This document shows positions 1 through 64,000 of a DNA stretch of 64,000 nt, in pieces. Each line of letters opens with the position of its first letter. Within the stretch, counting starts at the first letter, position 1. The notes under the pieces were generated by a model. That model was given only the letters and a program-made list of their open reading frames with translations. It had not been told where the DNA came from and searched no databases. This DNA is from an uncultured Bradyrhizobium sp. (GTDB taxonomy: Bacteria > Pseudomonadota > Alphaproteobacteria > Rhizobiales > Xanthobacteraceae): NCBI RefSeq assembly GCF_947648125.1, contig NZ_CANSMR010000014.1, forward strand, positions 62,001-126,000, written 5' to 3'. The translations under genes and the position numbers were made by a program.

Positions 1-1186
1 CACGCAGCTGAAGAACTTCATCAAGGAGCGGCATGCCGGCGACGCCGGCGTGGTCTATTGCCTGTCGCGCGCCAAGGTCGAGGACGTCGCGGCGTCGCTG
101 AGCGAGGCCGGCATTCCCGCGCTGCCCTATCACGCCGGGCTCGACGCAAGCGTGCGTGCCCGGCATCAGGACCGCTTCCTCAATGAGGACGGCATCGTGA
201 TCGTCGCGACGATCGCGTTCGGCATGGGAATCGACAAGCCGGACGTGCGCTTCGTCGCGCATCTCGATTTGCCGAAGAGCATCGAGGCCTACTACCAGGA
301 GACCGGTCGCGCCGGCCGTGACGGCAAGCCGTCGGCCGCGTGGATGGCTTACGGCCTCTCCGACATCGTGCAGCAGCGCCGCATGATCGACGAATCGACC
401 GGCTCCGATGCCTTCAAGCGCGTCTCGATCGGCAAGCTCGACGCGCTGGTTGCGCTCGCCGAAACCGTGCATTGCCGGCGCCAGCGCCTGCTCGGCTATT
501 TCGGCGAGACCCGCACCGACGAAAGCTGCGGCAATTGCGACAACTGCCTGACGCCGCCGCGTGTCCGCGACGGCAAGGTGCTCGCACAGAAGCTGTTGTC
601 CTGCGTCTATCGCACCGGGCAGCGCTTTGGCGCCATGCACCTGATCGACGTGCTGGTCGGGCGACTGACCGAACGCGTCAAGCAGTTCAATCACGACCAA
701 TTGTCGGTGTTTGGCATCGGCCGCGAGCTCAATGAGAAGCAATGGCGTGCGGTGCTGCGCCAGCTGGTGGCGATGGGCCATCTGCGCGCCGACAGCGACG
801 CCTTCGGCGCGCTGAAGCTGACCGACAGCGCCCGCGGCGTCTTGAAAGGCGAGACCGCGGTGATGCTGCGCGAGCAGCCGGAAGGTGCGCGCAACCGCGC
901 GGTGCGCAGCAAGTCGCGCCGCGGCGAGCTCGCGCCCGCGGCCGACAGCCCCGGCGGGATCGCCAGCCCCGCGCTGCATGCGGCGCTGCGCGCGTGGCGT
1001 TCGGAGGTCGCGCGGCAGCGCGGTGTGCCGGCCTATGTGGTACTGCACGATTCGACTATCGACGGCATCGCCGCGATGCGTCCGGACACCCTGGACGAAC
1101 TGCGCAACATCGCCGGGATCGGCGACAAGAAGCTCGAGCATTACGGCGACGAGCTGATCCGGATCGTGAAGTCCAACGACGGCTGA
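1..1186 (+). CDS. recQ: ATP-dependent DNA helicase RecQ (5' truncated by window)
   Basis: C-terminal part of RecQ, a 3'-5' DNA helicase in recombination and fork repair. The reading frame is open from base 2, so the start and helicase motifs I-III lie outside the window. Visible are motif V (ATIAFGMGIDKPDVR) and motif VI (QETGRAGRDG). Next comes the zinc-binding subdomain with four cysteines (CRRQ..., then CGNCDNC). A winged-helix RQC region follows, and a C-terminal HRDC domain occupies roughly the last 75 residues before the stop at 1184-1186. The domain order is the standard bacterial one. No frameshift is seen. Confidence 0.95.
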   Translation, partial: TQLKNFIKERHAGDAGVVYCLSRAKVEDVAASLSEAGIPALPYHAGLDASVRARHQDRFLNEDGIVIVATIAFGMGIDKPDVRFVAHLDLPKSIEAYYQETGRAGRDGKPSAAWMAYGLSDIVQQRRMIDESTGSDAFKRVSIGKLDALVALAETVHCRRQRLLGYFGETRTDESCGNCDNCLTPPRVRDGKVLAQKLLSCVYRTGQRFGAMHLIDVLVGRLTERVKQFNHDQLSVFGIGRELNEKQWRAVLRQLVAMGHLRADSDAFGALKLTDSARGVLKGETAVMLREQPEGARNRAVRSKSRRGELAPAADSPGGIASPALHAALRAWRSEVARQRGVPAYVVLHDSTIDGIAAMRPDTLDELRNIAGIGDKKLEHYGDELIRIVKSNDG

Positions 1187-1424
1187 ACTACGCGCCGAGC
1201 CTTAAACCAGTCCAAGCGTACTGCATTGACTGCGGTCACACGCTCCGCCGGGGCCGTGCAGGTCCACACAATCCCCGGCTGCATCGCCCAACCTGCCCCG
1301 GGTACCGCAGCCCTCGGCGCCGCGGCATAGGAGCCATACCCGGCGCGGCAACGCATGTGCTTGCGGGCCGCGCCGCCCTCGCCCTAATCTTTCGGTCGTC
1401 GCGTCCAACGAGGCGCGGCCAAGG

Positions 1425-1450
1425 CTTAACGACAAGACTTAACGACAAGA
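1425..1450. repeat. 13-bp perfect tandem duplication in the monooxygenase leader
   Basis: CTTAACGACAAGA occurs twice back to back (1425-1437 and 1438-1450), ending 19 bp before the start codon at 1470. It could be a slippage product or a pair of half-sites. The rest of the 1187-1469 gap shows no ORF I believe. Confidence 0.7.
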
Positions 1451-1469
1451 TATAGGGAAGAGACGGGCC

Positions 1470-3218
<1,749 letters not shown>

Positions 3219-3302
3219 GCTCCGGCGGTATCCCGCACCGGCATTGCGCATGATAGTGTCGTGCCGGGTTCGCGTTTCGCATCGCGGGCCGCACGGGGGA
3301 CG

Positions 3303-4247
3303 ATGGCCGACACGGCATTGCAGGGATTGGTCGAGCGGATCGGCGCAGATCACGTCGTGCGCCGGCTTGGGATCGAGGCCGCGCACGAGAAGCAGCTGTT
3401 CGGCCAGGGCACACTGCTGTTCAATGTCGAGAACTGGAAGCTGGCGCCGTGGGTCGTCGAGACCGCGCTGAAGGTCGCCGGCCTCCATGGCCGCGCGCGC
3501 CGCAACGCCGACCGGGTCGAGGTGCGGCGCAATCTGGTGACGTCGACGCGCCTGCCGGCGGCCTTCGACGGCTTCACCATCCTTCATCTCAGCGACCTCC
3601 ACGCCGACATCAGCCAGGGCGCGATGCGGCATCTGGCTGACATCGTGCGCTACATCGCCTGCGACATCTGCGTCCTGACCGGCGATTATCGCGGCAAGAC
3701 CTTTGGCTCGTTCGAAACCAGCCTCGCGCTGATGAAGGATCTCTGCGCGCGGATCAAGCTGCCGCTCTACGGCATCCTCGGCAATCACGACAGCATCCGC
3801 ATGACGCCGGCGCTGGAGGCGATGGGCATCAGGATGCTGTTCAACGAGCAGGAGCCAATCGCGCGCGATGGCGCGACGATCCATCTCGCCGGCATCGACG
3901 ATGCGCATTTCTATCGCACCGACGACATTGCAAAGGCTGCCGCGGCGATCCCGCGCGATGCGTTCTCGATCCTGCTCGCGCATACGCCGGAATCCTATCG
4001 CGAGGCGGCAGCGGCCGGCTTCGACCTGATGCTGAGCGGCCATACCCATGGCGGCCAGCTTTGCCTGCCCGGCGGCATCGCGATCAAGCTGGAGGCGCGG
4101 CTGCCGCGCAGGATGGGCAGGGGCGCCTGGCGCTTCCAGACGCTTGCCGGCTACACATCAACCGGCGCCGGCACCAGCCTGGCGCCGGTGCGGCTCAACT
4201 GCCCGGCCGAGATCACGGTGCATACGCTGCGGCGGCTCGGCGGCTGA
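3303..4247 (+). CDS. Metallophosphoesterase (YkuE-like)
   Basis: Calcineurin-like phosphoesterase of 314 residues. All the metal-binding blocks are visible in order: HLSDLHADI, LTGDYRG, GNHDS, LLAHTPE and SGHTHGGQ. There is no clear signal peptide, so a cytoplasmic or peripheral location is likely. The ATG at 3303 is preferred over an in-frame GTG at 3261 because GGGGGA sits just upstream of it. Within the family, YkuE-type enzymes act on phosphoesters such as UDP-sugar or phospholipid derivatives; the substrate here is unknown. A weak hairpin (CCTGCC/GGCAGG, 4259-4276) follows the stop, and 4277-4525 holds nothing else I can support. Confidence 0.85.
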   Translation: MADTALQGLVERIGADHVVRRLGIEAAHEKQLFGQGTLLFNVENWKLAPWVVETALKVAGLHGRARRNADRVEVRRNLVTSTRLPAAFDGFTILHLSDLHADISQGAMRHLADIVRYIACDICVLTGDYRGKTFGSFETSLALMKDLCARIKLPLYGILGNHDSIRMTPALEAMGIRMLFNEQEPIARDGATIHLAGIDDAHFYRTDDIAKAAAAIPRDAFSILLAHTPESYREAAAAGFDLMLSGHTHGGQLCLPGGIAIKLEARLPRRMGRGAWRFQTLAGYTSTGAGTSLAPVRLNCPAEITVHTLRRLGG

Positions 4248-4525
4248 GCTCTGATACCCCTGCCGTACGTGGCAGGCGCAGGCGCGCATTGCCAAAATAT
4301 CGAAAACAACCCCATGCAAAGTAGCCGGCGAGTTGCCCGGACCTTCGCAGGGAAAACTTGTGGCCGTTAGCCACATGCGATCGCGAATAGAACTGCCTTC
4401 ATACAGGGGGGCAGAGGATACGAGCACGACCTTCCTTCTGGACAACTTGTTCGCGCCCCAGAATGCAATGCAAGGCGCTTGAATGGTTATGCACGGAAGA
4501 TTCCATTAACCATAGCGCGCCCGGA

Positions 4526-5065
4526 TTAGTCTGCTGTATCTGGCTTCGGCTTATCCCACGGCCAAAGCTGAGGTTTCTCGGGCTCGGACGCGGGCGCCGA
4601 TACAGGAGGAGATGGAAGGTAACCAACTGCCGCGCACGGCTTCCCGGTCAGCCAATAACCATGCGGCCGGAGCCGCACGAACCGATCCTGCATGCGCCAG
4701 AGCATCGTACTGAACACCATCTCGGGGTCTTTCCCCTGGATTCTCATCCCATCCCGCGTGACCGCCTTGAATAGCTCTTCGCGAGTCATCGGGCGGCCGT
4801 TTTGAAGTAGAACCTTTTCCGCCTTATCCCCAACCATGTGGCGCGGTGGGTTGAGCAGCCGAAGGCGTGGCGCTGGTGAGGGAGTTTTCTGAAGTTCGAG
4901 CGGTAGCCCTGGGGGGTACGATTGGAACACTGCGTAGTCTGCGATAAATGCATTAACCCTCTCTAATTCCTTACGTTTTTCTTCGATCTGTGCTTGTAAT
5001 TGATTGATGGTGGCCGCGATCTCGTCTCGCCGCTTCTCAGCGTTCTGTAGCGCGGTATCAGCCAC
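4526..5065 (-). CDS. Coiled-coil plus HARE-type winged-helix protein, function unknown
   Basis: Protein of 179 residues. Residues about 5-45 are heptad-rich and charged (EKRRDEIAATINQLQAQIEE...), which predicts a coiled coil. Residues about 80-140 (GDKAEKVLLQNGRPMTREELF..., ending in FVRLRPHGYWLTG) look like a HARE-HTH/HB1-ASXL winged helix, a fold found in restriction endonucleases and chromatin proteins. The C-terminus is proline-rich and disordered. The ATG at 5065 has an upstream GGAGGAAC ribosome site. Base composition around it is lower in GC than its neighbours, hinting at acquisition. The HARE assignment is from pattern recognition and needs a profile search. Confidence 0.6.
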   Translation of the reverse strand: MADTALQNAEKRRDEIAATINQLQAQIEEKRKELERVNAFIADYAVFQSYPPGLPLELQKTPSPAPRLRLLNPPRHMVGDKAEKVLLQNGRPMTREELFKAVTRDGMRIQGKDPEMVFSTMLWRMQDRFVRLRPHGYWLTGKPCAAVGYLPSPPVSAPASEPEKPQLWPWDKPKPDTAD

Positions 5066-5187
5066 GGATGTTCCTCCTGTGTTCTGATACAGATGGTATA
5101 ACGCGCAGACGGAGCATTCAAGGGCGTTGTATGCGGGGCTGAATCGTGATTAGCTGTACGCAGTCGATTCCTACTCCGGAAACGACT

Positions 5188-5211
5188 ACGGCCACCCGCT
5201 CGGGTGGCCGT
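5188..5211. other. Strong inverted repeat (10-bp arms, GCTC loop)
   Basis: ACGGCCACCC and GGGTGGCCGT flank the loop GCTC. There is no T-run on either side, so it is either a Rho-independent-like structure lacking its tail or the 5' hairpin of a small RNA ending at the terminator 140 bp downstream. Confidence 0.5.
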
Positions 5212-5380
5212 GTGTGGCTCTGACACCAACCAGCGTAGCTAGACGCCGGGAGAAGATCGAGGAAGTCGTGTCGTTCTACCTGTGCTTCGGCAGAGAAATG
5301 GAGAGGGCTGCCACCCGTCTCCAGCCGAGGCTCGGAATATGCCCGACTACCGGGGGCGGAGAAATCCGCCCCTTTTTCTG
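5212..5380 (+). ncRNA. Candidate small RNA ending at an intrinsic terminator
   Basis: No convincing gene lies on the plus strand between 5066 and 5640, yet a textbook terminator sits at 5353-5377. Some plus-strand transcript should therefore end there. A 30-codon ORF starting at 5298 runs through the terminator stem and is less likely as a gene. The 5' end of the transcript is not defined by sequence, so the left boundary is a guess. Confidence 0.3.
5353..5377 (+). terminator. Intrinsic terminator with GNRA loop
   Basis: GGGGCGGA, loop GAAA, TCCGCCCC, then TTTTT. It has a perfect 8-bp stem and a U-run on the plus strand. Confidence 0.8.
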
Positions 5381-5464
5381 TATGTAAGGTTTTCTCGGGT
5401 GAAAGTCAAACTGAAATTAGCGATTCCTGCTGCGAATCCAATGCCTTAGCCTCAGAGTCAAAAC

Positions 5465-5482
5465 CTAATTGTTTACAATTAG
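5465..5482. promoter_or_regulatory. 18-bp AT-rich palindrome
   Basis: CTAATTGT-TT-ACAATTAG is a perfect inverted repeat in a low-GC stretch. It has the form of an operator but has no obvious target gene: the nearest, at 5641-5892, points the other way and ends there. Confidence 0.35.
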
Positions 5483-5640
5483 TTAAGAATCACGCCGCGC
5501 TGCATTCCTAGCGATTTCCGCTCGCTGTTCTGGGGATACTTTTCAGCTGTGGCCTTGCCGCCCTTGGCCTCCGCGACAAGCTAGAGCGACGGCAGCCGGG
5601 TTCTTCTCCGACGTCTCGGCATTGCCGCGCCGGGCGGACG

Positions 5641-5892
5641 CTATTGCGGCTCCCGAACCGAAGACTGCGCCGGCGGATTTGGATCGCTGAACCAATAGCG
5701 GGATGCGAAGGCATGCACGCCGACGCCGATCAGGAAAATGCCGGCATAGAGCTCGATCTCGCTGTTCATCGCCAGCAGGCGAGCGCGCGCCGTATGACCA
5801 TGGCTCTGGCAAGCCCAAAACCAATGTCCCACCGCGACGATGCCGACGCCGAGCGCGGCGATGGCTCGGCCGGCCACGTTCATCATCCTCAC
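5641..5892 (-). CDS. Small membrane protein, hypothetical
   Basis: An 83-residue ORF with GTG start at 5892 (ATG alternatives at 5886 and 5883). Two hydrophobic stretches (about residues 6-27 and 46-66) predict two membrane helices. The tail is polar and proline-rich. I do not recognise the family. Confidence 0.45.
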   Translation of the reverse strand: MRMMNVAGRAIAALGVGIVAVGHWFWACQSHGHTARARLLAMNSEIELYAGIFLIGVGVHAFASRYWFSDPNPPAQSSVREPQ

Positions 5893-5966
5893 GCGAAGGT
5901 CTCCCGACTCGCCCGGCCTGAGCAGGATATCGGGAGAAGCTGACGCCGACCTGACGCAGGACGGAC

Positions 5967-6018
5967 GGGACCTGTAGGGACCTGTAGCCCGGATGCAGCA
6001 AAGCGAAATCCGGGCTAC
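5967..6018. repeat. REP-like hairpin preceded by a 10-bp tandem repeat
   Basis: GGGACCTGTA is repeated at 5967-5986. It overlaps an inverted repeat, GTAGCCCGGAT (5984-5994) and ATCCGGGCTAC (6008-6018), with a 13-nt loop. GTAGCCCGGATG...ATCCGGGCTAC hairpins are dispersed repeats typical of Bradyrhizobium intergenic DNA. This one lies just downstream of acdS. Confidence 0.7.
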
Positions 6019-6033
6019 GAAGCGCCGCCTGCC

Positions 6034-7047
6034 TCAGCCGTTCCTGAACGCGTAGGCGTAGCCGTTGAGCGCCGGCGCGCCGCCGAGATGGGCGTAGAGC
6101 ACCTTCGATCCGGCCGGGAAGAAACCCTTCTGCACCAGATCGATCATGCCCTGCATCGACTTCCCCTCGTAGACGGGGTCGGTGATCATGCCTTCCAGCC
6201 GCGCGCTGAGGCGGATCGCCGCCTTGGTCTCTTCCGACGGAACGCCATAGGCGGGATAGGCGTAGTCCTCGATCAGCACGACATCATCCTCGACGATGTC
6301 GCGGCCGAGCTCGACCAGATTTGCAGTGTTCTGCGCGATCGACAGCACCTGCGCCTTGGTCTGCGCGGGCGTGAACGAACCGTCGATGCCGATCACGTTG
6401 CGCGCGCGCCCGTCGGCCGCGAAGCCGACCAGCATGCCGGCGTGGGTCGAGCCGGTCACCGTGCAGACGATGATGTAGTCGAACTTGACGCCGAGCTGGC
6501 GCTCCTGCGCGCGCACCTCTTCGGCAAAGCCGACATAGCCGAGCCCACCATATTTGTGCACGGAGGCGCCCGCGGGAATGGCGTAAGGCTTGCCGCCCGC
6601 CGCCTTCACCTCCTCGATCGCCTGCTCCCAGCTCTTGCGAATGCCGATGTCAAAACCTTCGTCGACCAGGCGCACATCCGCGCCCATCACCCGCGAGAGC
6701 AGGATGTTGCCGACGCGGTCGTAGACTGCGTCCTCATGCGGCACCCAGCTTTCCTGCACCAGCCGGCACTTCATGCCGATCTTGGCCGCGACCGCTGCAA
6801 CCATGCGGGTGTGGTTGGACTGCACGCCGCCGATCGAGACCAGCGTGTCGGCGTTGGAGGCGATCGCGTCGGGGATGATGTATTCGAGCTTGCGCAACTT
6901 GTTGCCGCCGAAGGCGAGCCCGGAATTGCAATCCTCGCGCTTGGCATAGAGCTCGACCTTGCCGCCGAGATGCTTTGACAGCCGATCGAGCTTCTCGATG
7001 GCGGTCGGCCCGAATGTGAGCGGATAGCGCGCGAACTTCTCCAGCAT
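6034..7047 (-). CDS. acdS: 1-aminocyclopropane-1-carboxylate deaminase
   Basis: PLP enzyme of 337 residues that splits ACC, the plant ethylene precursor, into 2-oxobutyrate and ammonia in the cytoplasm. In plant-associated rhizobia it lowers ethylene and aids nodulation. The PLP lysine is in GGNKLRK (K50, equivalent to K51 of the Pseudomonas enzyme). The residues that separate true deaminases from D-cysteine desulfhydrase relatives are present: E294 in YEGKSMQG and L321 in HLGGAPALN (E295 and L322 in the reference numbering). Length is standard. It is divergent from the Lrp-type regulator at 7209, the usual acdS-acdR arrangement. Confidence 0.95.
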
Positions 7048-7171
7048 ACTGGCATCCTCTTTGGTGGTCTGGAACGGCGGCCAGAACTATCACTCCAGCT
7101 GCGAAAGGTGCTCTCTAAGTCAGGCTACCTGATCGTCGAAGATTGCTGAATTTGTGCCATATGATATGTTT

Positions 7172-7201
7172 TCTCTCACATTACTGGCTAGCAGTGAGAG
7201 A
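7172..7201. promoter_or_regulatory. Inverted repeat in the acdS-acdR intergenic region
   Basis: TCTCTCAC (7172-7179) and GTGAGAGA (7194-7201) form perfect 8-bp arms separated by 14 bp, ending 7 bp before the regulator start at 7209. Its position fits autoregulation by the adjacent Lrp-type protein. That assignment is inference. Confidence 0.5.
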
Positions 7202-7208
7202 TTCTTCC

Positions 7209-7673
7209 ATGTCCGCCCGGCTCGACCGCATCGACCTCAAGATGTTGAGATTGCTGCAAAAGAACGGCCGGCTGAGCAACGCCGAGCTGGCCGATCAGGT
7301 CGGCGTCAGCCCTGCCACCTGCCATCGCCGGACCCAGGCGCTGTTCGACGAGGGCTTTCTCAGCGGCGTCCGGGCCATGGTGGCGCCGCGCAAGGTCGGC
7401 ATGGGCACGCTGGTGATGGTCGGCGTCGTGCTCGACCGCTCGACGCCGGAGAGCTTTGCGAGCTTCGAGCAGGCGGTGGCGAAACTCAAATGCGTGCTCG
7501 ACTGCCACCTCGTCGCCGGCGACTTCGATTACTTCCTCAAGATCCGCGCCGGCGACATGGAGGATTTCAACCGCATCCATGGCGACCAGCTGATCGCGCT
7601 GCCCGGCGTGCGGCAGACCCGCACCTTCTTCGTGATGAAGGAGGTGGTGGACAATGCGGCGCTGGAGTTCTGA
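7209..7673 (+). CDS. acdR: Lrp/AsnC-family regulator of acdS
   Basis: A 154-residue Lrp/AsnC protein. The AsnC-type winged helix is at about residues 4-60 (recognition region VGVSPATCHRR), followed by an AsnC ligand-binding (RAM) domain with the usual G(D)-F-D-Y pattern (VAGDFDYFLKIR). The ATG at 7209 was chosen over an upstream in-frame GTG at 7143 because it begins the conserved domain directly. AcdR proteins activate acdS with ACC as co-inducer in studied rhizobia and Pseudomonas; here this follows from divergent adjacency. Confidence 0.85.
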   Translation: MSARLDRIDLKMLRLLQKNGRLSNAELADQVGVSPATCHRRTQALFDEGFLSGVRAMVAPRKVGMGTLVMVGVVLDRSTPESFASFEQAVAKLKCVLDCHLVAGDFDYFLKIRAGDMEDFNRIHGDQLIALPGVRQTRTFFVMKEVVDNAALEF

Positions 7674-7694
7674 GCTGCGGCCCCGCCCGGCAAC

Positions 7695-7937
7695 CTATTT
7701 CGAAGCTTTGGCGATCTTGTGCGCGAGATGGCCGGTCTGATGATCGCGACGGAGTTGGCTCAGCGAGGTCTCGTTCAGCGCAGCCAGGACATCGCTCAGC
7801 TTCTCGGTTTCGGGATAACCCGCCGCGAAACCGGGCCCGTAAACCTTGCGCAAGGTGCGCAGCAGCGTATTTCCGTGCTTGCCGCTGATTTCGCCGTCCT
7901 TGTTGGGATGCCGGTGGTCGAGACCTGCCTTGCTCAT
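7695..7937 (-). CDS. Small conserved-looking protein, unknown
   Basis: An 80-residue protein (MSKAGLDHRHPNKDGEISGK...). The ATG at 7937 has an AAGGGAGAG ribosome site 5 bp upstream; the longer open frame to 8039 lacks one. It is charged, soluble and predicted helical in its second half. It is convergent with acdR, with only 21 bp between the stops. No family recognised. The gap 7938-8233 holds no gene I can support. Confidence 0.6.
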   Translation of the reverse strand: MSKAGLDHRHPNKDGEISGKHGNTLLRTLRKVYGPGFAAGYPETEKLSDVLAALNETSLSQLRRDHQTGHLAHKIAKASK

Positions 7938-8233
7938 GTTGCTCTCCCTTGTACCCCTGGCTGGCAGCATCTGCCTGCGGAGATCAAATGGCAATTGAGG
8001 CCGCAAACGGCCGGGAACCGTTCCAACGCCCTTACGCATCCTTCGTCGAGGGCGACTATTCGGTGGCTATTTGCGGCGTATTCGGTCAATGTGACTAACG
8101 TGCTCCTGCGGACTCTGGAGAGGCCTGGCGCGGCCTATCGAAGCAGCAAGTCGCGTCCGTACGGGAAGCCACAGCTCCATTGCGTCACAGCACAGTCCTG
8201 CGTGAGAGCACCCCCAACTGCAGAGGTGGACAG

Positions 8234-8440
8234 ATGTCATATGCCTACAAGCTGAATGAAGACGTTCGCCACCGGGCCCAGGGGCCGCAAGGTCGAGCCG
8301 AGGCCGATGAGCCGGCGGTCTACACCATCGTGCAACGCATGCCGATTGAAGCAGACGGGCGGCTTCGATACCGGATCAGGAGCAAGGCGGGCAATATCGA
8401 GCGCGTGGTGACGGAAGAACAGCTGTCGTATTCGCAATAG
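8234..8440 (+). CDS. Small basic protein, unknown
   Basis: A 68-residue protein starting MSYAYKLNEDVRHRAQ. The ATG at 8234 has AGAGGTGG upstream; an earlier in-frame start at 8180 is less likely. The second half (YTIVQRMPIEADGRLRYRIRS...) reads like a small beta-rich domain. No name can be given. Confidence 0.55.
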   Translation: MSYAYKLNEDVRHRAQGPQGRAEADEPAVYTIVQRMPIEADGRLRYRIRSKAGNIERVVTEEQLSYSQ

Positions 8441-8632
8441 GCAATGCGCCGCCGCCGAAAATCGGCGCAGGCCACCTGCCGCGGCGCGGCCGTTGTAGCT
8501 CCGGCGGGCTGTCCGAGAGGAGTAGTCCTTTCATTCGACTTGATGGGCCGCACAAATCGGCGCAGTCTCTCCCGGACTCCCCACAGGGCTGCAGGGTCAC
8601 GCGCGCGGCTGCGCGGGTAGATTCATCCGGGG

Positions 8633-9781
8633 ATGACAGTCATGAACGTCACGGCGATGAGACTGGCCATACCGTTGCTGGCACTTGCGGCCGGCGGCAC
8701 AGCCGCGCTCGTCTTCGGCATTCACCAAACCCAGCAGATCCTGGGCACGAACACGCGCTTGATGGCAGCGGCGCCATCCGCGCCCGCGCAAGACCAGGAC
8801 AAGACTGCGCTGGCAAAGGCGCAGACCGAGACCGCGGCGCTGTCCAACGCGTTGGTAGGACCGTCGCCAACACCGGACAGCAACGCGGTGCCGGAATTCG
8901 ACGTTGTGAACATCGAGCCGACCGGCGCGACCGTTGTCGCGGGCCGAGCGCTCCCTGGCGCGACAGTGGAATTGCTGCGCAATGGCGAGGTGCACGATCG
9001 CGCCGTGGCGGACAAGTCCGGCCAGTTCGTGATGGTGCCGCGCCCGCTTCCGCCGGGAAACTACGACCTCACCCTGCGCATCACGCGTGACGGCAAGCCT
9101 GTAACCTCCAAGCAGAGCGTGGCAGTGGCGCTCGACGCTGCGGCCAGCGAGCGGCCAATGGTGGCGCTGATGGCGCCGGACAAGCCGATCCGCGTGCTGT
9201 CGCAACCCGCGGCCACGACGCCGGCGGCCGGGAAGGTGGCTGTCGAGGCCGTCCAGACCGAACCGGGCGGCAAACTCCATGTGAGTGCTCAGGCAACTCC
9301 CGGTGCGACCGTCAGGCTCTATCTCAACGACAGCTTGATCACATCCGCGACTGCCGACGCGGCGGGGCACCTCTCGGTCACGATCAACAAGGGCGTAACG
9401 ACCGGCGATTATCGGATCCGGCTCGACGAGGTCGACCCCGGCTCCGGCAAGGTCCGCGCGCGTGCCGAGGTGCCGTTCGACGTTCCGGACACGACGACGA
9501 CCGCATCGATCGCGGCGTCTGTGGCGTCGTCCGCCCGCACGGATGTAACCGCGCCGCAGCTCGCGGCGGCAACCACCGCCGCAGTGAGCTCACCTTCCAC
9601 CGTGATCGTGCCGAAGATCACCACGACGACCGTCGCCCGCGGCGACAGCCTGTGGCGGATCAGCCAGCGCGCATTGGGCGCCGGGCAGCGCTACGCAGTG
9701 ATCTATCGGGCCAACATGCGGCAGATCCGCAACCCCAATTTGATCTATCCCGGCCAGGTGTTCGTCCTGCCGACTCGTTGA
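8633..9781 (+). CDS. LysM-domain envelope protein
   Basis: Protein of about 380 residues. A hydrophobic N-terminal segment (MRLAIPLLALAAGGTAALVF) serves as signal or anchor. An Ala/Thr/Pro-rich region follows with two Ig-like stretches (VNIEPTGATVVAGRALPGATVEL..., GGKLHVSAQATPGATVRLY...). A C-terminal LysM module is at about residues 330-380 (VARGDSLWRISQRALG... NLIYPGQVFVLP). LysM binds peptidoglycan, so the protein should sit at the cell wall. ATG at 8642 is an equally plausible start because GGGG lies at proper spacing before it. No operon partner is evident. Confidence 0.8.
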   Translation: MTVMNVTAMRLAIPLLALAAGGTAALVFGIHQTQQILGTNTRLMAAAPSAPAQDQDKTALAKAQTETAALSNALVGPSPTPDSNAVPEFDVVNIEPTGATVVAGRALPGATVELLRNGEVHDRAVADKSGQFVMVPRPLPPGNYDLTLRITRDGKPVTSKQSVAVALDAAASERPMVALMAPDKPIRVLSQPAATTPAAGKVAVEAVQTEPGGKLHVSAQATPGATVRLYLNDSLITSATADAAGHLSVTINKGVTTGDYRIRLDEVDPGSGKVRARAEVPFDVPDTTTTASIAASVASSARTDVTAPQLAAATTAAVSSPSTVIVPKITTTTVARGDSLWRISQRALGAGQRYAVIYRANMRQIRNPNLIYPGQVFVLPTR

Positions 9782-9848
9782 GGCCGGCATTCTGCCAGCA
9801 GTGTGGCAGGTCTGGCGCGAGGGCGCGCGCCACACTAGATGTGCTGCC

Positions 9849-10652
9849 ATGCAGCACCCCGCCCTTGAGGATTTCGTCGCCGGCCACCAGCGCCTGTTTG
9901 TCCTGACCGGGGCCGGCTGCAGCACCAATTCCGGCATTCCCGATTATCGCGACAGCGACGGCAACTGGAAGCGGACGCGGCCGGTGACGATCCAGGCATT
10001 CCTGGGCGAAGCGGCGACGCGGCAGCGCTACTGGGCGCGCAGCATGGTCGGCTGGCGGCGGTTCGGCCGCGCGACGCCGAATGGTGCGCATCGCGCACTG
10101 GCCAAGCTCGAACAACAAGGCCGCTGCGAGCTGCTCTTGACCCAGAATGTCGACCGCCTTCACCAGGCGGCAGGCAGCCAGCGCGTGATCGACCTGCACG
10201 GCCGGCTCGATGTCGTCCGTTGCCTCGGCTGCGGCGCGACGATGCCGCGCGAGCAGTTTCAGGGCGAGCTGGCGCGGCTGAATCCGGCCTGGCTCACGCT
10301 CGATGCCGTTGACGCGCCCGACGGCGATGCCGACCTCGAGCAGGATTTTTCGTCGTTCGTGGTGCCGGCCTGCGAGGCCTGCGGCGGCGTGCTGAAACCC
10401 GACGTGGTGTTCTTCGGCGAGAACGTGCCGCGCGATACCGTCGCGTCGGCGCAGGCGCATCTTGAGCAGGCCGACGCTCTTCTGATCGTCGGCTCCTCGC
10501 TGATGGTCTATTCCGGCTTTCGCTTCGTCCGCATGGCGGAGCATCGCGGTTTGCCGATCGCCGCCGTCAATCTGGGCCGCACCCGCGCTGACGATCTGCT
10601 CACGCTCAAGATCGAGGATAGTTGCGAGACCGCGCTGGCGTTTTTGTTGTAG
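9849..10652 (+). CDS. Sir2-family NAD-dependent protein deacylase
   Basis: A 267-residue sirtuin. It removes acyl groups from lysines using NAD. GAGCSTNSGIPDYR (residues 21-34) is the NAD-binding core, TQNVDRLH is at about 98-105, and the catalytic His is in DLHGR near 117. Four zinc cysteines are present as CLGC and CEAC. GSSLMVYSG is the C-terminal NAD motif. The pattern resembles class II (SIRT4-like) bacterial sirtuins. The ATG at 9849 begins just before the conserved domain; an upstream frame to 9801 adds nothing conserved. Confidence 0.9.
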   Translation: MQHPALEDFVAGHQRLFVLTGAGCSTNSGIPDYRDSDGNWKRTRPVTIQAFLGEAATRQRYWARSMVGWRRFGRATPNGAHRALAKLEQQGRCELLLTQNVDRLHQAAGSQRVIDLHGRLDVVRCLGCGATMPREQFQGELARLNPAWLTLDAVDAPDGDADLEQDFSSFVVPACEACGGVLKPDVVFFGENVPRDTVASAQAHLEQADALLIVGSSLMVYSGFRFVRMAEHRGLPIAAVNLGRTRADDLLTLKIEDSCETALAFLL

Positions 10653-10668
10653 CGCGCCGCTCTCTCCA

Positions 10669-10755
10669 CGTCATTGCGAGCGAAGCGAAGCAATCCATCG
10701 TGCCGCACACGTTGAAGCATGGATTGCTTCGTCGCTGTCGCTCCTCGCAATGACG
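10669..10755. repeat. REP-like long inverted repeat
   Basis: CGTCATTGCGAG at 10669-10680 pairs with CTCGCAATGACG at 10744-10755. Inside these, GAAGCAATCCAT and ATGGATTGCTTC form a second pairing block. This CGTCATTGCGAGCGAAGCGAAGCAA type is a common dispersed element in Bradyrhizobium. It sits between the convergent sirtuin and min genes. Confidence 0.75.
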
Positions 10756-10773
10756 ACGAGATAGATTATCCCG

Positions 10774-11070
10774 TCACGCGCGATGGCGCTGCGACTTGGC
10801 CATCGGCATGTTGGCGTTCCAGTGCGTCCAGCTGACGCTGGCGAGGCTGCCCCGGTCCGTTGCCAGCGGACGGCGGGTGCGGCGCTCGTACTCGGCGATG
10901 CAGCGGCCGGATTCGCCGATCTTGCGCTGCAATTCGTCGATCGTCATCTGAGTCGCGCGGCCGCAATTGGCCTTGCCGAGCTGATCGGCCTCGATCGCCT
11001 TCAACGCCGCACGCAGCTTCTTGAGCTGCGCGCGCTGCCAGGCGATGTGACTGTCGCTGTCTGCTGTCAT
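10774..11070 (-). CDS. Small protein translationally coupled to minE, unknown
   Basis: A 98-residue protein. Its ATG overlaps the minE stop by 4 bp (ATGA type), so it is the fourth gene of the min operon. Residues about 8-75 are helical and charged (WQRAQLKKLRAALKAIE..., DELQRKIGESGRCIAEYERR), suggesting a short coiled coil. There is no membrane segment. No known Min partner is recognised; a role in division-site placement is only suggested by position. Confidence 0.6.
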   Translation of the reverse strand: MTADSDSHIAWQRAQLKKLRAALKAIEADQLGKANCGRATQMTIDELQRKIGESGRCIAEYERRTRRPLATDRGSLASVSWTHWNANMPMAKSQRHRA

Positions 11071-11348
11071 GTGGCCGCCACCATCTTTGATCGTTGCACG
11101 CCGTTGGGAACCTCGATGTCGACTTCCAGCATCGAGACGAACTTGCCGCGATCCATCTTGACCACGACCTTGTCGGGGTCGACGTCGATATGCTTGGAGA
11201 CCACGCCCAGGATTTCCGAGCGGAGCATCTCCAGAAGGTCCGGCGCGCCGGTCCGGCCGCGCTCATGCGACAGCAGGATCTGCAACCGCTCCCGCGCGAC
11301 GGGCGCCGATGCAGAGCGGCCGCCGAACAGCCGCAATACGTTCATCAT
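11067..11348 (-). CDS. minE: Cell division topological specificity factor MinE
   Basis: A 93-residue MinE, which stimulates MinD ATPase and drives Min oscillation. The N-terminal membrane/MinD-binding helix region (LRLFGGR..., ARERLQILLSHERG) is followed by the dimerisation domain (LEMLRSEILGVVSKHIDVDPDKV, then LEVDIEVP). Its start overlaps the minD stop by 4 bp. Confidence 0.95.
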   Translation of the reverse strand: MMNVLRLFGGRSASAPVARERLQILLSHERGRTGAPDLLEMLRSEILGVVSKHIDVDPDKVVVKMDRGKFVSMLEVDIEVPNGVQRSKMVAAT

Positions 11349-12160
11349 GCCGCCCTCCGTCGCAGCAGCCGGTCCATCAGCCCCTTGCGCTCGACCGGCA
11401 CGGTCATCTCCACCGCCTCGCCCATCAGGCGCCGCACCGCGTCGGTATAGGCCCGCGCCGGCGCACTGTTCGCAGCGTTCAGCGTGACCGGGCAGCCGAC
11501 ATTGGATGCGCGCAGCACGTCCTGGCTCTCCGGGACGATGCCGAGCAGCGGTGTGGCAAGGATTTCCAGGATATCGTTGATCGACAGCATCTCGCCGCGC
11601 GCGGCGCGGCCGGCATCATAACGGGTGACCAAAAGATGCTTCTCGACCCGCTCGCCGCGCTCGGCGCGGGCGGTCTTGGAATCCAGCATGCCGATGATGC
11701 GGTCGGAATCGCGCACCGACGACACTTCCGGATTGGTGACGATGATGGCCTCGTCGGCATAGCGCATCGCGAGCGTCGCGCCGCGTTCGATGCCGGCCGG
11801 GCTGTCGCACAGGATCCAGTCGAACTTGGTCTTGAGGTCTGCGATCACGCGCTTGACGCCCTCTTCGGTCAGCGCGTCCTTGTCGCGGGTCTGCGACGCC
11901 GGCAGCAGCCAGAGATTTTCCATCCGCTTGTCGCGGATCAGGGCTTGCGGCAGCTTGGCGACACCCTGCACCACGTTAATCAGGTCGAACACGACCCGCC
12001 GTTCCGCGCCCATCACCAGATCGAGGTTGCGCAAGCCGACGTCGAAATCGATGACGACGACGTTCTGTCCCATTTGCGCGAGCGCCGCGCCAAGCGCGGC
12101 GGTTGAGGTCGTCTTGCCGACCCCGCCCTTCCCAGACGTCACGACCAATACCTTGGCCAT
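11345..12160 (-). CDS. minD: Septum site-determining ATPase MinD
   Basis: A 271-residue ParA/MinD ATPase. The deviant Walker A motif KGGVGKT is at residues 11-17, and the switch region with DSPAGIERGA is intact. A C-terminal amphipathic helix (VERKGLMDRLLRRRAA) serves as the membrane-targeting sequence. It recruits MinC and MinE to the inner membrane. It lies 21 bp after minC and is coupled to minE by a 4-bp overlap. Confidence 0.97.
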   Translation of the reverse strand: MAKVLVVTSGKGGVGKTTSTAALGAALAQMGQNVVVIDFDVGLRNLDLVMGAERRVVFDLINVVQGVAKLPQALIRDKRMENLWLLPASQTRDKDALTEEGVKRVIADLKTKFDWILCDSPAGIERGATLAMRYADEAIIVTNPEVSSVRDSDRIIGMLDSKTARAERGERVEKHLLVTRYDAGRAARGEMLSINDILEILATPLLGIVPESQDVLRASNVGCPVTLNAANSAPARAYTDAVRRLMGEAVEMTVPVERKGLMDRLLRRRAA

Positions 12161-12181
12161 TCTCTCTCTCCTTGTGGTCGA

Positions 12182-12898
12182 TCAGTTCAAAGCTGTGATG
12201 CGCAGCATTTCGCCCTCGAGCCACGCCTGGGCGGGCCGGTTGCGCAAGCCGTCGTCGATTTCATCCGCGGTCTGGTAGTAGCCGTCGATGGCGAGCAGTT
12301 CGGCCTCGATCCTCTGGCAGAAGATCCGCGCCGCCGAATTGCCATTGATGCCGGCCATCGCGCGGCCGCGCAGCGTGCCGTAGACATGGATCGAGCCGCC
12401 TGCGACGATCTCGGCGCCGGAGCCGACCGAGCCGAGCACGGTGACATCGCCCTCGGCAAACACGATCGATTGGCCGGAACGCACCGGGCTCTCCAGCAGC
12501 AGCGACGGCAGCTTGGTCTTGTCCTTGTCCTTGCTTTTTTCCTGCGCCGGCGGCGTCTTCGGCTCGACATGGGTGATCGCGCAGGCGCGGCCGCCGGTCA
12601 GAAGCGGCGGCAGGTTGGCGCCGAGCTTCGATTCGTCGACACCCTCGATGCCGAGAATGCGGATGTTGCGTTCAGCGAGGCTGCCGACCAGATGCGCGAT
12701 CGCGGCCTGGCTGAGGTCGACCGCCGAGAGGTCGAGCACCACAGGCTTGCCGGTGAAGAAGCCCGGCGACTTCCCCAGCGTCGCGTCGATCTCGGCGAGC
12801 CAGGACACCACAGGCACGACGGGCGAGAAAACGAACGCAACATAGGAACGGCCGCGCATGCGGACCTGCTGACGTGCCACCTGTTGAGTTGCGTCCAT
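12182..12898 (-). CDS. minC: Septum formation inhibitor MinC
   Basis: A 238-residue MinC, which blocks FtsZ assembly away from mid-cell. The N-terminal FtsZ-inhibiting domain is at about residues 1-110. A lysine-rich linker (QEKSKDKDKTK) leads to the C-terminal beta-helix domain (SGQSIVFAEGDVTVLGSVGSG...) that binds MinD and forms dimers. It is the first gene of minCDE. The 168 bp upstream (12899-13066) carry no gene; repeated GGTTAAC words there may belong to the promoter. Confidence 0.95.
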   Translation of the reverse strand: MDATQQVARQQVRMRGRSYVAFVFSPVVPVVSWLAEIDATLGKSPGFFTGKPVVLDLSAVDLSQAAIAHLVGSLAERNIRILGIEGVDESKLGANLPPLLTGGRACAITHVEPKTPPAQEKSKDKDKTKLPSLLLESPVRSGQSIVFAEGDVTVLGSVGSGAEIVAGGSIHVYGTLRGRAMAGINGNSAARIFCQRIEAELLAIDGYYQTADEIDDGLRNRPAQAWLEGEMLRITALN

Positions 12899-13066
12899 CG
12901 CCTCTGACTCGGTTGTCTTGTCGAATGGTTAACAATCGGACCGCATGGTTAACCAAAGGTTAACGGAAGGTGGTGTTTTCACGGATTTGCGAGGGCTGCT
13001 CCTCCGGCAAGCGTCGCTGGCTGCGACCTGTTGCCTGAACGCATGATTTGGCACCGGCGGCTCGAA

Positions 13067-13312
13067 TCAACGCCGCGGCGATCGCTCGGCCTGCACCGAC
13101 GCATCGAACACCGCGCGGCATGACGGGCTGAGCTGCTCGACCTGCGCGGCCATGCAATCCCTGATCCGGCCGCGATCCGGAATGTAGGCGCCGCACAGGC
13201 GGACCGCGTCACCCATGCAGGCCTGACGCTGCATGGATTCGTTCGGTCCGGACTGGGCCATGGCGGGCGCGATGGTTGCACCGAGAAGGACGAGGGCAAG
13301 ACGAAGCTTCAT
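13067..13312 (-). CDS. Small exported cysteine-rich-repeat protein
   Basis: An 81-residue protein with a clear signal peptide (MKLRLALVLLGATIAPAMAQ, cleavage after residue 20). A single module with C-x8-C, C and C spacing (ACMGDAVRLC..., RDCMAAQVEQLSPSCRAVF) resembles the GLG1-type cysteine-rich repeat, so the protein is probably periplasmic. Its ATG lies only 3 bp after the stop of the upstream TetR gene, so the two are co-transcribed. Function unknown. Confidence 0.65.
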   Translation of the reverse strand: MKLRLALVLLGATIAPAMAQSGPNESMQRQACMGDAVRLCGAYIPDRGRIRDCMAAQVEQLSPSCRAVFDASVQAERSPRR

Positions 13313-13315
13313 GGA

Positions 13316-14041
13316 TCACTCTCTCACTGGCAGGTTGAAATGTCGGTCGGGATCGGATGTCACGACAGCGGCTTGCGACGGCGGCAGGTGCAGAAGCGTT
13401 GCGACCGTCGTGTCGAGCAATTCGGTCCACGCGGTCGCGGGATCGATCTCGGGCGCGAACCGGCCGAGCAGCATCGGAAAGGACGGCGGCTGGTTGAGCG
13501 CGGCGTTGAGCAGCGCGAAGAACAGCGCCGGATGGCTGCTGCGGATGATGCCGGCCGCGATGCCGGCCTGAAACAGCTCGCGCGCGCTTTCATAGGCTGG
13601 ACGCAGCAGCTTTTCTGTCACCAGCGTGGAGCGCTCGGGCGCCTCCGCGCCATGGCGCACCACGAAATTCCGCACCTGCGGATGCGCGGCGTAGAACGTG
13701 GCGACGCGAATGATGAGATCACGCAGGCGCTCGCCCAACGATCGATTCATGTCGACGGCGATCGCGTGCACCTCCGCCATCACGGGCATCGCAAGCGCGA
13801 CGATGCGGTCGAGGCAGGCCTCCCACAGCGCGGCCTTGTTGCCGAAGTGGACGCGCACGAGGTTCGGCGCGACGCCCGCCGCCGCCGCGACGCTGCGCAG
13901 GTCGGCACCGTCGAAGCCTTGAGCCGCGAAGGCCTCGGTCGCCGCGATCAGCAGCGCCTGGCGGCCGTCGGGCATGTCCTTGCTGCGGCGTCCCTTGGGC
14001 CGGGAGGCCGGCAGCGCGGCGGCAGTCGTTGTTCCGATCAT
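13316..14041 (-). CDS. TetR-family transcriptional regulator
   Basis: A 241-residue TetR protein. The N-terminal helix-turn-helix at about residues 28-75 (ALLIAATEAFAAQGFDGADLRSV... PNLVRVHFGNKAALW) is standard. The ligand domain is divergent and ends in a disordered tail. The ATG at 14041 has GGTGAGCG upstream. A palindrome 10 bp before the start suggests autorepression. It is followed immediately by a small exported protein. Confidence 0.85.
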   Translation of the reverse strand: MIGTTTAAALPASRPKGRRSKDMPDGRQALLIAATEAFAAQGFDGADLRSVAAAAGVAPNLVRVHFGNKAALWEACLDRIVALAMPVMAEVHAIAVDMNRSLGERLRDLIIRVATFYAAHPQVRNFVVRHGAEAPERSTLVTEKLLRPAYESARELFQAGIAAGIIRSSHPALFFALLNAALNQPPSFPMLLGRFAPEIDPATAWTELLDTTVATLLHLPPSQAAVVTSDPDRHFNLPVRE

Positions 14042-14051
14042 CGCTCACCAA

Positions 14052-14071
14052 ATATGTTCAATCGAACATAT
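14052..14071. promoter_or_regulatory. TetR-type operator candidate
   Basis: ATATGTTC-AATC-GAACATAT is a perfect 8-bp inverted repeat directly before the tetR start at 14041, a position and form typical of an autoregulatory TetR site. Confidence 0.65.
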
Positions 14072-14176
14072 AAATTGGCAAACCCACATTTCAAGCTCAG
14101 GGCGCGATCTAAAAGCGCATTAAATTCAGATAGATAGCTAAGGTGCCGCGAATGTGAGCGTGGCGGCCAACCGGCA

Positions 14177-14208
14177 AAGAAAAAGCCGGCGTCAATCGAC
14201 GCCGGCTT
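14177..14208 (-). terminator. Intrinsic terminator of pstS
   Basis: On the minus strand, an 11-bp GC-rich stem (AAGCCGGCGTC / GACGCCGGCTT) with a 4-nt loop is followed by TTTTTCTTT, 33 bp after the pstS stop. Confidence 0.85.
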
Positions 14209-14240
14209 CATGCCGTTGAGCGGATCCGAAAGGGGGCAGC

Positions 14241-15251
14241 TCAGCTCTTGACGTCAGCAGCCCAGGTCTTCTCGATCTGCTTCACGACGCTGTCGGGCAT
14301 CGGGATGTAGTCGAGGTCCTCGGCGCTCTTGGCACCCTTGTCGAAGGCGAACTTGAAGAATTTGAGCGCTTCCTTCGAGGCCGCCTTGTCGGTCGCATCC
14401 TTGTGCAACAGGATGAACGTCGAAGCGACGATCGGCCAGGACTTGTCGCCCGGCTGGTCGGTCAGGATCAGGTAGTAGCCGGGCGCGTTGGTCCAGTCGG
14501 CGTTCGAGGCGGCAGCCTGGAATGCCTCGTTGGTCGGCTGAATGGTCTTGCCGGCCTTGTTGACCAGCGCGGTGTAGGTCAGCTTGTTCTGCTTGGCATA
14601 GGCATACTCGACATAGCCGATCGAGTTCTTGGCCTGCGCGATGTTGCCCGCGACGCCTTCGTTGCCCTTGGCGCCGACGCCGACCGGCCATTCGACCGCA
14701 GTGCCGGAACCGATCTTGCTCTTCCAGTCCGGGCTGACCTTGCTCAGATAGTCGGTGAAGTTGAAAGTCGTTCCCGAACCGTCGGCGCGATGCACCACCG
14801 AGATTGCTTCGGACGGCAGCTTGGCCTTCGGGTTGAGCTTCTTGATCGCGGCGTCATCCCACTTGGTGATCTTGCCGAGGTAAATGTTGGCAAGGGTCGG
14901 ACCGTCGAGAACCAGATCGCCGGCCTTCACGCCGTCGAGGTTCACCACCGGAACGATCGCGCCCATGATCATCGGCCACTGCGCAAGACCGTCCTTCTGC
15001 AGCTGGTCGGACTTCAGCGGCGCGTCGGTAGCACCGAAGGTCACGGTGTTGGCTTCGATCTGCTTGATGCCCGCACCCGAACCGATCGACTGGTAATTCA
15101 CGCCACTCCCTGAATCCTTCTTGTAGGCGTCGGCCCACTTGGAGAGGACAGGGAAGATAAATGTCGAACCGGCACCGGTGATGTCGGCTGCGAAGCTCGG
15201 CGTCGCCATAACCACCAGACTGGCGGCCACGATTGTCTTGACGAATTTCAT
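14241..15251 (-). CDS. pstS: Phosphate ABC transporter substrate-binding protein
   Basis: A 336-residue periplasmic phosphate-binding protein. The signal peptide is [21 protein letters not shown]. The mature protein starts [19 protein letters not shown], the phosphate-loop pattern of PstS, and contains [15 protein letters not shown] and [16 protein letters not shown]. The ATG at 15251 has GGAG 7 bp upstream; a longer frame to 15347 is non-coding leader and carries a Pho box. No pstCAB follows in this window: the transcript ends at a strong terminator, so pstS is transcribed alone here. Confidence 0.93.
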
Positions 15252-15329
15252 GTTGATCTCCGTGGAAACGCGAGAGGTCTCGCGCGCTCGATGCGCTCGT
15301 AAGCAGCCGCAACGTTTTTTCGGAGGCCC

Positions 15330-15347
15330 ATGACGATGGGATGACAA
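15330..15347 (-). promoter_or_regulatory. Pho box (PhoB site) upstream of pstS
   Basis: On the minus strand TTGTCAT-CCCA-TCGTCAT matches the PhoB consensus of two CTGTCAT-like heptamers separated by 4 bp, 79 bp before the pstS start. Confidence 0.75.
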
Positions 15348-15443
15348 TGGCCGCCAACCTTCGGCCTACGTCAAAAGTTCGAAACGGCAAGGGATACCGC
15401 CTGTCGCAGTTCCCTTGGGTTTCACGGAGCGTCGCGGTGAAAG

Positions 15444-16430
15444 TTATTCCGCCTTGATGTTGGCCGACTTGACGATCGGCCACCATTTCTCGACCTCGGC
15501 GGCCTGATGGTCGCGCAGCGCAGCGGGGGTCTGCTTGTCCGGTGACGGGATCTCCTGCCCGAGTTCCGCGAAGCGTTGCCGGACGACGGGCTCGGCGAGC
15601 GCCGATATCACCGCCTTCGACAGAACAGACACGATGTCGGCCGGCGTACCCTTCGGCGCCCAGATGCCGTGCCAGTACGCGATATAGAGGCCCGGCAATC
15701 CGGCTTCATCGACGGTTGGAATATCGGGAGCCGATGCGAGCCGCGATGATGCGGTCACCGCAAAAGCCTTCACGGTCCCGCTCTTCACCTGCGGCAGCGA
15801 GTTGGGGGCCTGATCGAACATGATGTCGATATGCCCGGCCATCAGATCGTTCAGCGCGGGACCGGCGCCGCGATACGGCACGAACGAGAAGTGGGTAGCC
15901 GTCAGCTGCTGGAAGAACACGCCCGCGACATGCGCGCCCGAACCCGGGCCAGCGGTGCCGGCGGTCGCCTTGTCGCCATTGGCCTTGAGCCAGACGGTCA
16001 GCTCCTTCAGATTCTTCGCCGGCAGATCGGGCCGGCCGATGATGAGCTGCGGTCCGCTCGCGATCAGTGCAATGGGCGCGAATTCGCGCACGTCATATTG
16101 CAGCTGATAGATCGCGCCATTGAGGCAATGCGTGCCCCAATGCCCGATCGTGATCGTGGTGCCGTCCGGCGCCGCGCGCGACGCGCGCAGGCCCGCGACC
16201 GTGCCGGAGGCGCCGGTGACATTCTCGATGATGACGGGATGGCCGAGCGTATTGCGCATGTATTCGGCGATGATCCTCGCCAGCACATCGGTCGGCCCGC
16301 CGGCGGCGAAGGGAACGATCATCGTGATGGGGCGCGCAAGCGTTTCCGCGCGCGCGCCGCGGGAAGCAAGCGGCAGCGTCGCCGCGCCGAGCGCGAGTTG
16401 CAGGAATGGCCGGCGAGACATGTTGGACAT
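15444..16430 (-). CDS. Bug/TctC-family tripartite transporter binding protein
   Basis: A 328-residue periplasmic binding protein of the Bug (TctC) family. The N-terminus has a twin-arginine-like signal (SRRPFLQLALGAATLPLASRGARA). The family motifs PITMIVPFAAGGPTDVLAR and VPYRGAGPALNDLMAGHIDIMFD are clear. Bug proteins bind carboxylates or aromatic acids for TctAB-type carriers; no tctA or tctB lies nearby, so it is an orphan receptor. ATG at 16430 or 16421 are both possible. The gap 16431-16718 holds no gene. Confidence 0.88.
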   Translation of the reverse strand: MSNMSRRPFLQLALGAATLPLASRGARAETLARPITMIVPFAAGGPTDVLARIIAEYMRNTLGHPVIIENVTGASGTVAGLRASRAAPDGTTITIGHWGTHCLNGAIYQLQYDVREFAPIALIASGPQLIIGRPDLPAKNLKELTVWLKANGDKATAGTAGPGSGAHVAGVFFQQLTATHFSFVPYRGAGPALNDLMAGHIDIMFDQAPNSLPQVKSGTVKAFAVTASSRLASAPDIPTVDEAGLPGLYIAYWHGIWAPKGTPADIVSVLSKAVISALAEPVVRQRFAELGQEIPSPDKQTPAALRDHQAAEVEKWWPIVKSANIKAE

Positions 16431-16718
16431 GCGCGTTCCCCCTCATGCTGTCATAGAGCCGGCAGCGTCGCGCGGTCCAGCGTCAGACGTCAGAGACGCG
16501 ACGTCCGTGTTTGAACGGCAGGAGCTTGCCGTTGCGCGGTGTCGCTCGGCCAGCGCGCCGCCAAAATTGGGCAAATCCCGCGCCCCCTGGATGCAGCTCG
16601 TCCCGACCACGGTCATCGAACTCGCAAGAAAGCGTCATCCCACCGTCAATTGACCGCGACAAGTTGTCGCGGCCAGTGCAGGCGATTCCAGACACACCGA
16701 AAATACAGGGGCGAACTC

Positions 16719-18377
16719 ATGAGTGGCTTTCGTGACTATTTCTTGTCAACCGCCGCGATCGCGGCGGCCATGCTGGCTTGCGGCGTCGCCGTCGCGCAAG
16801 CGGATGATGACAACGACCATTCGCAGCGACATGGCTACAAGCACGTCCTGCTGATCAGCGTCGACGGCATGCACGCCGTCGATTTGAAGCGCTGGGTCGA
16901 AAGCCGCCCCGGCGGCAACTTCGCCCAGCTCACCGGAAAGGGCGTCGTCTATCCGAACGCCTACACCACCGCGCCATCGGACAGCTATCCCGGCATGCTC
17001 GCGCAGGTCACGGGCGCCACGCCGAAGGGCGGCGGCCTGTTCTATGACGACAGCTATGATCGCACCGAATATCCGGCCAAGGCCTTCTACACCAGCCAGG
17101 GTCTTAACGACCCCGGTTGCGTGAGCCCGGCGGGAACCGAACTCACCAACTTCGAAGCGCTCGACAAGAGCTACAATTATTCCAGCGGGCTGGTCGCCGA
17201 TTACACCGCCGGCGGCACGCTCGGCCAAGTCTACACGCAGCTCGATCCGGATCACATGCAGCGCAAGCTGGTGAACGGCCAGTGCGTGCCGGTCTATCCC
17301 CACGACTACGTGCGCACCAACACGATCTTCGAAGTCATCAAGGAAGCCGGAATGCGCACGGCCTGGTCCGACAAGCATCCAGCCTATGAGGATCTTGCGG
17401 GTCCGTCGGGCAAGGGCCTCGACGAGCTGTTCACGCCGGAAATCAATTCGCAGGACACCATCGACGCCGGCGCCCAGCCCGGCGACGACTACACCACGAG
17501 CTACACCGGTGTCCGCTCCTACGACTCGCTGAAAGTGAAGGCGGTGTTGAACTGGATCGACGGCTATGACGGCATGCGAGCCCAGCGTCAGCCGGTGCCC
17601 GCGATCTTCGGCATGAACTTCCAGGCAGTCAGCGTCGGCCAGAAGCTCGCCAAGGCCGGCCACGCGGATGCCGACAAATCCCTCGTCGGCGGCTATGCCG
17701 ACGGCAAGGCGACGCCCGGCAACGCGCTCACGCTGCAATTCCAGTTCGTGGACGACGCGCTCGGCAAGTTCGTCAACGAGCTCAAGGCGCAAAACCTCTA
17801 CGATTCGACGCTGATCATCGTCAGCGCCAAGCACGGCCAGTCGCCGATCGACGTCAAGGACCGCGTGGCGATCTCCGATGCGCTGTACAGCAAGGTGCCC
17901 GGTTTCGGCACCAACGGCTTCGAGATTTGCGATGACGAGGCGCTCGTCTGGTTGTCGCCGGAACTGCAGCAGGCGACCAATCCGGCGACCGGCCATCCCT
18001 ATTACGCAGATGCCAAGGCCTACATTCTCGCCCACGCCGCCGATCTGCATATCCAGAAGCTGCTCGACCGCGACGAACTGACCAAGCTCTACGAGGATCC
18101 GTTCCACAACAGCCGGGTGCCGGACTTCATCGCCATCACCGATCATGGCGTCATCTGCACCGGCGGCAGCAAGCTCGCCGAGCATGGCGGCTTCTCCAAC
18201 GACGATCGCAACGTCCTGCTGCTGCTCTCGTCGCCGCGCATCAAGCATGCGAGGGTCGTCGAGGAGACGGCTTACACCACCCAGATCGCGCCGACGATCC
18301 TTCATGCGCTCGACCTCAATCCGCACAGCCTCCAGGCGGTTCGTGACGAAGGTGTCGAGGCCCTGAAGCTGAAGTAA
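16719..18377 (+). CDS. Exported alkaline-phosphatase-superfamily phosphodiesterase
   Basis: A 552-residue protein with a signal peptide (about 27 residues ending ACGVAVAQA). The N-terminal metal motif LLISVDGMHAVDL and the nucleophile region TTAPSDSYPGMLAQVTG are those of type I phosphodiesterase/nucleotide pyrophosphatase enzymes. Later metal ligands are visible in SAKHGQSP, ITDHGVIC and LAEHGGFSNDDRN. A periplasmic enzyme hydrolysing phosphodiesters is likely, substrate unknown. The ATG at 16719 has AGGGG upstream and directly precedes the signal peptide. A 28-nt perfect hairpin lies between its stop and the convergent TadE gene. Confidence 0.85.
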   Translation: MSGFRDYFLSTAAIAAAMLACGVAVAQADDDNDHSQRHGYKHVLLISVDGMHAVDLKRWVESRPGGNFAQLTGKGVVYPNAYTTAPSDSYPGMLAQVTGATPKGGGLFYDDSYDRTEYPAKAFYTSQGLNDPGCVSPAGTELTNFEALDKSYNYSSGLVADYTAGGTLGQVYTQLDPDHMQRKLVNGQCVPVYPHDYVRTNTIFEVIKEAGMRTAWSDKHPAYEDLAGPSGKGLDELFTPEINSQDTIDAGAQPGDDYTTSYTGVRSYDSLKVKAVLNWIDGYDGMRAQRQPVPAIFGMNFQAVSVGQKLAKAGHADADKSLVGGYADGKATPGNALTLQFQFVDDALGKFVNELKAQNLYDSTLIIVSAKHGQSPIDVKDRVAISDALYSKVPGFGTNGFEICDDEALVWLSPELQQATNPATGHPYYADAKAYILAHAADLHIQKLLDRDELTKLYEDPFHNSRVPDFIAITDHGVICTGGSKLAEHGGFSNDDRNVLLLLSSPRIKHARVVEETAYTTQIAPTILHALDLNPHSLQAVRDEGVEALKLK

Positions 18378-18454
18378 AGCGCAAAGGGAGCAACGCACCG
18401 AATGGCTTGCACCGGCACATCGTGACCGGGCGAGCCGAACGGTCTCGCCTGCAT

Positions 18455-18482
18455 ATCGGCGCCCCGGGCATGGGGCGCCGAT
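18455..18482. terminator. Hairpin between convergent genes, possible bidirectional terminator
   Basis: ATCGGCGCCCC and GGGGCGCCGAT form an 11-bp perfect stem with a 6-nt loop, between convergent stops at 18377 and 18514. No T-run follows on either strand, so termination activity is uncertain. Confidence 0.45.
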
Positions 18483-18513
18483 GTCCTCGCGGCGCACCTC
18501 GGCAGGCGAACTT

Positions 18514-18894
18514 CTAGGCGGGAAAGCAGGCCGCGGCCGTCAGCGTGAACGGAGCCAGATTGAGGATCTGGGGAAACTGGAATTGATAGTTCGCGCTCAC
18601 CTGGCTGCCGCACGCCGCGGCGCTGTAGGTGAACGTCGAGGACGGCAAGCTCAGTCCAAAAGCCTGCTGGGTAGCGTAGGTGGCGATCGCGCTCGGATTG
18701 CTGGTCGGGCAAAGCGCGGTATTGACGCTGGCGCATCGCGCCGTGATCGCCACTGCGTGTTGCATTCCGACCTGCGTCCACATCAGCAGCCCGAACTCGA
18801 TGACGCCGAACAGGAACGCGAAGAAGAGCGGCGCGATCAGGCCGAACTCGAGCGCCGATGCCCCGCTCCGGTCGTGCCAGAATACGCGTTTCAC
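18514..18894 (-). CDS. TadE-like pilus assembly protein
   Basis: A 126-residue TadE-family protein. The N-terminal pseudopilin-like segment (DRSGASALEFGLIAPLFFAFLFGVIEFG) contains the family's conserved Glu after the cleavage site and one membrane helix. The GTG start at 18894 overlaps the preceding stop by 4 bp and has GAGG upstream. Tad minor pseudopilins work at the cell envelope in Flp pilus assembly. Confidence 0.82.
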   Translation of the reverse strand: MKRVFWHDRSGASALEFGLIAPLFFAFLFGVIEFGLLMWTQVGMQHAVAITARCASVNTALCPTSNPSAIATYATQQAFGLSLPSSTFTYSAAACGSQVSANYQFQFPQILNLAPFTLTAAACFPA

Positions 18895-19388
18895 TGCAGC
18901 CTCGCTGTCGACTGCGTGCTGATGACATAGCTGTTCGGAACGATCTGATAGTTGATGATGGTCGAATAGCTGCCTTGCGCGGAGACGATGGTGTACGTAC
19001 CCGCCGTGCCGCCTCCAGGACAGGTTCCGCCGCAGGTCATGCTGCTGACGCCCGAGTTGGTCGCACACCCGCAAAACTTGATCGGAACAGGCGAGGCGTT
19101 GATCGCATTGGAATTCGTCGCGGCCGTCACGGCGGTCGAAATCGCATTGGCGTCGAACCCGTGCGCGATGGCATATTCGACGCCTGCTTGCGACGAGCCC
19201 TCCACCTGCATCTTGCGGTAGATCGCAAGGCCGATGTCGGTCACAGAAACCACCATCAGCGAAAGCAGCGGGACCAGGACGCCGAATTCGATCGCCGCGA
19301 CACCGCGTGTGTCATTTCCGAATCTACGTCGGAAAAATATGCGACGCCGCTGAGAACGGCGCTCACCACCTGTCGTGTCCGTTTTCAT
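18891..19388 (-). CDS. TadE-like pilus assembly protein
   Basis: A 165-residue second TadE-like protein. The pseudopilin segment (GVAAIEFGVLVPLLSLMVVSV) is at about residues 29-57. The C-terminal part contains four cysteines (FCGCATN..., MTCGGTC). It is coupled to the next gene by a GTGA overlap, and its start lies 14 bp after the TadG-like gene. Confidence 0.82.
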   Translation of the reverse strand: MKTDTTGGERRSQRRRIFFRRRFGNDTRGVAAIEFGVLVPLLSLMVVSVTDIGLAIYRKMQVEGSSQAGVEYAIAHGFDANAISTAVTAATNSNAINASPVPIKFCGCATNSGVSSMTCGGTCPGGGTAGTYTIVSAQGSYSTIINYQIVPNSYVISTQSTARLQ

Positions 19389-19402
19389 CTCATCACTCCC
19401 GC

Positions 19403-20713
19403 TTACTCGACAAGCTGCGCTGTCGCCGTACCGATGGCATTGCCGCCCATCGCAGCGCAATTGACCTGGACATTGGAATTTCCGACGATCGAGACCGTGT
19501 CGGCGATGATTTGCGTACATGTCGTGCTCGTGCCGTTGCCGCCACTGAAGCTCAGCGCCCCTTTCGGCAGGTAGACCGCTCCCTGCAGATTTTGCGTACC
19601 GCCGCCCGTCAAGCTGAAGCTGGTGCCGACCGGCATCTTCCGGTCGCCATAGATCGCGATTCCAGCGGTCGTTCCGCTCGTCGGCGCCGTGAGGCTGACA
19701 TTGGCGTTGCTTCCGATCGTCGCCGAGCCCCAGTTGCCGCTCGAGCCGGTAAACACCAGAGTGACGCCCGTTCCCGTGATCGTAGCGTTGCCGGCCACCG
19801 ACAGGTTCGCGCCGTTGAAATAGTAAATCCCGGGATTGAATGTCAGCGTGGCACCCGCGGCCACCGAGATGTCACCGCAATAGCTGCCCGGACTGAGGGT
19901 CGTCGTCCCCTTCACGTTGAACTTGTTCGAGTAGTCGCACCATGTCGGCATCGTGGGCGTGACGTTGGCATAGGGATCGGCGATCGCCCTGATGCCGGTC
20001 CGAACACCATTGGTCGCCGTGATGCTGCTCGCGCCGGAAACCCCGCCGACGATCCCGACCATGGCCGCGGATATCGTGGCCGACCCGCTGACATTGAGTG
20101 CCGTGCTACCGTTGGAGTTGTCATAGAGGTTGCAATTGATCAGGTTGAGCTGGGTGCTGCCCTTCACCGTCACGGCAGGATTGGCGGTCGGGTCGAGCGC
20201 CAGCACGCAGCCCGTTCCGACATTGCCCAGTGCGACGGCACGGGCCGTGACCGGCACCGCTCCGGAGCCAAACAACGCCGACATTAGCCGCGCTTGCGGC
20301 TGGGTGATGATGACTTCGACCGCCTGGGAGCTGGAAGTGAAGCTTCCCGTGGAAGGCGGCTGGTTCACAGTGACGGTGACGTTGCCGATCCCGTTCGCGT
20401 AGCCATAGAACGTCGTAATGGCGTTGGCCTCGGTCGCGAAATTGGTACCGGCGGTGGCTGCACTGACAGCCGCCGAGTCGGCCGCACTCAGCATGTTCTT
20501 ATGCTTGTAGAACCACCACGCGACCTCGGTACCGAGTCCTGCGGTTCCGACCAGGACTGGCATCAGCAAGGCGATGATAATTGCGTAGCTGCCGGACTGG
20601 TCGCGCGCAAAGCGCTTCAGAAGACCGTCCGGGCACGCTCGGCACTCATCCGGTGCCGACCTCATTTGCGAGGATATTCCAACTTCCGCCTTCCAAGTGA
20701 TGAAGGCTGTCAT
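19403..20713 (-). CDS. TadG-like pilus assembly protein
   Basis: A 436-residue protein. The TadG/TadE N-terminal segment (DQSGSYAIIIALLMPVLVGTAGLGTEVAWWF) carries one membrane helix. The long C-terminal part is rich in Gly/Ser/Thr/Asn with repeated short beta-like units (VTVKGSTQLNL..., LSVAGNATITGTG...), suggesting a right-handed beta-solenoid rather than the von Willebrand domain seen in classical TadG. The ATG at 20713 has GAGGA upstream. It is the first gene of a three-gene tad-like operon; no tadABC or flp gene lies in the window. Confidence 0.78.
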   Translation of the reverse strand: MTAFITWKAEVGISSQMRSAPDECRACPDGLLKRFARDQSGSYAIIIALLMPVLVGTAGLGTEVAWWFYKHKNMLSAADSAAVSAATAGTNFATEANAITTFYGYANGIGNVTVTVNQPPSTGSFTSSSQAVEVIITQPQARLMSALFGSGAVPVTARAVALGNVGTGCVLALDPTANPAVTVKGSTQLNLINCNLYDNSNGSTALNVSGSATISAAMVGIVGGVSGASSITATNGVRTGIRAIADPYANVTPTMPTWCDYSNKFNVKGTTTLSPGSYCGDISVAAGATLTFNPGIYYFNGANLSVAGNATITGTGVTLVFTGSSGNWGSATIGSNANVSLTAPTSGTTAGIAIYGDRKMPVGTSFSLTGGGTQNLQGAVYLPKGALSFSGGNGTSTTCTQIIADTVSIVGNSNVQVNCAAMGGNAIGTATAQLVE

Positions 20714-20900
20714 GTTGTCCTCACGCCGCTTGTGGCAAGGTTCCCCGATTCCTACAGCGTGAAAATTTAATGTCAGTTCTGCGCGATCGACGAAAAACGG
20801 ACATGGCTCTTAACACTCCTTTAGCCAATCCGGGCTTGCCGATTGAGCGTGCGGCGACGGCGGCGGCCTAAGCCACCATCGTCGTTGCCATGCAACACAC

Positions 20901-21011
20901 TGTCATCGCCCGGCTCGACCGGGCGATCCAGTATCCCAGAGGCGCTTGTGCTTGAGCGGAGAGGCCGCGGGGTACTGGATCAGCCGCATTCGCGAAAGCG
21001 GGTGATGACAA
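20901..21011. repeat. REP-like element in a 361-bp intergenic gap
   Basis: ATCGCCCGG (20906-20914) pairs with CCGGGCGAT (20920-20928). CCAGTA at 20929-20934 pairs with TACTGG at 20973-20978. The outer TGTCATC is mirrored by GGTGATGACA near 21002-21011. This is the familiar GTCATCGCCCGGC...CGGGCGATCCAGTA Bradyrhizobium repeat. The remainder of 20714-21074 shows no gene. Confidence 0.7.
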
Positions 21012-21074
21012 TCCTCTGTCGTGCCGCAGCAAGCGTCACCGGAAAAGACGGCTGCGTGCAGCTTCGACCCGCGT

Positions 21075-23339
21075 TCAGAAGCCGAACTTCGCCCGCAGCA
21101 TGGGGCCAAGGAGATTCGAGTAATCGTCCGTCCAGAGTGCACTGGCCGGATCCGGCGACATGGCGGCCCAATGCCGGGCCGCCTCGCCGACATCGTCAGA
21201 CGTGCGCGCAAGCATCACCACCCGGGACGCCGTCCTGAGCGTGGTCATCACGTCGCCGGCGGGATGCGCTTCCTTGAAGAGTGCGGTCAACCCCTGGGAC
21301 TGCGCGACATTCGCCATGATCGGCGCGAGATCGAGATGCCGGTTGGAGATATGCACGAGGATGATCCCGTGCGGCGCCAGTTTCGACACATAGCCAGCGA
21401 TCGCTTCACGCGTCAGCAGGTGGACCGGAATGCTGTCGGACGAGAAGGCGTCCAGGACGATCAGGTCGTAGCGATCGAGTGAAGCCTGCAGTGTGAGACG
21501 CGCATCGCCGAGCACGAGGCCGGCCTTCGGCGCGCAGCGCGACAGGAACGTGAAGAAGGTTGGATTGCTCGCGATCCGGATCACCTCGGGATCGATCTCG
21601 AAGAAGGTCCAGTTCTCTGCGCCGCGACGGAGGCAGGCGAGCGTGCCGGTGCCGAGACCGACGACCGCAACCCGTCCAAAGCCACTCTGGGCGCTGCGTG
21701 CCGCCGCAACCCCTTCGGCCAGCGGGCTGCCCGGATAGTAGTAGCTCTGAGGCTGAGGCGCTCCCTCGACCGGAGTACCGTCGTCGTTCCGCAACCGCTC
21801 TGCGCCATGCATCGTATTGCCGTGGAACAGCAGCCGCGCGCGGCCATCCGCGAGGTCGACCACGGTATGGACCCCGAAGAAGCTGCGTGCGGTCTCGATC
21901 GGGGCCATGCCGGGACGCCAGAACGTCGTCAGCATCAGGCCGGTGACCGCCAATCCGGCGAATGTCACCGGCCGCTGCCGCAGAAACAGCATGCAGGCTG
22001 TGAGCAGGATCAACAGGCCCTTGAACGGCAACTCGACGGAGGCCGGGAGCTGCAGCTGGGTCACGTACCAGACCATGGCAAGCGCGATCGCCACTGCCAG
22101 CCATGGCGACGCCTTGATCAGCGCCTGGCGCGCACCGCCCGCGAACATGCCGGGCAGCGCCAGCAATGCGAGCGCGATCAGGATCGGATACTCGTAGTTG
22201 CCGGAAAAAATCTGCGGCGCCAGCAGTCCCGCGAAGGCGCCGCCCAGCACTCCGCCGAACGAGGTGCACAGGAAGAACTCCGTCAGGCGTTGCGGGTGCG
22301 GACGCCGGGCATAGAGCTCGCCATGACAGAGCAGCGCCAACAGCGTGAACACGACGAGGTGGAGCACGATCGTCGTGAACCAGAACACCTTGGCGCCAAC
22401 CAGACTGATCGCAAGGGGCGCCACGGCGAACGGAACCAGGCGCACCACGGTCGCGTGGCTGATCCACGGCCGATCGCGGAACACGACAACGAAGGTGAAC
22501 AGATAGAGCGCCAGCGGAATGACCCAGAGAAAGGGCGCTGCCGCAACGTCGGTCGTCAGATACGCGGTCACCGCGATGACGAGCCCCGATGGAACGGCCG
22601 CAAGCGCGATCCACAGCAGCCTGTCGGCCACGCTGATGATCGATGTCTCCGGCGACGGTGTCACGCTCACGGTGCCATCGCCTCGTCCGAGCACGAAGGC
22701 AACCGCCGTGACGAGCAGCGCCAGGACCGCAAAGCCGACCGACCAGATACTCGCCTGCATATTCAGCGCCAGCAGTGGCTCGACAACGACAGGATAGGCA
22801 AACAGAGCCGCGAACGAGCCAAGATTCGACGCGGCATAGAGCACATAGGGATTGTCGGCATCACGATGGCCGCTTGCAGCGAACCAACTCTGCAGCAACG
22901 GGGCGCTGGCCGACAACGCGAAGAACGGCAGGCCGATTGACGCGGCGAACAGCCCGAACAGCCAGAGCGCGGTTCCATCTGCGGGTGGCGCACCCCAATT
23001 GGGCGCGATCGCGATCGGCAAGGTCATGGCCGTGACGGCGAGCAGGAGCAGGTGGACGAGCCCCGCGCGCTGCGGCCCGAACAACCGGCCGAGCAGATGT
23101 GCATAAGCATAGCCGGCGAGCAGGACGGCTTGGAAGAACACCATCGCCACCGACCAGACCGAAGGCGCGCCACCGAGCTTCGGCAGCACCATTTTTGCAA
23201 ACATCGGCTGAATCAGGAACAGCAGCAGCGCGGATACGAACAGCGTCGCGACGCTGAGGACCGGCAGCAGGCGCGTATCATCGGCGGAACGCGATACCTC
23301 TGGAAGCGTGGAATCCGGCGCGTTCTCAAAAAGTGACAT
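21075..23339 (-). CDS. Polytopic membrane protein fused to a spermidine-synthase-like domain
   Basis: A 754-residue two-part protein. Residues about 25-510 are hydrophobic with many predicted helices in MFS-like order. Residues about 540-750 form a SpeE-like Rossmann methyltransferase/aminopropyltransferase domain with VAVVGLGTGTLACL, FFEIDPEVIRIA, GDARLTLQ and YDLIVLDAFSSDSIPVHLLT. The start at 23339 follows AGGGG. Such fused spermidine-synthase-like membrane proteins are widespread but biochemically unassigned. It may act on a polyamine or another amine at the inner membrane. It is a single-gene unit. Confidence 0.8.
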   Translation of the reverse strand: MSLFENAPDSTLPEVSRSADDTRLLPVLSVATLFVSALLLFLIQPMFAKMVLPKLGGAPSVWSVAMVFFQAVLLAGYAYAHLLGRLFGPQRAGLVHLLLLAVTAMTLPIAIAPNWGAPPADGTALWLFGLFAASIGLPFFALSASAPLLQSWFAASGHRDADNPYVLYAASNLGSFAALFAYPVVVEPLLALNMQASIWSVGFAVLALLVTAVAFVLGRGDGTVSVTPSPETSIISVADRLLWIALAAVPSGLVIAVTAYLTTDVAAAPFLWVIPLALYLFTFVVVFRDRPWISHATVVRLVPFAVAPLAISLVGAKVFWFTTIVLHLVVFTLLALLCHGELYARRPHPQRLTEFFLCTSFGGVLGGAFAGLLAPQIFSGNYEYPILIALALLALPGMFAGGARQALIKASPWLAVAIALAMVWYVTQLQLPASVELPFKGLLILLTACMLFLRQRPVTFAGLAVTGLMLTTFWRPGMAPIETARSFFGVHTVVDLADGRARLLFHGNTMHGAERLRNDDGTPVEGAPQPQSYYYPGSPLAEGVAAARSAQSGFGRVAVVGLGTGTLACLRRGAENWTFFEIDPEVIRIASNPTFFTFLSRCAPKAGLVLGDARLTLQASLDRYDLIVLDAFSSDSIPVHLLTREAIAGYVSKLAPHGIILVHISNRHLDLAPIMANVAQSQGLTALFKEAHPAGDVMTTLRTASRVVMLARTSDDVGEAARHWAAMSPDPASALWTDDYSNLLGPMLRAKFGF

Positions 23340-23424
23340 TCGTTGGCCCCTGCAATCTTTGCTTGCAAGGTAGTTAGCCACGCCTAAACAAGGGTTAATC
23401 GCAGTTCAGGGAGCGCGTATCGGC

Positions 23425-23516
23425 GGCGGAGAAAGGGCTCGGCAATCTCGTTGAAAGACAACGCAATTGTCGAGCTGCCGGGAACCCACCAACTGGGCCA
23501 TTGCCGGAAATGCAGT
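23425..23516 (+). repeat. Copy A of a ~90-bp direct repeat flanking the aromatic operon
   Basis: Shares AACCCACCAACTG, CAATC, TTGAAAGA and TGCCG blocks, in the same order and nearly the same spacing, with copy B at 30576-30668. It lies just beyond the last gene of the catabolic operon. Not a coding region I believe. Confidence 0.5.
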
Positions 23517-23552
23517 TTTGCCTACCGGCAGGATCCTCTTGCCGATGGCCGT

Positions 23553-24800
23553 TCATTTCTTGTCCAGCGTCCCTTCAACGCCGGAGCCAAATCGCACCCA
23601 GTTCTGCCCGTCGAACTTCTGCAATTGCATTCGCTCGATCGGGTAGTGGTCGCTTGGCGACGTCGTCAACGCAATATCCGGAAGCAGCATGTCGAGGTGA
23701 GCTCCGTTCAGAGCCTCGGCCTGCCTCATGACGTTGGCGCGCGTCAGGTCATCCCCGCATTGCTTGAGCACGTCAACCAGGGCCTGCGCGGCGTTGTATC
23801 CATAGACCACGTAAGAGTTGTCTTGGTCCTCGCCCGGCATGTGTTTCGCCACGAAATCGGAGAATTTCTTCAAGCCGGGGTCATCCTTCCAGGCCGCATC
23901 CGCGGGGTCCTTGCTGTAACCTGCGGTGATGATGTCCCTGGCGTTCTCGAGGCCGGCAGGCTTCAGGACGGCGCTGATCGACTGCGAGTTTCCATGCAGG
24001 ATCTGCACGGGCTTCCAGCCGATCTCTGCCGCCTTCTTGATGGCTTGGGCCGCGAATTTCGCGGAGCCGAAATTGACGAAGATGTTCGCGCCCGAGAATT
24101 TCAGCTTCACAAGCTCGGAATCGATCGTCGGCGCGCTTGTCTCGTAGGTGACCTCGGCGACGATGTTGCCGGCCGCTTCGCCCAAACCGTCTTTCAACCC
24201 CTTGATGTTGTCCCGTCCGAAGTCGTCATTGGACGACAGAACGGCAATCTTTCCGTCGGGATAGTTTTCGCGCAGGTATTTTCCGTAGATGCGCGTTTCG
24301 CTCTGGTAGCTCGGCTGGAAGCCCATCGACCAGGGATATGCCTTGTGATCACCGAAGACGGTTGCGCCGGCCGCGATAAACAGCTGCGGCACCTTCCTGG
24401 CGTTGACATATTTGATGACCGACATGGTGGTCGGCGTACCGAGCTGATTGAAGAGCAGCAGCACCTCGTCGCTCTCGATCAACTTGCGGGTCTGCTCCAC
24501 GGTCTTCGGGGGACTATAGGCATCATCATAGGAGATGAACTCGATCTTGCGGCCGTTCACCCCGCCTTGATCGTTGATCATCTTGAAGTAGGCGGCTTCC
24601 GTTCTGGCGATGATGCCATTCGAGGAGAGCGGCCCGCTATAGGGAGCCGTGTTGCCGATCCTGATCGCTGTATCGGATGCGCCGGTATCGTAGCGCTTCT
24701 CCTCGTGAGCCGAACCTTGCGCCGCAACGGCCAGGCCGGAGAGGATCGTCAGCGCGACACCCAAACAAGCGGATCTCGCCTCGCGCGCGTGCCGTGGCAT
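23553..24800 (-). CDS. Branched-chain amino-acid-type ABC transporter substrate-binding protein
   Basis: A 415-residue type I periplasmic binding protein (LivK/Peripla_BP_6). The signal peptide is at residues 1-30. The core has IRIGNTAPYSGPLSSNG, GGVNGRKIEFISYDDAYSPPK and LFNQLGTPTTMSV. The ATG at 24800 has GAGGA upstream; the frame extends further but without a signal. It is the last gene of the aromatic operon, 44 bp after the dioxygenase, so it probably captures the aromatic substrate. No permease or ATPase genes are present, so it must pair with a transporter encoded elsewhere. Confidence 0.88.
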   Translation of the reverse strand: MPRHAREARSACLGVALTILSGLAVAAQGSAHEEKRYDTGASDTAIRIGNTAPYSGPLSSNGIIARTEAAYFKMINDQGGVNGRKIEFISYDDAYSPPKTVEQTRKLIESDEVLLLFNQLGTPTTMSVIKYVNARKVPQLFIAAGATVFGDHKAYPWSMGFQPSYQSETRIYGKYLRENYPDGKIAVLSSNDDFGRDNIKGLKDGLGEAAGNIVAEVTYETSAPTIDSELVKLKFSGANIFVNFGSAKFAAQAIKKAAEIGWKPVQILHGNSQSISAVLKPAGLENARDIITAGYSKDPADAAWKDDPGLKKFSDFVAKHMPGEDQDNSYVVYGYNAAQALVDVLKQCGDDLTRANVMRQAEALNGAHLDMLLPDIALTTSPSDHYPIERMQLQKFDGQNWVRFGSGVEGTLDKK

Positions 24801-24844
24801 CTCTTTCCTCGCGATTTGATTTTCGATCGGCAAGCGGCCGGGCG

Positions 24845-25720
24845 CTACGCCGTCTTCAGGTCGAACTCGAAGCGGGTTCCCCACGTCGTCAGCTGATCGA
24901 TCGTCCACACGCGAGGACGTTGGGGAAATGCCTCGTGCCACGGCCGCGGCTCGAAAATATTGAGTTCTGGAACGAGCACGTCCATGTCGGAGTAGAGCTC
25001 GATCAGAAAGCGACTGGGGTCGTAGTGGTAGGAAGCAAGGTTGTGGCCCGCGGTGTGCCGCGACGGGCCCCAGAGCATCGGATGTCCTGTCGTCGCCAGA
25101 AAATCCGCGGCATCGTGATGCGCGGCGCGGCTGCGCAGCTCAAAGGCGAGGTGATGAACGCGCGCCTCCGGTGCCGCGATGATATTGAGCACGTGATGAT
25201 CGCGGTTGCAGGTCAGGAACGTGGCTATTCCCTCGAACCAATCGGTCGCATGAAACCCGATCGCCGAACAGAATTTGATGAGCTTGTCGGCCTCCGGCGC
25301 CATCAGGGCGACATGTCCGAGGCGCGTCGGGACGACGCCCGAGGTGCGGAAGCCGGGGCCGGGCATGGCCATCTCCGGCACGAGGTGGAGCATGTGCCCA
25401 GCAACGACGACCTCCACCAACTCCGGAACGCCCGGCCGCGCGTCGCTCTTCCTTTCCGCAGATAGTCCGAGATCGCGCAGTGAGCGGATCGTCTCGTCGA
25501 CCGCCTCTTGGCCGATCCTCAGGCCAAGCGCAGTGAGGCGTTTATCGGACGCCGGCTTGATCGTGATGTTGTGGTGATCGACACCGAGGCTGAAATAGGT
25601 ACGGCCGTCGGAGCCGCGCTCGGTCACAGTTGCGCCGATCACTTGATCATAATAGGCGAGCTCCTGTTCTGCGGCATGCGTATCGAGATCGACATAGGCG
25701 ATTTGAAAAGCGCAGGTCAT
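24845..25720 (-). CDS. Type I extradiol ring-cleavage dioxygenase
   Basis: A 291-residue vicinal-oxygen-chelate protein with two modules. The expected iron ligands are visible: H136 (LGHVAL), H189 or H190 (VHHLAFEL) and E241 (LIELYSD), with Y231/H232 nearby as in catechol 2,3-dioxygenases. It should open a catecholic ring at the meta position. Its start overlaps the preceding monooxygenase stop by 4 bp, so the two are translated together. The true substrate is unknown. Confidence 0.85.
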   Translation of the reverse strand: MTCAFQIAYVDLDTHAAEQELAYYDQVIGATVTERGSDGRTYFSLGVDHHNITIKPASDKRLTALGLRIGQEAVDETIRSLRDLGLSAERKSDARPGVPELVEVVVAGHMLHLVPEMAMPGPGFRTSGVVPTRLGHVALMAPEADKLIKFCSAIGFHATDWFEGIATFLTCNRDHHVLNIIAAPEARVHHLAFELRSRAAHHDAADFLATTGHPMLWGPSRHTAGHNLASYHYDPSRFLIELYSDMDVLVPELNIFEPRPWHEAFPQRPRVWTIDQLTTWGTRFEFDLKTA

Positions 25721-26922
25721 ATTTTTTCCTCCAGCGTCGTCGCGACGGCTTCTGCGTCGTAGCCATAAAGTCTGTTCATTGCCTCAGGGCTGCCGCGCAC
25801 GCCTCGCGTGGCGAGGACGAGATCCCTCTCGACCTGCTGCGGTCCATCCGGCATATGGAAGCTCACGGAATTGGCGCGAGATCTTTCCTGCACCTCGGTT
25901 GCACGCGGCTTGCGCAACGTGACGTAAGCCCGGAACGCAGACGGAATGTCGAAGGCGGTGTGTTTCAGGCAGGCCGCCAGTGCCGCGCCGTCCTCGATGG
26001 CCTGTGCGGCACCTTGTGCCATGAACGGCAGCATGGGATGACACGCGTCCCCGAGGAGCGCGACACGCCCTCGCGTCCATTCCGGGAATGGATTGCGATC
26101 GAACAGCGCCCACTTGAACGTCTCATCGACCGCGTTGAGAATTGTCGCAATCTGCGGGTGCCACCCTTCATAGATCTTGACGGCATCGGAGATCGAACCG
26201 CGGTCGGACCACTGCTCCCGCGTCCAGGTCGCCGCTTCGCTCACCGCGACAAAATTCAGGAAGCGACCAGCGGCGACGAAGTAGTGGACGAAATGTCCGC
26301 CCGGCCCCACCCAGTTCGTGACGTCAAGCGGCAGGCCGAGATGCGCGACGCGTTCCACAGGCGCGAGCCCGCGGTACGCGATCTGCCCCGAGAACCTCGG
26401 CTTCTCCTCGCCGAACAGACACTCGCGAACCCTGGAGTGGATGCCGTCGGCCCCGATCAGGAGATCGCCGCGCGCGGACGTGCCATCCTCAAAATGCGCG
26501 GTCACGCCGCTGTCGTCTTGGTCGACATTGATCAGACGCCGTCCGAGCTTGATTTCCTTGGGACCGAACGCGTCCGCCAGAACGGCGATGAGGTCCGCCC
26601 GGTGGAAATGGTAGTAGGGCGAACCGTAACGGTGCTCGAGGGCATCGCCCAATTCCTCGCGCCCCAGGACCCGGCCTTCCTGCCAGCGACGAAATACCAC
26701 CGCGGCAGGGCGAACGGCTGCGCGCGCCATGGCGTCGCCAAGCCCGTAGCGGCGAAGCAACCGGGAGGCGTTGGGGCTGATCTGGATGCCGGCGCCGACC
26801 TCGCGTTGCGCCATCGTCTGCTCGAACAGGGAAACGTCGAGACCAGCGCGGCGCAGCGCAATGGCAGCGGCCGTGCCCCCGATGCCGGCGCCGATCACGA
26901 GGGCATGCAGCGGCCGCTTCAC
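25717..26922 (-). CDS. FAD-dependent aromatic monooxygenase (salicylate-hydroxylase type)
   Basis: A 401-residue single-component flavin hydroxylase. GAGIGG (residues 11-16) binds FAD, and LIGADGIHSRVR and LLGDACHPMLPFMAQG are the conserved DG and GD motifs. It should hydroxylate or decarboxylatively hydroxylate an aromatic ring using NAD(P)H. The GTG at 26922 overlaps the upstream stop in a GTGA arrangement; an open frame continues to 27333 but lies wholly inside the neighbouring gene. Confidence 0.87.
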   Translation of the reverse strand: MKRPLHALVIGAGIGGTAAAIALRRAGLDVSLFEQTMAQREVGAGIQISPNASRLLRRYGLGDAMARAAVRPAAVVFRRWQEGRVLGREELGDALEHRYGSPYYHFHRADLIAVLADAFGPKEIKLGRRLINVDQDDSGVTAHFEDGTSARGDLLIGADGIHSRVRECLFGEEKPRFSGQIAYRGLAPVERVAHLGLPLDVTNWVGPGGHFVHYFVAAGRFLNFVAVSEAATWTREQWSDRGSISDAVKIYEGWHPQIATILNAVDETFKWALFDRNPFPEWTRGRVALLGDACHPMLPFMAQGAAQAIEDGAALAACLKHTAFDIPSAFRAYVTLRKPRATEVQERSRANSVSFHMPDGPQQVERDLVLATRGVRGSPEAMNRLYGYDAEAVATTLEEKI

Positions 26923-28541
26923 CGCTCGCCTCCCCAACCGAGAGTCGTCGCGAGGATCGCGTCTGCATTGGGTGCCTTGCCGCCCGTTCCGCGCCACGCG
27001 ATGTGATGGTCGGGGCGCACGAGCAGCATGTCGCGACCATAGACACCCTTCAGATCGGGCTCGTCGAGTTGCAGGATCGACAGCGGAATCCGCCGTCGCG
27101 CCGCAGCGTCGACGAAGGGCGACAGGTCGGCGCCGCGGAAATCGATCAGCGTGAAATACTGACCCAGCCGATCGTAGAGCGCCGTCCCGTCCTTCAGGAA
27201 CGTGCTGGGCAGGCGGGCACCGGGCGTGGTCGTCGGCTTGTAGACGACCGGATCGAACGGAAATGCAGTGGTCGCGCCATCGGCGACGATCGGCGATCCC
27301 TCGTAGACAAAGCCATGCTCGATCCCGAAACATTCGTTCTCTGCGTTGCCGAGCCTGGCAAGCTCCGCGCCGACTTCGGCGCGACGCACCGGATTTTCGC
27401 TGTTGTCGCCTTCGAGCAGGTTTCCGTAGGCTTCGGCAATCTGCATTCGCACTTGCATGTGGCGGCCGGACGCGTCGCGATTTCGTGCGGCCACGGGGCG
27501 CCGCTCGACTTCGTATGAAGCGAGCAGGCCGGGCCCGCCGAAGCCTTGCAGCGTCGCAGCCAGTTTCCAGCCGAGGTCGATGGCGTCGCCGACCCCGGAG
27601 TTCATCCCGTAGCCGCCGGTCGGGATGAACTGATGCGCGGAGTCGCCTGCGAGAAGGACCCGTCCCTTGCCATAGGATTCGGCGACCACGAGATGAGGTG
27701 TCCAGGCGTTCGCGACCAGAATCTCGAACGCAAACGGCCGGCCGGCATAGGCCTCGACCAGCGCGCGTGGATCGAGCTTGGTCGAGTCCTGGCCGGGAAG
27801 CACGGGAACATGCACCGTCCAGATATCATCATCGTTCTGGGCAATCATGGTTCCGAGCGGCGATTGGTAGTGCCAGGCGACACCCCAGCGCTGCAACAGG
27901 TCGCGCTCCGTCGATCGAAAGTGGATCATGTAGAGCTCGCCGACGCGCGACTGCCCCTCCAGCCCGATCCCCAATCCCGCGCGAACGCGGCTGGAGCCGC
28001 CGTCGCAACCGATGAGATACTGACAGCTGACCTGCTCTTGCGCGCCACTCCCCTGCTCCCGCAATGTCGCAACGACGCCATCGTCCTTCGCTTCAAAGCT
28101 TTCAAAGGCGACGCCGAACCGCACCTCGACTTCCGGACGGGCGTCGATGGCCTTCTTCAGAACAGGTTCGATCTCGACCTGCGAAACGCGCATCGGCGGT
28201 TCGAGCGGCTGGGTGCCGTCGTTCCTGGTTCGGCTGTGCTTTCGAAACGCGCTCGGGCTCATGTAGCGGAAGCGATACAGCTCATATCCAGCAAGACTCG
28301 TGATCCAGGAGACGTCGAAGGGATGATCTTCCGCTACCGCGACCTTTCGCAACGCGTCCGACAGGCCGAACCGGCGGAACAGCTCCATGCTGCGGCTATT
28401 GGTGATGTCCATCTTCGGATGACGGGTCGTCGTCGCATTCCGCTCGACCAGCATGGAGCGAATGCCGAAATGGGCCAACACATTCGCAAGCGTCATCCCG
28501 ACGGGACCGCCACCTGCAATCAAAACCGGAACCGATTTCAT
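26919..28541 (-). CDS. FAD-dependent aromatic hydroxylase (MhpA/phenol-hydroxylase type)
   Basis: A 540-residue flavin monooxygenase. GGGPVG is at residues 10-15, YLIGCDGGSSRVR is the DG motif, and LLAGDSAHQFIPTGGYGMNSGVGDA is the GD motif. A thioredoxin-like C-terminal extension is present, as in 3-(3-hydroxyphenyl)propionate and phenol hydroxylases. The ATG at 28541 has GGGAGGAAAG upstream. It is coupled to the next monooxygenase by a 4-bp overlap, so the two may act sequentially on one substrate. Confidence 0.87.
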   Translation of the reverse strand: MKSVPVLIAGGGPVGMTLANVLAHFGIRSMLVERNATTTRHPKMDITNSRSMELFRRFGLSDALRKVAVAEDHPFDVSWITSLAGYELYRFRYMSPSAFRKHSRTRNDGTQPLEPPMRVSQVEIEPVLKKAIDARPEVEVRFGVAFESFEAKDDGVVATLREQGSGAQEQVSCQYLIGCDGGSSRVRAGLGIGLEGQSRVGELYMIHFRSTERDLLQRWGVAWHYQSPLGTMIAQNDDDIWTVHVPVLPGQDSTKLDPRALVEAYAGRPFAFEILVANAWTPHLVVAESYGKGRVLLAGDSAHQFIPTGGYGMNSGVGDAIDLGWKLAATLQGFGGPGLLASYEVERRPVAARNRDASGRHMQVRMQIAEAYGNLLEGDNSENPVRRAEVGAELARLGNAENECFGIEHGFVYEGSPIVADGATTAFPFDPVVYKPTTTPGARLPSTFLKDGTALYDRLGQYFTLIDFRGADLSPFVDAAARRRIPLSILQLDEPDLKGVYGRDMLLVRPDHHIAWRGTGGKAPNADAILATTLGWGGER

Positions 28542-28731
28542 TCTTTCCTCCCATAAGGACCGGCGGCGGATTATTTTGTGTTGCCGCTTCCGCACCACGC
28601 CAGATCAAGATCTGGCCTGATCGACTCCCTCAAGTCCGGGCACTGTGCGTATCGACCTCGGCCAAGCTTTCATCCTCCTGGCGATCGATACGACGTCCGT
28701 TCGCGGCCGCGCGCAGCGACGCCGGCGAAGG

Positions 28732-29610
28732 TCAGGCAGCTGCGCGTACCGCATCATCGCCCTCTTGCACGATCGGATTGCGGAGGATCCCCAATCCCTC
28801 GATCTCGATCTCGCACACGTCGCCGGGCTTCATGTAGAGAGGCGGCTTGCGGGCTGCGCCAACGCCGGACGGCGTGCCGGTCACGATCAGATCTCCCGGA
28901 TACAACGTTATACCCTCGCTGATCAGCGCGACCAACGTTGCGACATCGAAGATGAGATGGGAGGTCGACGTCTTCTGCATCACCGTGCCGTTCAACCGCG
29001 TCTCGAGCGTCAGGCCACCGGCACCGGGCGGAAGTTCGTCGGCCGTCACGAGCGCGGGTCCGAACGCACCAGTCCCGTCGAAGTTCTTGCCCATGGTCCA
29101 TTGCGGCGTCCGGAACTGATAATCCCGGATCGTGCCGTCATTGAAGATCGAATAGCCGGCGACATGATCGAGCGCCGCAGACTGAGGGATATGGCGACCG
29201 CCCCGCCCGATGACTGCGACAAGCTCGCCCTCATAGTCGAGCGCTGCCGAGACCTTCGGCCGCACGATCGGCGCACCGTGCCCAATGAGGCTCGACGAGA
29301 ACCGGCCGAACAGCGTGGGGTAGTCAGGTTGCTGGATGCTGCTTTCGGCGGTGTGGTCCGCGTAGTTCAATCCAACACAGATGATCTTGCCGGGTGAGGA
29401 CAGCGGAGGAAGGAAAGTCACGGCTTCCGGATCGAGCGGCTCGCCCGTGAGGAGAGCCGCCGCGAGATCCTTCAGTCCGTCATGCCCGCTAGCGACGGCG
29501 CGCTCGAGCCGGCCATGCGCTGCGCCGTCATCAAGTCCCCGATATCGACCGGCCGGATCGGCCACGGCGAGGCCACGCCTCGCGTTTCTTTCGTAAGCGA
29601 TGAACCGCAT
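28732..29610 (-). CDS. Fumarylacetoacetate hydrolase-family enzyme
   Basis: A 292-residue FAH-superfamily protein. The metal ligands E127 and E129 (LDYEGELVAVIGR) and D158 (FNDGTIRDYQ) are present, with KIICVGLNYADH before them and VTGTPSGVGAARKPPLYMKPGD after. Relatives are HpaG-type isomerases/decarboxylases, acylpyruvate hydrolases and 2-keto-4-pentenoate hydratases that act after extradiol cleavage. It is the first gene of the operon, with GGAGGAAAC upstream, divergent from the GntR gene. A 190-bp gap separates it from the next gene; that gap holds no ORF I support. Confidence 0.88.
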   Translation of the reverse strand: MRFIAYERNARRGLAVADPAGRYRGLDDGAAHGRLERAVASGHDGLKDLAAALLTGEPLDPEAVTFLPPLSSPGKIICVGLNYADHTAESSIQQPDYPTLFGRFSSSLIGHGAPIVRPKVSAALDYEGELVAVIGRGGRHIPQSAALDHVAGYSIFNDGTIRDYQFRTPQWTMGKNFDGTGAFGPALVTADELPPGAGGLTLETRLNGTVMQKTSTSHLIFDVATLVALISEGITLYPGDLIVTGTPSGVGAARKPPLYMKPGDVCEIEIEGLGILRNPIVQEGDDAVRAAA

Positions 29611-29699
29611 GGGGTGTTTCCTCCGTGTTCGTCTCCTCTAGCACATAAAATGCACTTTGCAAATAAAAATGCATTATCTTTAAAGCGTGCATATTTTGA
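29611..29699. promoter_or_regulatory. AT-rich divergent promoter region of the aromatic operon
   Basis: This 89-bp spacer between divergent genes is strikingly AT-rich. It contains several TGCA-centred words: AATGCAC (29649), TTGCAA (29657), the palindrome AATGCATT (29668-29675) and GTGCAT (29687). Such spaced words are plausible GntR contacts, but the exact operator is not resolved. Confidence 0.45.
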
Positions 29700-30488
29700 A
29701 TGACTCGGATCGTCCCTTTTGTTATGGCTAAGCCCATGGAATCACCGACGAGTCTGACCCACGGGGCCTATGCGAAGCTTCGCTCGCAATTGCTGGCATG
29801 CCGCTTCGCGCCCGGAGAAAAGCTGAAGATCGACGATCTGTGCCGCCGCTTCGAGGTCGGCTCGAGCGCCGTGCGCGAGGCACTGTCGCGCCTCGCATCA
29901 GAGGGTTTTGTGGTCAGCGAACCGCAACGAGGTTTCCGTGTGGCGCCGTTGTCCGTCGACGCCCTCAGCGACCTCACAAACGTTCGATGCAGCATCGAGG
30001 CGCTGTGCCTTCGGGGTGCCATCGAGAAAGGCGGGATCGAGTGGCAGTCACAGGTGGTCGCCGCGCTGCATCGCCTGTCGCACACGCCGGTATGGGCAGA
30101 TAAGGCCGCGCGACGCTACAGCGAAGAATATTCGCGGGCTCACGAGATTTTTCATGAAGCGCTCGCGTCGGGCTGCGGCAGCCCCTGGCTGCTTCATTTG
30201 CGCGCGACGCTTTACAATCACTCCGAACGCTACCGCGCGTTTTCCGGTCCTTTGTCCAAGGTGGACAGAGACCTGGACAGGGAACATCGGGAGATTGCGG
30301 AAGCCACTTTGGCGCGGGACAGCGAGCGCGCCGTCACGCTGATGAACCAGCACCTGCAAATGACCACGAAGGTCATCCTCGATTCCGTATTGGTCGGTAG
30401 CGAGCCGGCTCCGCGATCTGTAAACGCGAAATCAGGCGAGGCTCACCTGCCTGAAAGCCAGCCGCGCAAACGCGGCGCGCCCGTCTGA
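29700..30488 (+). CDS. GntR-family (FadR/FCD) regulator
   Basis: A 262-residue regulator. The winged helix is at about residues 20-85 (YAKLRSQLLACRFAPGEKLKIDDLCRRFEVGSS..., with AVREALSRLASEGFV). It is followed by an all-helical FCD domain (EEYSRAHEIFHEALASG..., REIAEATLARDSERAVTLMNQHL). Starts at 29700, 29724 and 29736 are all in frame and none has a strong ribosome site. It is divergent from the aromatic catabolic operon, which it probably represses in the absence of an intermediate. Confidence 0.85.
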   Translation: MTRIVPFVMAKPMESPTSLTHGAYAKLRSQLLACRFAPGEKLKIDDLCRRFEVGSSAVREALSRLASEGFVVSEPQRGFRVAPLSVDALSDLTNVRCSIEALCLRGAIEKGGIEWQSQVVAALHRLSHTPVWADKAARRYSEEYSRAHEIFHEALASGCGSPWLLHLRATLYNHSERYRAFSGPLSKVDRDLDREHREIAEATLARDSERAVTLMNQHLQMTTKVILDSVLVGSEPAPRSVNAKSGEAHLPESQPRKRGAPV

Positions 30489-30575
30489 CGCGACGTCGAC
30501 GGTGGACGCATGCATGCTCTGACAAAATCCTCCGCCGCCGACCATGGCAGCGACAAGTCGATCTAGGAGTTCTGT

Positions 30576-30668
30576 GGAGGAGACAGTGTCAGTCAATCCC
30601 TATTGAAAGATAAGGCATAATAGAGCCTTTTGCACCGAAACCCACCAACTGAGCCGCTGCCGAAAGCT
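30576..30668 (+). repeat. Copy B of the ~90-bp direct repeat flanking the aromatic operon
   Basis: Related to copy A (23425-23516), same orientation: GGAGGAGA, CAATCCC, TTGAAAGA, AACCCACCAACTGAGCC and TGCCGAAA align in order. It lies downstream of gntR. The rest of 30489-30752 shows no gene. Confidence 0.5.
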
Positions 30669-30752
30669 CGTGTTCGGCGTCCAGTCTCTACATGAAATCC
30701 ATAACGGCTCGCGCAGGTATCTGGCCTCAGTGCTGATCGCCGTCATCGCGCT

Positions 30753-31667
30753 TCACTCCGGACGGCCGCTGCCCAATAGCCCCGGATCCCATCCTGCCGT
30801 GGTCGCGCCGGCGCGGTAGGTGGACTCAAGGAAGGTCAGCAGGTCGCGTTCGGGCTCGCCGGACTGGCGCAGGTCATCATAGTCGAGCAGGAACTCGCCC
30901 ATGCCGGTGTCCCAGCGAGCGGCGGCCGGACCGACCTCGGCGTTCTCGATGCCTTTCGGTTGCGGGTACGTGAAGGAGTAGAACGCCGGCCTTGGATAGG
31001 ATGCATCGCCCGACCACCATCCCATCTCGATCAACTCCGCATTCATCGCGTTACGCCGAATGAAGCCGATATCTTGCGCGGGTGCGACGGGCTTGCCGTT
31101 GTAGAACACCACGCGAATATCCAGCGTCCCCCACATCAGGCCGATGGGTTGCGTCTTGCCCGTGAACCGGCCCTGAAAGACCTGGAGGACGCGTTGCGTG
31201 CCGAGGAGGATGCGCCACCACGCATTGACCAGGTCGCGATCGTACGGGCGCTGTTCCTTGTCCTCGTTGAACGGGATCGGACCGGACACTTCCTGCGGCA
31301 GGAAGGTGATCGAAGCGTCAATGCCGGCGTGACGAAGCTGATCGAGCAGAGCATCCACGAGCGCGGCAACGGATGTCGGCCGCAGCGGCAATTGTCCGGA
31401 TGCGCCCGAACTCGTGAGCCACTGCAGCTCGTGCGAGATGAAGTCCGCGCGGACCTCGTAAACACCGTCGGCATAACGGATCGGGCCGGTGGTCAGCCCG
31501 CGCGCGCTGAGCCACAATGGCACCTCGGCCCATTGCGCCTGAAACGGTTCGGCGAGCTTCAGCTTGCCGACCGCCTGCAACGCCATGTGCAGAAGATATC
31601 GCGTGGGCGCGAAGGCCGGGCTGGAAAGCGCCGGCCAGAAATCGGAAGTGCGGCTGCCAGCAGTCAT
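30753..31667 (-). CDS. DUF5996-family protein
   Basis: A 304-residue protein. The opening FWPALSSPAFAPTRYLLHMALQAVGKLKL and the VPLWLSARGLTTGPI block match the DUF5996 family pattern. No catalytic residues are assigned to the family, and no signal or membrane segment is seen. It is a single gene, not linked to its neighbours by overlap. Confidence 0.75.
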   Translation of the reverse strand: MTAGSRTSDFWPALSSPAFAPTRYLLHMALQAVGKLKLAEPFQAQWAEVPLWLSARGLTTGPIRYADGVYEVRADFISHELQWLTSSGASGQLPLRPTSVAALVDALLDQLRHAGIDASITFLPQEVSGPIPFNEDKEQRPYDRDLVNAWWRILLGTQRVLQVFQGRFTGKTQPIGLMWGTLDIRVVFYNGKPVAPAQDIGFIRRNAMNAELIEMGWWSGDASYPRPAFYSFTYPQPKGIENAEVGPAAARWDTGMGEFLLDYDDLRQSGEPERDLLTFLESTYRAGATTAGWDPGLLGSGRPE

Positions 31668-31764
31668 GGCGTGTCCTCACACACGGCACCTGGACGGCCT
31701 GGCAGCTGGCTCGATTCAACGAACCTTCGCTGCCATGTAGCCTGCTCCAATGCGCCGCTTCCAG

Positions 31765-31974
31765 TTAGCGGTTCGCATCAAGGTTATCGCTTATGACCTT
31801 GTCGATTACCCCTTCATTATGCTGGATGAACTCGTCCCGCGACATCCCGGAGGCCTGCCACAGGGCCTGAAGGCCAGCGTCCCTGTGAAGCCATTCGTTT
31901 CGGGTCTGATGGTCGATCTTATGCCGCCGCGCGTCCTGTGATCCGTGGGAGGCTTTGTCATGATCCTTGGACAT
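31765..31974 (-). CDS. Small hydrophilic protein, unknown
   Basis: A 69-residue protein beginning MSKDHDKASHGSQDARRHK, rich in His, Asp and Lys. The ATG at 31974 has GGAGGAAC upstream. No family recognised. The gap 31975-32240 holds no gene I support. Confidence 0.5.
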   Translation of the reverse strand: MSKDHDKASHGSQDARRHKIDHQTRNEWLHRDAGLQALWQASGMSRDEFIQHNEGVIDKVISDNLDANR

Positions 31975-32240
31975 TGAGGTTCCTCCTATGTCGCTATCAA
32001 TGACATTCAACGTCGCGCTCAACTGGATTGTTCGAACCAACAGGAGTTCCGATCCGCCGGAGCGTCGAAAGTCCTGATGGCAAAGAATGCGCCAACTTGA
32101 GCACCGAAACAATGTCAATGGCTTGGCAGCGTAGCGCCTCGCGACGACAGACGTTTTGTCCGCGCCGTCGAGGACAGGCTGTCCATCGGCGATGCATGCA
32201 CGCGCTCGGCATCTCTGCCGCAGAGGGACTTTTCCCGAGC

Positions 32241-32432
32241 CTAGTCGGCCTCGTCGAGAGGCGGCCGGGGCGCCTGAAAGCCGTGCGCGTCCGCGAACCG
32301 AAGCGCCTCGACAATCATCGTCTTCATGGCCTCGGGTCCGTCATCGTGTGTGATCTCATACTCCAGGAGGAACGAGGCAAACGCATCTTCATCGATCTTT
32401 TCGAGCGCGTCAGCGAGTTCATTCATCGTCAT
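32241..32432 (-). CDS. Small acidic protein, unknown
   Basis: A 63-residue acidic protein (MTMNELADALEKIDEDAF...). The ATG at 32432 has GGGAGGTG upstream. It is predicted helical and soluble. The gap 32433-32703 shows no gene. Confidence 0.5.
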   Translation of the reverse strand: MTMNELADALEKIDEDAFASFLLEYEITHDDGPEAMKTMIVEALRFADAHGFQAPRPPLDEAD

Positions 32433-32703
32433 AGAGCACCTCCCGGACTGCGACCTCACCTTGATATGCTAGTTCAGCGTATGCTCCCGGCAACGACAAT
32501 CCGAAGACAAACGCATCGCGTTTCTACCGCGGTGCGCCCCAATAGGCCCGCAGCGGCAGGATCGCTTCGAAGTTTGCCGAGCCCTAACGGACCGGCCTAT
32601 CGCGCATCGCGAACCCAACGCCCGATGCTTCCGTTGTCGCGACCCCGCGCCGACGTGCTTGCATAAATGGCCGCGCAATTGAATATTCGTTGCGCTGTTT
32701 GCA

Positions 32704-33642
32704 ATGATCAGGGCCATGCCGATGAACGCCAAGCTGGAGCCGCGCCGACTGCACTATTTCATGGAGGTGCTCAATAGCGGCTCCGTGCGCGGCGCCGCCG
32801 GCGCGCTCGGCATGGATGCCTCGGCGGTCAGCCGTGCACTCGGCCTGCTCGAGAGGGAGTATGGCGCGCGCCTGCTCGAACGGCGAGGCCGCGGCGTTGC
32901 GCCGACCGACGCCGGCCAACTGCTGGCCGCCTACCTGCACCGCCAGCAAGGCGAACGACAGGCGCTGCTCGCTCAGATGGACAGCATCCGCAAGGTCGAG
33001 TCGGGTCATATCGATCTCGTGACGGGCGAAGGTTATGTCGACTGGCTGGCCAAGAGCAGCCTGTGCCGCTTCATGCAAACCCACCCAAAGATCACGATCA
33101 GCCTCGACATCGGGAGCACCGACGAGATCGTGCAGCAAGTCGTGGGAGAACGCGCGCATATCGGTGTCCTGTTCAATCCGCCTCGCGACGATCGACTGCG
33201 CTCGCATCATTCGCAGCCGCATCCGATCAAGGCCGTGGTGCCACGCGGGCATCCGCTGACCCAGCTCGGTCGGCCGCTCAAGCTCGCCGACCTCGCACCC
33301 TACCCGGGAGCCGCAATGCATCCGAACTACGGCCTGCGCCAGCATGTCCAGGCCGCTGAAATCAGCGAGGGCGTCCGCCTCGATTTCGCGTTTACGACCG
33401 CCTCGTTCGATGCGCTCGCCCATTTCGTGACCGCCGGACTTGGCTATGCGCTGGCATCGCGCCTTGCGATGACGGAGGCCGACGCCGCCAAGGTGGTGGC
33501 GCTGCCGATGAAGAACGCGCTGCTGCATCGTGGCCGCACCCACGTGGTCTCGCGTCAGGGACGTACGTTGCCGCCCGCCGCGATGCAGCTGCTGCGGATG
33601 ATGGTCGGCGAGATGCGATCACCGGGAAGCAGTGTGCGGTAG
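32704..33642 (+). CDS. LysR-family regulator
   Basis: A 312-residue LysR protein. The N-terminal winged helix is at about residues 12-65 (LHYFMEVLNSGSVRGAAGAL..., ASAVSRALGLLEREYGARLLER). The periplasmic-binding-like effector domain follows. In-frame ATGs at 32704, 32716 and 32722 are all possible starts. It is convergent with the lipid block (28 bp between stops), and its target is not evident. Confidence 0.85.
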   Translation: MIRAMPMNAKLEPRRLHYFMEVLNSGSVRGAAGALGMDASAVSRALGLLEREYGARLLERRGRGVAPTDAGQLLAAYLHRQQGERQALLAQMDSIRKVESGHIDLVTGEGYVDWLAKSSLCRFMQTHPKITISLDIGSTDEIVQQVVGERAHIGVLFNPPRDDRLRSHHSQPHPIKAVVPRGHPLTQLGRPLKLADLAPYPGAAMHPNYGLRQHVQAAEISEGVRLDFAFTTASFDALAHFVTAGLGYALASRLAMTEADAAKVVALPMKNALLHRGRTHVVSRQGRTLPPAAMQLLRMMVGEMRSPGSSVR

Positions 33643-33670
33643 ACTGAGGCAGGCCGCGCCTTTTGCGACC

Positions 33671-34447
33671 TCAATCGCGACGCGTCGTTGCCGGAAACCA
33701 GATCGCGACCTGCGGAGGCGGTCGAAACGGCTTCCAGCTGCCCGTCGGCTGGGCGAGGCGATCGGCAATCACCCACAGCGCCGGCGCGTGAAAGCCAAGC
33801 CCAATGTGCGTCGTGTTCACTTCGACGTTTTCGCGCTCCCCACCCTCCTGCTCCAGGCAGGCGCGCCACGCCACCACGCCATCGGTGCGGGTATAGATCG
33901 ATGTTGTCGGCACGGGAATCGGTTGCGCGAGGCGACTGATCCGCTCGGTGGTCGGCGGCTCGTATTTCTGGCCGGTCAGAAGCCGCCAGATCGCGCGGAC
34001 GTTGCTCGCACCCGGAGCCGCAAACGGACTGCCTAGCGTGATGACCATCCGCACCGCCGTGGGGATCTGCCGCGCAACCTCGCGCGCGATGATGCCGCCG
34101 CGGCTCCAGCCGACCAGACTGACCTTTGAGCCGCCCTGCTTTTCGAGTTCGATGACCCGAGCCGCCACGGCGGAGAGGTCAGCGTCCGGCGCGCGCACAT
34201 TGCGGCCGCGGCCCCAGCCATGAACCTGATAACCGAGGAATTCGAGGAATGAGCGTATCGCCAATGTCGACCGGTCGTCGGCGCCCAGCCCGGGCAGAAC
34301 CATGACCGGATGCCGCTGCCCGCGCGGCGCAGTCGCCAGAAGCGGCGCCGCCACGGCAAGAAGCGCCGGGATGTCAAGAAAGCCGCGCCCCTCCCCGGCA
34401 AGCAGCGCGAGCGAGGGTGGTTCGACGGTCTGCTCGTCACGTCCCAT
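33671..34447 (-). CDS. Alpha/beta hydrolase (lipase-like)
   Basis: A 258-residue hydrolase. PVMVLPGLGADDRST is the oxyanion-hole region and S115 in GWSRGG is the nucleophile. The catalytic Asp and His are likely in IYTRTDGVV and THIGLG. The ATG at 34447 is preferred; the open frame to 34756 lies mostly in the SDR gene. It shares its whole architecture with the hydrolase at 42481-43290, so the two are paralogues at opposite ends of the lipid block. Confidence 0.82.
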   Translation of the reverse strand: MGRDEQTVEPPSLALLAGEGRGFLDIPALLAVAAPLLATAPRGQRHPVMVLPGLGADDRSTLAIRSFLEFLGYQVHGWGRGRNVRAPDADLSAVAARVIELEKQGGSKVSLVGWSRGGIIAREVARQIPTAVRMVITLGSPFAAPGASNVRAIWRLLTGQKYEPPTTERISRLAQPIPVPTTSIYTRTDGVVAWRACLEQEGGERENVEVNTTHIGLGFHAPALWVIADRLAQPTGSWKPFRPPPQVAIWFPATTRRD

Positions 34448-34515
34448 GAGTAACGTCCCTTGTTGATGGTCAAGAGTAGCCCCGCAACTGTGCAGCGCCC
34501 GGCGAGCACGAGACG

Positions 34516-35313
34516 TCAATTCGGCGGCGCAGTCTTTCCGAACACCCCGCCGATGGCCCGCAACAGCCAACTCGGCTGATACTTGATCCATTGGACCGCC
34601 AGCTCGTTGGCAACCCCTGCGACATGCACCGGCTTTCCCGCCATGCAGGCGCGATAGCCCTCCTGTGCGACGGTCTTCGCATCCATGATCATCATGCTCG
34701 GCAAGTTGCCGAGATTGGTGCCATGGACCATTCCGGTGTCCGTCACGCCGGGACACAACGTCGTCAGCGTGATCCTGCTGCCGCTCAATTCCTGGGACAA
34801 CGCCTCGCCGAAAGACAGCACATAGGCCTTTGACGCGGCATAGACTGCAAGATTTGGCACCGGCATGAACGCCGCGACTGACGCAACGTTCAGGATCCGT
34901 CCACTGTTGCGCTCGAGCATCGGCGCGAGGAAGAGACGAGTCAATGCCGTCATGGCGACGACATTGACCTGCAGCAGCCGCAACTGGTCATCGAGGCCGA
35001 TCGCGCTGACGCGTCCTTCGAGCAAGAGCCCGGCATTGTTCACCAGCAAATCGACTCGCACGCCGGCGTCCTTCAGCGAATCGTACACCGCCTGCGGCGC
35101 CGACGGCTCGCTCAGATCGGCGGCAACGATGGTCACCTTGGTGCCGTGATCGGCCTTGAGCTCGCGGGCGAGCTCCTGCAGCTTGTCGCGACTGCGCGCC
35201 AGCAGCACGAGGCTGAAGCGATTGGCCGCGAGCACGCGCGCGAGCTCGAGCCCAATGCCGCCCGATGCGCCGGTCACCAGCGCGCATTGACCTTCATTTC
35301 CGCTCACCGACAT
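34516..35313 (-). CDS. Short-chain dehydrogenase/reductase
   Basis: A 265-residue classical SDR of the DltE/YqjQ-like group. TGASGGIG (14-21) binds the cofactor, NNAG follows, and the Ser-Tyr-Lys site is in VASVAAFM...YAASK. The C-terminus has an extra hydrophobic stretch (WIKYQPSWLLRAIGGVFGK) that may touch the membrane. Its start overlaps the stop of the small upstream gene by 10 bp. Confidence 0.85.
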   Translation of the reverse strand: MSVSGNEGQCALVTGASGGIGLELARVLAANRFSLVLLARSRDKLQELARELKADHGTKVTIVAADLSEPSAPQAVYDSLKDAGVRVDLLVNNAGLLLEGRVSAIGLDDQLRLLQVNVVAMTALTRLFLAPMLERNSGRILNVASVAAFMPVPNLAVYAASKAYVLSFGEALSQELSGSRITLTTLCPGVTDTGMVHGTNLGNLPSMMIMDAKTVAQEGYRACMAGKPVHVAGVANELAVQWIKYQPSWLLRAIGGVFGKTAPPN

Positions 35314-35624
35314 GAGGCGCCTCCCTTCGCTGCCAGAACGGTTCTGCGCAATCCACGAACGGCGCGCGCAACAAGCCGCCGCCGCGCCAGACGACGTTCG
35401 TCGCGCCGCGCCAGCTCGGCGGGCGTGCCGGCGCAGTTCCGGTCGGCAGCATATGTGCGGGAGAACCGTTCGATCGCCCGCAGCAACGCCTGGGCCTGCT
35501 CGAATTGATCGGCCGTTTCCTTCACCTCGCCGAGCGACTTGCGCAACGGCTCGAGCACCTCGATCCGGTCAACATAGCTCGACAGCCAGGCTTGCGGATC
35601 GCGATTTTGCAACGCCGGCATCAC
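35304..35624 (-). CDS. Small basic protein between adk and SDR, unknown
   Basis: A 106-residue protein rich in Arg, Ala and Leu and largely helical. Its ATG overlaps the adk stop by 4 bp and its 3' end overlaps the SDR start by 10 bp. That double coupling is the main evidence that it is real. No family recognised. Confidence 0.55.
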   Translation of the reverse strand: MMPALQNRDPQAWLSSYVDRIEVLEPLRKSLGEVKETADQFEQAQALLRAIERFSRTYAADRNCAGTPAELARRDERRLARRRLVARAVRGLRRTVLAAKGGASCR

Positions 35625-36217
35625 GTCACCGAACGATCTTGGCCGATCGCCATGACGACGTCGAAGGCGACGCGCTCGACCGGCTGCAGTCCGTCGACGG
35701 TTCTGAGGATGTTCCGCGATCGATAATAGTCGACCAGCGGCGCGGTCTGCTCGTTGTAGGCGTCGATACGCAGCTTGAGCGTTTCGTGATTGTCGTCGGC
35801 GCGCACCGCGCCGCCCTGCTCTCGCGCTTCACGGGCCCTCGCCTCGATCCGGTCCAGCAACACCGTCTCGTCGGCCTTCAGCTCGACGACGTGGTCGATC
35901 GCAAGACCCTCGGTATCGAGCAGATCGTCGAATCTGATCGCCTGTGCCATCGTCCGCGGGAAGCCGTCGAGCACAAAGCCACGCTGGGCATCCGCTTGCG
36001 AGATACGTTCGATCACCGCGGCGATCACGAGCTGATCGGGAACGAGGCCGCCGTTCACCATGATATCCTTGACCTTCCGTCCGATGCAGGTGCCCGCGTC
36101 GACCGCAGCACGCAGCATGTCGCCTGTCGAAAGGTGCGGTATGTCGTACTCCTCGACCAGGCGCCTCGCCTGCGTTCCCTTGCCCGCACCAGGCGGCCCC
36201 AGCAGAACGATCCTCAT
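35621..36217 (-). CDS. adk: Adenylate kinase (short form)
   Basis: A 198-residue kinase interconverting AMP + ATP and 2 ADP. GPPGAGKGT (7-15) is the P-loop. LSTGDMLRAAV and GFVLDGFPRTMAQA are the AMP-binding blocks. The LID is the short type without zinc cysteines (RIEARAREAREQGGAVRADDN). The ATG at 36217 begins the conserved fold. It sits among lipid-metabolism genes, not in the ribosomal-protein cluster where the housekeeping adk usually lies, so it may be a second, specialised copy. It could recycle AMP released by the acyl-CoA ligase at 39435-41144. Confidence 0.92.
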   Translation of the reverse strand: MRIVLLGPPGAGKGTQARRLVEEYDIPHLSTGDMLRAAVDAGTCIGRKVKDIMVNGGLVPDQLVIAAVIERISQADAQRGFVLDGFPRTMAQAIRFDDLLDTEGLAIDHVVELKADETVLLDRIEARAREAREQGGAVRADDNHETLKLRIDAYNEQTAPLVDYYRSRNILRTVDGLQPVERVAFDVVMAIGQDRSVT

Positions 36218-36311
36218 CGCATGTGTCCCGATATTCGCTTGATCACCGGCAGCTTTCCGACGGAGCGTCGAGCAACCCGGCTCCGTGCGAGCCGGACCGC
36301 TCGAATTGTCG

Positions 36312-37646
36312 TCACGCCATCGCCAGGCGCGCACTGGGGGCAGGCCGCATCGACAGCAGCAACAGCAATCCCGACAACACGTAGAGCGCCATCACGAAGT
36401 ACATGCTGTAGATGTTGTCGCCGGTGCTTCGCACGATCAACCCGTTGATCGATGGGCTGATCGCCGGGCCGAGGTTGCCGAGACTGCTGATCAGCGCAAG
36501 CCCTCCGGCGGCGGCGCCGGTGGACAGATATTCGCTGGTCAGCGCGAAGAACAGCGGCGTCGCCGACGCAATTCCGATCACTGCAAAGGACAACGCGAGG
36601 ATTGATCCGACGAGGTTGCCCTGCAGCATCGTGGTGATGAACAGGCCGAAAGCGGCGATCGCGACGCAGGCGGCATAGTGCCAGCGGCGCTCGTGCCACT
36701 TGTCGGAGTGACGGCCGATCAGGATCATGCCAATGACGCCGGCGGCGTTCGGAATCGCGGCATAAACGCCGACAAGGAACAGATCCTTGACACCCCAACT
36801 TTGGATCAGGGTCGGCATCCAGAACACCATTGTGTAGGTCGCGCCGAGCAGGAGCAGATAGACGAACGACAACACATAGACCTTGGGGTCCTTCAGCATC
36901 TGTCCGAACGTTCCCGACGGCTCGCTCTCGACGTCTTTCTCATCGTGCCGGAAGGCGTCTTCGAGCAAGGCTTTCTCGTCCTTCGAGAGCCACGCGGCCC
37001 GCTCGGGCTTGTCCTCGAGCAAGGCGTAAACCAGGATGCCAAGAATCAACGCCGGCAGGCCCTGGACAAGGAACAGCCACTGCCAGCCATGAAGGCCGCC
37101 GGCACCGTCGAGATACTTCAGGATCGAGCCGCACAGCGGGCCGGCGATCACGGATACGATCGTTGTCGCCGACATGAAGGTCGCGATCACCTGCCCGCGC
37201 CGCACCGACGGATACCAATAGGTGAAGTACAGGATCACGCCGGGAAAGAAGCCGGCCTCGAACACACCGAGCATGAACCTGACGATATAGAACTGGAACG
37301 GCGTCGACACGAACATCATGGCGGCTGCGGCGAGCCCCCATAGCACCATGATGCGCAGCAGGGTCTTGCGCGCGCCGATCCGCTCCAGGAGCAGGTTGCT
37401 CGGCACCTCGAACAGAAAATATCCGACGAAGAAGATGCCTGCGCCGAGACCGTAGACCGCGTCGTCGAACGGTAGCGTCTGCTTCATCTGCAGCTGCGCA
37501 TAGCCGATATTGATGCGATCGAGATAGGCGATCATATAGGCGATCAGCAGAAGCGGAATCAGGCGCCAATCGATCTTCGAGAACAGGGATTTGTGCGCCG
37601 GACTTTCCAGTACCGACAGCGATCCCTTTGCGGCGGGTGGGTGCAT
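36312..37646 (-). CDS. MFS transporter (ACS family)
   Basis: A 444-residue 12-helix major-facilitator protein. The ACS-type pattern YLDRINIGYAQLQMKQTL in the first helix and GYFLFEVPSNLLLERIGARK are typical of anion/cation symporters for carboxylates such as phthalate, hexuronate or tartrate. It lies between the DGAT and adk genes with about 95-bp gaps on both sides. Its presence in a lipid block is unexpected. Confidence 0.85.
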   Translation of the reverse strand: MHPPAAKGSLSVLESPAHKSLFSKIDWRLIPLLLIAYMIAYLDRINIGYAQLQMKQTLPFDDAVYGLGAGIFFVGYFLFEVPSNLLLERIGARKTLLRIMVLWGLAAAAMMFVSTPFQFYIVRFMLGVFEAGFFPGVILYFTYWYPSVRRGQVIATFMSATTIVSVIAGPLCGSILKYLDGAGGLHGWQWLFLVQGLPALILGILVYALLEDKPERAAWLSKDEKALLEDAFRHDEKDVESEPSGTFGQMLKDPKVYVLSFVYLLLLGATYTMVFWMPTLIQSWGVKDLFLVGVYAAIPNAAGVIGMILIGRHSDKWHERRWHYAACVAIAAFGLFITTMLQGNLVGSILALSFAVIGIASATPLFFALTSEYLSTGAAAGGLALISSLGNLGPAISPSINGLIVRSTGDNIYSMYFVMALYVLSGLLLLLSMRPAPSARLAMA

Positions 37647-37745
37647 CCTGGTTTCCTCCGAATGTTCTTTTGATACCGACGCCGTGCGAGAGACCGCGGT
37701 GGCGTTCCCAGCTCCGGCGATGTGACGCGTTGAAGGCCCGGGCGC

Positions 37746-39299
37746 CTAGCTGGCCCGGCTCGCCTTGTCGTTTGCGGCAGCCGGCGGCACTTCGTCTGGC
37801 TGGATGAGCGTCACCGACGCCGCGGCCGCCGATGCCGCCTTCGATTGAGCCGCAGCTTGCGTCGTCAGCTCGACGATCTCGGCCTCGACCGGAGGCAGGG
37901 CTTCGATCGCGCGCAAGGCCGCCCGGAGGTGCTCGATCATCTCGTAGGACTCGTCCTGCGTGAGCACACGCCGGCACGCGGTCAGGCCGAACTCGAGCAG
38001 GCCCGCATAGCTGTGCACCGTGATGTTCAGCGCGCTGCCGTGATACGGGATCGAGACCGGGAAATAATGCACCATCCGTGCGCCGGCCATGTAGAGATTC
38101 TGCCCCGGTCCCGGCACATTGGAGATCAGTACGTTGCCGGCTGCCGGCATGCGGCTGGCGAGGTTGGAGCGGCCAAGCAGTGAGGCGAGCCCGGTCATCA
38201 GCCACGGCGAACCTGTGATCGGCACATCGACACCGAGCACCGGCTTGAGTTCGCGCACGACCGCCTTGGCCGCCTCGGATGACGCGTGGATCGCCTTGAA
38301 GCGGGTTGGCAGGTCATCGATGTCGGTCGCCAGGTCGACGCGTACCGCCGAGACCTGGTTGTTCATCGCCTTGTCGCCTTCGGCGCGCAGGCTAACCGGT
38401 ACCATCGCGATCAGGGCTTCCTTGGGCAGCAGACCGCGCTCGGCGAGGAAGCGTTGCAGCGCGATGCTGCACATCGCCATGACAATGGTGTTGACGGTAC
38501 CACCGACACGTTTGCCCAGGACCTTGATGTCGGCGAGCGGCAACGACATCGTGCTGTAGGAGCGCTGATTGGTGATGGAGTCGTTGAACACCGTCTTCGG
38601 GGCCAACCCGAGGCTGAGCGAGCGCTCCCCCTTCTGCGACCGTTGGCTGGCCATCACGGTTGCAGCCGTGCCGAGCGCCTTGGCCGCTGTCGGCAGGAGT
38701 TCCGCGAGCTTGCGATATTGCTGGGCCGCGTTGTTGGCTGCCGCCTGCAATAGCTCGGTCACGCCGAGCTGGTATTGCGCGGCGGCGCGCTTGCGCCGTG
38801 GCGGCGGCACCTCGCGCATCTTGGGCGAGACATCATAGAGTACCTTGGCGAGTTCGACACCGGCCTTGCCGTCGACGCCGCTGTGATGCGCCTTGGTGTA
38901 GAACGCGACCTGGCCGTTCTCGAGGCCATCGATGACATACATCTCCCACAGCGGACGGCTGCGGTCGAGCAGCGAGGCGTGCAATCGCGCGACGAGTTGC
39001 TCGAGCTGTGCCATGGTGCCTGGCCGCCGCAAGGTGACGGTCCGCACGTGGTAGTCGAGCTCGATATCATCGTCCTCGATCCAGACCGGCTCCGCGAGCT
39101 GGAACGGCATCTGCGCCAGTTTGCGGTTCAGCAATGCCGAGAGATGGAGACGCTTGCCGAGCATCTCCTTGACATCCTCGTAGTAGTCGCCCTGATAACC
39201 CTCGGGGAGATCGAAGATCATCAGGCTGCCGACATGCATCGGCGTTTCCGGCGTTTCGAGATGCAGGAACGATGCATCCATGCTGCTGAGTTGATCCAT
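37746..39299 (-). CDS. Wax-ester synthase / diacylglycerol acyltransferase
   Basis: A 517-residue WS/DGAT enzyme. The catalytic HHxxxDG motif is HHSGVDG at 138-144. The opening MDQLSSMDASFLHLETPETP is standard, as is NVLISNVPGPGQNLYMAGA in the C-terminal domain. It esterifies fatty acyl-CoA with an alcohol or diacylglycerol to make neutral storage lipid at the inner membrane. The ATG at 39299 has GGGAGGGAAG upstream. The acyl-CoA ligase 135 bp upstream would supply its substrate. Confidence 0.92.
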   Translation of the reverse strand: MDQLSSMDASFLHLETPETPMHVGSLMIFDLPEGYQGDYYEDVKEMLGKRLHLSALLNRKLAQMPFQLAEPVWIEDDDIELDYHVRTVTLRRPGTMAQLEQLVARLHASLLDRSRPLWEMYVIDGLENGQVAFYTKAHHSGVDGKAGVELAKVLYDVSPKMREVPPPRRKRAAAQYQLGVTELLQAAANNAAQQYRKLAELLPTAAKALGTAATVMASQRSQKGERSLSLGLAPKTVFNDSITNQRSYSTMSLPLADIKVLGKRVGGTVNTIVMAMCSIALQRFLAERGLLPKEALIAMVPVSLRAEGDKAMNNQVSAVRVDLATDIDDLPTRFKAIHASSEAAKAVVRELKPVLGVDVPITGSPWLMTGLASLLGRSNLASRMPAAGNVLISNVPGPGQNLYMAGARMVHYFPVSIPYHGSALNITVHSYAGLLEFGLTACRRVLTQDESYEMIEHLRAALRAIEALPPVEAEIVELTTQAAAQSKAASAAAASVTLIQPDEVPPAAANDKASRAS

Positions 39300-39434
39300 T
39301 CTTCCCTCCCATGACATTGTGACGGCGATTGCCGTCTTGATGACCGTACGCCGATATCTCGCGCGTCACGGTCATTGCATTACGGCCGGGCTGACAGCTC
39401 TGCGCCGCTGCCGATCCGGTTCACGCAGGCGATC

Positions 39435-41144
39435 TCAGGCCTGCGCCCGGGCCGCGCGTTCCTCCTCGTCGTACAGCTCCTTCTTCGAAAGCTTGCCGAC
39501 CGCGGTCTTCGGCAGTTCGGCGCGGATTTCGAGCGCCTGCACCATCTCGTGCTTGCCGAGCTTGTCCTTCAGGAACGCCTGCAGCTCTTCGAGCTTGAAC
39601 GGCTTGGCATCCGCCTTCAGCTTGATGAAGGCCTTCGGCGACTGGCCGCGATACTCGTCGCGGATGCCGATCACGGCGACCTCCTCGACCGCCGGATATT
39701 TGTAGATCGCCTCTTCGAGGACGCGCGGATACACGTTGTAACCGCTGCACAGCAGCATGTCCTTGGTGCGGTCCACGATGAAGATGAAGCCATCCTCATC
39801 CATGTAGCCGACGTCGCCCGTGCGCAGGTAGCCGTCCGCGGTTGTCACCTCGGCAGTGGCGTCCGGCTTGTTCCAGTAGCCCTTCATCACGTTCGGGCCC
39901 TTGATGCAGATCTCTCCGCGCTCGCCGAGCGGAACATATCCGCTGCTGTCGTCGACGTTGAGGAACTTGATGACGATGCCGGGCATCGGCATGCCGCAGG
40001 AGCCGGCCTTGCGCATGGCGCCATGCTGCGCCGGCGTGTAGGTGCCGCTCGGCGAGGTCTCGGTCATGCCCCAGCCTTCGCTCAGATTGCAGCCTGTGAT
40101 CGAGGCGAATTGTTGCGCCACCTCGAGCGGCAACGGCGCGCCGCCTGATCCGCAATATTTCAGCGCGCGCAGGCTGTGCTTTGGCGTCTCCGGATGGTTG
40201 ATAAGCGCGGTGAACATGGTCGGCACCCCGCAGAAGACGCTAACCGACTTCGCCGAGATTTCCTCGAGCGCGGCTTTCGGATCGAACCGGACGTGTTGGA
40301 TGATCTCCGCGCCCATCAGGACGCCGAACAGCACGTTCACGGAAAGCGCGTAGATGTGGAACGGTGGCAAGACAGCGAGGAAGCGCTCCTGCCCATCGAC
40401 CAGCACCGGCGGCGAGCCGGCCGTCGTCGCCCGGTACTGCTGGCACGCGCTGGTCAGATTGGCGTGGGTGAGCATCGCCCCCTTCGGCAGCCCTGTCGTC
40501 CCGCCGGTGTATTGCAGCACGGCGATGGTCTCGCGCGGATTGTCGATCGGATAGGCCTGGTAGGCACCATCATTGTGGGTCAGCTGGCCGAAGCTGATGT
40601 GGTGATCATCCCAGGCGACTTCGCTCAGCTGCTTGGCCGCCTTCATCTCGTTGACGACGGTGTCGGGGTCGGCCGTGATCTCGCCAAGCGAACCGACCAC
40701 CAGCTTCTTCAACCTTGTCTTGCCCAGCATCGCCGCCATCTGCGGATAGAGCGAAACCATGTCGAGCGTGATCAGGATATCGGTCTTGCTGTCCTCGATC
40801 TTGTGTTCGAGCACCTTGGCGGCGTCCAGCGGCGAGTAATTGACCGCCGTGCCGCCTGCCTTGAGGATGCCGAAAAACGAGATGATGTAGTGCGGCGTGT
40901 TGGGCAGATAGAGGCCGACATGAACGCCCGGCTTCACGCCGAGGAGCTGCAGGCCCTTGGCCACGCGATCGGTGAGCCGCCCGAGCTCGGCATAGGTGAT
41001 CCGCTTGCCCATGAAATCGATCGCGGGACGATCCGGCCATTTGGCAACGGCATCGCCCAATATCTTCTGCACGGGTCCGGCAGCGATCTCGATGTCCCAG
41101 CGCACCCCGTCGGGATAGGATCGGATCCAGGGCATGTCGTTCAT
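39435..41144 (-). CDS. Long-chain fatty-acid-CoA ligase
   Basis: A 569-residue AMP-forming acyl-CoA synthetase (FadD-like). The P-loop signature YTGGTTGLPKGAMLTH is near residue 211. GWGMTETSP and YLRTGDVGYMDEDGFIFIVDR are present, with the catalytic Lys in PKTAVGKLSKK near the end. It activates fatty acids with ATP, releasing AMP and PPi. The ATG at 41144 has AAGGGAGAG upstream. It probably feeds the DGAT and storage genes around it. Confidence 0.9.
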   Translation of the reverse strand: MNDMPWIRSYPDGVRWDIEIAAGPVQKILGDAVAKWPDRPAIDFMGKRITYAELGRLTDRVAKGLQLLGVKPGVHVGLYLPNTPHYIISFFGILKAGGTAVNYSPLDAAKVLEHKIEDSKTDILITLDMVSLYPQMAAMLGKTRLKKLVVGSLGEITADPDTVVNEMKAAKQLSEVAWDDHHISFGQLTHNDGAYQAYPIDNPRETIAVLQYTGGTTGLPKGAMLTHANLTSACQQYRATTAGSPPVLVDGQERFLAVLPPFHIYALSVNVLFGVLMGAEIIQHVRFDPKAALEEISAKSVSVFCGVPTMFTALINHPETPKHSLRALKYCGSGGAPLPLEVAQQFASITGCNLSEGWGMTETSPSGTYTPAQHGAMRKAGSCGMPMPGIVIKFLNVDDSSGYVPLGERGEICIKGPNVMKGYWNKPDATAEVTTADGYLRTGDVGYMDEDGFIFIVDRTKDMLLCSGYNVYPRVLEEAIYKYPAVEEVAVIGIRDEYRGQSPKAFIKLKADAKPFKLEELQAFLKDKLGKHEMVQALEIRAELPKTAVGKLSKKELYDEEERAARAQA

Positions 41145-41173
41145 GAGATCTCTCCCTTCTATGGTCTCTCGGA

Positions 41174-41941
41174 TCAGATGGCGGTCACGCCGCCGTCGAC
41201 CGCGATGGTCTGGCCGGTGATGAATGCGCAGGCATCGGAGGCGAGCAGCGCGGCGACACCCTTGAGATCTTCGGGGCCGCCCTCGCGATTCATCGGCGCC
41301 ATATGCGCGGTTGCGCTCTGGTCTAGCTGCGCGGTCATCTTGGTCGGGAAATAGCCCGGCGCGATCGCGTTGACGTTGATGCCGAGCGGCGCCCATTCAT
41401 TGGCGAGCGTGCGGGTCAGGTTGACGACCGCGCCCTTGCTCGTGTTGTAGGCCAGCGTCGGCGTGCCTTCCGGATAGCAGCCGGTAAGGCCCTGGATCGA
41501 CGCGATGTTGATCACCTTGCCGCTCCGCCGCGGCACCATGCAGCGGCGGCCGACCTCCTGGGTGGCGATGAAGATCGCAGTTACATTCAGGTTGATCACC
41601 TTGTTCCAGCCGTCGAGCGTATGCTCGATCGTGGCGGCACCCCAGGAAGTACCGGCATTGTTGACGAGGATGTCGACCGGGCCCAGCGCGGCCACGACCT
41701 GCTCGATCATCGGCGCGATTGTCTCCAGCCTGCCCATGTCGCAAACCACCGGAAGCGCCTCGATGCCAAGCCCTTTGAGGTGAGCAGCCGCGACATCAAG
41801 CTCATCCCGCTTGCGCGCGGTGATCGCGACCTTGGCGCCGAGTTCGCCCAGCACCTCGGCGATCTGAAGACCGAGACCTCGCGATCCGCCCGTGACGAGC
41901 GCGACGCGACCTGTCAAGTCCTGCAACTTGGCCAGACTCAT
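41174..41941 (-). CDS. Short-chain dehydrogenase/reductase (FabG-like)
   Basis: A 255-residue SDR. TGGSRGLG (17-24), NNAGTSW, and the Ser/Tyr/Lys site IASIQGLTG...YNTSKGA are present. The C-terminal FITGQTIAVDGGVTAI is typical of FabG/3-oxoacyl reductases. It lies 29 bp upstream of the acyl-CoA ligase and 38 bp after phasin, so the three are likely one transcript. Confidence 0.87.
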   Translation of the reverse strand: MSLAKLQDLTGRVALVTGGSRGLGLQIAEVLGELGAKVAITARKRDELDVAAAHLKGLGIEALPVVCDMGRLETIAPMIEQVVAALGPVDILVNNAGTSWGAATIEHTLDGWNKVINLNVTAIFIATQEVGRRCMVPRRSGKVINIASIQGLTGCYPEGTPTLAYNTSKGAVVNLTRTLANEWAPLGINVNAIAPGYFPTKMTAQLDQSATAHMAPMNREGGPEDLKGVAALLASDACAFITGQTIAVDGGVTAI

Positions 41942-41979
41942 GGCTTTCCCCCGATTGTTGGCGCCTCACACGCGCAGCA

Positions 41980-42420
41980 CTACTTCGGCTGCAACAGCTT
42001 CTGAAGGTTCGTAAGGTTCTCCTGCATGCGCTCCTGCATGACCTTCCAGGCGTTGTTGCGCGCCTGCGCCTCCAGCTGCGACAGCTCGCGGAAATCCGCG
42101 ACCGCCTTCTCCACCTGCTGCCTGGCGGTCTCCGTCTGCTTCGTCATGGCTTCACCGCTCGCGAAGCCCTTCATCGCCGCCTGCCACTGCGCGAGCGTCT
42201 CCTGCAGGATCTCGTTGCGACGGCTGACCAGCGCCTGGATGCCTTCGTAGGCCTGCCGGTTCGCCTCCACCAAGGCTTCCATGTCCTTGCGCTGCCACTC
42301 GACCAACGCGGCGACATCGAACCCGGGCAGCGCGAACTTCTCGGCCATTTTCTTCAGATCCCCGAGCCACGGCATCGCGCCCGTGCCACCTGCGTCGGAT
42401 TGCCTGTCATCGGTTCCCAT
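41980..42420 (-). CDS. Phasin-family protein
   Basis: A 146-residue helical protein. The phasin pattern FDVAALVEWQRKDMEALVEANRQAYEGIQ is followed by a long amphipathic helix (KQTETARQQVEKAVADFRELSQLEAQ). Phasins coat PHA or neutral-lipid granules. Position next to DGAT and ligase genes suggests a granule-coating role here. Confidence 0.85.
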   Translation of the reverse strand: MGTDDRQSDAGGTGAMPWLGDLKKMAEKFALPGFDVAALVEWQRKDMEALVEANRQAYEGIQALVSRRNEILQETLAQWQAAMKGFASGEAMTKQTETARQQVEKAVADFRELSQLEAQARNNAWKVMQERMQENLTNLQKLLQPK

Positions 42421-42480
42421 CGACGTCCTCCCTCTGGTGCTTGGCTTGCGGCAGCGAAATGCCGACCCGTGGACTGCGCG

Positions 42481-43290
42481 TCAGGCCGCCGGCCAGCGCG
42501 GCCGAAACAGGGTGAGGCTGTCATCGGCTCGATCCGGATCGGGGTACACCATGCCGCGGAGACCGCTGCGGTCGAACGGCGACCATTCATTCTCCCCCAG
42601 CGCGAGGCGGTCCGCGATGGCGTACAGCACGGCCGGATTGTGTCCGAGCCCGCAATGACTGCCTTCGACTTCGATGTTCTGTGTCCGCTCAGCATGCTGC
42701 TCGCGGCAACCCCACCACGAGACGATGCCGTCGGTGCGTGAGTAGATCGCCGTGCTCGGGACCGGCGGCGGCAACTTCATCATGTCCCTGTCGGGCCAGT
42801 CGTCGACCTGGCGCTCGCTCAGAATCTCGTAGAGACGCCAGGCATTGCTTGCCTTCGGCTCGTTGGCGAACGGGCTGCCGAGCGTGATCACCTGGCGGAC
42901 CAGATCCGGTGCGCGCCGTGCGATCTCGCGCGCAAAGACGCCGCCAAGGCTCCAGCCGATCAAGCTGACCTTGCGATTGTATCGCTCGGCGAGCTCGGCC
43001 AGCCTTGCGTCCATGGCAGCCTCGACGCCGGGACGCGGTCCGCGATTGGGTCCAAGCTTCCAGCCATGGACCGCGTAGCCCTGCGCCTTCAGGTAGGCGC
43101 GCAGCGGTCGGGTCGAGATATCGCTGGCGGAGAGCCCCGGCAAGACGAGGACCGGATGTCCGTCGCCGCGCGGCGCGCGGCGAAGCAGCGGGTAGCTTGC
43201 GAAAAACGCCTGCAGCTCCCAGATCCCGCGCACTTCGAGCGCGAGCAGCAATTGCGACGGCGGCGCAGAGCGGTCGACGACCGTATTCAT
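42481..43290 (-). CDS. Alpha/beta hydrolase (lipase-like), paralogue of the one at 33671
   Basis: A 269-residue hydrolase. PVLVLPGLSASDIST, the nucleophile S114 in GWSLGG, ITLGSPF and IYSRTDGIVSWW align block by block with the hydrolase at 33671-34447. It is the first gene of the phasin-SDR-ligase group, 60 bp before phasin. A copy of the two-block motif lies 154 bp upstream. It probably cleaves a lipid or polyester. Confidence 0.82.
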   Translation of the reverse strand: MNTVVDRSAPPSQLLLALEVRGIWELQAFFASYPLLRRAPRGDGHPVLVLPGLSASDISTRPLRAYLKAQGYAVHGWKLGPNRGPRPGVEAAMDARLAELAERYNRKVSLIGWSLGGVFAREIARRAPDLVRQVITLGSPFANEPKASNAWRLYEILSERQVDDWPDRDMMKLPPPVPSTAIYSRTDGIVSWWGCREQHAERTQNIEVEGSHCGLGHNPAVLYAIADRLALGENEWSPFDRSGLRGMVYPDPDRADDSLTLFRPRWPAA

Positions 43291-43443
43291 GTCAGAATGT
43301 CCCCTCCCGGATCACGCAGCGCGTCCCGCACGATCCGACATTTTATGATTACTGCCTTGCTCCGCGAACGGCTCCATGCGGACCCGATCGCGCAACCGCG
43401 TATTTTCTTGGTCTCAAAACGCTATCGAGCGCGTCGGACCCGT

Positions 43444-43484
43444 AAAAGGTGCAATTGGCCCGCTTGACCGGTTAGTTTGGGACA
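43444..43484 (-). promoter_or_regulatory. Two-block motif, copy 1 (weakest)
   Basis: On the plus strand AAGGTGCAATTG, 12 bp, then GGTTAGTTTGGGACA. It overlaps the 3' end of the AraC gene at 43472 and lies 154 bp upstream of the hydrolase start at 43290, in the orientation seen at the other copies. Confidence 0.4.
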
Positions 43485-44554
43485 TCCGCCAATGAATCTT
43501 GCGCGCCTGCTGCGATGCTTGATGCTCGGCCATCGCGGAAGTCCGAAGGGCTCTTACCGGTCCAGCGGGCAAAAGCGTGGCGGAAGTTCGCCGCGTCGCT
43601 GTAGTCAAGCCGCGCTGCGATCTCGTCATTGGTCATTTGCGTGTAGCGCAGATAACCGACCGCGAGCTGCATGCGGACCTCGGAGACGATCTGCCGATAG
43701 GTTTTCCGCTGCAGTTGCAGCCTGCGGCGGAACGTCCGCGGATGAATCATGAGCTCCGCCGCCATTGCCTCGATACTGGGGAAGCGGCCGGGATGCTCGA
43801 CGAGCCGTCGCCGGATGTCAGCGGCGAGGCCGTCGTCCCGCGCGACATGATCGAAAAGCTGATCATAGATTCGGCCTGCCATCGCCCTGGTCATCTCGTT
43901 GGGGCAAACCGCCGGATGGTCGATCCAGACCGCGTCGAATTCCAGCGCGTTCTTGCACTGGCCGAACTCGACTGGACACTGGAAGATGTGATCGTATGTC
44001 CCAGCATACGGAGGCGGTGCATAGGCGGCGCTCAGCTTCGAGAACCGGAACGAGCTGCCATAGACGTCACGGCTCAGCGTCTGATAGGTCGCAAAGGCGA
44101 ACTCGAGCGCGAACCGATAGACGTCATCGGCCGGATCGCGCGAGAGCAAGGGCTCGAGCAGGCAGCTCACAGTATTGCCCTTGCGGGTGAAGTCGATGTC
44201 GGCGACCGCTCCAAGGATGCGACCGTATTTGGCCGCGAAGTCGATGACTTCGGGTCGAGTCGGGCTGCTCAGCATGGCATAGCCATACATGCCGTAAGCC
44301 ATGACATGCATTCGTTCTCCGGCGCGAAACGCGATCGCCGGATCCCGCGACAACCGCATCGCATTGCGAAAGACCGTCTCGACCTGCCGATAGGAGACGC
44401 GTACCGATGGATCTCTCAGATCGGCACTCGTCAAATTGGCCCCGCCGAGCGCGCGCGACGCGGAGATGCCGTCCTCGGCCAGGACGTCCACGACCGCAGC
44501 GATCCGTTGCGGCGAATAGCGACGCTGCAAGAGATTTGGTGACGGGTGATACAC
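43472..44554 (-). CDS. AraC-family regulator, paralogue 1
   Basis: A 360-residue regulator of the OruR-like group. The N-terminal ligand domain (about 15-220, with RVSYRQVETVFRNAMRLSRDP and AYGMYGYAMLSS) precedes two C-terminal helix-turn-helix units (about 250-345: IEAMAAELMIHPRTFRRRL and DEIAARLDYSDAANFRHAFARWTG). The GTG at 44554 is chosen because GAGGAAG lies 5 bp before it; the frame stays open to 44773 but covers the motif repeats. It is homologous throughout to the AraC genes at 44849 and 49586. Confidence 0.83.
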   Translation of the reverse strand: MYHPSPNLLQRRYSPQRIAAVVDVLAEDGISASRALGGANLTSADLRDPSVRVSYRQVETVFRNAMRLSRDPAIAFRAGERMHVMAYGMYGYAMLSSPTRPEVIDFAAKYGRILGAVADIDFTRKGNTVSCLLEPLLSRDPADDVYRFALEFAFATYQTLSRDVYGSSFRFSKLSAAYAPPPYAGTYDHIFQCPVEFGQCKNALEFDAVWIDHPAVCPNEMTRAMAGRIYDQLFDHVARDDGLAADIRRRLVEHPGRFPSIEAMAAELMIHPRTFRRRLQLQRKTYRQIVSEVRMQLAVGYLRYTQMTNDEIAARLDYSDAANFRHAFARWTGKSPSDFRDGRASSIAAGAQDSLADVPN

Positions 44555-44630
44555 GAGCTTCCTCGTCCGCCTTCCACGCCTGTTTCCGGTCCCGCAATCC
44601 GGGAGGCTAGTAAGCCGGACCAGCCAGCGG

Positions 44631-44669
44631 AAGGTTCGATTGATCGCGTTTGGAGGTGAGTTCCGGACA
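44631..44669 (-). promoter_or_regulatory. Two-block motif, copy 2
   Basis: Plus strand: AAGGTTCGATTG, 12 bp, GGTGAGTTCCGGACA. It lies 77 bp upstream of the AraC start at 44554. Confidence 0.6.
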
Positions 44670-44773
44670 AGACCGGCCAAAAGAAAGACCGCCGAGGGAG
44701 GCGGTCCAGGTTGGGAGAACGCGATCGCGAGCGCAACGACGGCGCCGAGCTTACGCGCGCTTCGGCCGCACAA

Positions 44774-44812
44774 AAGGTTCGATTGAACCAGTTTGCCGGT
44801 GAACTACGGACA
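44774..44812 (-). promoter_or_regulatory. Two-block motif, copy 3
   Basis: Plus strand: AAGGTTCGATTG, 12 bp, GGTGAACTACGGACA. It is 143 bp from copy 2, same orientation, in the 294-bp gap between the two tandem AraC genes. Similarity between copies 2 and 3 continues for several bases past the motif (CCGGC). Confidence 0.6.
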
Positions 44813-44848
44813 GGGCCGGCGAAGCCGCCCCCTAGGCTGTCGCGGGGT

Positions 44849-45913
44849 CTAAAGACCCTCGTCGCCCCGGAATTCAGATGGATTCCTGCCGGTCCAGCGC
44901 GAAAAGGCGTGGCGGAAGTTGGCCGCGTCGCTGTAGCCGAGGCGGCTCGCGATCTCCTCATTGGTCATGCGCGTCTTGCGCAGATACTCGATCGCGAGCC
45001 GCATGCGCACCTCTGCGAGCAGGCCGCGATATGAAGTTCCCTCCGCCTCGAGCCTGCGCCGCAGTGCGCGGGGATAGATGTCGAGCTGCTCGGCGATCGC
45101 CTCGATACTTGGATAGCTGCCCGGCTGCTCGATCAGTATCCGACGGATATCGGCGGCAACGCCGCCGGCGCGGTTCACCTCGCCGAGGATCTCCTCGCAC
45201 ATCTCCCGCGCCATGGCGTGGGTACGCGGATTTGCCAGCGCCCGCGGGCCGTCATTGCGTACGTATTCGTATCCGCAATGATGTTGATTGAACAGGACCG
45301 GGCATCCAAAAAGACCGCGATACGCCGCGGTGGACGGCGGCGGTGCATAGTCGAGCAGCACGCGCGAGAACCCGAAGCCCTGACCGGAGCGGTCGCGAAT
45401 GGTCGTCAGATGCGCGGCCAGTGCGAACTCCACCGCGAAGCGATGCACACTCTCGGTCGGATTCGGCCAGTGCATGGGCTGGAACGTCGCCACCACCGTC
45501 TCGCCATCATAAGAGAGGCCGAAATCGCAGAACGGACCCACCACGCGGATATATCGCGCAGCGAAGTCGCGGGCCTCGGCGTGCGTTGCGCTGCTCAGCA
45601 GCGCGTATCCGTACATGCCATAGGCGGTAACATGCATTCGCGCTCCGGAGCGCAGCGCGATGGCGGCGTCCCTTGCCAGCCGCAGCGCATTGCGGATCAC
45701 CGTGTCGAGCTGCCGATAGGATATTCGCGTCGTATGGGACTCGAGCTGGCCGATCACAAGCCCGGTGCCGTCGAGAACCTCAGATGGATCAATACCCTGC
45801 TCGCGAAGCTCGGCCGCGATGGCCGCGATCGAATGCGGCGGGAATATTCGCTGCGCGAAGCTGGGTTGCATTCGGCTCGGCGATTGGCTTGCGTGCGAGT
45901 CTTGCCTAGTCAT
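44849..45913 (-). CDS. AraC-family regulator, paralogue 2
   Basis: A 354-residue regulator with the same architecture as paralogue 1: ligand domain with TTRISYRQLDTVIRNALRLARD and AYGMYGYALLSSATH, then HTH units IEAIAEQLDIYPRALRRRLEAEG and NEEIASRLGYSDAANFRHAFSRWTG. The ATG at 45913 is the likely start, with 45874 as an alternative. It is divergent from acetoacetate decarboxylase (46184), with a motif copy in the shared intergenic region, so it is a good candidate regulator of that gene. Confidence 0.83.
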   Translation of the reverse strand: MTRQDSHASQSPSRMQPSFAQRIFPPHSIAAIAAELREQGIDPSEVLDGTGLVIGQLESHTTRISYRQLDTVIRNALRLARDAAIALRSGARMHVTAYGMYGYALLSSATHAEARDFAARYIRVVGPFCDFGLSYDGETVVATFQPMHWPNPTESVHRFAVEFALAAHLTTIRDRSGQGFGFSRVLLDYAPPPSTAAYRGLFGCPVLFNQHHCGYEYVRNDGPRALANPRTHAMAREMCEEILGEVNRAGGVAADIRRILIEQPGSYPSIEAIAEQLDIYPRALRRRLEAEGTSYRGLLAEVRMRLAIEYLRKTRMTNEEIASRLGYSDAANFRHAFSRWTGRNPSEFRGDEGL

Positions 45914-46040
45914 TCCGATCGCATGTCCCTCGCATTCCGCGCGTTCCTGCTCCACGATTGATTTACCGCTCCAAACGTAAGCCCGATCACGTACGCGACG
46001 CAATGATCGGGTGCCCGCGCGCTGCACGCGCCGCACTCCG

Positions 46041-46079
46041 CGTCCGGAAGTCACCCGGTCGGCGGTCCAATCGCACCTT
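46041..46079 (+). promoter_or_regulatory. Two-block motif, copy 4, upstream of acetoacetate decarboxylase
   Basis: Read on the minus strand: AAGGTGCGATTG, 12 bp, GGTGACTTCCGGACG. The orientation is reversed relative to copies 1-3, and so is the downstream gene: the start of adc is 105 bp away at 46184. Relative to transcription all of these copies therefore point the same way. Confidence 0.6.
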
Positions 46080-46183
46080 TCTCCGCCTCGCGGGATCGCT
46101 AGGCTCGCGATGCCTTGCTCGACAACCGGCACGCAGCCGGAGGGCCGCACGGACCACGGCAAGCGCTATCAAGGGAGGAGCGG

Positions 46184-46942
46184 ATGCGACGGGAGGACAT
46201 TCTCAAGCAGCTGACGACGCCAATCGGCTCCCCGGCATTTCCCCGCGGACCGTTTCGCTTCAACAACCGCGAATACCTCAACATCCTGTATCGCACCGAC
46301 ATCGAGGCATTGCGCGCCGTCGTTCCCGAGCCGCTGGAGATCGACGATCCGCTGGTCCGCTGGGAAATCATGCGGATGCCCGACACCTCTGGTCTCGGCG
46401 ACTACACCGAATGCGGCCAGGCCGTCCAGGTGCGCTTTGGCGACGAAAAGGGTGAGTACCTTCACGCGATGTACCTCGATAGCCTGCCGGCGCTGGCGTC
46501 CGGCCGCGAAATCAGCGGCTATCCCAAGGTGATCGGCAAGCCGAAGCTCTACATCGATTCCGATACACTGGTCGGCACAATGGATTACGGCAGCCTGCGC
46601 GTGGCCACCGCGACGATGGGTTACAAGCACCGCGCGTTGGATCTCGAAAAAGCAAAGGCCGAGATCTGCGTACCGACCTTCATGCTGAAGATCCTGTGGA
46701 CCTATGACAGTCCGAAGCCGGCGGGCGAGCCGCGCATCTGCGAGCTGCTGCGCTCCGAGATCACCGACATCACCGTCAAGGGCGCCTGGACCGGCCCGGC
46801 CCGGCTGGAGCTGTTCGCCCACGCATTGGCCCCGATGGCCGATTTTCCGGTGCGCGAGATCGTCGCGTGCAGCCACATCATGACCGACTTGACGCTGTCC
46901 CGCGCCAAGCGTTGCCACAACTATCTCGATCAGCCGCGGTAA
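46184..46942 (+). CDS. adc: Acetoacetate decarboxylase
   Basis: A 252-residue ADC-family protein, converting acetoacetate to acetone and CO2 by a Schiff-base mechanism. K115 in SGYPKVIGKPK matches the catalytic Lys115 of the clostridial enzyme; the neighbouring Lys116 of that enzyme is Val here. FNNREYLNILYRTDIEAL and the PEPL block are family features. The ATG at 46184 has AAGGGAGGAG upstream. It is followed at 21 bp by a 3-hydroxyacyl-CoA dehydrogenase on the same strand. Confidence 0.88.
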   Translation: MRREDILKQLTTPIGSPAFPRGPFRFNNREYLNILYRTDIEALRAVVPEPLEIDDPLVRWEIMRMPDTSGLGDYTECGQAVQVRFGDEKGEYLHAMYLDSLPALASGREISGYPKVIGKPKLYIDSDTLVGTMDYGSLRVATATMGYKHRALDLEKAKAEICVPTFMLKILWTYDSPKPAGEPRICELLRSEITDITVKGAWTGPARLELFAHALAPMADFPVREIVACSHIMTDLTLSRAKRCHNYLDQPR

Positions 46943-46963
46943 GCGTACACGTCGGAGAAAGCC

Positions 46964-47938
46964 ATGCCATCATCCGCAGATCGCGCCGCGGCGCTCAACC
47001 GCTATCGTAATGTGTGCGTCATAGGGGCCGGCGTCATCGGCTCCTCCTGGGCGGCGCTGTTTCTCGCGCACGGACTCAATGTCGTGATCAACGATCCGCA
47101 GCCCGACATCGAGGCCACGACCAAGGACGCCCTGATCAAGATCGCGCCGACATTGCTGAAGCTCGGCCTGCCGCATGAGGGGTTGGAGCGCAACCTGCGC
47201 TTCGAGCCGGATCTCGCGCGCGCCGTCGCCGGCGCCGACCTCGTGCAGGAGAACGGCCCGGAGAAACCCGAATGGAAACAGCAGCTCTGGGCGCGGATCG
47301 AGGCAGCGGTGCCGAGGCATGCGTTGCTGTTGTCCTCGAGCTCGGCACGGCCGGCCACCGAGCAGGCGCGGGAGATGAAGGATGCAAGCCGGCTGCTCGT
47401 TGGCCATCCCTTCAACCCGCCGCACTTGATCCCGCTCGTCGAGGTCGTTCCCGGCGAACACACCGATCTGCAGGCGACCGCCGACGCCGTGGCGTTCTAC
47501 GAGGCGCTCGGCAAGGTGCCGCGCGTGCTCAAAAAGGAAATTCAGGGCTTTGTCGCCAACCGGCTCCAGCGCGCGATCATGCGCGAGGCTTGCTATCTCG
47601 TGCAGGAAGGCGTTGTCACGGTCGACGAGTTGGACGACATCGTCACCAGCTCGATCGGGTTGCGCTGGGCCGTGAACGGGCCGTTCAGCTCGTTCCACAT
47701 GGGCGGTGGACCGAAGGGGCTCGAATCGTTCTTCCAGCACCTCGGCAAGAACATGGCCGCGTCGTTCAAGATGATTCCGCAGGTCGATCTCGACGAGGCG
47801 CTACAGCGCAGGATCATCGACCAGGCCGCGGTATCTTTCGGCAGGACACCGATCCCGCGGATGGAGCGTGAACGCGACGACACGCAGGTGGCGCTGTTGC
47901 ACGTGCTGGCGGCACGCGACGGCAGGGATCGCACATAG
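46964..47938 (+). CDS. 3-hydroxyacyl-CoA dehydrogenase, NAD-binding (carnitine-dehydrogenase/lambda-crystallin type)
   Basis: A 324-residue NAD-dependent dehydrogenase. GAGVIGSSWA (21-30) binds NAD, and QENGPEKPEWKQQLWARIEA and GHPFNPPHLIPLVEVV (about 148-163) are typical. The C-terminal helical domain follows. Single-domain relatives oxidise L-carnitine, L-gulonate or 3-hydroxybutyryl-CoA. Position after adc suggests a 3-hydroxy to 3-oxo acid step feeding the decarboxylase; this is inference. Confidence 0.85.
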   Translation: MPSSADRAAALNRYRNVCVIGAGVIGSSWAALFLAHGLNVVINDPQPDIEATTKDALIKIAPTLLKLGLPHEGLERNLRFEPDLARAVAGADLVQENGPEKPEWKQQLWARIEAAVPRHALLLSSSSARPATEQAREMKDASRLLVGHPFNPPHLIPLVEVVPGEHTDLQATADAVAFYEALGKVPRVLKKEIQGFVANRLQRAIMREACYLVQEGVVTVDELDDIVTSSIGLRWAVNGPFSSFHMGGGPKGLESFFQHLGKNMAASFKMIPQVDLDEALQRRIIDQAAVSFGRTPIPRMERERDDTQVALLHVLAARDGRDRT

Positions 47939-48048
47939 TCGGCTCGGCCTTAGGGCTGCGCGCGCTCGCAGACACAGGCGGTCGCTCTTCTTTCGGAATC
48001 CAGACGAGCCTGGGGTGATCCTCGGGCATCAAGCGGAGACGGACTCAC

Positions 48049-49248
48049 ATGAGCATCTTCGAAGGTTTGAAGGTCATCGACTGCGGCAGCTTCATCGCCG
48101 CGCCAACCGCCGCGACACTGTTGGGAGACTTCGGCGCCGACGTGATCAAGATCGAACCGCCCGGCGCCGGCGACGCGTTCCGTCAGGTGCCGAAACTTCC
48201 GGGCATGCCGAGATCCGACCACCCCTATGGCTGGTTGCTCGATAACCGCAACAAGCGCGGCCTTGCGCTCGATCTATCGAAGCCTGAGGGCCAGGCGGTT
48301 CTGCATCGCCTGGCCTCCACCGCCGATGTATTCATCACCAATTATCCGCTCGCCGTCCGCAGGAAACTCGCGATCAGCTACGAGCGGCTTGCCGCAGCGA
48401 ATGATCGGCTGATCTACGCATCCTTCACCGGCTATGGCGAGACCGGCGACGAGGCAGGAAAGCCGGGCTTCGATGTCACTGCCTACTGGGCTCGTTCAGG
48501 CCTGATGGACATGGTGCGGAGCGACGCCAGCACGCCGCCGGCGCGGGCGCTCGCCGGCATGGGCGATCACCCGTCGGGCGTTTCGTTGTTCGCGGCCGTT
48601 GCGGTGGCGCTGTATCAGCGCGAGCGCACCGGCCGCGGCACCCAGGTCGGCTCCTCGCTGCTCGCCAACGGCGTCTGGTCGAACGGTATCATGGCGCAGG
48701 CGGCGCTGTGCGGGGCGACGTTCACGCCGCGGCCGCCGCGCGAGAATTTGTTCAATGCGCTCGGCTGCTATTACCGCTGCCGCGACGGCCGCTGGCTGCT
48801 GCTCGCGATCGTCAACGAACAGCGGGACTTTCCGACCGTAGCGAAATGCCTCGGCCTCGACGACCTGCTCACCGAGCCGCGCTTTGCCAAGCAGGCCGAT
48901 CGTTTCGCCCGTTCCGCGGAACTGATCGCTCTGTTCGACGCGGCGTTCGCGACACGGGACCGGGACGAATGGCGGGCCCGCCTCGATGAAGCAGGAATCG
49001 TCTTCGAATGCGTTGCCGAGATGGGCGACCTGTGCACCGACCGGCAAATGCTGTCGGCCGGCGTGCTGGTGCCGTTCGAGAACGACGAGATGCTGACCAT
49101 CGACAGCCCATTCTTTGTCGACGGTGCAACCAAGGTAAAGCCGCGCAAGGCGCCCGCGGTCGGCGAGCACAGCACGCAGATCTTGCGCGAGGCCGGCTAC
49201 GATGACGCGGCCATCACCGGGATGCGCGAAAGCAAGATCCTGGCATGA
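48049..49248 (+). CDS. CaiB/BaiF-type CoA transferase
   Basis: A 399-residue family III CoA transferase. LKVIDCGSFIAAPTAATLLGDFGADVIKIEPP is the N-terminal signature. LDLSKPEGQAVLHRL follows, and the catalytic Asp is expected in KPGFDVTAYWARSG (about residue 142). It moves CoA between carboxylic acids. It lies 110 bp after the dehydrogenase on the same strand, so adc, dehydrogenase and CoA transferase may form one unit. Confidence 0.88.
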   Translation: MSIFEGLKVIDCGSFIAAPTAATLLGDFGADVIKIEPPGAGDAFRQVPKLPGMPRSDHPYGWLLDNRNKRGLALDLSKPEGQAVLHRLASTADVFITNYPLAVRRKLAISYERLAAANDRLIYASFTGYGETGDEAGKPGFDVTAYWARSGLMDMVRSDASTPPARALAGMGDHPSGVSLFAAVAVALYQRERTGRGTQVGSSLLANGVWSNGIMAQAALCGATFTPRPPRENLFNALGCYYRCRDGRWLLLAIVNEQRDFPTVAKCLGLDDLLTEPRFAKQADRFARSAELIALFDAAFATRDRDEWRARLDEAGIVFECVAEMGDLCTDRQMLSAGVLVPFENDEMLTIDSPFFVDGATKVKPRKAPAVGEHSTQILREAGYDDAAITGMRESKILA

Positions 49249-49299
49249 TGCCCTGACCACGAGGCGACGCCTGCCGCCTTCATCGTGCGCATGAGAAAA

Positions 49300-49328
49300 G
49301 GCCGCGCCCTCGGGTGAGGAGCGCGGCC
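49300..49328 (-). terminator. Intrinsic terminator candidate, minus strand
   Basis: GGCCGCGC (49300-49307) and GCGCGGCC (49321-49328) form the stem; on the minus strand TTTTCTC follows. It would end a minus-strand transcript from the AraC gene at 49586 or from within the 337-bp gap 49249-49585. Confidence 0.55.
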
Positions 49329-49498
49329 AGTCTCGAGGCGCCCGAACCGGGGGGCACCACAGCGGCGATGCGGCGCAGCTGGGGTTCGGAGGACGCCCCC
49401 GAGCAGAAACGATCAGCGCCCGACGCGTCCCCTACTCCTTGATCAGCCATCGCGCTTACTGTCGAAGGTCAATCTATGCGTGGAGTTCGACCACGAGG

Positions 49499-49539
49499 AG
49501 GTTCGACGAGGCCGGTTCGGAGGTGACTTATGGACAGCG
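49499..49539 (-). promoter_or_regulatory. Two-block motif, copy 5
   Basis: Plus strand: AGGTTCGACGA, 11-12 bp, GGTGACTTATGGACA. The second block is well kept, the first less so. No annotated gene lies ahead in the matching direction, only the terminator at 49300-49328. Confidence 0.45.
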
Positions 49540-49585
49540 CGCGGTGACGAGCGGCCAAACGCGGCGCGTCATGCCCGCACGGCCT

Positions 49586-50659
49586 TCACATCGGCGAAGA
49601 GACCCGGAAATCGGATGGGCTCTTGCCGGTCCAGCGGATGAAGGCATGCCGGAAGTTGGCGGCGTCGCTATAGCCCAGCCGGTTTGCGATCTCCTCGTTG
49701 GTCATCGCGGTCTTGCGCAGATATTCGATCGCAAGCCGCGTCCGCACCTCGGCGAGCAGCTCACGATACGATGTATCTTCCGCTTCGAGCCTCCGCCGCA
49801 GCGCGCGAGGATGCATCGAAAGCCTCTCGGCGATCGCCTCGATGTTCGGATACCTGCCGGGCTGCTCGATCAGCACCCGCCTGACATCGGCAGCGATCCC
49901 GCCCGCATGATTGACCTCGGACAACACCTGCTCGCACATCTCGCGCGCCATTCCGTGGGTGCGAGAATCCGCCAACGCCACCGGCCCGTCGGCCTGCGAC
50001 AGCTGGTACCTGTACTCGTTGCCGCGCTGGCGAAACAAGACCGGACAGTCAAAGATCACCTGGTAGGCGCGGGCATGCGCCGGTTCGCCATAGGCGAGGG
50101 AAATCTGCGAGAAGCGGAATGACTCGCCCGCCAGGTCCTTCATCGTTGTCAAATGCGACGAAAGGGCGAACTCGGCCGCGAAGCGATGCACGTCCTGCGT
50201 CGGATTCGGCCAATGCAACGGCTCGAACGCACAGACGACCGCCGCGCCGTCATACGAGTATTTCGCATCGCACAGCGGGCCAACGACCCGAAGGTATCGA
50301 TTGGCGAAGGCGCGCGCATCGTCATAGGTCGCGCTGCTCAGCAACGCATATCCGTACATTCCGTGCGCCGTCACCCGCATGCGCTGTCCGGCACGGAGTG
50401 CAACGGTCGGCTCGTTGGACAGCCGCAATGCATTGCGAACCACGATGTCGATCTGCCGGTACGAGATGCGCGTCGTGTGCGCTTCGAGCTGATCCTCGGT
50501 CAAGCCGGTGCCCGCCAGCGCTACGGACGATCGAACCTGTTGCCTGCCGAGCTCGGCAATGATGGCAGCAATCAACTGCGCCGAATACACATGCTGGTCG
50601 AAATCCGGCGGCAATTGGCATTCCGGCACGGCGTCTCGCAGGCGCCTTCCAGCGCTCAT
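49586..50659 (-). CDS. AraC-family regulator, paralogue 3
   Basis: A 357-residue regulator closest to paralogue 2: TTRISYRQIDIVVRNALRLS, AHGMYGYALLSSATY, and HTH units IEAIAERLSMHPRALRRRLEAED and NEEIANRLGYSDAANFRHAFIRWTG. The ATG at 50659 has GGAGGAGGAC upstream. The ligand domain differs enough in its middle part to suggest a different effector. It is convergent with the CoA transferase gene. Confidence 0.83.
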   Translation of the reverse strand: MSAGRRLRDAVPECQLPPDFDQHVYSAQLIAAIIAELGRQQVRSSVALAGTGLTEDQLEAHTTRISYRQIDIVVRNALRLSNEPTVALRAGQRMRVTAHGMYGYALLSSATYDDARAFANRYLRVVGPLCDAKYSYDGAAVVCAFEPLHWPNPTQDVHRFAAEFALSSHLTTMKDLAGESFRFSQISLAYGEPAHARAYQVIFDCPVLFRQRGNEYRYQLSQADGPVALADSRTHGMAREMCEQVLSEVNHAGGIAADVRRVLIEQPGRYPNIEAIAERLSMHPRALRRRLEAEDTSYRELLAEVRTRLAIEYLRKTAMTNEEIANRLGYSDAANFRHAFIRWTGKSPSDFRVSSPM

Positions 50660-50831
50660 GGTCGTCCTCCTCCCTAGGCCTGGAGTCTTGCTCAAATCGA
50701 AATCATTCGCAATGCTGGCGGCAGCCAGCCGGCTTCCCCTATCCCCAGCCTCGGGCAGCGCACGCTCGGGTCGTATCCAAGGATGCCGAATTGGGTCGCG
50801 AGGTGTTTCGTCGATGCCGCCGTGTTTCCGG

Positions 50832-52229
50832 TCAGCATTCCACAACGTTCACCGCGAGCCCGCCCAGCGACGTCTCCTTGTATTTGGACTTCATGTCTTC
50901 GCCGGTCTGCAGCATCGTCTTGATGACGGCATCAAGCGAGACATAGTGCTTGCCGTCGCCACGCAGCGCCATGCGAGCGGCGTTGATGGCCTTGACCGCC
51001 CCCATCGCATTGCGCTCGATGCAAGGGATCTGCACCAGGCCACCGACCGGGTCGCAAGTGAGACCGAGATTGTGCTCCATCCCGATCTCCGCGGCGTTCT
51101 CGACCTGGGCCGGCGCACCGCCGAGCACGGCCGTCAGGCCGCCTGCGGCCATCGAGCAAGCGACGCCGACCTCGCCCTGACAGCCAACTTCCGCGCCGGA
51201 GATCGAGGCATTCGCCTTGTAGAGCATGCCGATCGCAGCCGCGGTGAGCAGGAAGGTAACGACGCCGTCATCGGTCGCGCCCGGACAGAACTTGACGTAG
51301 TAATGCAGTACCGCCGGGATCACGCCGGCGGCGCCGTTGGTCGGCGCGGTCACGATCCGCCCGCGCGCTGCATTCTCCTCGTTCACCGCCATCGCAAAGG
51401 CATTGACCCAATCCATCGCCGCCAGCGGATCGACACTCTCGGTGTCGCTGTTGCGGGCCGACAGTTCGCGATAGAGAGCCGGCGCGCGACGGCGAATGTT
51501 CAGCGGCCCAGGCAGCGGTTCAGCCGCGCCCGCATTGTCGATCCCGAAGCCGCGGTCGACACATTGCTTCATCGTCTCCCAGATCTTCAGGAGACCGGCA
51601 CGGACGTCAGCGTCGGTGCGATGCACGCACTCGTTGGCCAGCACCATGTCGGCGATCGAGCGCCCGCTCGACTGCGCACGCGCGACCAGTTCGGCGCCGG
51701 TGCCGAAAGGATACGGCCAAGCCGGAAGCTCGCCGCCTGCGGCGCCAGCCACGTCGCCCAAGCCACGCTCGATCACGAACCCGCCACCGATCGAGAAGTA
51801 ATAGCGTTCCGCCAGCAGACTGCCGTCGGCCGCGAACGCCAGGAGGCGGATTCCGTTAGGATGTTCCGGCAATGCGCTGTCGGGCTTGAACACGATATCG
51901 CGCCCGCGCCGGAACGGGACCGGGTGAACATTGAGCAGCCGCAATTCGCCGGAGCGCCGGATGTCCGCAAGCTGCGGCGCCACCTGGGCCGGATCGATGG
52001 TATCGGGCTTTTCGCCGAGCAGGCCGAGGATCACGCCGAGATCGGTCGCATGCCCGCGCCCGGTCGCGCCCAGCGAGCCATAGAGGTCGGCGCGGACCTG
52101 CACGGTCTTCGAAAGAAGACCATCGCGCTCGAGCGCGCGGACGAATTGTCCGGCCGCGCGCATTGGCCCCACCGTATGCGAACTCGAGGGGCCGATACCG
52201 ATCTTGAATATGTCGAAGACCGAAAGCAT
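50832..52229 (-). CDS. sdaA: L-serine ammonia-lyase (iron-sulfur, single chain)
   Basis: A 465-residue enzyme splitting serine to pyruvate and ammonia. The beta domain opens with [23 protein letters not shown] and the alpha domain holds the cluster cysteines ([37 protein letters not shown]). The chain ends in a terminal Cys (VNVVEC), the tail residue that folds into the active site in the studied Legionella enzyme. Its ATG overlaps the M20 gene's stop by one base (TGATG), so translation is coupled. Confidence 0.93.
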
Positions 52230-53398
52230 CAGGCAGCAGGCAGTTGTTGCTTCACCAGCTCGACCCAATACGCGGCGCCGAGCGGCAGGATGGCGTCATT
52301 GAAATCGTAGTATGGATTGTGCAGCGGCGGATCATTGGCGGTCTCGCCCGCGCCGATGCAGATGTAAGCGCCCGGACGCTCTTGCAGCATGAAGGCGAAA
52401 TCCTCCGATCCCATCGCCGGCTTGATGTCGGTTTGCACCTGTTCGACGCCGACGAGGTTTGCGGCTGCCGACGCGGCGGCATCGGTTTCCGCGGGCGTGT
52501 TGATCACCCCCGGATATCCCCGCACGTAGCTCAGATCGACTTTTGCGCCATGGGTTTGCGCCACGCCGGCACAGACCTGCTTCATGGCGGCCTCGACCTG
52601 ATTCTGTATCTCGGCGTCCAGCGTTCTCACCGTGCCGCGCAATGTGACGGTTTCGGGCACCACGTTCCAGGTGTCGCCGCCATGGATCTGGGTAACGCTC
52701 ACGACGGCGGCGTCCATTGCGCCGATGCGGCGGCTCACGATGCCTTGCAGTGCGGAGACGAGGTCGGCTGACACCAGGATCGGGTCGATGCCCTTTTCCG
52801 GCGTCGCGGCATGGCAACCGCTTCCGGTCACCACGATCTCGAAAGTATCGAGAAAGGCCGTCGCAATGCCGGTCCGGATCGCGAATTTTCCGCGCGGGAT
52901 ATTCGGAATGTTGTGCATCCCGTAGACCGCGTCGGCCGGAAACATCTTGAACAAGCCCTCCTCGACCATCTTCTTGCCGCCGCCTTCGTTCTCCTCGGCA
53001 GGCTGGAAAACGAAATGGACGGTGCCGCGGAACGGCCGGTGACGGGCGAGCTGCACGGCAGCTCCAAGCAGCATTGTGGTGTGGCCATCGTGGCCGCAGC
53101 CGTGCATCTTGCCGGCGCGGGTTGACTTGTGGGCGCGGTCCCCCAGTTCCTGGAGATCAAGCGCGTCCATGTCGGCGCGCAGCGCGATCGTCGGGCCCTC
53201 GCCGTTCGTCAGCGTTCCGACCACGCCGGTTCCGCCGAGGCCGCGATGGACCGGGATCTGCATCTCCATCAGCGCATCGGCCACGAGCTGGGCCGTGCGG
53301 TGCTCCTGGAACGCGGTTTCCGGGTTGGCATGGATGTCATGACGCCAATCCAGCATCCGGGCACAGATATCGTCGGCGATTCCAAACTTCTTTGACAT
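52229..53398 (-). CDS. M20-family amidohydrolase (hippurate-hydrolase type)
   Basis: A 389-residue metallopeptidase-fold amidohydrolase. MHGCGHDGHT (about 100-109) and QPAEENEGGGKKM supply metal ligands, a lid domain follows, and GSEDFAFML carries the last one. Relatives remove N-acyl groups from amino acids. The ATG at 53398 has AGGTGG upstream. It lies 23 bp after the DUF3100 gene and is coupled to sdaA, suggesting release of an amino acid, possibly serine, from an imported conjugate. Confidence 0.9.
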   Translation of the reverse strand: MSKKFGIADDICARMLDWRHDIHANPETAFQEHRTAQLVADALMEMQIPVHRGLGGTGVVGTLTNGEGPTIALRADMDALDLQELGDRAHKSTRAGKMHGCGHDGHTTMLLGAAVQLARHRPFRGTVHFVFQPAEENEGGGKKMVEEGLFKMFPADAVYGMHNIPNIPRGKFAIRTGIATAFLDTFEIVVTGSGCHAATPEKGIDPILVSADLVSALQGIVSRRIGAMDAAVVSVTQIHGGDTWNVVPETVTLRGTVRTLDAEIQNQVEAAMKQVCAGVAQTHGAKVDLSYVRGYPGVINTPAETDAAASAAANLVGVEQVQTDIKPAMGSEDFAFMLQERPGAYICIGAGETANDPPLHNPYYDFNDAILPLGAAYWVELVKQQLPAA

Positions 53399-53421
53399 GC
53401 GTTGGTCCACCTGTTCGTTGG

Positions 53422-54771
53422 TTAGCGATGGAAGAATTCGGCGATCAATGTCGCACCGAGGAACGTGCCCGCGGCGGCCGTCAGCGAGACCACCACGATA
53501 CGCCAGCTCAGCTTCCTGAAGATCGGAAGATCCTTGGCGACCGAGAAGCCGGCGAGCGTCAACACGGGGGTCGTGAAAGCCAGGAAGTTCAGCTTGTCGA
53601 CCGAGCCGATCATCGCGTTGGAGAACGGCAGCAGGCCGGGAATACCGAGCACGGTGGTGACCACGACCAGGATCAGGATGTGCGGCACCTTCGACAGCAG
53701 ACGGGCGAGGACGTCGACCAGCAGCACGACCGCGAGCACGACCAGGAGACCTGCCCCCGACTCCAGCAGCGGAACCTTGTAGGTGAGCGAATTGCCGATC
53801 AGGACGCCGCCCGCGACGGTGATCCAGGCGAGCAGCGAGTCAAAGAAGCCGAAGGTACCGTGCTTCGTCTCGCCGGCGCTGGCGATCGAGGGCCCGAGGT
53901 TTCCCGACGCGAAGTTCGAGAACCGGCCGAGCACGGGCTCCAGCCTGTCATACAGCCAGGAACACACCGGCAGCGAGAAGAACAGGGCGAAATAGAAGCC
54001 GAGGACGGCGGTCATCAGGTTCGCCGCCGAGGCGATCGCAATCAGCTCCTTCGCCATCTCGGGCGGATTGTGGCCGTTGATGGTGCCGATCGCGGCCGCC
54101 ATCATGCTGCCCGAGCCGACGCCCGCGCCCATCGCGAGCGACCGCGGATCGAAAATGTGCAGGCTGGCGACGAAGCCGGCCAACAGCGCGATGAACAGTG
54201 CGCCGAGCACGGTGCCGGTGATGTACTCGGCCAGCACGCCGCGCCCTTCGGCGGAGTTCATGCCGTATTTCTCGCCGATGATCACCATGTTGCCTTCACG
54301 GCCGATCGAGAAGGTCGCGCCGACCGCTTCGCGCTTGACGCCGAGCAGGAGCGCAATCGGCAGGCCGAGGACGAGCGTGCCGAAGGTGTGCCCGAGCTCC
54401 TGGAAGATCAACGCCCAGCCGGCCTTCTGCACCTCCGGCAGCGCGCCGCCGACCGTGAAAGCCATCTTGATCACGAAGAGCAGCAGGCCTGCGGTGAGCA
54501 GTTGTCCCGCATAGGTCTGCAGGCAGGGCCCGATCCGCGCGGCGGCAGGCAGATAACGTGCTGAGAGGCCCCATGCGGCCGCGATCAGCAGCGCCCACAC
54601 CATCGGTTGAAGCAGCACCTTGCCCGGCCCGATCTGGAACTGGACGATCCCGATCGTCTCGGCGACGGCAACGATGATCAGAACGGCAACGAACAGCGTG
54701 AGCTTGCCGGTGCTTGCGGGATTGACCGCCTGGGCGGCCAGGTCTGCGGAAGGCGAAGAAGTCGACGTCAT
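53422..54771 (-). CDS. DUF3100-family multi-pass membrane protein (probable transporter)
   Basis: A 449-residue protein with about ten predicted helices starting near residue 20 (LTLFVAVLIIVAVAETIGIV...). Loops such as GREGNMVIIGEKYGMNSAEGRGVLAEYITG match DUF3100, which often neighbours M20 amidohydrolase genes. No function is proven for the family; it probably imports the amidohydrolase's substrate. The ATG at 54771 has GGAGG about 11 bp upstream. It is first in a three-gene operon with a TGCAACA palindrome 117 bp before its start. Confidence 0.75.
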   Translation of the reverse strand: MTSTSSPSADLAAQAVNPASTGKLTLFVAVLIIVAVAETIGIVQFQIGPGKVLLQPMVWALLIAAAWGLSARYLPAAARIGPCLQTYAGQLLTAGLLLFVIKMAFTVGGALPEVQKAGWALIFQELGHTFGTLVLGLPIALLLGVKREAVGATFSIGREGNMVIIGEKYGMNSAEGRGVLAEYITGTVLGALFIALLAGFVASLHIFDPRSLAMGAGVGSGSMMAAAIGTINGHNPPEMAKELIAIASAANLMTAVLGFYFALFFSLPVCSWLYDRLEPVLGRFSNFASGNLGPSIASAGETKHGTFGFFDSLLAWITVAGGVLIGNSLTYKVPLLESGAGLLVVLAVVLLVDVLARLLSKVPHILILVVVTTVLGIPGLLPFSNAMIGSVDKLNFLAFTTPVLTLAGFSVAKDLPIFRKLSWRIVVVSLTAAAGTFLGATLIAEFFHR

Positions 54772-54887
54772 GATGCTGGACACCTCCAGAAAATGATTGC
54801 GAGGCAATGCGGTGAACGGTGAACCAACTTGCCCGCGCAGCATCGGGGAGAAAGCATCTTGCATCAATGATCGTGTCGTCCAGTTTT

Positions 54888-54906
54888 TGTTGCATTTTTT
54901 GCAACA
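54888..54906. promoter_or_regulatory. Operator-like palindrome TGTTGCA-N5-TGCAACA
   Basis: Perfect 7-bp arms around TTTTT, upstream of the DUF3100-M20-sdaA operon. This form is typical of binding sites for dimeric regulators; no regulator gene is adjacent. The rest of 54772-55013 is empty. Confidence 0.55.
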
Positions 54907-55013
54907 CTGGCAAGACGAAAATCCGGCTCGAAAGCCGGCATGACCGCGACCGTTACCATCATCGATGCGAACGGTGCGAGGACGGCGAAGCCGTTCCTCG
55001 GCTAGCCCCCGTG

Positions 55014-55607
55014 CTAGTCGATCGCTCCGGACGAGCCGCCTGGTTCGAGCTTCTGCACATCCGCCACGTTGACGCCAAGCACGACGATGTCGTGCGTTTT
55101 GCCCTGAAGGTCTTTCACTTGGTCGCGCAACAGAGCTTCGGCGCGGAAGCCTAATGCTTCGAAAATCGCGATCGCGCGGGTCTGGTCGGACGTCATCTGC
55201 ACGGTCAGGCGTTCCAGGCCCATCGACAGTGCGAGGTCAAACGCCTCATTGGAAAGAGCCCGTCCGATGCCGGTGCCGCGCACATGCGAGGAGATCACGG
55301 TCCTGATCTCGCCGACATGGGCCGACCACGACATGGGATCCCGCACGATCGTGCCGCACCCCACGACGATGTCGTCCTTGACCACCAGCAGGCTGACGAT
55401 CGAGCCGCGCTCGATCTCCTTGATCCATGCCGAGAGCACCTTCGGCTCGCGGATATTCCGCGGCAGGAACAGCATGTCGTGCACGGCAAGCGCGTTGGCA
55501 AACTTCAGGACGGCGGCCTCGTCGGCAGGCCCCATCAACCGAAACTCGACGCCCCCGCTCTCGAAGTTGACGCGACGCGGATAGGATCGCATCTTGGTAT
55601 TCCTCAT
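55014..55607 (-). CDS. GNAT-family N-acetyltransferase
   Basis: A 197-residue acetyltransferase. Motif A is SHVRGTGIGRALSNEAFDLA, preceded by the VVGCGTIVRD strand and followed by TSDQTRAIAIFEALGFRAEA. Substrate unknown. It is divergent from the acyl-CoA synthetase at 55799; the 191 bp between shows no clear operator. Confidence 0.85.
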   Translation of the reverse strand: MRNTKMRSYPRRVNFESGGVEFRLMGPADEAAVLKFANALAVHDMLFLPRNIREPKVLSAWIKEIERGSIVSLLVVKDDIVVGCGTIVRDPMSWSAHVGEIRTVISSHVRGTGIGRALSNEAFDLALSMGLERLTVQMTSDQTRAIAIFEALGFRAEALLRDQVKDLQGKTHDIVVLGVNVADVQKLEPGGSSGAID

Positions 55608-55798
55608 GCAGATCGCTCACTCAATCCGAAATCCAGACTTCGCCGCGACCACCTTGCGGGGATCGCAGCGCTTTTTCGGCCTGTCCTGCACGCAGGAGCC
55701 AGATCAGGCAAGCCGAGTGTAGCAATGTCCTAATATAACTCTTGAAACGGCCCGTTTGCACCTTTCCGTCTCGATATGAGCACATAAGCCTGGCGACA

Positions 55799-57412
55799 AT
55801 GACCATGAGCGCTCCCAACGACAACCTCGAACGACCGCTCCATGAAATGCTGCGGAGGCATGCCCGTGAGCGGCCGGAGAAACCGGCCTGCATCTGGTAT
55901 GGCCGCGCCATCACGTTCCTCGAGCTCGACCGTGCGAGTGATGCATTCGCGGCGCGCCTGCAACAGCTCGGCGTCGCCAAAGGCGAGCCGGTCGCACTGT
56001 TCATGAACAATTGTCCGCAATACCTGATGGCGCAATTCGGCATCCAGAAGATCGGCGCCATTGCCTCGCCCTGCGGGGCGCTGAACAAGGAGCACGAGCT
56101 CGCCTACCAGCTCGACGATCTCGGCGCGCGCGTGATCGTCGCGGCCGAACCGCTATTGCCGATCGTAGGTCAGGTCCGCGACAAGACGAAGCTCGAGCAT
56201 GTCTTCGTGGTCCGCTACCCCGACCTGCTGCCCGAGCGGCCACCGATCGGCGTTCCGGACGAACTGCTCGCATCCGGCTCCGAGCCGGACGGTACGGCCG
56301 GCGAAATTGAGGACTTTCTCTCCGTCGCTGCAAGCGGCGCGTCGCCCCGCGATGTCGCGATCGACATGAACGATACCGCGCTGATGATCTACACGTCAGG
56401 CAGCACGGGCCGGCCCAAAGGGGCGATGCTGTCCTATCGCAACGTCATCTTCAAGACGGCCGCGACCGTGAACTGCAACGGGATCGGCACCGATGACGTC
56501 CTGCTCTCGATCGCGCCGCTTTATCATATCGCCGGCATGGTGATGGGCGTGAATGCACCGGTCTACGCCGGCGCGACGTCCGTGCTGCTGTACCGGTTCG
56601 ATCCGCTCGTGACGGCACAGGTGATCGACCGCTATCAGGTAAGCTGGTGGTACAGCGTGGCGCCGATGAACGTCGCGATCACGCAGCTCCCGAACATTTC
56701 CGACTTCGCGCTGAGGAGCCTCCGCGTCAATCCCGTGACCAGTTTCGGCATCGACTGGACCGAAGCGCTTGCCAGACAATGGCAAGCCGTCGCACCGAAC
56801 TGCGAGAGCTTCGAGGCGGCGTACGGGCTGACCGAGACCCACACGGTGGACACCTTCATGCCGCGCACTTCAGTTCGCTGGGGCACCCATGGCAGACCGG
56901 TGCCCGGCAACGAGATCCGGATCGTCGATCCCGACTCCGGCGCAGACAAGCCAGCCGGCGTCCCGGGCGAAATCGTGATCCGCGGCCCGGGCGTATTCAA
57001 AGGCTACCGCAATCGTCCCGACGCGACCGCGGAGGCGCTGCGCAATGGCTGGCTGCACACCGGCGACATGGGCCGCCTCGATGCCGACGGCTATCTGACC
57101 TTCATGGGTCGCTTCAAGGAGATGATCAAGGTCTCCGGCTACAGCGTCTTCCCGGAAGAGGTCGAATCGATTCTGAACAAGCACCCCGACGTGGCGGCGT
57201 CAGCCGTGATCGGCGTGCCCGACGCAACGAAGGGCGAGGTGGTCAAGGCCTTCATCGTCCTGACCCCGCGTGCCGAACTGGACACCGCCCAGCTCGTGGC
57301 GTGGGCGCGCCAGAACATGGCGCCTTACAAGGTGCCGCGCGATGTCAGCTTCGTTACCGAGTTGCCGCGCTCACCGGCCGGCAAGCTGTTGCGGCGGTTG
57401 CTGAAGGACTGA
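55799..57412 (+). CDS. AMP-forming acyl-CoA synthetase (CaiC-like)
   Basis: A 537-residue ligase. The P-loop YTSGSTGRPKGAML is near residue 198; YGLTETHTVD, WLHTGDMGRLDADGYLTFMGR and the terminal catalytic Lys in RSPAGKLLRR are present. It activates a carboxylic acid with ATP. The crotonobetaine/carnitine-CoA ligase group is the closest by pattern, though the substrate is unproven. The ATG at 55799 (or 55805) is used; the longer frame to 55742 has no ribosome site. Confidence 0.87.
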   Translation: MTMSAPNDNLERPLHEMLRRHARERPEKPACIWYGRAITFLELDRASDAFAARLQQLGVAKGEPVALFMNNCPQYLMAQFGIQKIGAIASPCGALNKEHELAYQLDDLGARVIVAAEPLLPIVGQVRDKTKLEHVFVVRYPDLLPERPPIGVPDELLASGSEPDGTAGEIEDFLSVAASGASPRDVAIDMNDTALMIYTSGSTGRPKGAMLSYRNVIFKTAATVNCNGIGTDDVLLSIAPLYHIAGMVMGVNAPVYAGATSVLLYRFDPLVTAQVIDRYQVSWWYSVAPMNVAITQLPNISDFALRSLRVNPVTSFGIDWTEALARQWQAVAPNCESFEAAYGLTETHTVDTFMPRTSVRWGTHGRPVPGNEIRIVDPDSGADKPAGVPGEIVIRGPGVFKGYRNRPDATAEALRNGWLHTGDMGRLDADGYLTFMGRFKEMIKVSGYSVFPEEVESILNKHPDVAASAVIGVPDATKGEVVKAFIVLTPRAELDTAQLVAWARQNMAPYKVPRDVSFVTELPRSPAGKLLRRLLKD

Positions 57413-57592
57413 CGCTGCAGCGAACTTGCCCCGACCGGCCGACGGCGCCAGCCAAAAATCCCGATCGGCCATGTCCCAAAATCACTCCCGATTTGGTCCG
57501 ACAGCACCTTTTCGGGAATCGATGTCCATGTTGGACATGTCGTTTTGGATCCTCGGCGATTCATCGATAAAGAGCAAATTGCAGCCTGCGAC

Positions 57593-57787
57593 ATGTTCAG
57601 TCACGACCACGAATGCTCGGGCATCAAGTACCAGCGATGCATGAAACGGATGATCGAAGCGCTCAGAGAAGAACTGACGCTGCAAGGCATCATCGGTCAG
57701 GGGACCACCACGGATCTGCGGGTAGACATCGTCAGCCTGGCCGAAACCGCACTCATGGCGTGCGATTTCGATAAGGTCGCGGACTGA
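57593..57787 (+). CDS. Possible small protein, unknown
   Basis: A 64-residue ORF (MFSHDHECSGIKYQRCMKRM...) with gene-like third-position GC and predicted helices. It has a weak start context; a TTG at 57545 would lengthen it. It overlaps a minus-strand ORF (57482-57880) that looks less gene-like. The remainder of 57413-57914 is empty. Confidence 0.35.
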   Translation: MFSHDHECSGIKYQRCMKRMIEALREELTLQGIIGQGTTTDLRVDIVSLAETALMACDFDKVAD

Positions 57788-57914
57788 TGCGGCCACTTGA
57801 GCAGAATCAAGACCTTCGTTCGCGAATGAACAAGCTGGCCGCCAGCTACGGCCGGAAAATGGGGTTTCGCCTACCGTCAAAAGTCTGCCGCGTCCGCAAT
57901 GGAGAGGCTTCGCG

Positions 57915-58841
57915 CTATCCCCTATCCCTCTCCCAGGGCAGTTGCGGAACGAAGAACTTCAGGAGGTAGTCGATGAAAAAACGCACTTTGGGAGCCACAT
58001 GATGTGTTGCCGGATAAACCGCCGCGATCGTATATGGCGCCTGGACAGCGTTTGGGAGAACCGGAATTAATCTGCCCTGCCGCAGAGCTCCTGCCGCCAG
58101 AAACTCTGGAAGCGATGCGATCCCCAAGCCAGCAATCGCCATATCCCTAATCGCGTCGCCATTATTTGCGACAATGCGGGACCGTATTGACAACGAGATC
58201 GCCCGCCGCCCCTTGCCTTCCCTTTCGAAGCGCCAGAATCGATTAGCGTGGACATAGGCGTAGTCAATACACGTATGTTCTGCCAGTTCGGCGACGCTCT
58301 TCGGAAGACCGTACTGTTCCGCATAGTTTGGACTACAACACATAACTCGCGCGCACTCACCAAGCCTACGCGCTTTTAAGCTTGAATCCCGCAGATCCCC
58401 TATTCGGATGCCAAGATCGTACCCTCCACGGACGAGATCGACGTGACGGTCCTCGTAATCGATCGCGAGTTCGAGGTCTGGGTGGCGCCGCGCAAACTCG
58501 GCAATCACCGGTCCAAGATACATTATCCCGAACGACATTGGCGTTGTGACGCGCAACTGTCCGCGCAAAGAACTCCCGAGGCGCCCTGACAAGCTCTCTG
58601 CCGTCTCGCTGATCTCATGTAAGAGAGGGACCATCCTTTCGTAGAATGCCCCACCGCTATCCGTAGGTCGCAGCTGACGCGTCGAACGCTGAAACAACTC
58701 CACACCCAGGGCGTCCTCCAAGTCGCTGATGCGCTTACTGATCACCGACTTCGACAGGTTCATGCGATCGGCCGCGGCGGTAATGCCGCCCGCTTCCATC
58801 ACACGCACAAACGTTACGATGTCATCGAAGCGCCACTTCAT
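57915..58841 (-). CDS. LysR-family regulator
   Basis: A 308-residue LysR protein of the CrgA/DmlR-like group. The winged helix is at about residues 5-60 (IVTFVRVMEAGGITAAADRM..., SKSVISKRISDLEDALG). The effector domain includes the PMSFGIMYLGPVIAEFARRHPDLEL block. The ATG at 58841 begins directly at the domain. Codon use is less GC-biased than the rest of the window. It is divergent from the isochorismatase gene, and an inverted repeat lies directly upstream. Confidence 0.87.
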   Translation of the reverse strand: MKWRFDDIVTFVRVMEAGGITAAADRMNLSKSVISKRISDLEDALGVELFQRSTRQLRPTDSGGAFYERMVPLLHEISETAESLSGRLGSSLRGQLRVTTPMSFGIMYLGPVIAEFARRHPDLELAIDYEDRHVDLVRGGYDLGIRIGDLRDSSLKARRLGECARVMCCSPNYAEQYGLPKSVAELAEHTCIDYAYVHANRFWRFEREGKGRRAISLSIRSRIVANNGDAIRDMAIAGLGIASLPEFLAAGALRQGRLIPVLPNAVQAPYTIAAVYPATHHVAPKVRFFIDYLLKFFVPQLPWERDRG

Positions 58842-58860
58842 TGTTCGATCGTAACGAACA
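58842..58860. promoter_or_regulatory. Inverted repeat TGTTCG-N7-CGAACA before lysR
   Basis: Perfect 6-bp arms starting one base upstream of the LysR ATG, a plausible autoregulatory site. The rest of the 549-bp gap (58842-59390) holds a GCCTCCAT/ATGGAGGC hairpin (58932-58951) and one more palindrome near 59310, but no convincing gene. Confidence 0.5.
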
Positions 58861-59309
58861 TTATCAGCGTTGTGAAGCAACGTGCTTCGCGCCAATGCTG
58901 AGGGGATGCTGTAGGGTCTCCTTCAAATCATGCCTCCATTCATATGGAGGCCCTCCCACTCCAGTAAGGTACTAAACTCTGCTTCGAGCAGGGTCGAGCC
59001 GGAGACTTTTCCGCGCCTCCTTCGCCTGCTCCATCCGATCCTTGGAAGCCGCTCAAGCGAAAGATCGTTCGCAACCTTCACGACATTAGCGCAGCGAACG
59101 ACTGACCAAGGAAATGGCCACAGATCGCGCGCAGCCCCGCTCCTGCCGGGCAGTGGAGCACGTTGCTCCCGTCAGGACGAGGGTCCCAATCGACACCAGG
59201 CTCACCTCAAACCCCGAATGTTCACGAGTGGTCTTCTATCCGCATACAACCGTTCGACCAACCAGAACACGAAGTTCGTGAATTAGAGCTTTAGTCCGAT
59301 TCTGAAACG

Positions 59310-59335
59310 ATACTTAGTACTAATCAGTACGGTAT
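59310..59335. promoter_or_regulatory. Palindromic operator candidate before the isochorismatase gene
   Basis: GTACT-AATC-AGTAC (59317-59330) is perfect and is bracketed by ATAC and GTAT. It lies 55 bp before the start at 59391, where a LysR-type activator or a repressor could bind. Confidence 0.5.
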
Positions 59336-59390
59336 GGCGCTGACAAGATATGGCGTGCCGTGTCCAACATCACTTCTCAAGGAATCGGAT

Positions 59391-60023
59391 ATGACCAGCG
59401 AAATTGTCCGCGATCCTCTAAAGGATCACCTTCTTACGCCGCAGAATTCCGCATTCATCATCATCGACTATCAGCCGATCCAGGTCAGTTCGATCCGCTC
59501 GATGGATCAAAAGGAGCTTGTGTTCAATATCGTGCATACGGCCAAGGCCGCAATCAATTACAACCTTCCCATCGTTCATTCGACAGTGAATGTGGCGACC
59601 GGCAGAAACAAGCCACCGATCCAGCCGATCATGGACGTGCTGGCGGCGTATCCCACCTACGACCGCACATCAATCAACAGTTGGGAAGATGTCGAGTTCA
59701 AAAAGGCCGTCGTGGCGACGGGTCGCAAGAAACTCGTCATGACCGCGCTTTGGACGGAGGCATGCCTCGCATTCCCGGCGCTTGATGCTCTCGATGAGGG
59801 CTATGAAGTCTATGTTGTCGTCGACGCTGTCGGAGGCACCTCTGTCGCGGCTCACGAAGCGGCGCTTCGACGCGTAGAGCAGGCTGGCGCCAAGCTGATC
59901 AGCAAAACGCAGCTCTACTGCGAACTTCAGCGTGACTGGGTACGCGAGAAAACTGTCCCCGGCTTCATGGACGTTTTCCAGAATTGGGACGGCTCGAATC
60001 CCGAAATGGATTTCAAGGGCTAG
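59391..60023 (+). CDS. Isochorismatase-family hydrolase (YcaC-like)
   Basis: A 210-residue cysteine hydrolase. D26 (FIIIDYQP) and C125 (TALWTEACLAF) are two residues of the family's Asp-Lys-Cys triad. EGYEVYVVVDAVGGTS follows as usual. Family members cleave isochorismate, nicotinamide, N-carbamoyl compounds or others; the substrate is unknown. The ATG at 59391 has AAGGAAT upstream. It heads the set that continues with the PQQ dehydrogenase. In the 257-bp gap after it (60024-60280) a 31-codon ORF at 60037 is too weak to call. Confidence 0.85.
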   Translation: MTSEIVRDPLKDHLLTPQNSAFIIIDYQPIQVSSIRSMDQKELVFNIVHTAKAAINYNLPIVHSTVNVATGRNKPPIQPIMDVLAAYPTYDRTSINSWEDVEFKKAVVATGRKKLVMTALWTEACLAFPALDALDEGYEVYVVVDAVGGTSVAAHEAALRRVEQAGAKLISKTQLYCELQRDWVREKTVPGFMDVFQNWDGSNPEMDFKG

Positions 60024-60280
60024 AGATTCTGTAGGAATGGCCAACGTGGGCGCTGAAGCCGAGCGTAACGCGCGGATGATGATGGCTGTTATCCGCTCTG
60101 AGGCGAGACGAACCAGCGACGGCGCGATCTGAACGAAGGCCGTGGACGAGCCTTCGCATGCAGAGAGGAGGGTAATCGGACGCAAGTGCTCTGATGCTGC
60201 GGAGGCCAAGGCAGGTCGATGCGGTCGGATCCCACGACTACAAAATAGTGGCGATTAAAATCAAAACTGGGGGAAATGAA

Positions 60281-61951
60281 ATGATGATGCATCACCTGCT
60301 GCACCTCTCTCTCCTTTCAACCAATTCGTGTCAGGCTTTGGTCCGATCGCGGGCATTCCTGATACCCGTGATGGCAAGCCTGATGGCGCTATGCGTCAGC
60401 CCTGATCCGGCGCTCTCGGCGCAGCCGACCACGCAGGGTCCAACCCAAGCGGAATTGGATCGCGCGGATACCGACTCCGTCAACTGGCTCACTGACAACA
60501 AAGGCTATATGGGAACTCGCTTTTCGACGTTGTCGGAAATCAATCCGCGCAATATTCGCAACCTCAGGGAGGTCTGCTCCTTTGACATCGGAGAAACGGG
60601 CTCGTTTCAGAACGGGCCGATCGTCTACGACGGCTTGTTGTACACGACGACCGGTCTGACCACGGTCGCCATCGACGCCGCGACGTGCGCAAGGAAATGG
60701 GAGTATCACTACAAGGCCAGCCATGTGCTCGTGTCGAACAGCAAGGGGCCGGCGATCGCCGGCGGCCGCGTCATTCGCGGTACGCCCGATGGCCATCTGA
60801 TCGCGCTGGATGCAAAGACAGGCGCATTGCTGTGGGATCAGCAGATCATGGATCCGGTGAACGGCGAATACGCAACGGCTGCGCCGCTCGTCTGGAACGA
60901 TATCGTTTTCATGGGCAAGGCCGGCGCAGACCGTGGTATCCGCGGCGAGATGATGGCGTTCGGTGCTGACGACGGCCACAAGATGTGGAGCTTTCACGTC
61001 ATCCCCTCGGCGGGCGAGAAGGGATCGGAGACGTGGAAGAATCCGCCAAGCATCGAGCATGGCGGCGGTTCGCTCTGGACGACATTTGCGCTCGATTCAG
61101 CCGCCGGCCTGCTGTTGCTGCCGGTAGGTAATCCAGGGCCGGACTTCGACAATGATTCCCGACCCGGCACCAACCTTTTCACGAATTCTCTGGTCGCGCT
61201 CGATGCCCGGTCCGGAGAGCTGAAATGGTGGCATCAATTGCTCGCGCCTGACGATCGGGATTGGGATACGGCCGTCACCGCCGCCATTGACGCGGCCGAC
61301 GGCAGCAAGCTGGCGATGGCCGCGGGCAAGGACGGCGTGGTTCACATCGTTGACCGGATCACGGGCGAGCTGAAAGCGGGCGCGCCGCTAGTCACACGCT
61401 ATCAGAACACGACGGGCCCAGTGCCCACTGGAAGCGGCATACGTCTGTGTCCGATCGCTGCCGTGCAATGGAACGGACCGGCCTACAGCCCTGAAACCAA
61501 GTTGATGTACATGAACGGGATCGACTGGTGCGCGCAGGCGATCAAGGGACCGACGCCGGTCGCAAAGCCGGGTCAGGAATATCTGGGCTGGGCGAACTAT
61601 TACGGAACACGCGATCCCGTCGATGAGGCGTTCGGGCTGGTCAATGCAATCGATCCAACGACAGGGAATGTCGTTTGGCGCGCCAAGACGAAATCAATTC
61701 CACTTGGCGGCGTCGTCGTCACGGCCAGTGGCCTCGTTATTACCGGCACGATCGCTGGCGAGGTGCTCGTACTCGACGCGAAGACCGGCGCGGAAATGCA
61801 CAAAACCGAGGTGAAAGGAGGAATCGGCGGCGGGGTCGTCACCTACCAAGCTGGTGGCAGGCAGCTCATCGCCGTCGCGGCCGGGGACAACAACTTCACC
61901 TACGGCACGAAGGGTAAGAACACGATCGTTGTCCTGGGAGTACCGAAATAG
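60281..61951 (+). CDS. PQQ-dependent dehydrogenase, periplasmic, no heme domain
   Basis: A 556-residue quinoprotein. An N-terminal export signal (ending near SLMALCVSPDPALSAQ) is followed by an eight-bladed propeller pattern: NWLTDNKGYMGTRFSTLSEI, repeated GHLIALDAKTGALLWD, SLVALDARSGELKWW and EVLVLDAKTGAEM tryptophan-docking units. DDRDWDTAV near residue 325 is the likely catalytic Asp region. There is no CxxCH, so electrons must go to an external acceptor. The CC pair seen in many alcohol dehydrogenases is absent. The ATG at 60281 has GGGGGAAA upstream. It probably oxidises an alcohol, aldose or related substrate entering through the downstream porin. Confidence 0.85.
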   Translation: MMMHHLLHLSLLSTNSCQALVRSRAFLIPVMASLMALCVSPDPALSAQPTTQGPTQAELDRADTDSVNWLTDNKGYMGTRFSTLSEINPRNIRNLREVCSFDIGETGSFQNGPIVYDGLLYTTTGLTTVAIDAATCARKWEYHYKASHVLVSNSKGPAIAGGRVIRGTPDGHLIALDAKTGALLWDQQIMDPVNGEYATAAPLVWNDIVFMGKAGADRGIRGEMMAFGADDGHKMWSFHVIPSAGEKGSETWKNPPSIEHGGGSLWTTFALDSAAGLLLLPVGNPGPDFDNDSRPGTNLFTNSLVALDARSGELKWWHQLLAPDDRDWDTAVTAAIDAADGSKLAMAAGKDGVVHIVDRITGELKAGAPLVTRYQNTTGPVPTGSGIRLCPIAAVQWNGPAYSPETKLMYMNGIDWCAQAIKGPTPVAKPGQEYLGWANYYGTRDPVDEAFGLVNAIDPTTGNVVWRAKTKSIPLGGVVVTASGLVITGTIAGEVLVLDAKTGAEMHKTEVKGGIGGGVVTYQAGGRQLIAVAAGDNNFTYGTKGKNTIVVLGVPK

Positions 61952-61996
61952 CCTGAAAATTGATCGCCGCAATGTCTCCATCCCCGTAGGGAGTTG

Positions 61997-63499
61997 ATGA
62001 AAATGGGGCAGATGATTTTCGCCTGCAGCCGCCGTGTTAGTCTCTCCTGCACTCAAGCGGCGAGCCAGCGCTCGCCACGGTCCTTTAGCGTGCACGAGAC
62101 GCAGGTAACGACCAAGACCTGTCGTTATGCGATCGCTCTGTTCCTGGTCGCAGCGACGGCGGGAGTGGCGCCATCGGCATTCGGACAGCAGATGCCGGCA
62201 CCGACATCCAGCCAGGCCCAGATCACACAAACATGGCCGGCTCCCGCTCACATTTTCGGAGACTGGGGAGGTCTACGCACCAAGCTCGAGGATCTCGGCG
62301 TTACCTATTCCCTGACCTATACGTCGGAGAGCGTCTACAATGCGGTAGGCGGCTTGAGGCCCGGCGCCGACTATGCCCAGCAGATCGGATTCACGGCGAA
62401 CGTCGACTGGGAGAAAGTCGCGGGCGTTCCGGGCCTCGTCACCCACACGTATCTGATCAACCGCGCCGGTCGCAACGCGAGCGCCGATTATGTCGGCGAC
62501 ACCGTGCTCCAAGCCCAGGAAATCTTCGGCGCAGGGTTTGGTGTCGGCGCCAAGCTGGTTTGGTTCTACGGCGAAGAGAAGCTCTTCGACAACCGCGTCA
62601 ACATCGCTTTCGGTCGCTTTGCGCCCGGCACGGATTACAACGCGTCGCCCTTCTATTGCACTTTCATGACGCTGACCATTTGCGGCCACAATCGCGGCTT
62701 GACGGCCAATCAGGGCTTCGAAGACTGGCCGATGAACGTGTGGGGCGCCCGGGTCCGCGTGCGCCCCACGGAAGATACCTACGTGATGGTCGGAGCCTTC
62801 CAGTCGCAGCCGTTTCCGACTACCGCTGAACCCTTCACCCAGGGCGGCCATAGTGGCTGGGACTGGACCTTGGAAGGCACTACCGGTGCCAGCTTTCCGG
62901 TCGAAGTCGCCTATGAGCCGATCATTGGCAGGGACAAGATGCCTGGACACTACAAGCTCGGCTTCAACTGGGATACCTCCACCTATCCGGACAACTTCTT
63001 CGATGTGAATGGGCGGCCGCTTGCATTGACGGGTCTCCCAGGCTTTCCGCACCGAGGTCGCGCCCAGTTCTGGGCAGCCGCGGATCAGATGATCTTCAGG
63101 AATGGCCCGAACCCGAATGACGGGCTTATTCTGCTTGCCACCTTCGCGCATAACGAGTCCGACACGACATTGTTCAACAATTTTGCCTGGGCCGGCGTCA
63201 TCGATCGCGGCTTTTGGCCTGCGCGTCCGAGCGATCAAATCGCGTTCGGCTTCTCCTACTACGACGTCAGCAAGAAGCTAACGGACACCCAGCGCATTCA
63301 GGCGATGCTCGCCTCGCCGCTCGCCGGTGGAGCCCTGGGCGTGCAGCAATACGCCATGGTGTTGGAGGCCAACTACGGGATATCTCCCATACCCGGCCTT
63401 CTCATCCAGCCCGAGCTTGAATATTTCATCCGTCCCGGTGGCACGAATGCCGTTCGCAATGCTTTCCTGGTGGGGCTCAAGATCGCAGCGGACTTTTGA
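61997..63499 (+). CDS. OprB-family carbohydrate-selective porin
   Basis: A 500-residue outer-membrane protein. A signal segment (about residues 40-65, YAIALFLVAATAGVAPSAFGQQ) lies behind an unusually long N-terminal extension, so the true start may be further in. HIFGDWGGLRTKLEDLGVTYSLTYTSESVYN is the OprB signature. Repeated amphipathic strands follow, and the chain ends in an aromatic residue (IAADF), as needed for beta-barrel assembly. It is 45 bp after the PQQ dehydrogenase gene and probably admits its substrate. Confidence 0.88.
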   Translation: MKMGQMIFACSRRVSLSCTQAASQRSPRSFSVHETQVTTKTCRYAIALFLVAATAGVAPSAFGQQMPAPTSSQAQITQTWPAPAHIFGDWGGLRTKLEDLGVTYSLTYTSESVYNAVGGLRPGADYAQQIGFTANVDWEKVAGVPGLVTHTYLINRAGRNASADYVGDTVLQAQEIFGAGFGVGAKLVWFYGEEKLFDNRVNIAFGRFAPGTDYNASPFYCTFMTLTICGHNRGLTANQGFEDWPMNVWGARVRVRPTEDTYVMVGAFQSQPFPTTAEPFTQGGHSGWDWTLEGTTGASFPVEVAYEPIIGRDKMPGHYKLGFNWDTSTYPDNFFDVNGRPLALTGLPGFPHRGRAQFWAAADQMIFRNGPNPNDGLILLATFAHNESDTTLFNNFAWAGVIDRGFWPARPSDQIAFGFSYYDVSKKLTDTQRIQAMLASPLAGGALGVQQYAMVLEANYGISPIPGLLIQPELEYFIRPGGTNAVRNAFLVGLKIAADF

Positions 63500-63973
63500 T
63501 CGCCGGCGTGGCCGCGCCACGCGTAGCCCGAAGGGCGAAGTGTGGCGGAGAGAGTGTCAGAATACGGATATATCACCCTCGGCTGCACACGTTCGTCGAT
63601 GTTCAAGAAACACCCGCACCATAGGCGCTAGCTGTGCGCCAGACACCACGCGCGTCCATGCCAATTCGCGTGCAGCCCGTTCGAAAATATGGGCCGGAGT
63701 ATGGACAAAAACGTTCGACGGAAAATTGAGTTCGCTTACCCGTGAAAAGACTGAACCTGAAATTTCCGTGTGTGCAACTATAAGTTTTCAAATACGTTTT
63801 CTTCTCGCTTTGAGAGAGGCGCTTCAAGGCGTTTTCCGGTTCGGGGACCAAGACATCTGCCCGCATCTCGAACTGTCCAGCCAAGTGCCGGTTGCTGGCA
63901 TGCCGGTTTCCTGTTGTTTTGGACTCACTTATTGATTGGGGAAGATACCTGTCCGGAACCGGGGATACACCAT

Positions 63974-64000
63974 ATGAGGACGCGAAGGGAGATTGCGGAC
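63974..64000 (+). CDS. Possible start of the next gene (cut by window)
   Basis: An ATG (MRTRREIAD...) opens a frame that runs off the window. Only nine codons are visible, so this is a guess. Between 63500 and 63973 the DNA is AT-richer and contains no ORF with gene-like features. Confidence 0.2.

Follow-up and report, generated by a model that had tools for sequence, protein, structure and literature searches.

A two-block motif (the box) that recurs around three AraC paralogue genes in a 64 000-nucleotide stretch of Bradyrhizobium DNA (the window) is very probably the operator of the regulator clade encoded by those genes, AraC1, AraC2 and AraC3, which would act through it to activate a lipid-storage gene set. 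Read toward the genes, the box is TGTCCnAAAnTCACC-N12-CAATCGCACCTT. Seven copies were found in the window, all within 14 kb around the three AraC genes. A sequence-only reading had listed five; the motif was real and all five were retained, the first with adjusted limits and the fifth after correction of an alignment that was off by one, which gave it the spacing of 12 seen in the others. Copies 6 and 7 were added. The box copies are as follows:

43446..43484, minus strand: copy 1, overlaps the AraC1 stop and points toward hydrolase-phasin-SDR-ligase-WS/DGAT; -10-like hexamer 43424-43419
44631..44669, minus strand: copy 2, faces AraC1; -10-like hexamer 44609-44604
44774..44812, minus strand: copy 3, after the AraC2 stop and before a terminator-like hairpin, pointing toward a predicted ~65-nt RNA; -10-like hexamer 44752-44747
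46041..46079, plus strand: copy 4, points toward the operon that begins with acetoacetate decarboxylase; -10-like hexamer 46101-46106
49498..49536, minus strand: copy 5, after the AraC3 stop and before a GC hairpin with a T run, pointing toward a predicted ~174-nt RNA; -10-like hexamer 49476-49471
55726..55764, plus strand: copy 6, with the acyl-CoA ligase 2 ATG 35 bp downstream
57472..57510, plus strand: copy 7, upstream of the gene for a conserved 64-aa protein

The motif was not scattered over the genome. A sequence-model search of the 8.57 Mb genome, which scored 150 of 5152 pre-filtered candidates, placed 7/7 matches in the cluster, with the next match at E 3.09, and an independent IUPAC pattern allowing 3 mismatches also returned seven matches, against 0 for the reversed control. 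The full two-block pattern (≤3 mismatches) occurred three times in the window, compared with a mean of 0.00 in 100 shuffles, and a looser two-block pattern matched at four places genome-wide, all inside the cluster. Scanning of the 64 kb with a matrix trained on six window copies gave seven places scoring 27-46 and a best remaining place of 13.3; copy 5, left out of the training, scored 27.3. Single blocks were rejected as motifs: block 1 yielded 14 matches at 2 mismatches (14.1 expected) and block 2 yielded 20 at 3 mismatches (14.8 expected, with 4/100 shuffles reaching as many). As each block alone was near chance, the signal lies in the block pair at fixed spacing; a regular-expression search of the window for other spacings gave nothing useful. 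The spacer had been described as unrelated between copies, which holds in part: 5/12 columns (-19, -16, -15, -14 and -12 from the box end) carried at least 0.6 bits over 22 sites.

AraC1-3 are AraC/XylS regulators with an Arabinose_bd domain; all three exceeded the cut-offs for a C-terminal HTH_18 (60-67 bits) and an N-terminal Arabinose_bd domain (PF12625, 124-142 bits). Their HTH segments are close to identical, and the segment is not diagnostic of the clade, much of it being common to a non-clade AraC in another genome (G175). The genes of the cluster are:

37746..39317, minus strand: wax ester synthase/diacylglycerol acyltransferase (WS/DGAT)
39435..41279, minus strand: acyl-CoA ligase 1, start codon not settled
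41174..41941, minus strand: short-chain dehydrogenase/reductase (SDR)
41980..42420, minus strand: phasin (Phasin_2)
42481..43290, minus strand: alpha/beta hydrolase, first gene behind box copy 1
43472..44554, minus strand: AraC1, Arabinose_bd + HTH_18 regulator, putative start codon
44849..45871, minus strand: AraC2, Arabinose_bd + HTH_18 regulator
46184..46942, plus strand: acetoacetate decarboxylase family protein (ADC)
46964..47938, plus strand: 3-hydroxyacyl-CoA dehydrogenase family protein (3HCDH)
48049..49248, plus strand: class III CoA-transferase
49586..50659, minus strand: AraC3, Arabinose_bd + HTH_18 regulator, putative start codon
55799..57412, plus strand: acyl-CoA ligase 2
57593..57787, plus strand: conserved small protein of 64 aa, no Pfam family above cut-off

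Copies 1-4 had been proposed to keep a constant orientation toward the next gene, two of them serving AraC1. The orientation was borne out for copies 1, 2 and 4. A conserved terminator-like hairpin lies between copy 3 and AraC1, which makes the assignment of two copies to AraC1 doubtful. Downstream of copy 5, no protein-coding gene is reached before a hairpin.

The internal structure of the box was compared at different repeat offsets, and a direct-repeat peak was found at offset 22, the best among offsets 15-24 (permutation p 0.011, moderately significant). The AraC-type pair of half-sites suggested earlier is supported, but two 15-bp direct repeats at a 22-bp period describe it better than the two visible blocks do. 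By its letters the box can be classed as a putative AraC-type tandem operator, with direct-repeat half-sites about two helical turns apart. An inverted-repeat reading of half-site 1 was rejected, every inverted offset scoring below the direct repeat. The near block is itself partly palindromic (GGTnCRATYGnACC, in site-alignment columns), and for this block an inverted-repeat reading is possible.

A -10-like hexamer, (T/A)AGCnT, was located at +22..+27 from the box, carrying 4.3 bits where the best value in rotations averaged 0.98; 0/2000 rotations were as good, the 22 sites of this statistic including orthologues, so that rows are not independent. The hexamer was indistinct at the 57472 copy and in several copies from the genomes G138 and G177. 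Its fixed distance suggests an activator overlapping -35. The same distance could be expected if the motif were no AraC site but the extended promoter of an alternative sigma factor. That explanation is extremely unlikely, since the constrained sequence extends to about -72, which is long for a sigma promoter, the box has a direct-repeat structure and its presence tracks one AraC clade.

Co-occurrence with this clade was assessed in 195 congeneric genomes, membership being set at ≥48% to AraC2 (next best outside the clade, 39%). The clade was present in 15 genomes and the box in 15/15 of those. Three of the 180 genomes without the clade carried one strong box each, one such box being a deletion relic; G063, G127 and G172 (weak, partial) and G069 (3 mismatches) were dropped before counting. 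A good box (E 1e-6) without a clade AraC in G177 and a box adjoining a degraded hydrolase in G176 indicate that the box can exist without the clade. Relatives that kept the genes without the blocks were found, namely three out of the 18 that carry a hydrolase orthologue (≥76%); these genomes (G025, G140 and G189) retained hydrolase-phasin-ligase and also lacked the AraC clade, which fits a regulator-operator pair. Both boxes between AraC2 and AraC1 were kept in a Xanthobacteraceae MAG (AraC1 at 62%), where they were located via AraC1 and not via the order-wide motif search. That search, which used stricter filters, scored 16 candidates per genome and was not very sensitive, gave 12/397 genomes at E 0.05; except for G000 and G138 all were partial, at E >0.01, and no more than chance.

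The boxes might alternatively be relics of segmental duplication, copied with the AraC paralogues and their flanks and persisting without common function. Copies 1, 3 and 5, alike in orientation, each follow an AraC stop closely on its 3' side, and the tree pairs AraC2 with AraC3 as sister groups, as such an origin would predict. However, copies 4, 6 and 7 precede non-AraC genes and the hexamer register is kept. Pairwise identity over 13 close genomes (nine for the 57472 copy) was 96.6% and 97.0% in the blocks, 88.2% in the spacer and 64.5-80.5% in the ungapped flanks, which argues against relics and upholds the earlier view of a selected site. Duplication is very unlikely and was largely refuted by G138, in which boxes also precede unlinked genes encoding phaC (317 bp upstream), a FUSC-like exporter (49 bp) and an amidohydrolase.

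AraC/XylS proteins are mostly activators, a description also given in the abstract on the AraC activator GliR. The box overlaps the expected -35, where binding could block polymerase, and the clade proteins, or one of them, might hold the genes repressed until a signal arrives. Such repression is unlikely: sphingosine induction requires the SphR sites (PMC3900636), and GliR, one of whose motifs overlaps -35, is an activator (PMC8151288). Furthermore, no consensus sigma-70 promoter was found in 43000-50000 (1.4 expected in shuffles), fitting promoters that need help; for the main reading of the box as an operator beside a promoter, this absence also counts on the opposing side.

Under activation, an AraC dimer would bind two tandem 15-bp direct half-sites, TGTCCnAAAnTCACC, then 7 bp, then CGGtCCAATCGCACC, followed by TTYY. 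The near half-site would end at the expected -35 and the hexamer begins 22 bp past the box, so activation most likely comes about through contact of the AraC protein with RNA polymerase, made at a site that overlaps -35. The trigger is probably binding of a lipid-like signal. Hydrolase-phasin-SDR-ligase-WS/DGAT, AraC1 itself, ADC-3HCDH-CoA transferase, acyl-CoA ligase 2 and the 64-aa protein would be switched together, probably with two small RNAs, and these genes would presumably act in storage-lipid and acetoacetate/acyl-CoA turnover. The shared regulon proposed earlier is largely supported as a local regulon of lipid/CoA genes, its presumed link between neutral lipid and acetoacetate drawing on gene names.

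Instead of the next gene, copies 3 and 5 may drive RNAs that are conserved, structured and apparently non-coding, a reading that is new here. The predicted elements are:

44679..44743, minus strand: predicted ~65-nt RNA behind box copy 3, putative 5' end
44686..44707, minus strand: conserved terminator-like hairpin plus T run between copies 3 and 2
49294..49467, minus strand: predicted ~174-nt RNA behind box copy 5, closed at its 3' end by a GC hairpin and a T run, putative 5' end

A CUCCC stretch in the predicted copy-3 RNA is unpaired, is conserved in the MAG and in G138, and could mask ribosome-binding sites. A coding role for the copy-5 RNA was rejected, no reading frame being kept across 14 sequences. 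Comparison of 43000-51000 with Rfam gave five matches at E 2.3-3.7; every one fell well short of its gathering score, and the predicted RNAs had no match. A generic terminator scan of 43000-50000 returned three sites, against 4.1 in shuffles, and so is by itself no evidence; the copy-3 hairpin was included and the copy-5 hairpin (short T run) was not. Tentatively, and with slightly less than an even chance, the operators within the araC2 and araC3 3' untranslated regions would be promoters of two conserved small RNAs sharing the mRNA's terminator, the regulators thus switching on riboregulators from their own 3' ends in a mixed protein/RNA circuit over lipid storage. Should both RNAs prove real, a local activator would be driving small RNAs that start at the 3' ends of paralogues of itself.

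The cluster would represent a compact regulon with a precise operator matrix for Arabinose_bd-type AraC proteins. One switch would cover phasin, WS/DGAT, acyl-CoA ligases and the acetoacetate-decarboxylase operon in Bradyrhizobium, and PHA synthase too in one relative. Among the literature matches listed, from searches not made by motif letters, the records on Bradyrhizobium storage regulation mostly concerned PhaR or phasins and none described the cluster or box.

Several known systems resemble this one in part. QhpR (NF049968) was the best NCBIfam match of all three AraCs (E 2e-42 to 5e-46), which scored 145-157 bits against a cut-off of 250; QhpR targets differ from the genes of this cluster. 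AraC1-3 also matched the GliR model NF050186 (E 7e-28 to 7e-37), with 98-128 bits against 570, and scored 126-147 against 500 with CypR; they were therefore rejected as GliR, QhpR or CypR equivalogs under the curated NCBIfam cut-offs. GliR (PA3027) is described as activating genes likely of glycerolipid metabolism through motifs upstream of and overlapping -35, and its published motifs (YYGGCGHTDTYSGMC, GGAYAWCGCCG) differ from the box (PMC8151288). In VirS-mymA of Mycobacterium tuberculosis an AraC-family regulator likewise adjoins a lipid operon, and stimulation is reported to raise both virS and the operon (PMC9044949, PMC13234193). VirS is distant (E 1e-17 to the solved chain, PDB 8rcx, stretch 174-337), the system has one regulator and one operon promoter, and the comparison covered its genes. 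The operator of SphR, an AraC-family protein of Pseudomonas aeruginosa, is described as a pair of 15-bp repeats spaced by 7 bp (PMC5150637), or TGNCCSNNRNNSNCC twice, 6-8 bp apart (PMC3900636). The box shares the direct repeats, the 7-bp spacer and a TGnCC...CC half-site; its first half fits the SphR consensus, and its second half diverges, fitting at only 6/9 specified positions. The comparison with SphR covered operator sites, and no SphR model was among the NCBIfam matches of AraC1-3. Both systems have few genomic sites, at lipid genes, those for SphR concerning sphingosine, whereas the targets here are storage-lipid/acyl-CoA genes, with three paralogous regulators and seven sites.

Read towards the gene, the two-block directional site (box) is TGTCCnAAAnTCACC-N12-CAATCGCACCTT. 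Three copies within three or fewer mismatches of the earlier pattern were present in the window, compared with none in 100 shuffles. A scan with a matrix built from six window copies located seven boxes scoring 27-46, while the best remaining place scored 13.3. All five copies claimed by the sequence-only reading were recovered, and the copies at 55726 and 57472 raised the total to seven. The spacing with which copy 5 had been aligned was not upheld, its spacer being of normal length.

Boxes located by the matrix scan
43446, minus strand, copy 1
44631, minus strand, copy 2
44774, minus strand, copy 3
46041, plus strand, copy 4
49498, minus strand, copy 5
55726, plus strand, 55726 copy, absent from the sequence-only reading
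57472, plus strand, 57472 copy, absent from the sequence-only reading

Across the whole genome, a pattern resembling the earlier one occurred at four places, a sequence-only model trained on 22 sites gave seven matches, the next being at E 3.09 (150 of 5152 candidates scored), and an independent IUPAC pattern with three mismatches gave seven, against none for its reversed control. Every match falls inside a 14.1 kb span; genome-wide scatter, raised earlier as a possibility, was checked and none was found outside this cluster (7/7 matches within).

Arabinose_bd and HTH_18 domains were found in each of the three paralogous regulators, AraC1, AraC2 and AraC3. Downstream of copy 1 are a hydrolase, a phasin, an SDR, an acyl-CoA ligase (ligase 1) and a WS/DGAT, and copy 4 points at an acetoacetate decarboxylase family protein, 3-hydroxyacyl-CoA dehydrogenase and class III CoA-transferase; the direction of both is as originally proposed. 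Two boxes had been assigned to AraC1; copy 2 does face it, but copy 3 meets a terminator-like hairpin first. The 55726 copy lies 35 bp upstream of the start codon (ATG) of another acyl-CoA ligase (ligase 2), and the 57472 copy 83 bp upstream of the gene for a conserved 64-aa protein. This gene (57593-57787, plus strand) encodes the core ELTxQGIxGQGTTTDLRVDIVSLAETALM, and no Pfam family scored above cut-off for the protein. Its pairing with a box recurs in compared genomes G138 (locus L024, box about 400 bp upstream) and G177 (locus L105).

Box anatomy was derived from 22 sites (seven from the window, ten from G138, one each from G176, G194 and G177, and two from a relative titled Xanthobacteraceae, the MAG), among which orthologues are non-independent. 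Two stretches held most of the information: the box itself and, at +22 to +27, the hexamer (T/A)AGCnT, whose 4.3 bits were reached by 0 of 2000 rotations. If the hexamer is taken as a -10 element, the box would end at about -34. At the 55726 copy this -10-like hexamer is close enough to the ligase 2 ATG (55786-55799) to leave the transcript almost no leader. Half-site 1 best matches the remainder when shifted by 22 in direct orientation (p 0.011), where both halves share a C/A wobble before ACC. Among 13 close genomes (nine for the 57472 copy) the blocks were 96.6 and 97.0% identical versus 88.2% for the spacer, with 85.9% for the hexamer; flank identities, 64.5% upstream and 68.2-80.5% downstream, were ungapped and hence understated. 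Copy 2 of G171 (L016 16780-16818) has an 11-base spacer, one base short of the others.

The model matched at E 0.05 in 21 of 195 congeneric genomes; three with weak, partial sites only (G063, G127 and G172) were dropped, leaving 18 with strong sites, 14 carrying 6-10 and four (G119, G176, G177 and G194) carrying one. The AraC clade of the three regulators (at least 48% to AraC2, with 39% for the next in rank) was present in 15/195, all 15 with boxes, and three of the 180 genomes lacking it hold one box. In G119 a deletion has brought together the remnants of AraC3 and ligase 1, and one box survives (L106 10001-17123), with no ligase 2 within 10 kb beyond it; the single box of G176 adjoins a degraded hydrolase. 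G177 has a good box (L105 10001-10039) without any AraC of the clade. Eighteen genomes have an orthologue of the hydrolase (at least 76%), 15 of them with boxes. Relatives keeping the genes without the blocks had been named as evidence against a shared regulon; the remaining three (G025, G140 and G189) do retain the hydrolase-phasin-ligase 1 group without a box, but the clade AraC is missing there too. G025 and G140 also have a close WS/DGAT; G189 has only a 38% WS/DGAT in the 20 kb covered, and an unrelated AraC (29%) 5 kb away. HTH segments are almost identical within the clade, yet are not confined to it, and in a tree of 23 proteins the split of AraC1 from AraC2/3 predates the parting of MAG and Bradyrhizobium copies.

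An order-wide search of 397 genomes gave strong matches in G000 and G138 only. In G138 a box 317 bp upstream of phaC (PHA synthase), at L025 7911-9650 and 9967-10005, points at phaC from between it and a relocated ligase 2 orthologue; another, on the other side of this ligase, precedes an ORF we take to be RHH-like, and a third lies 49 bp upstream of a presumably FUSC-like exporter. A further G138 box, at an amidohydrolase, overlaps the longest reading of that ORF, so the start must be further in. The MAG, reached via AraC1 (62%), has the order GltS-amidohydrolase-SdaA-AraC2-box-box-AraC1, and its AraC2-AraC1 interval aligns poorly except at the boxes, which stand out.

No protein-coding gene was found between copies 3 or 5 and their downstream terminator-like hairpins. 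Between copies 3 and 2 a hairpin and T run (44686-44707, minus strand), also kept in G138 and the MAG, would end a predicted RNA of ∼65 nt. This RNA has a better fold than its shuffled versions (z -2.8; MAG -4.5; G138 -2.5), and across 13 genomes it shows 92.7% identity, compared with 80-82% for third codon positions in the AraC genes. When 11 of the 15 available sequences were aligned, 2/11 pairs changed on both sides, one of them within the terminator-like hairpin. Downstream of copy 5 come the hexamer and then a predicted RNA, 172-216 nt long across 13 genomes, with a GC hairpin and short T run at its 3' end. Identity is 86.6% over the final 120 nt, only modestly higher than at third codon positions, and 49.0% over the 5' part; the final segment has a fold z of -3.56, maintains no reading frame and occurs once in each of 14/195 genomes, the same 14 that hold 6-10 boxes. 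Several points speak against small RNAs: covariation is slight, at 1/36 pairs for the copy-5 RNA; a generic terminator scan gave no excess over shuffles and missed the copy-5 hairpin; and either stretch may be no more than a 3' UTR.

The two predicted small RNAs would be the most novel element. The box is most likely an AraC operator of an established type that defines a new local regulon, for which we infer binding, activation and ligand. The SphR operator, as described in PMC5150637 and PMC3900636, consists of two 15-bp repeats with a 7-bp spacer, and the box described here has an equal layout.
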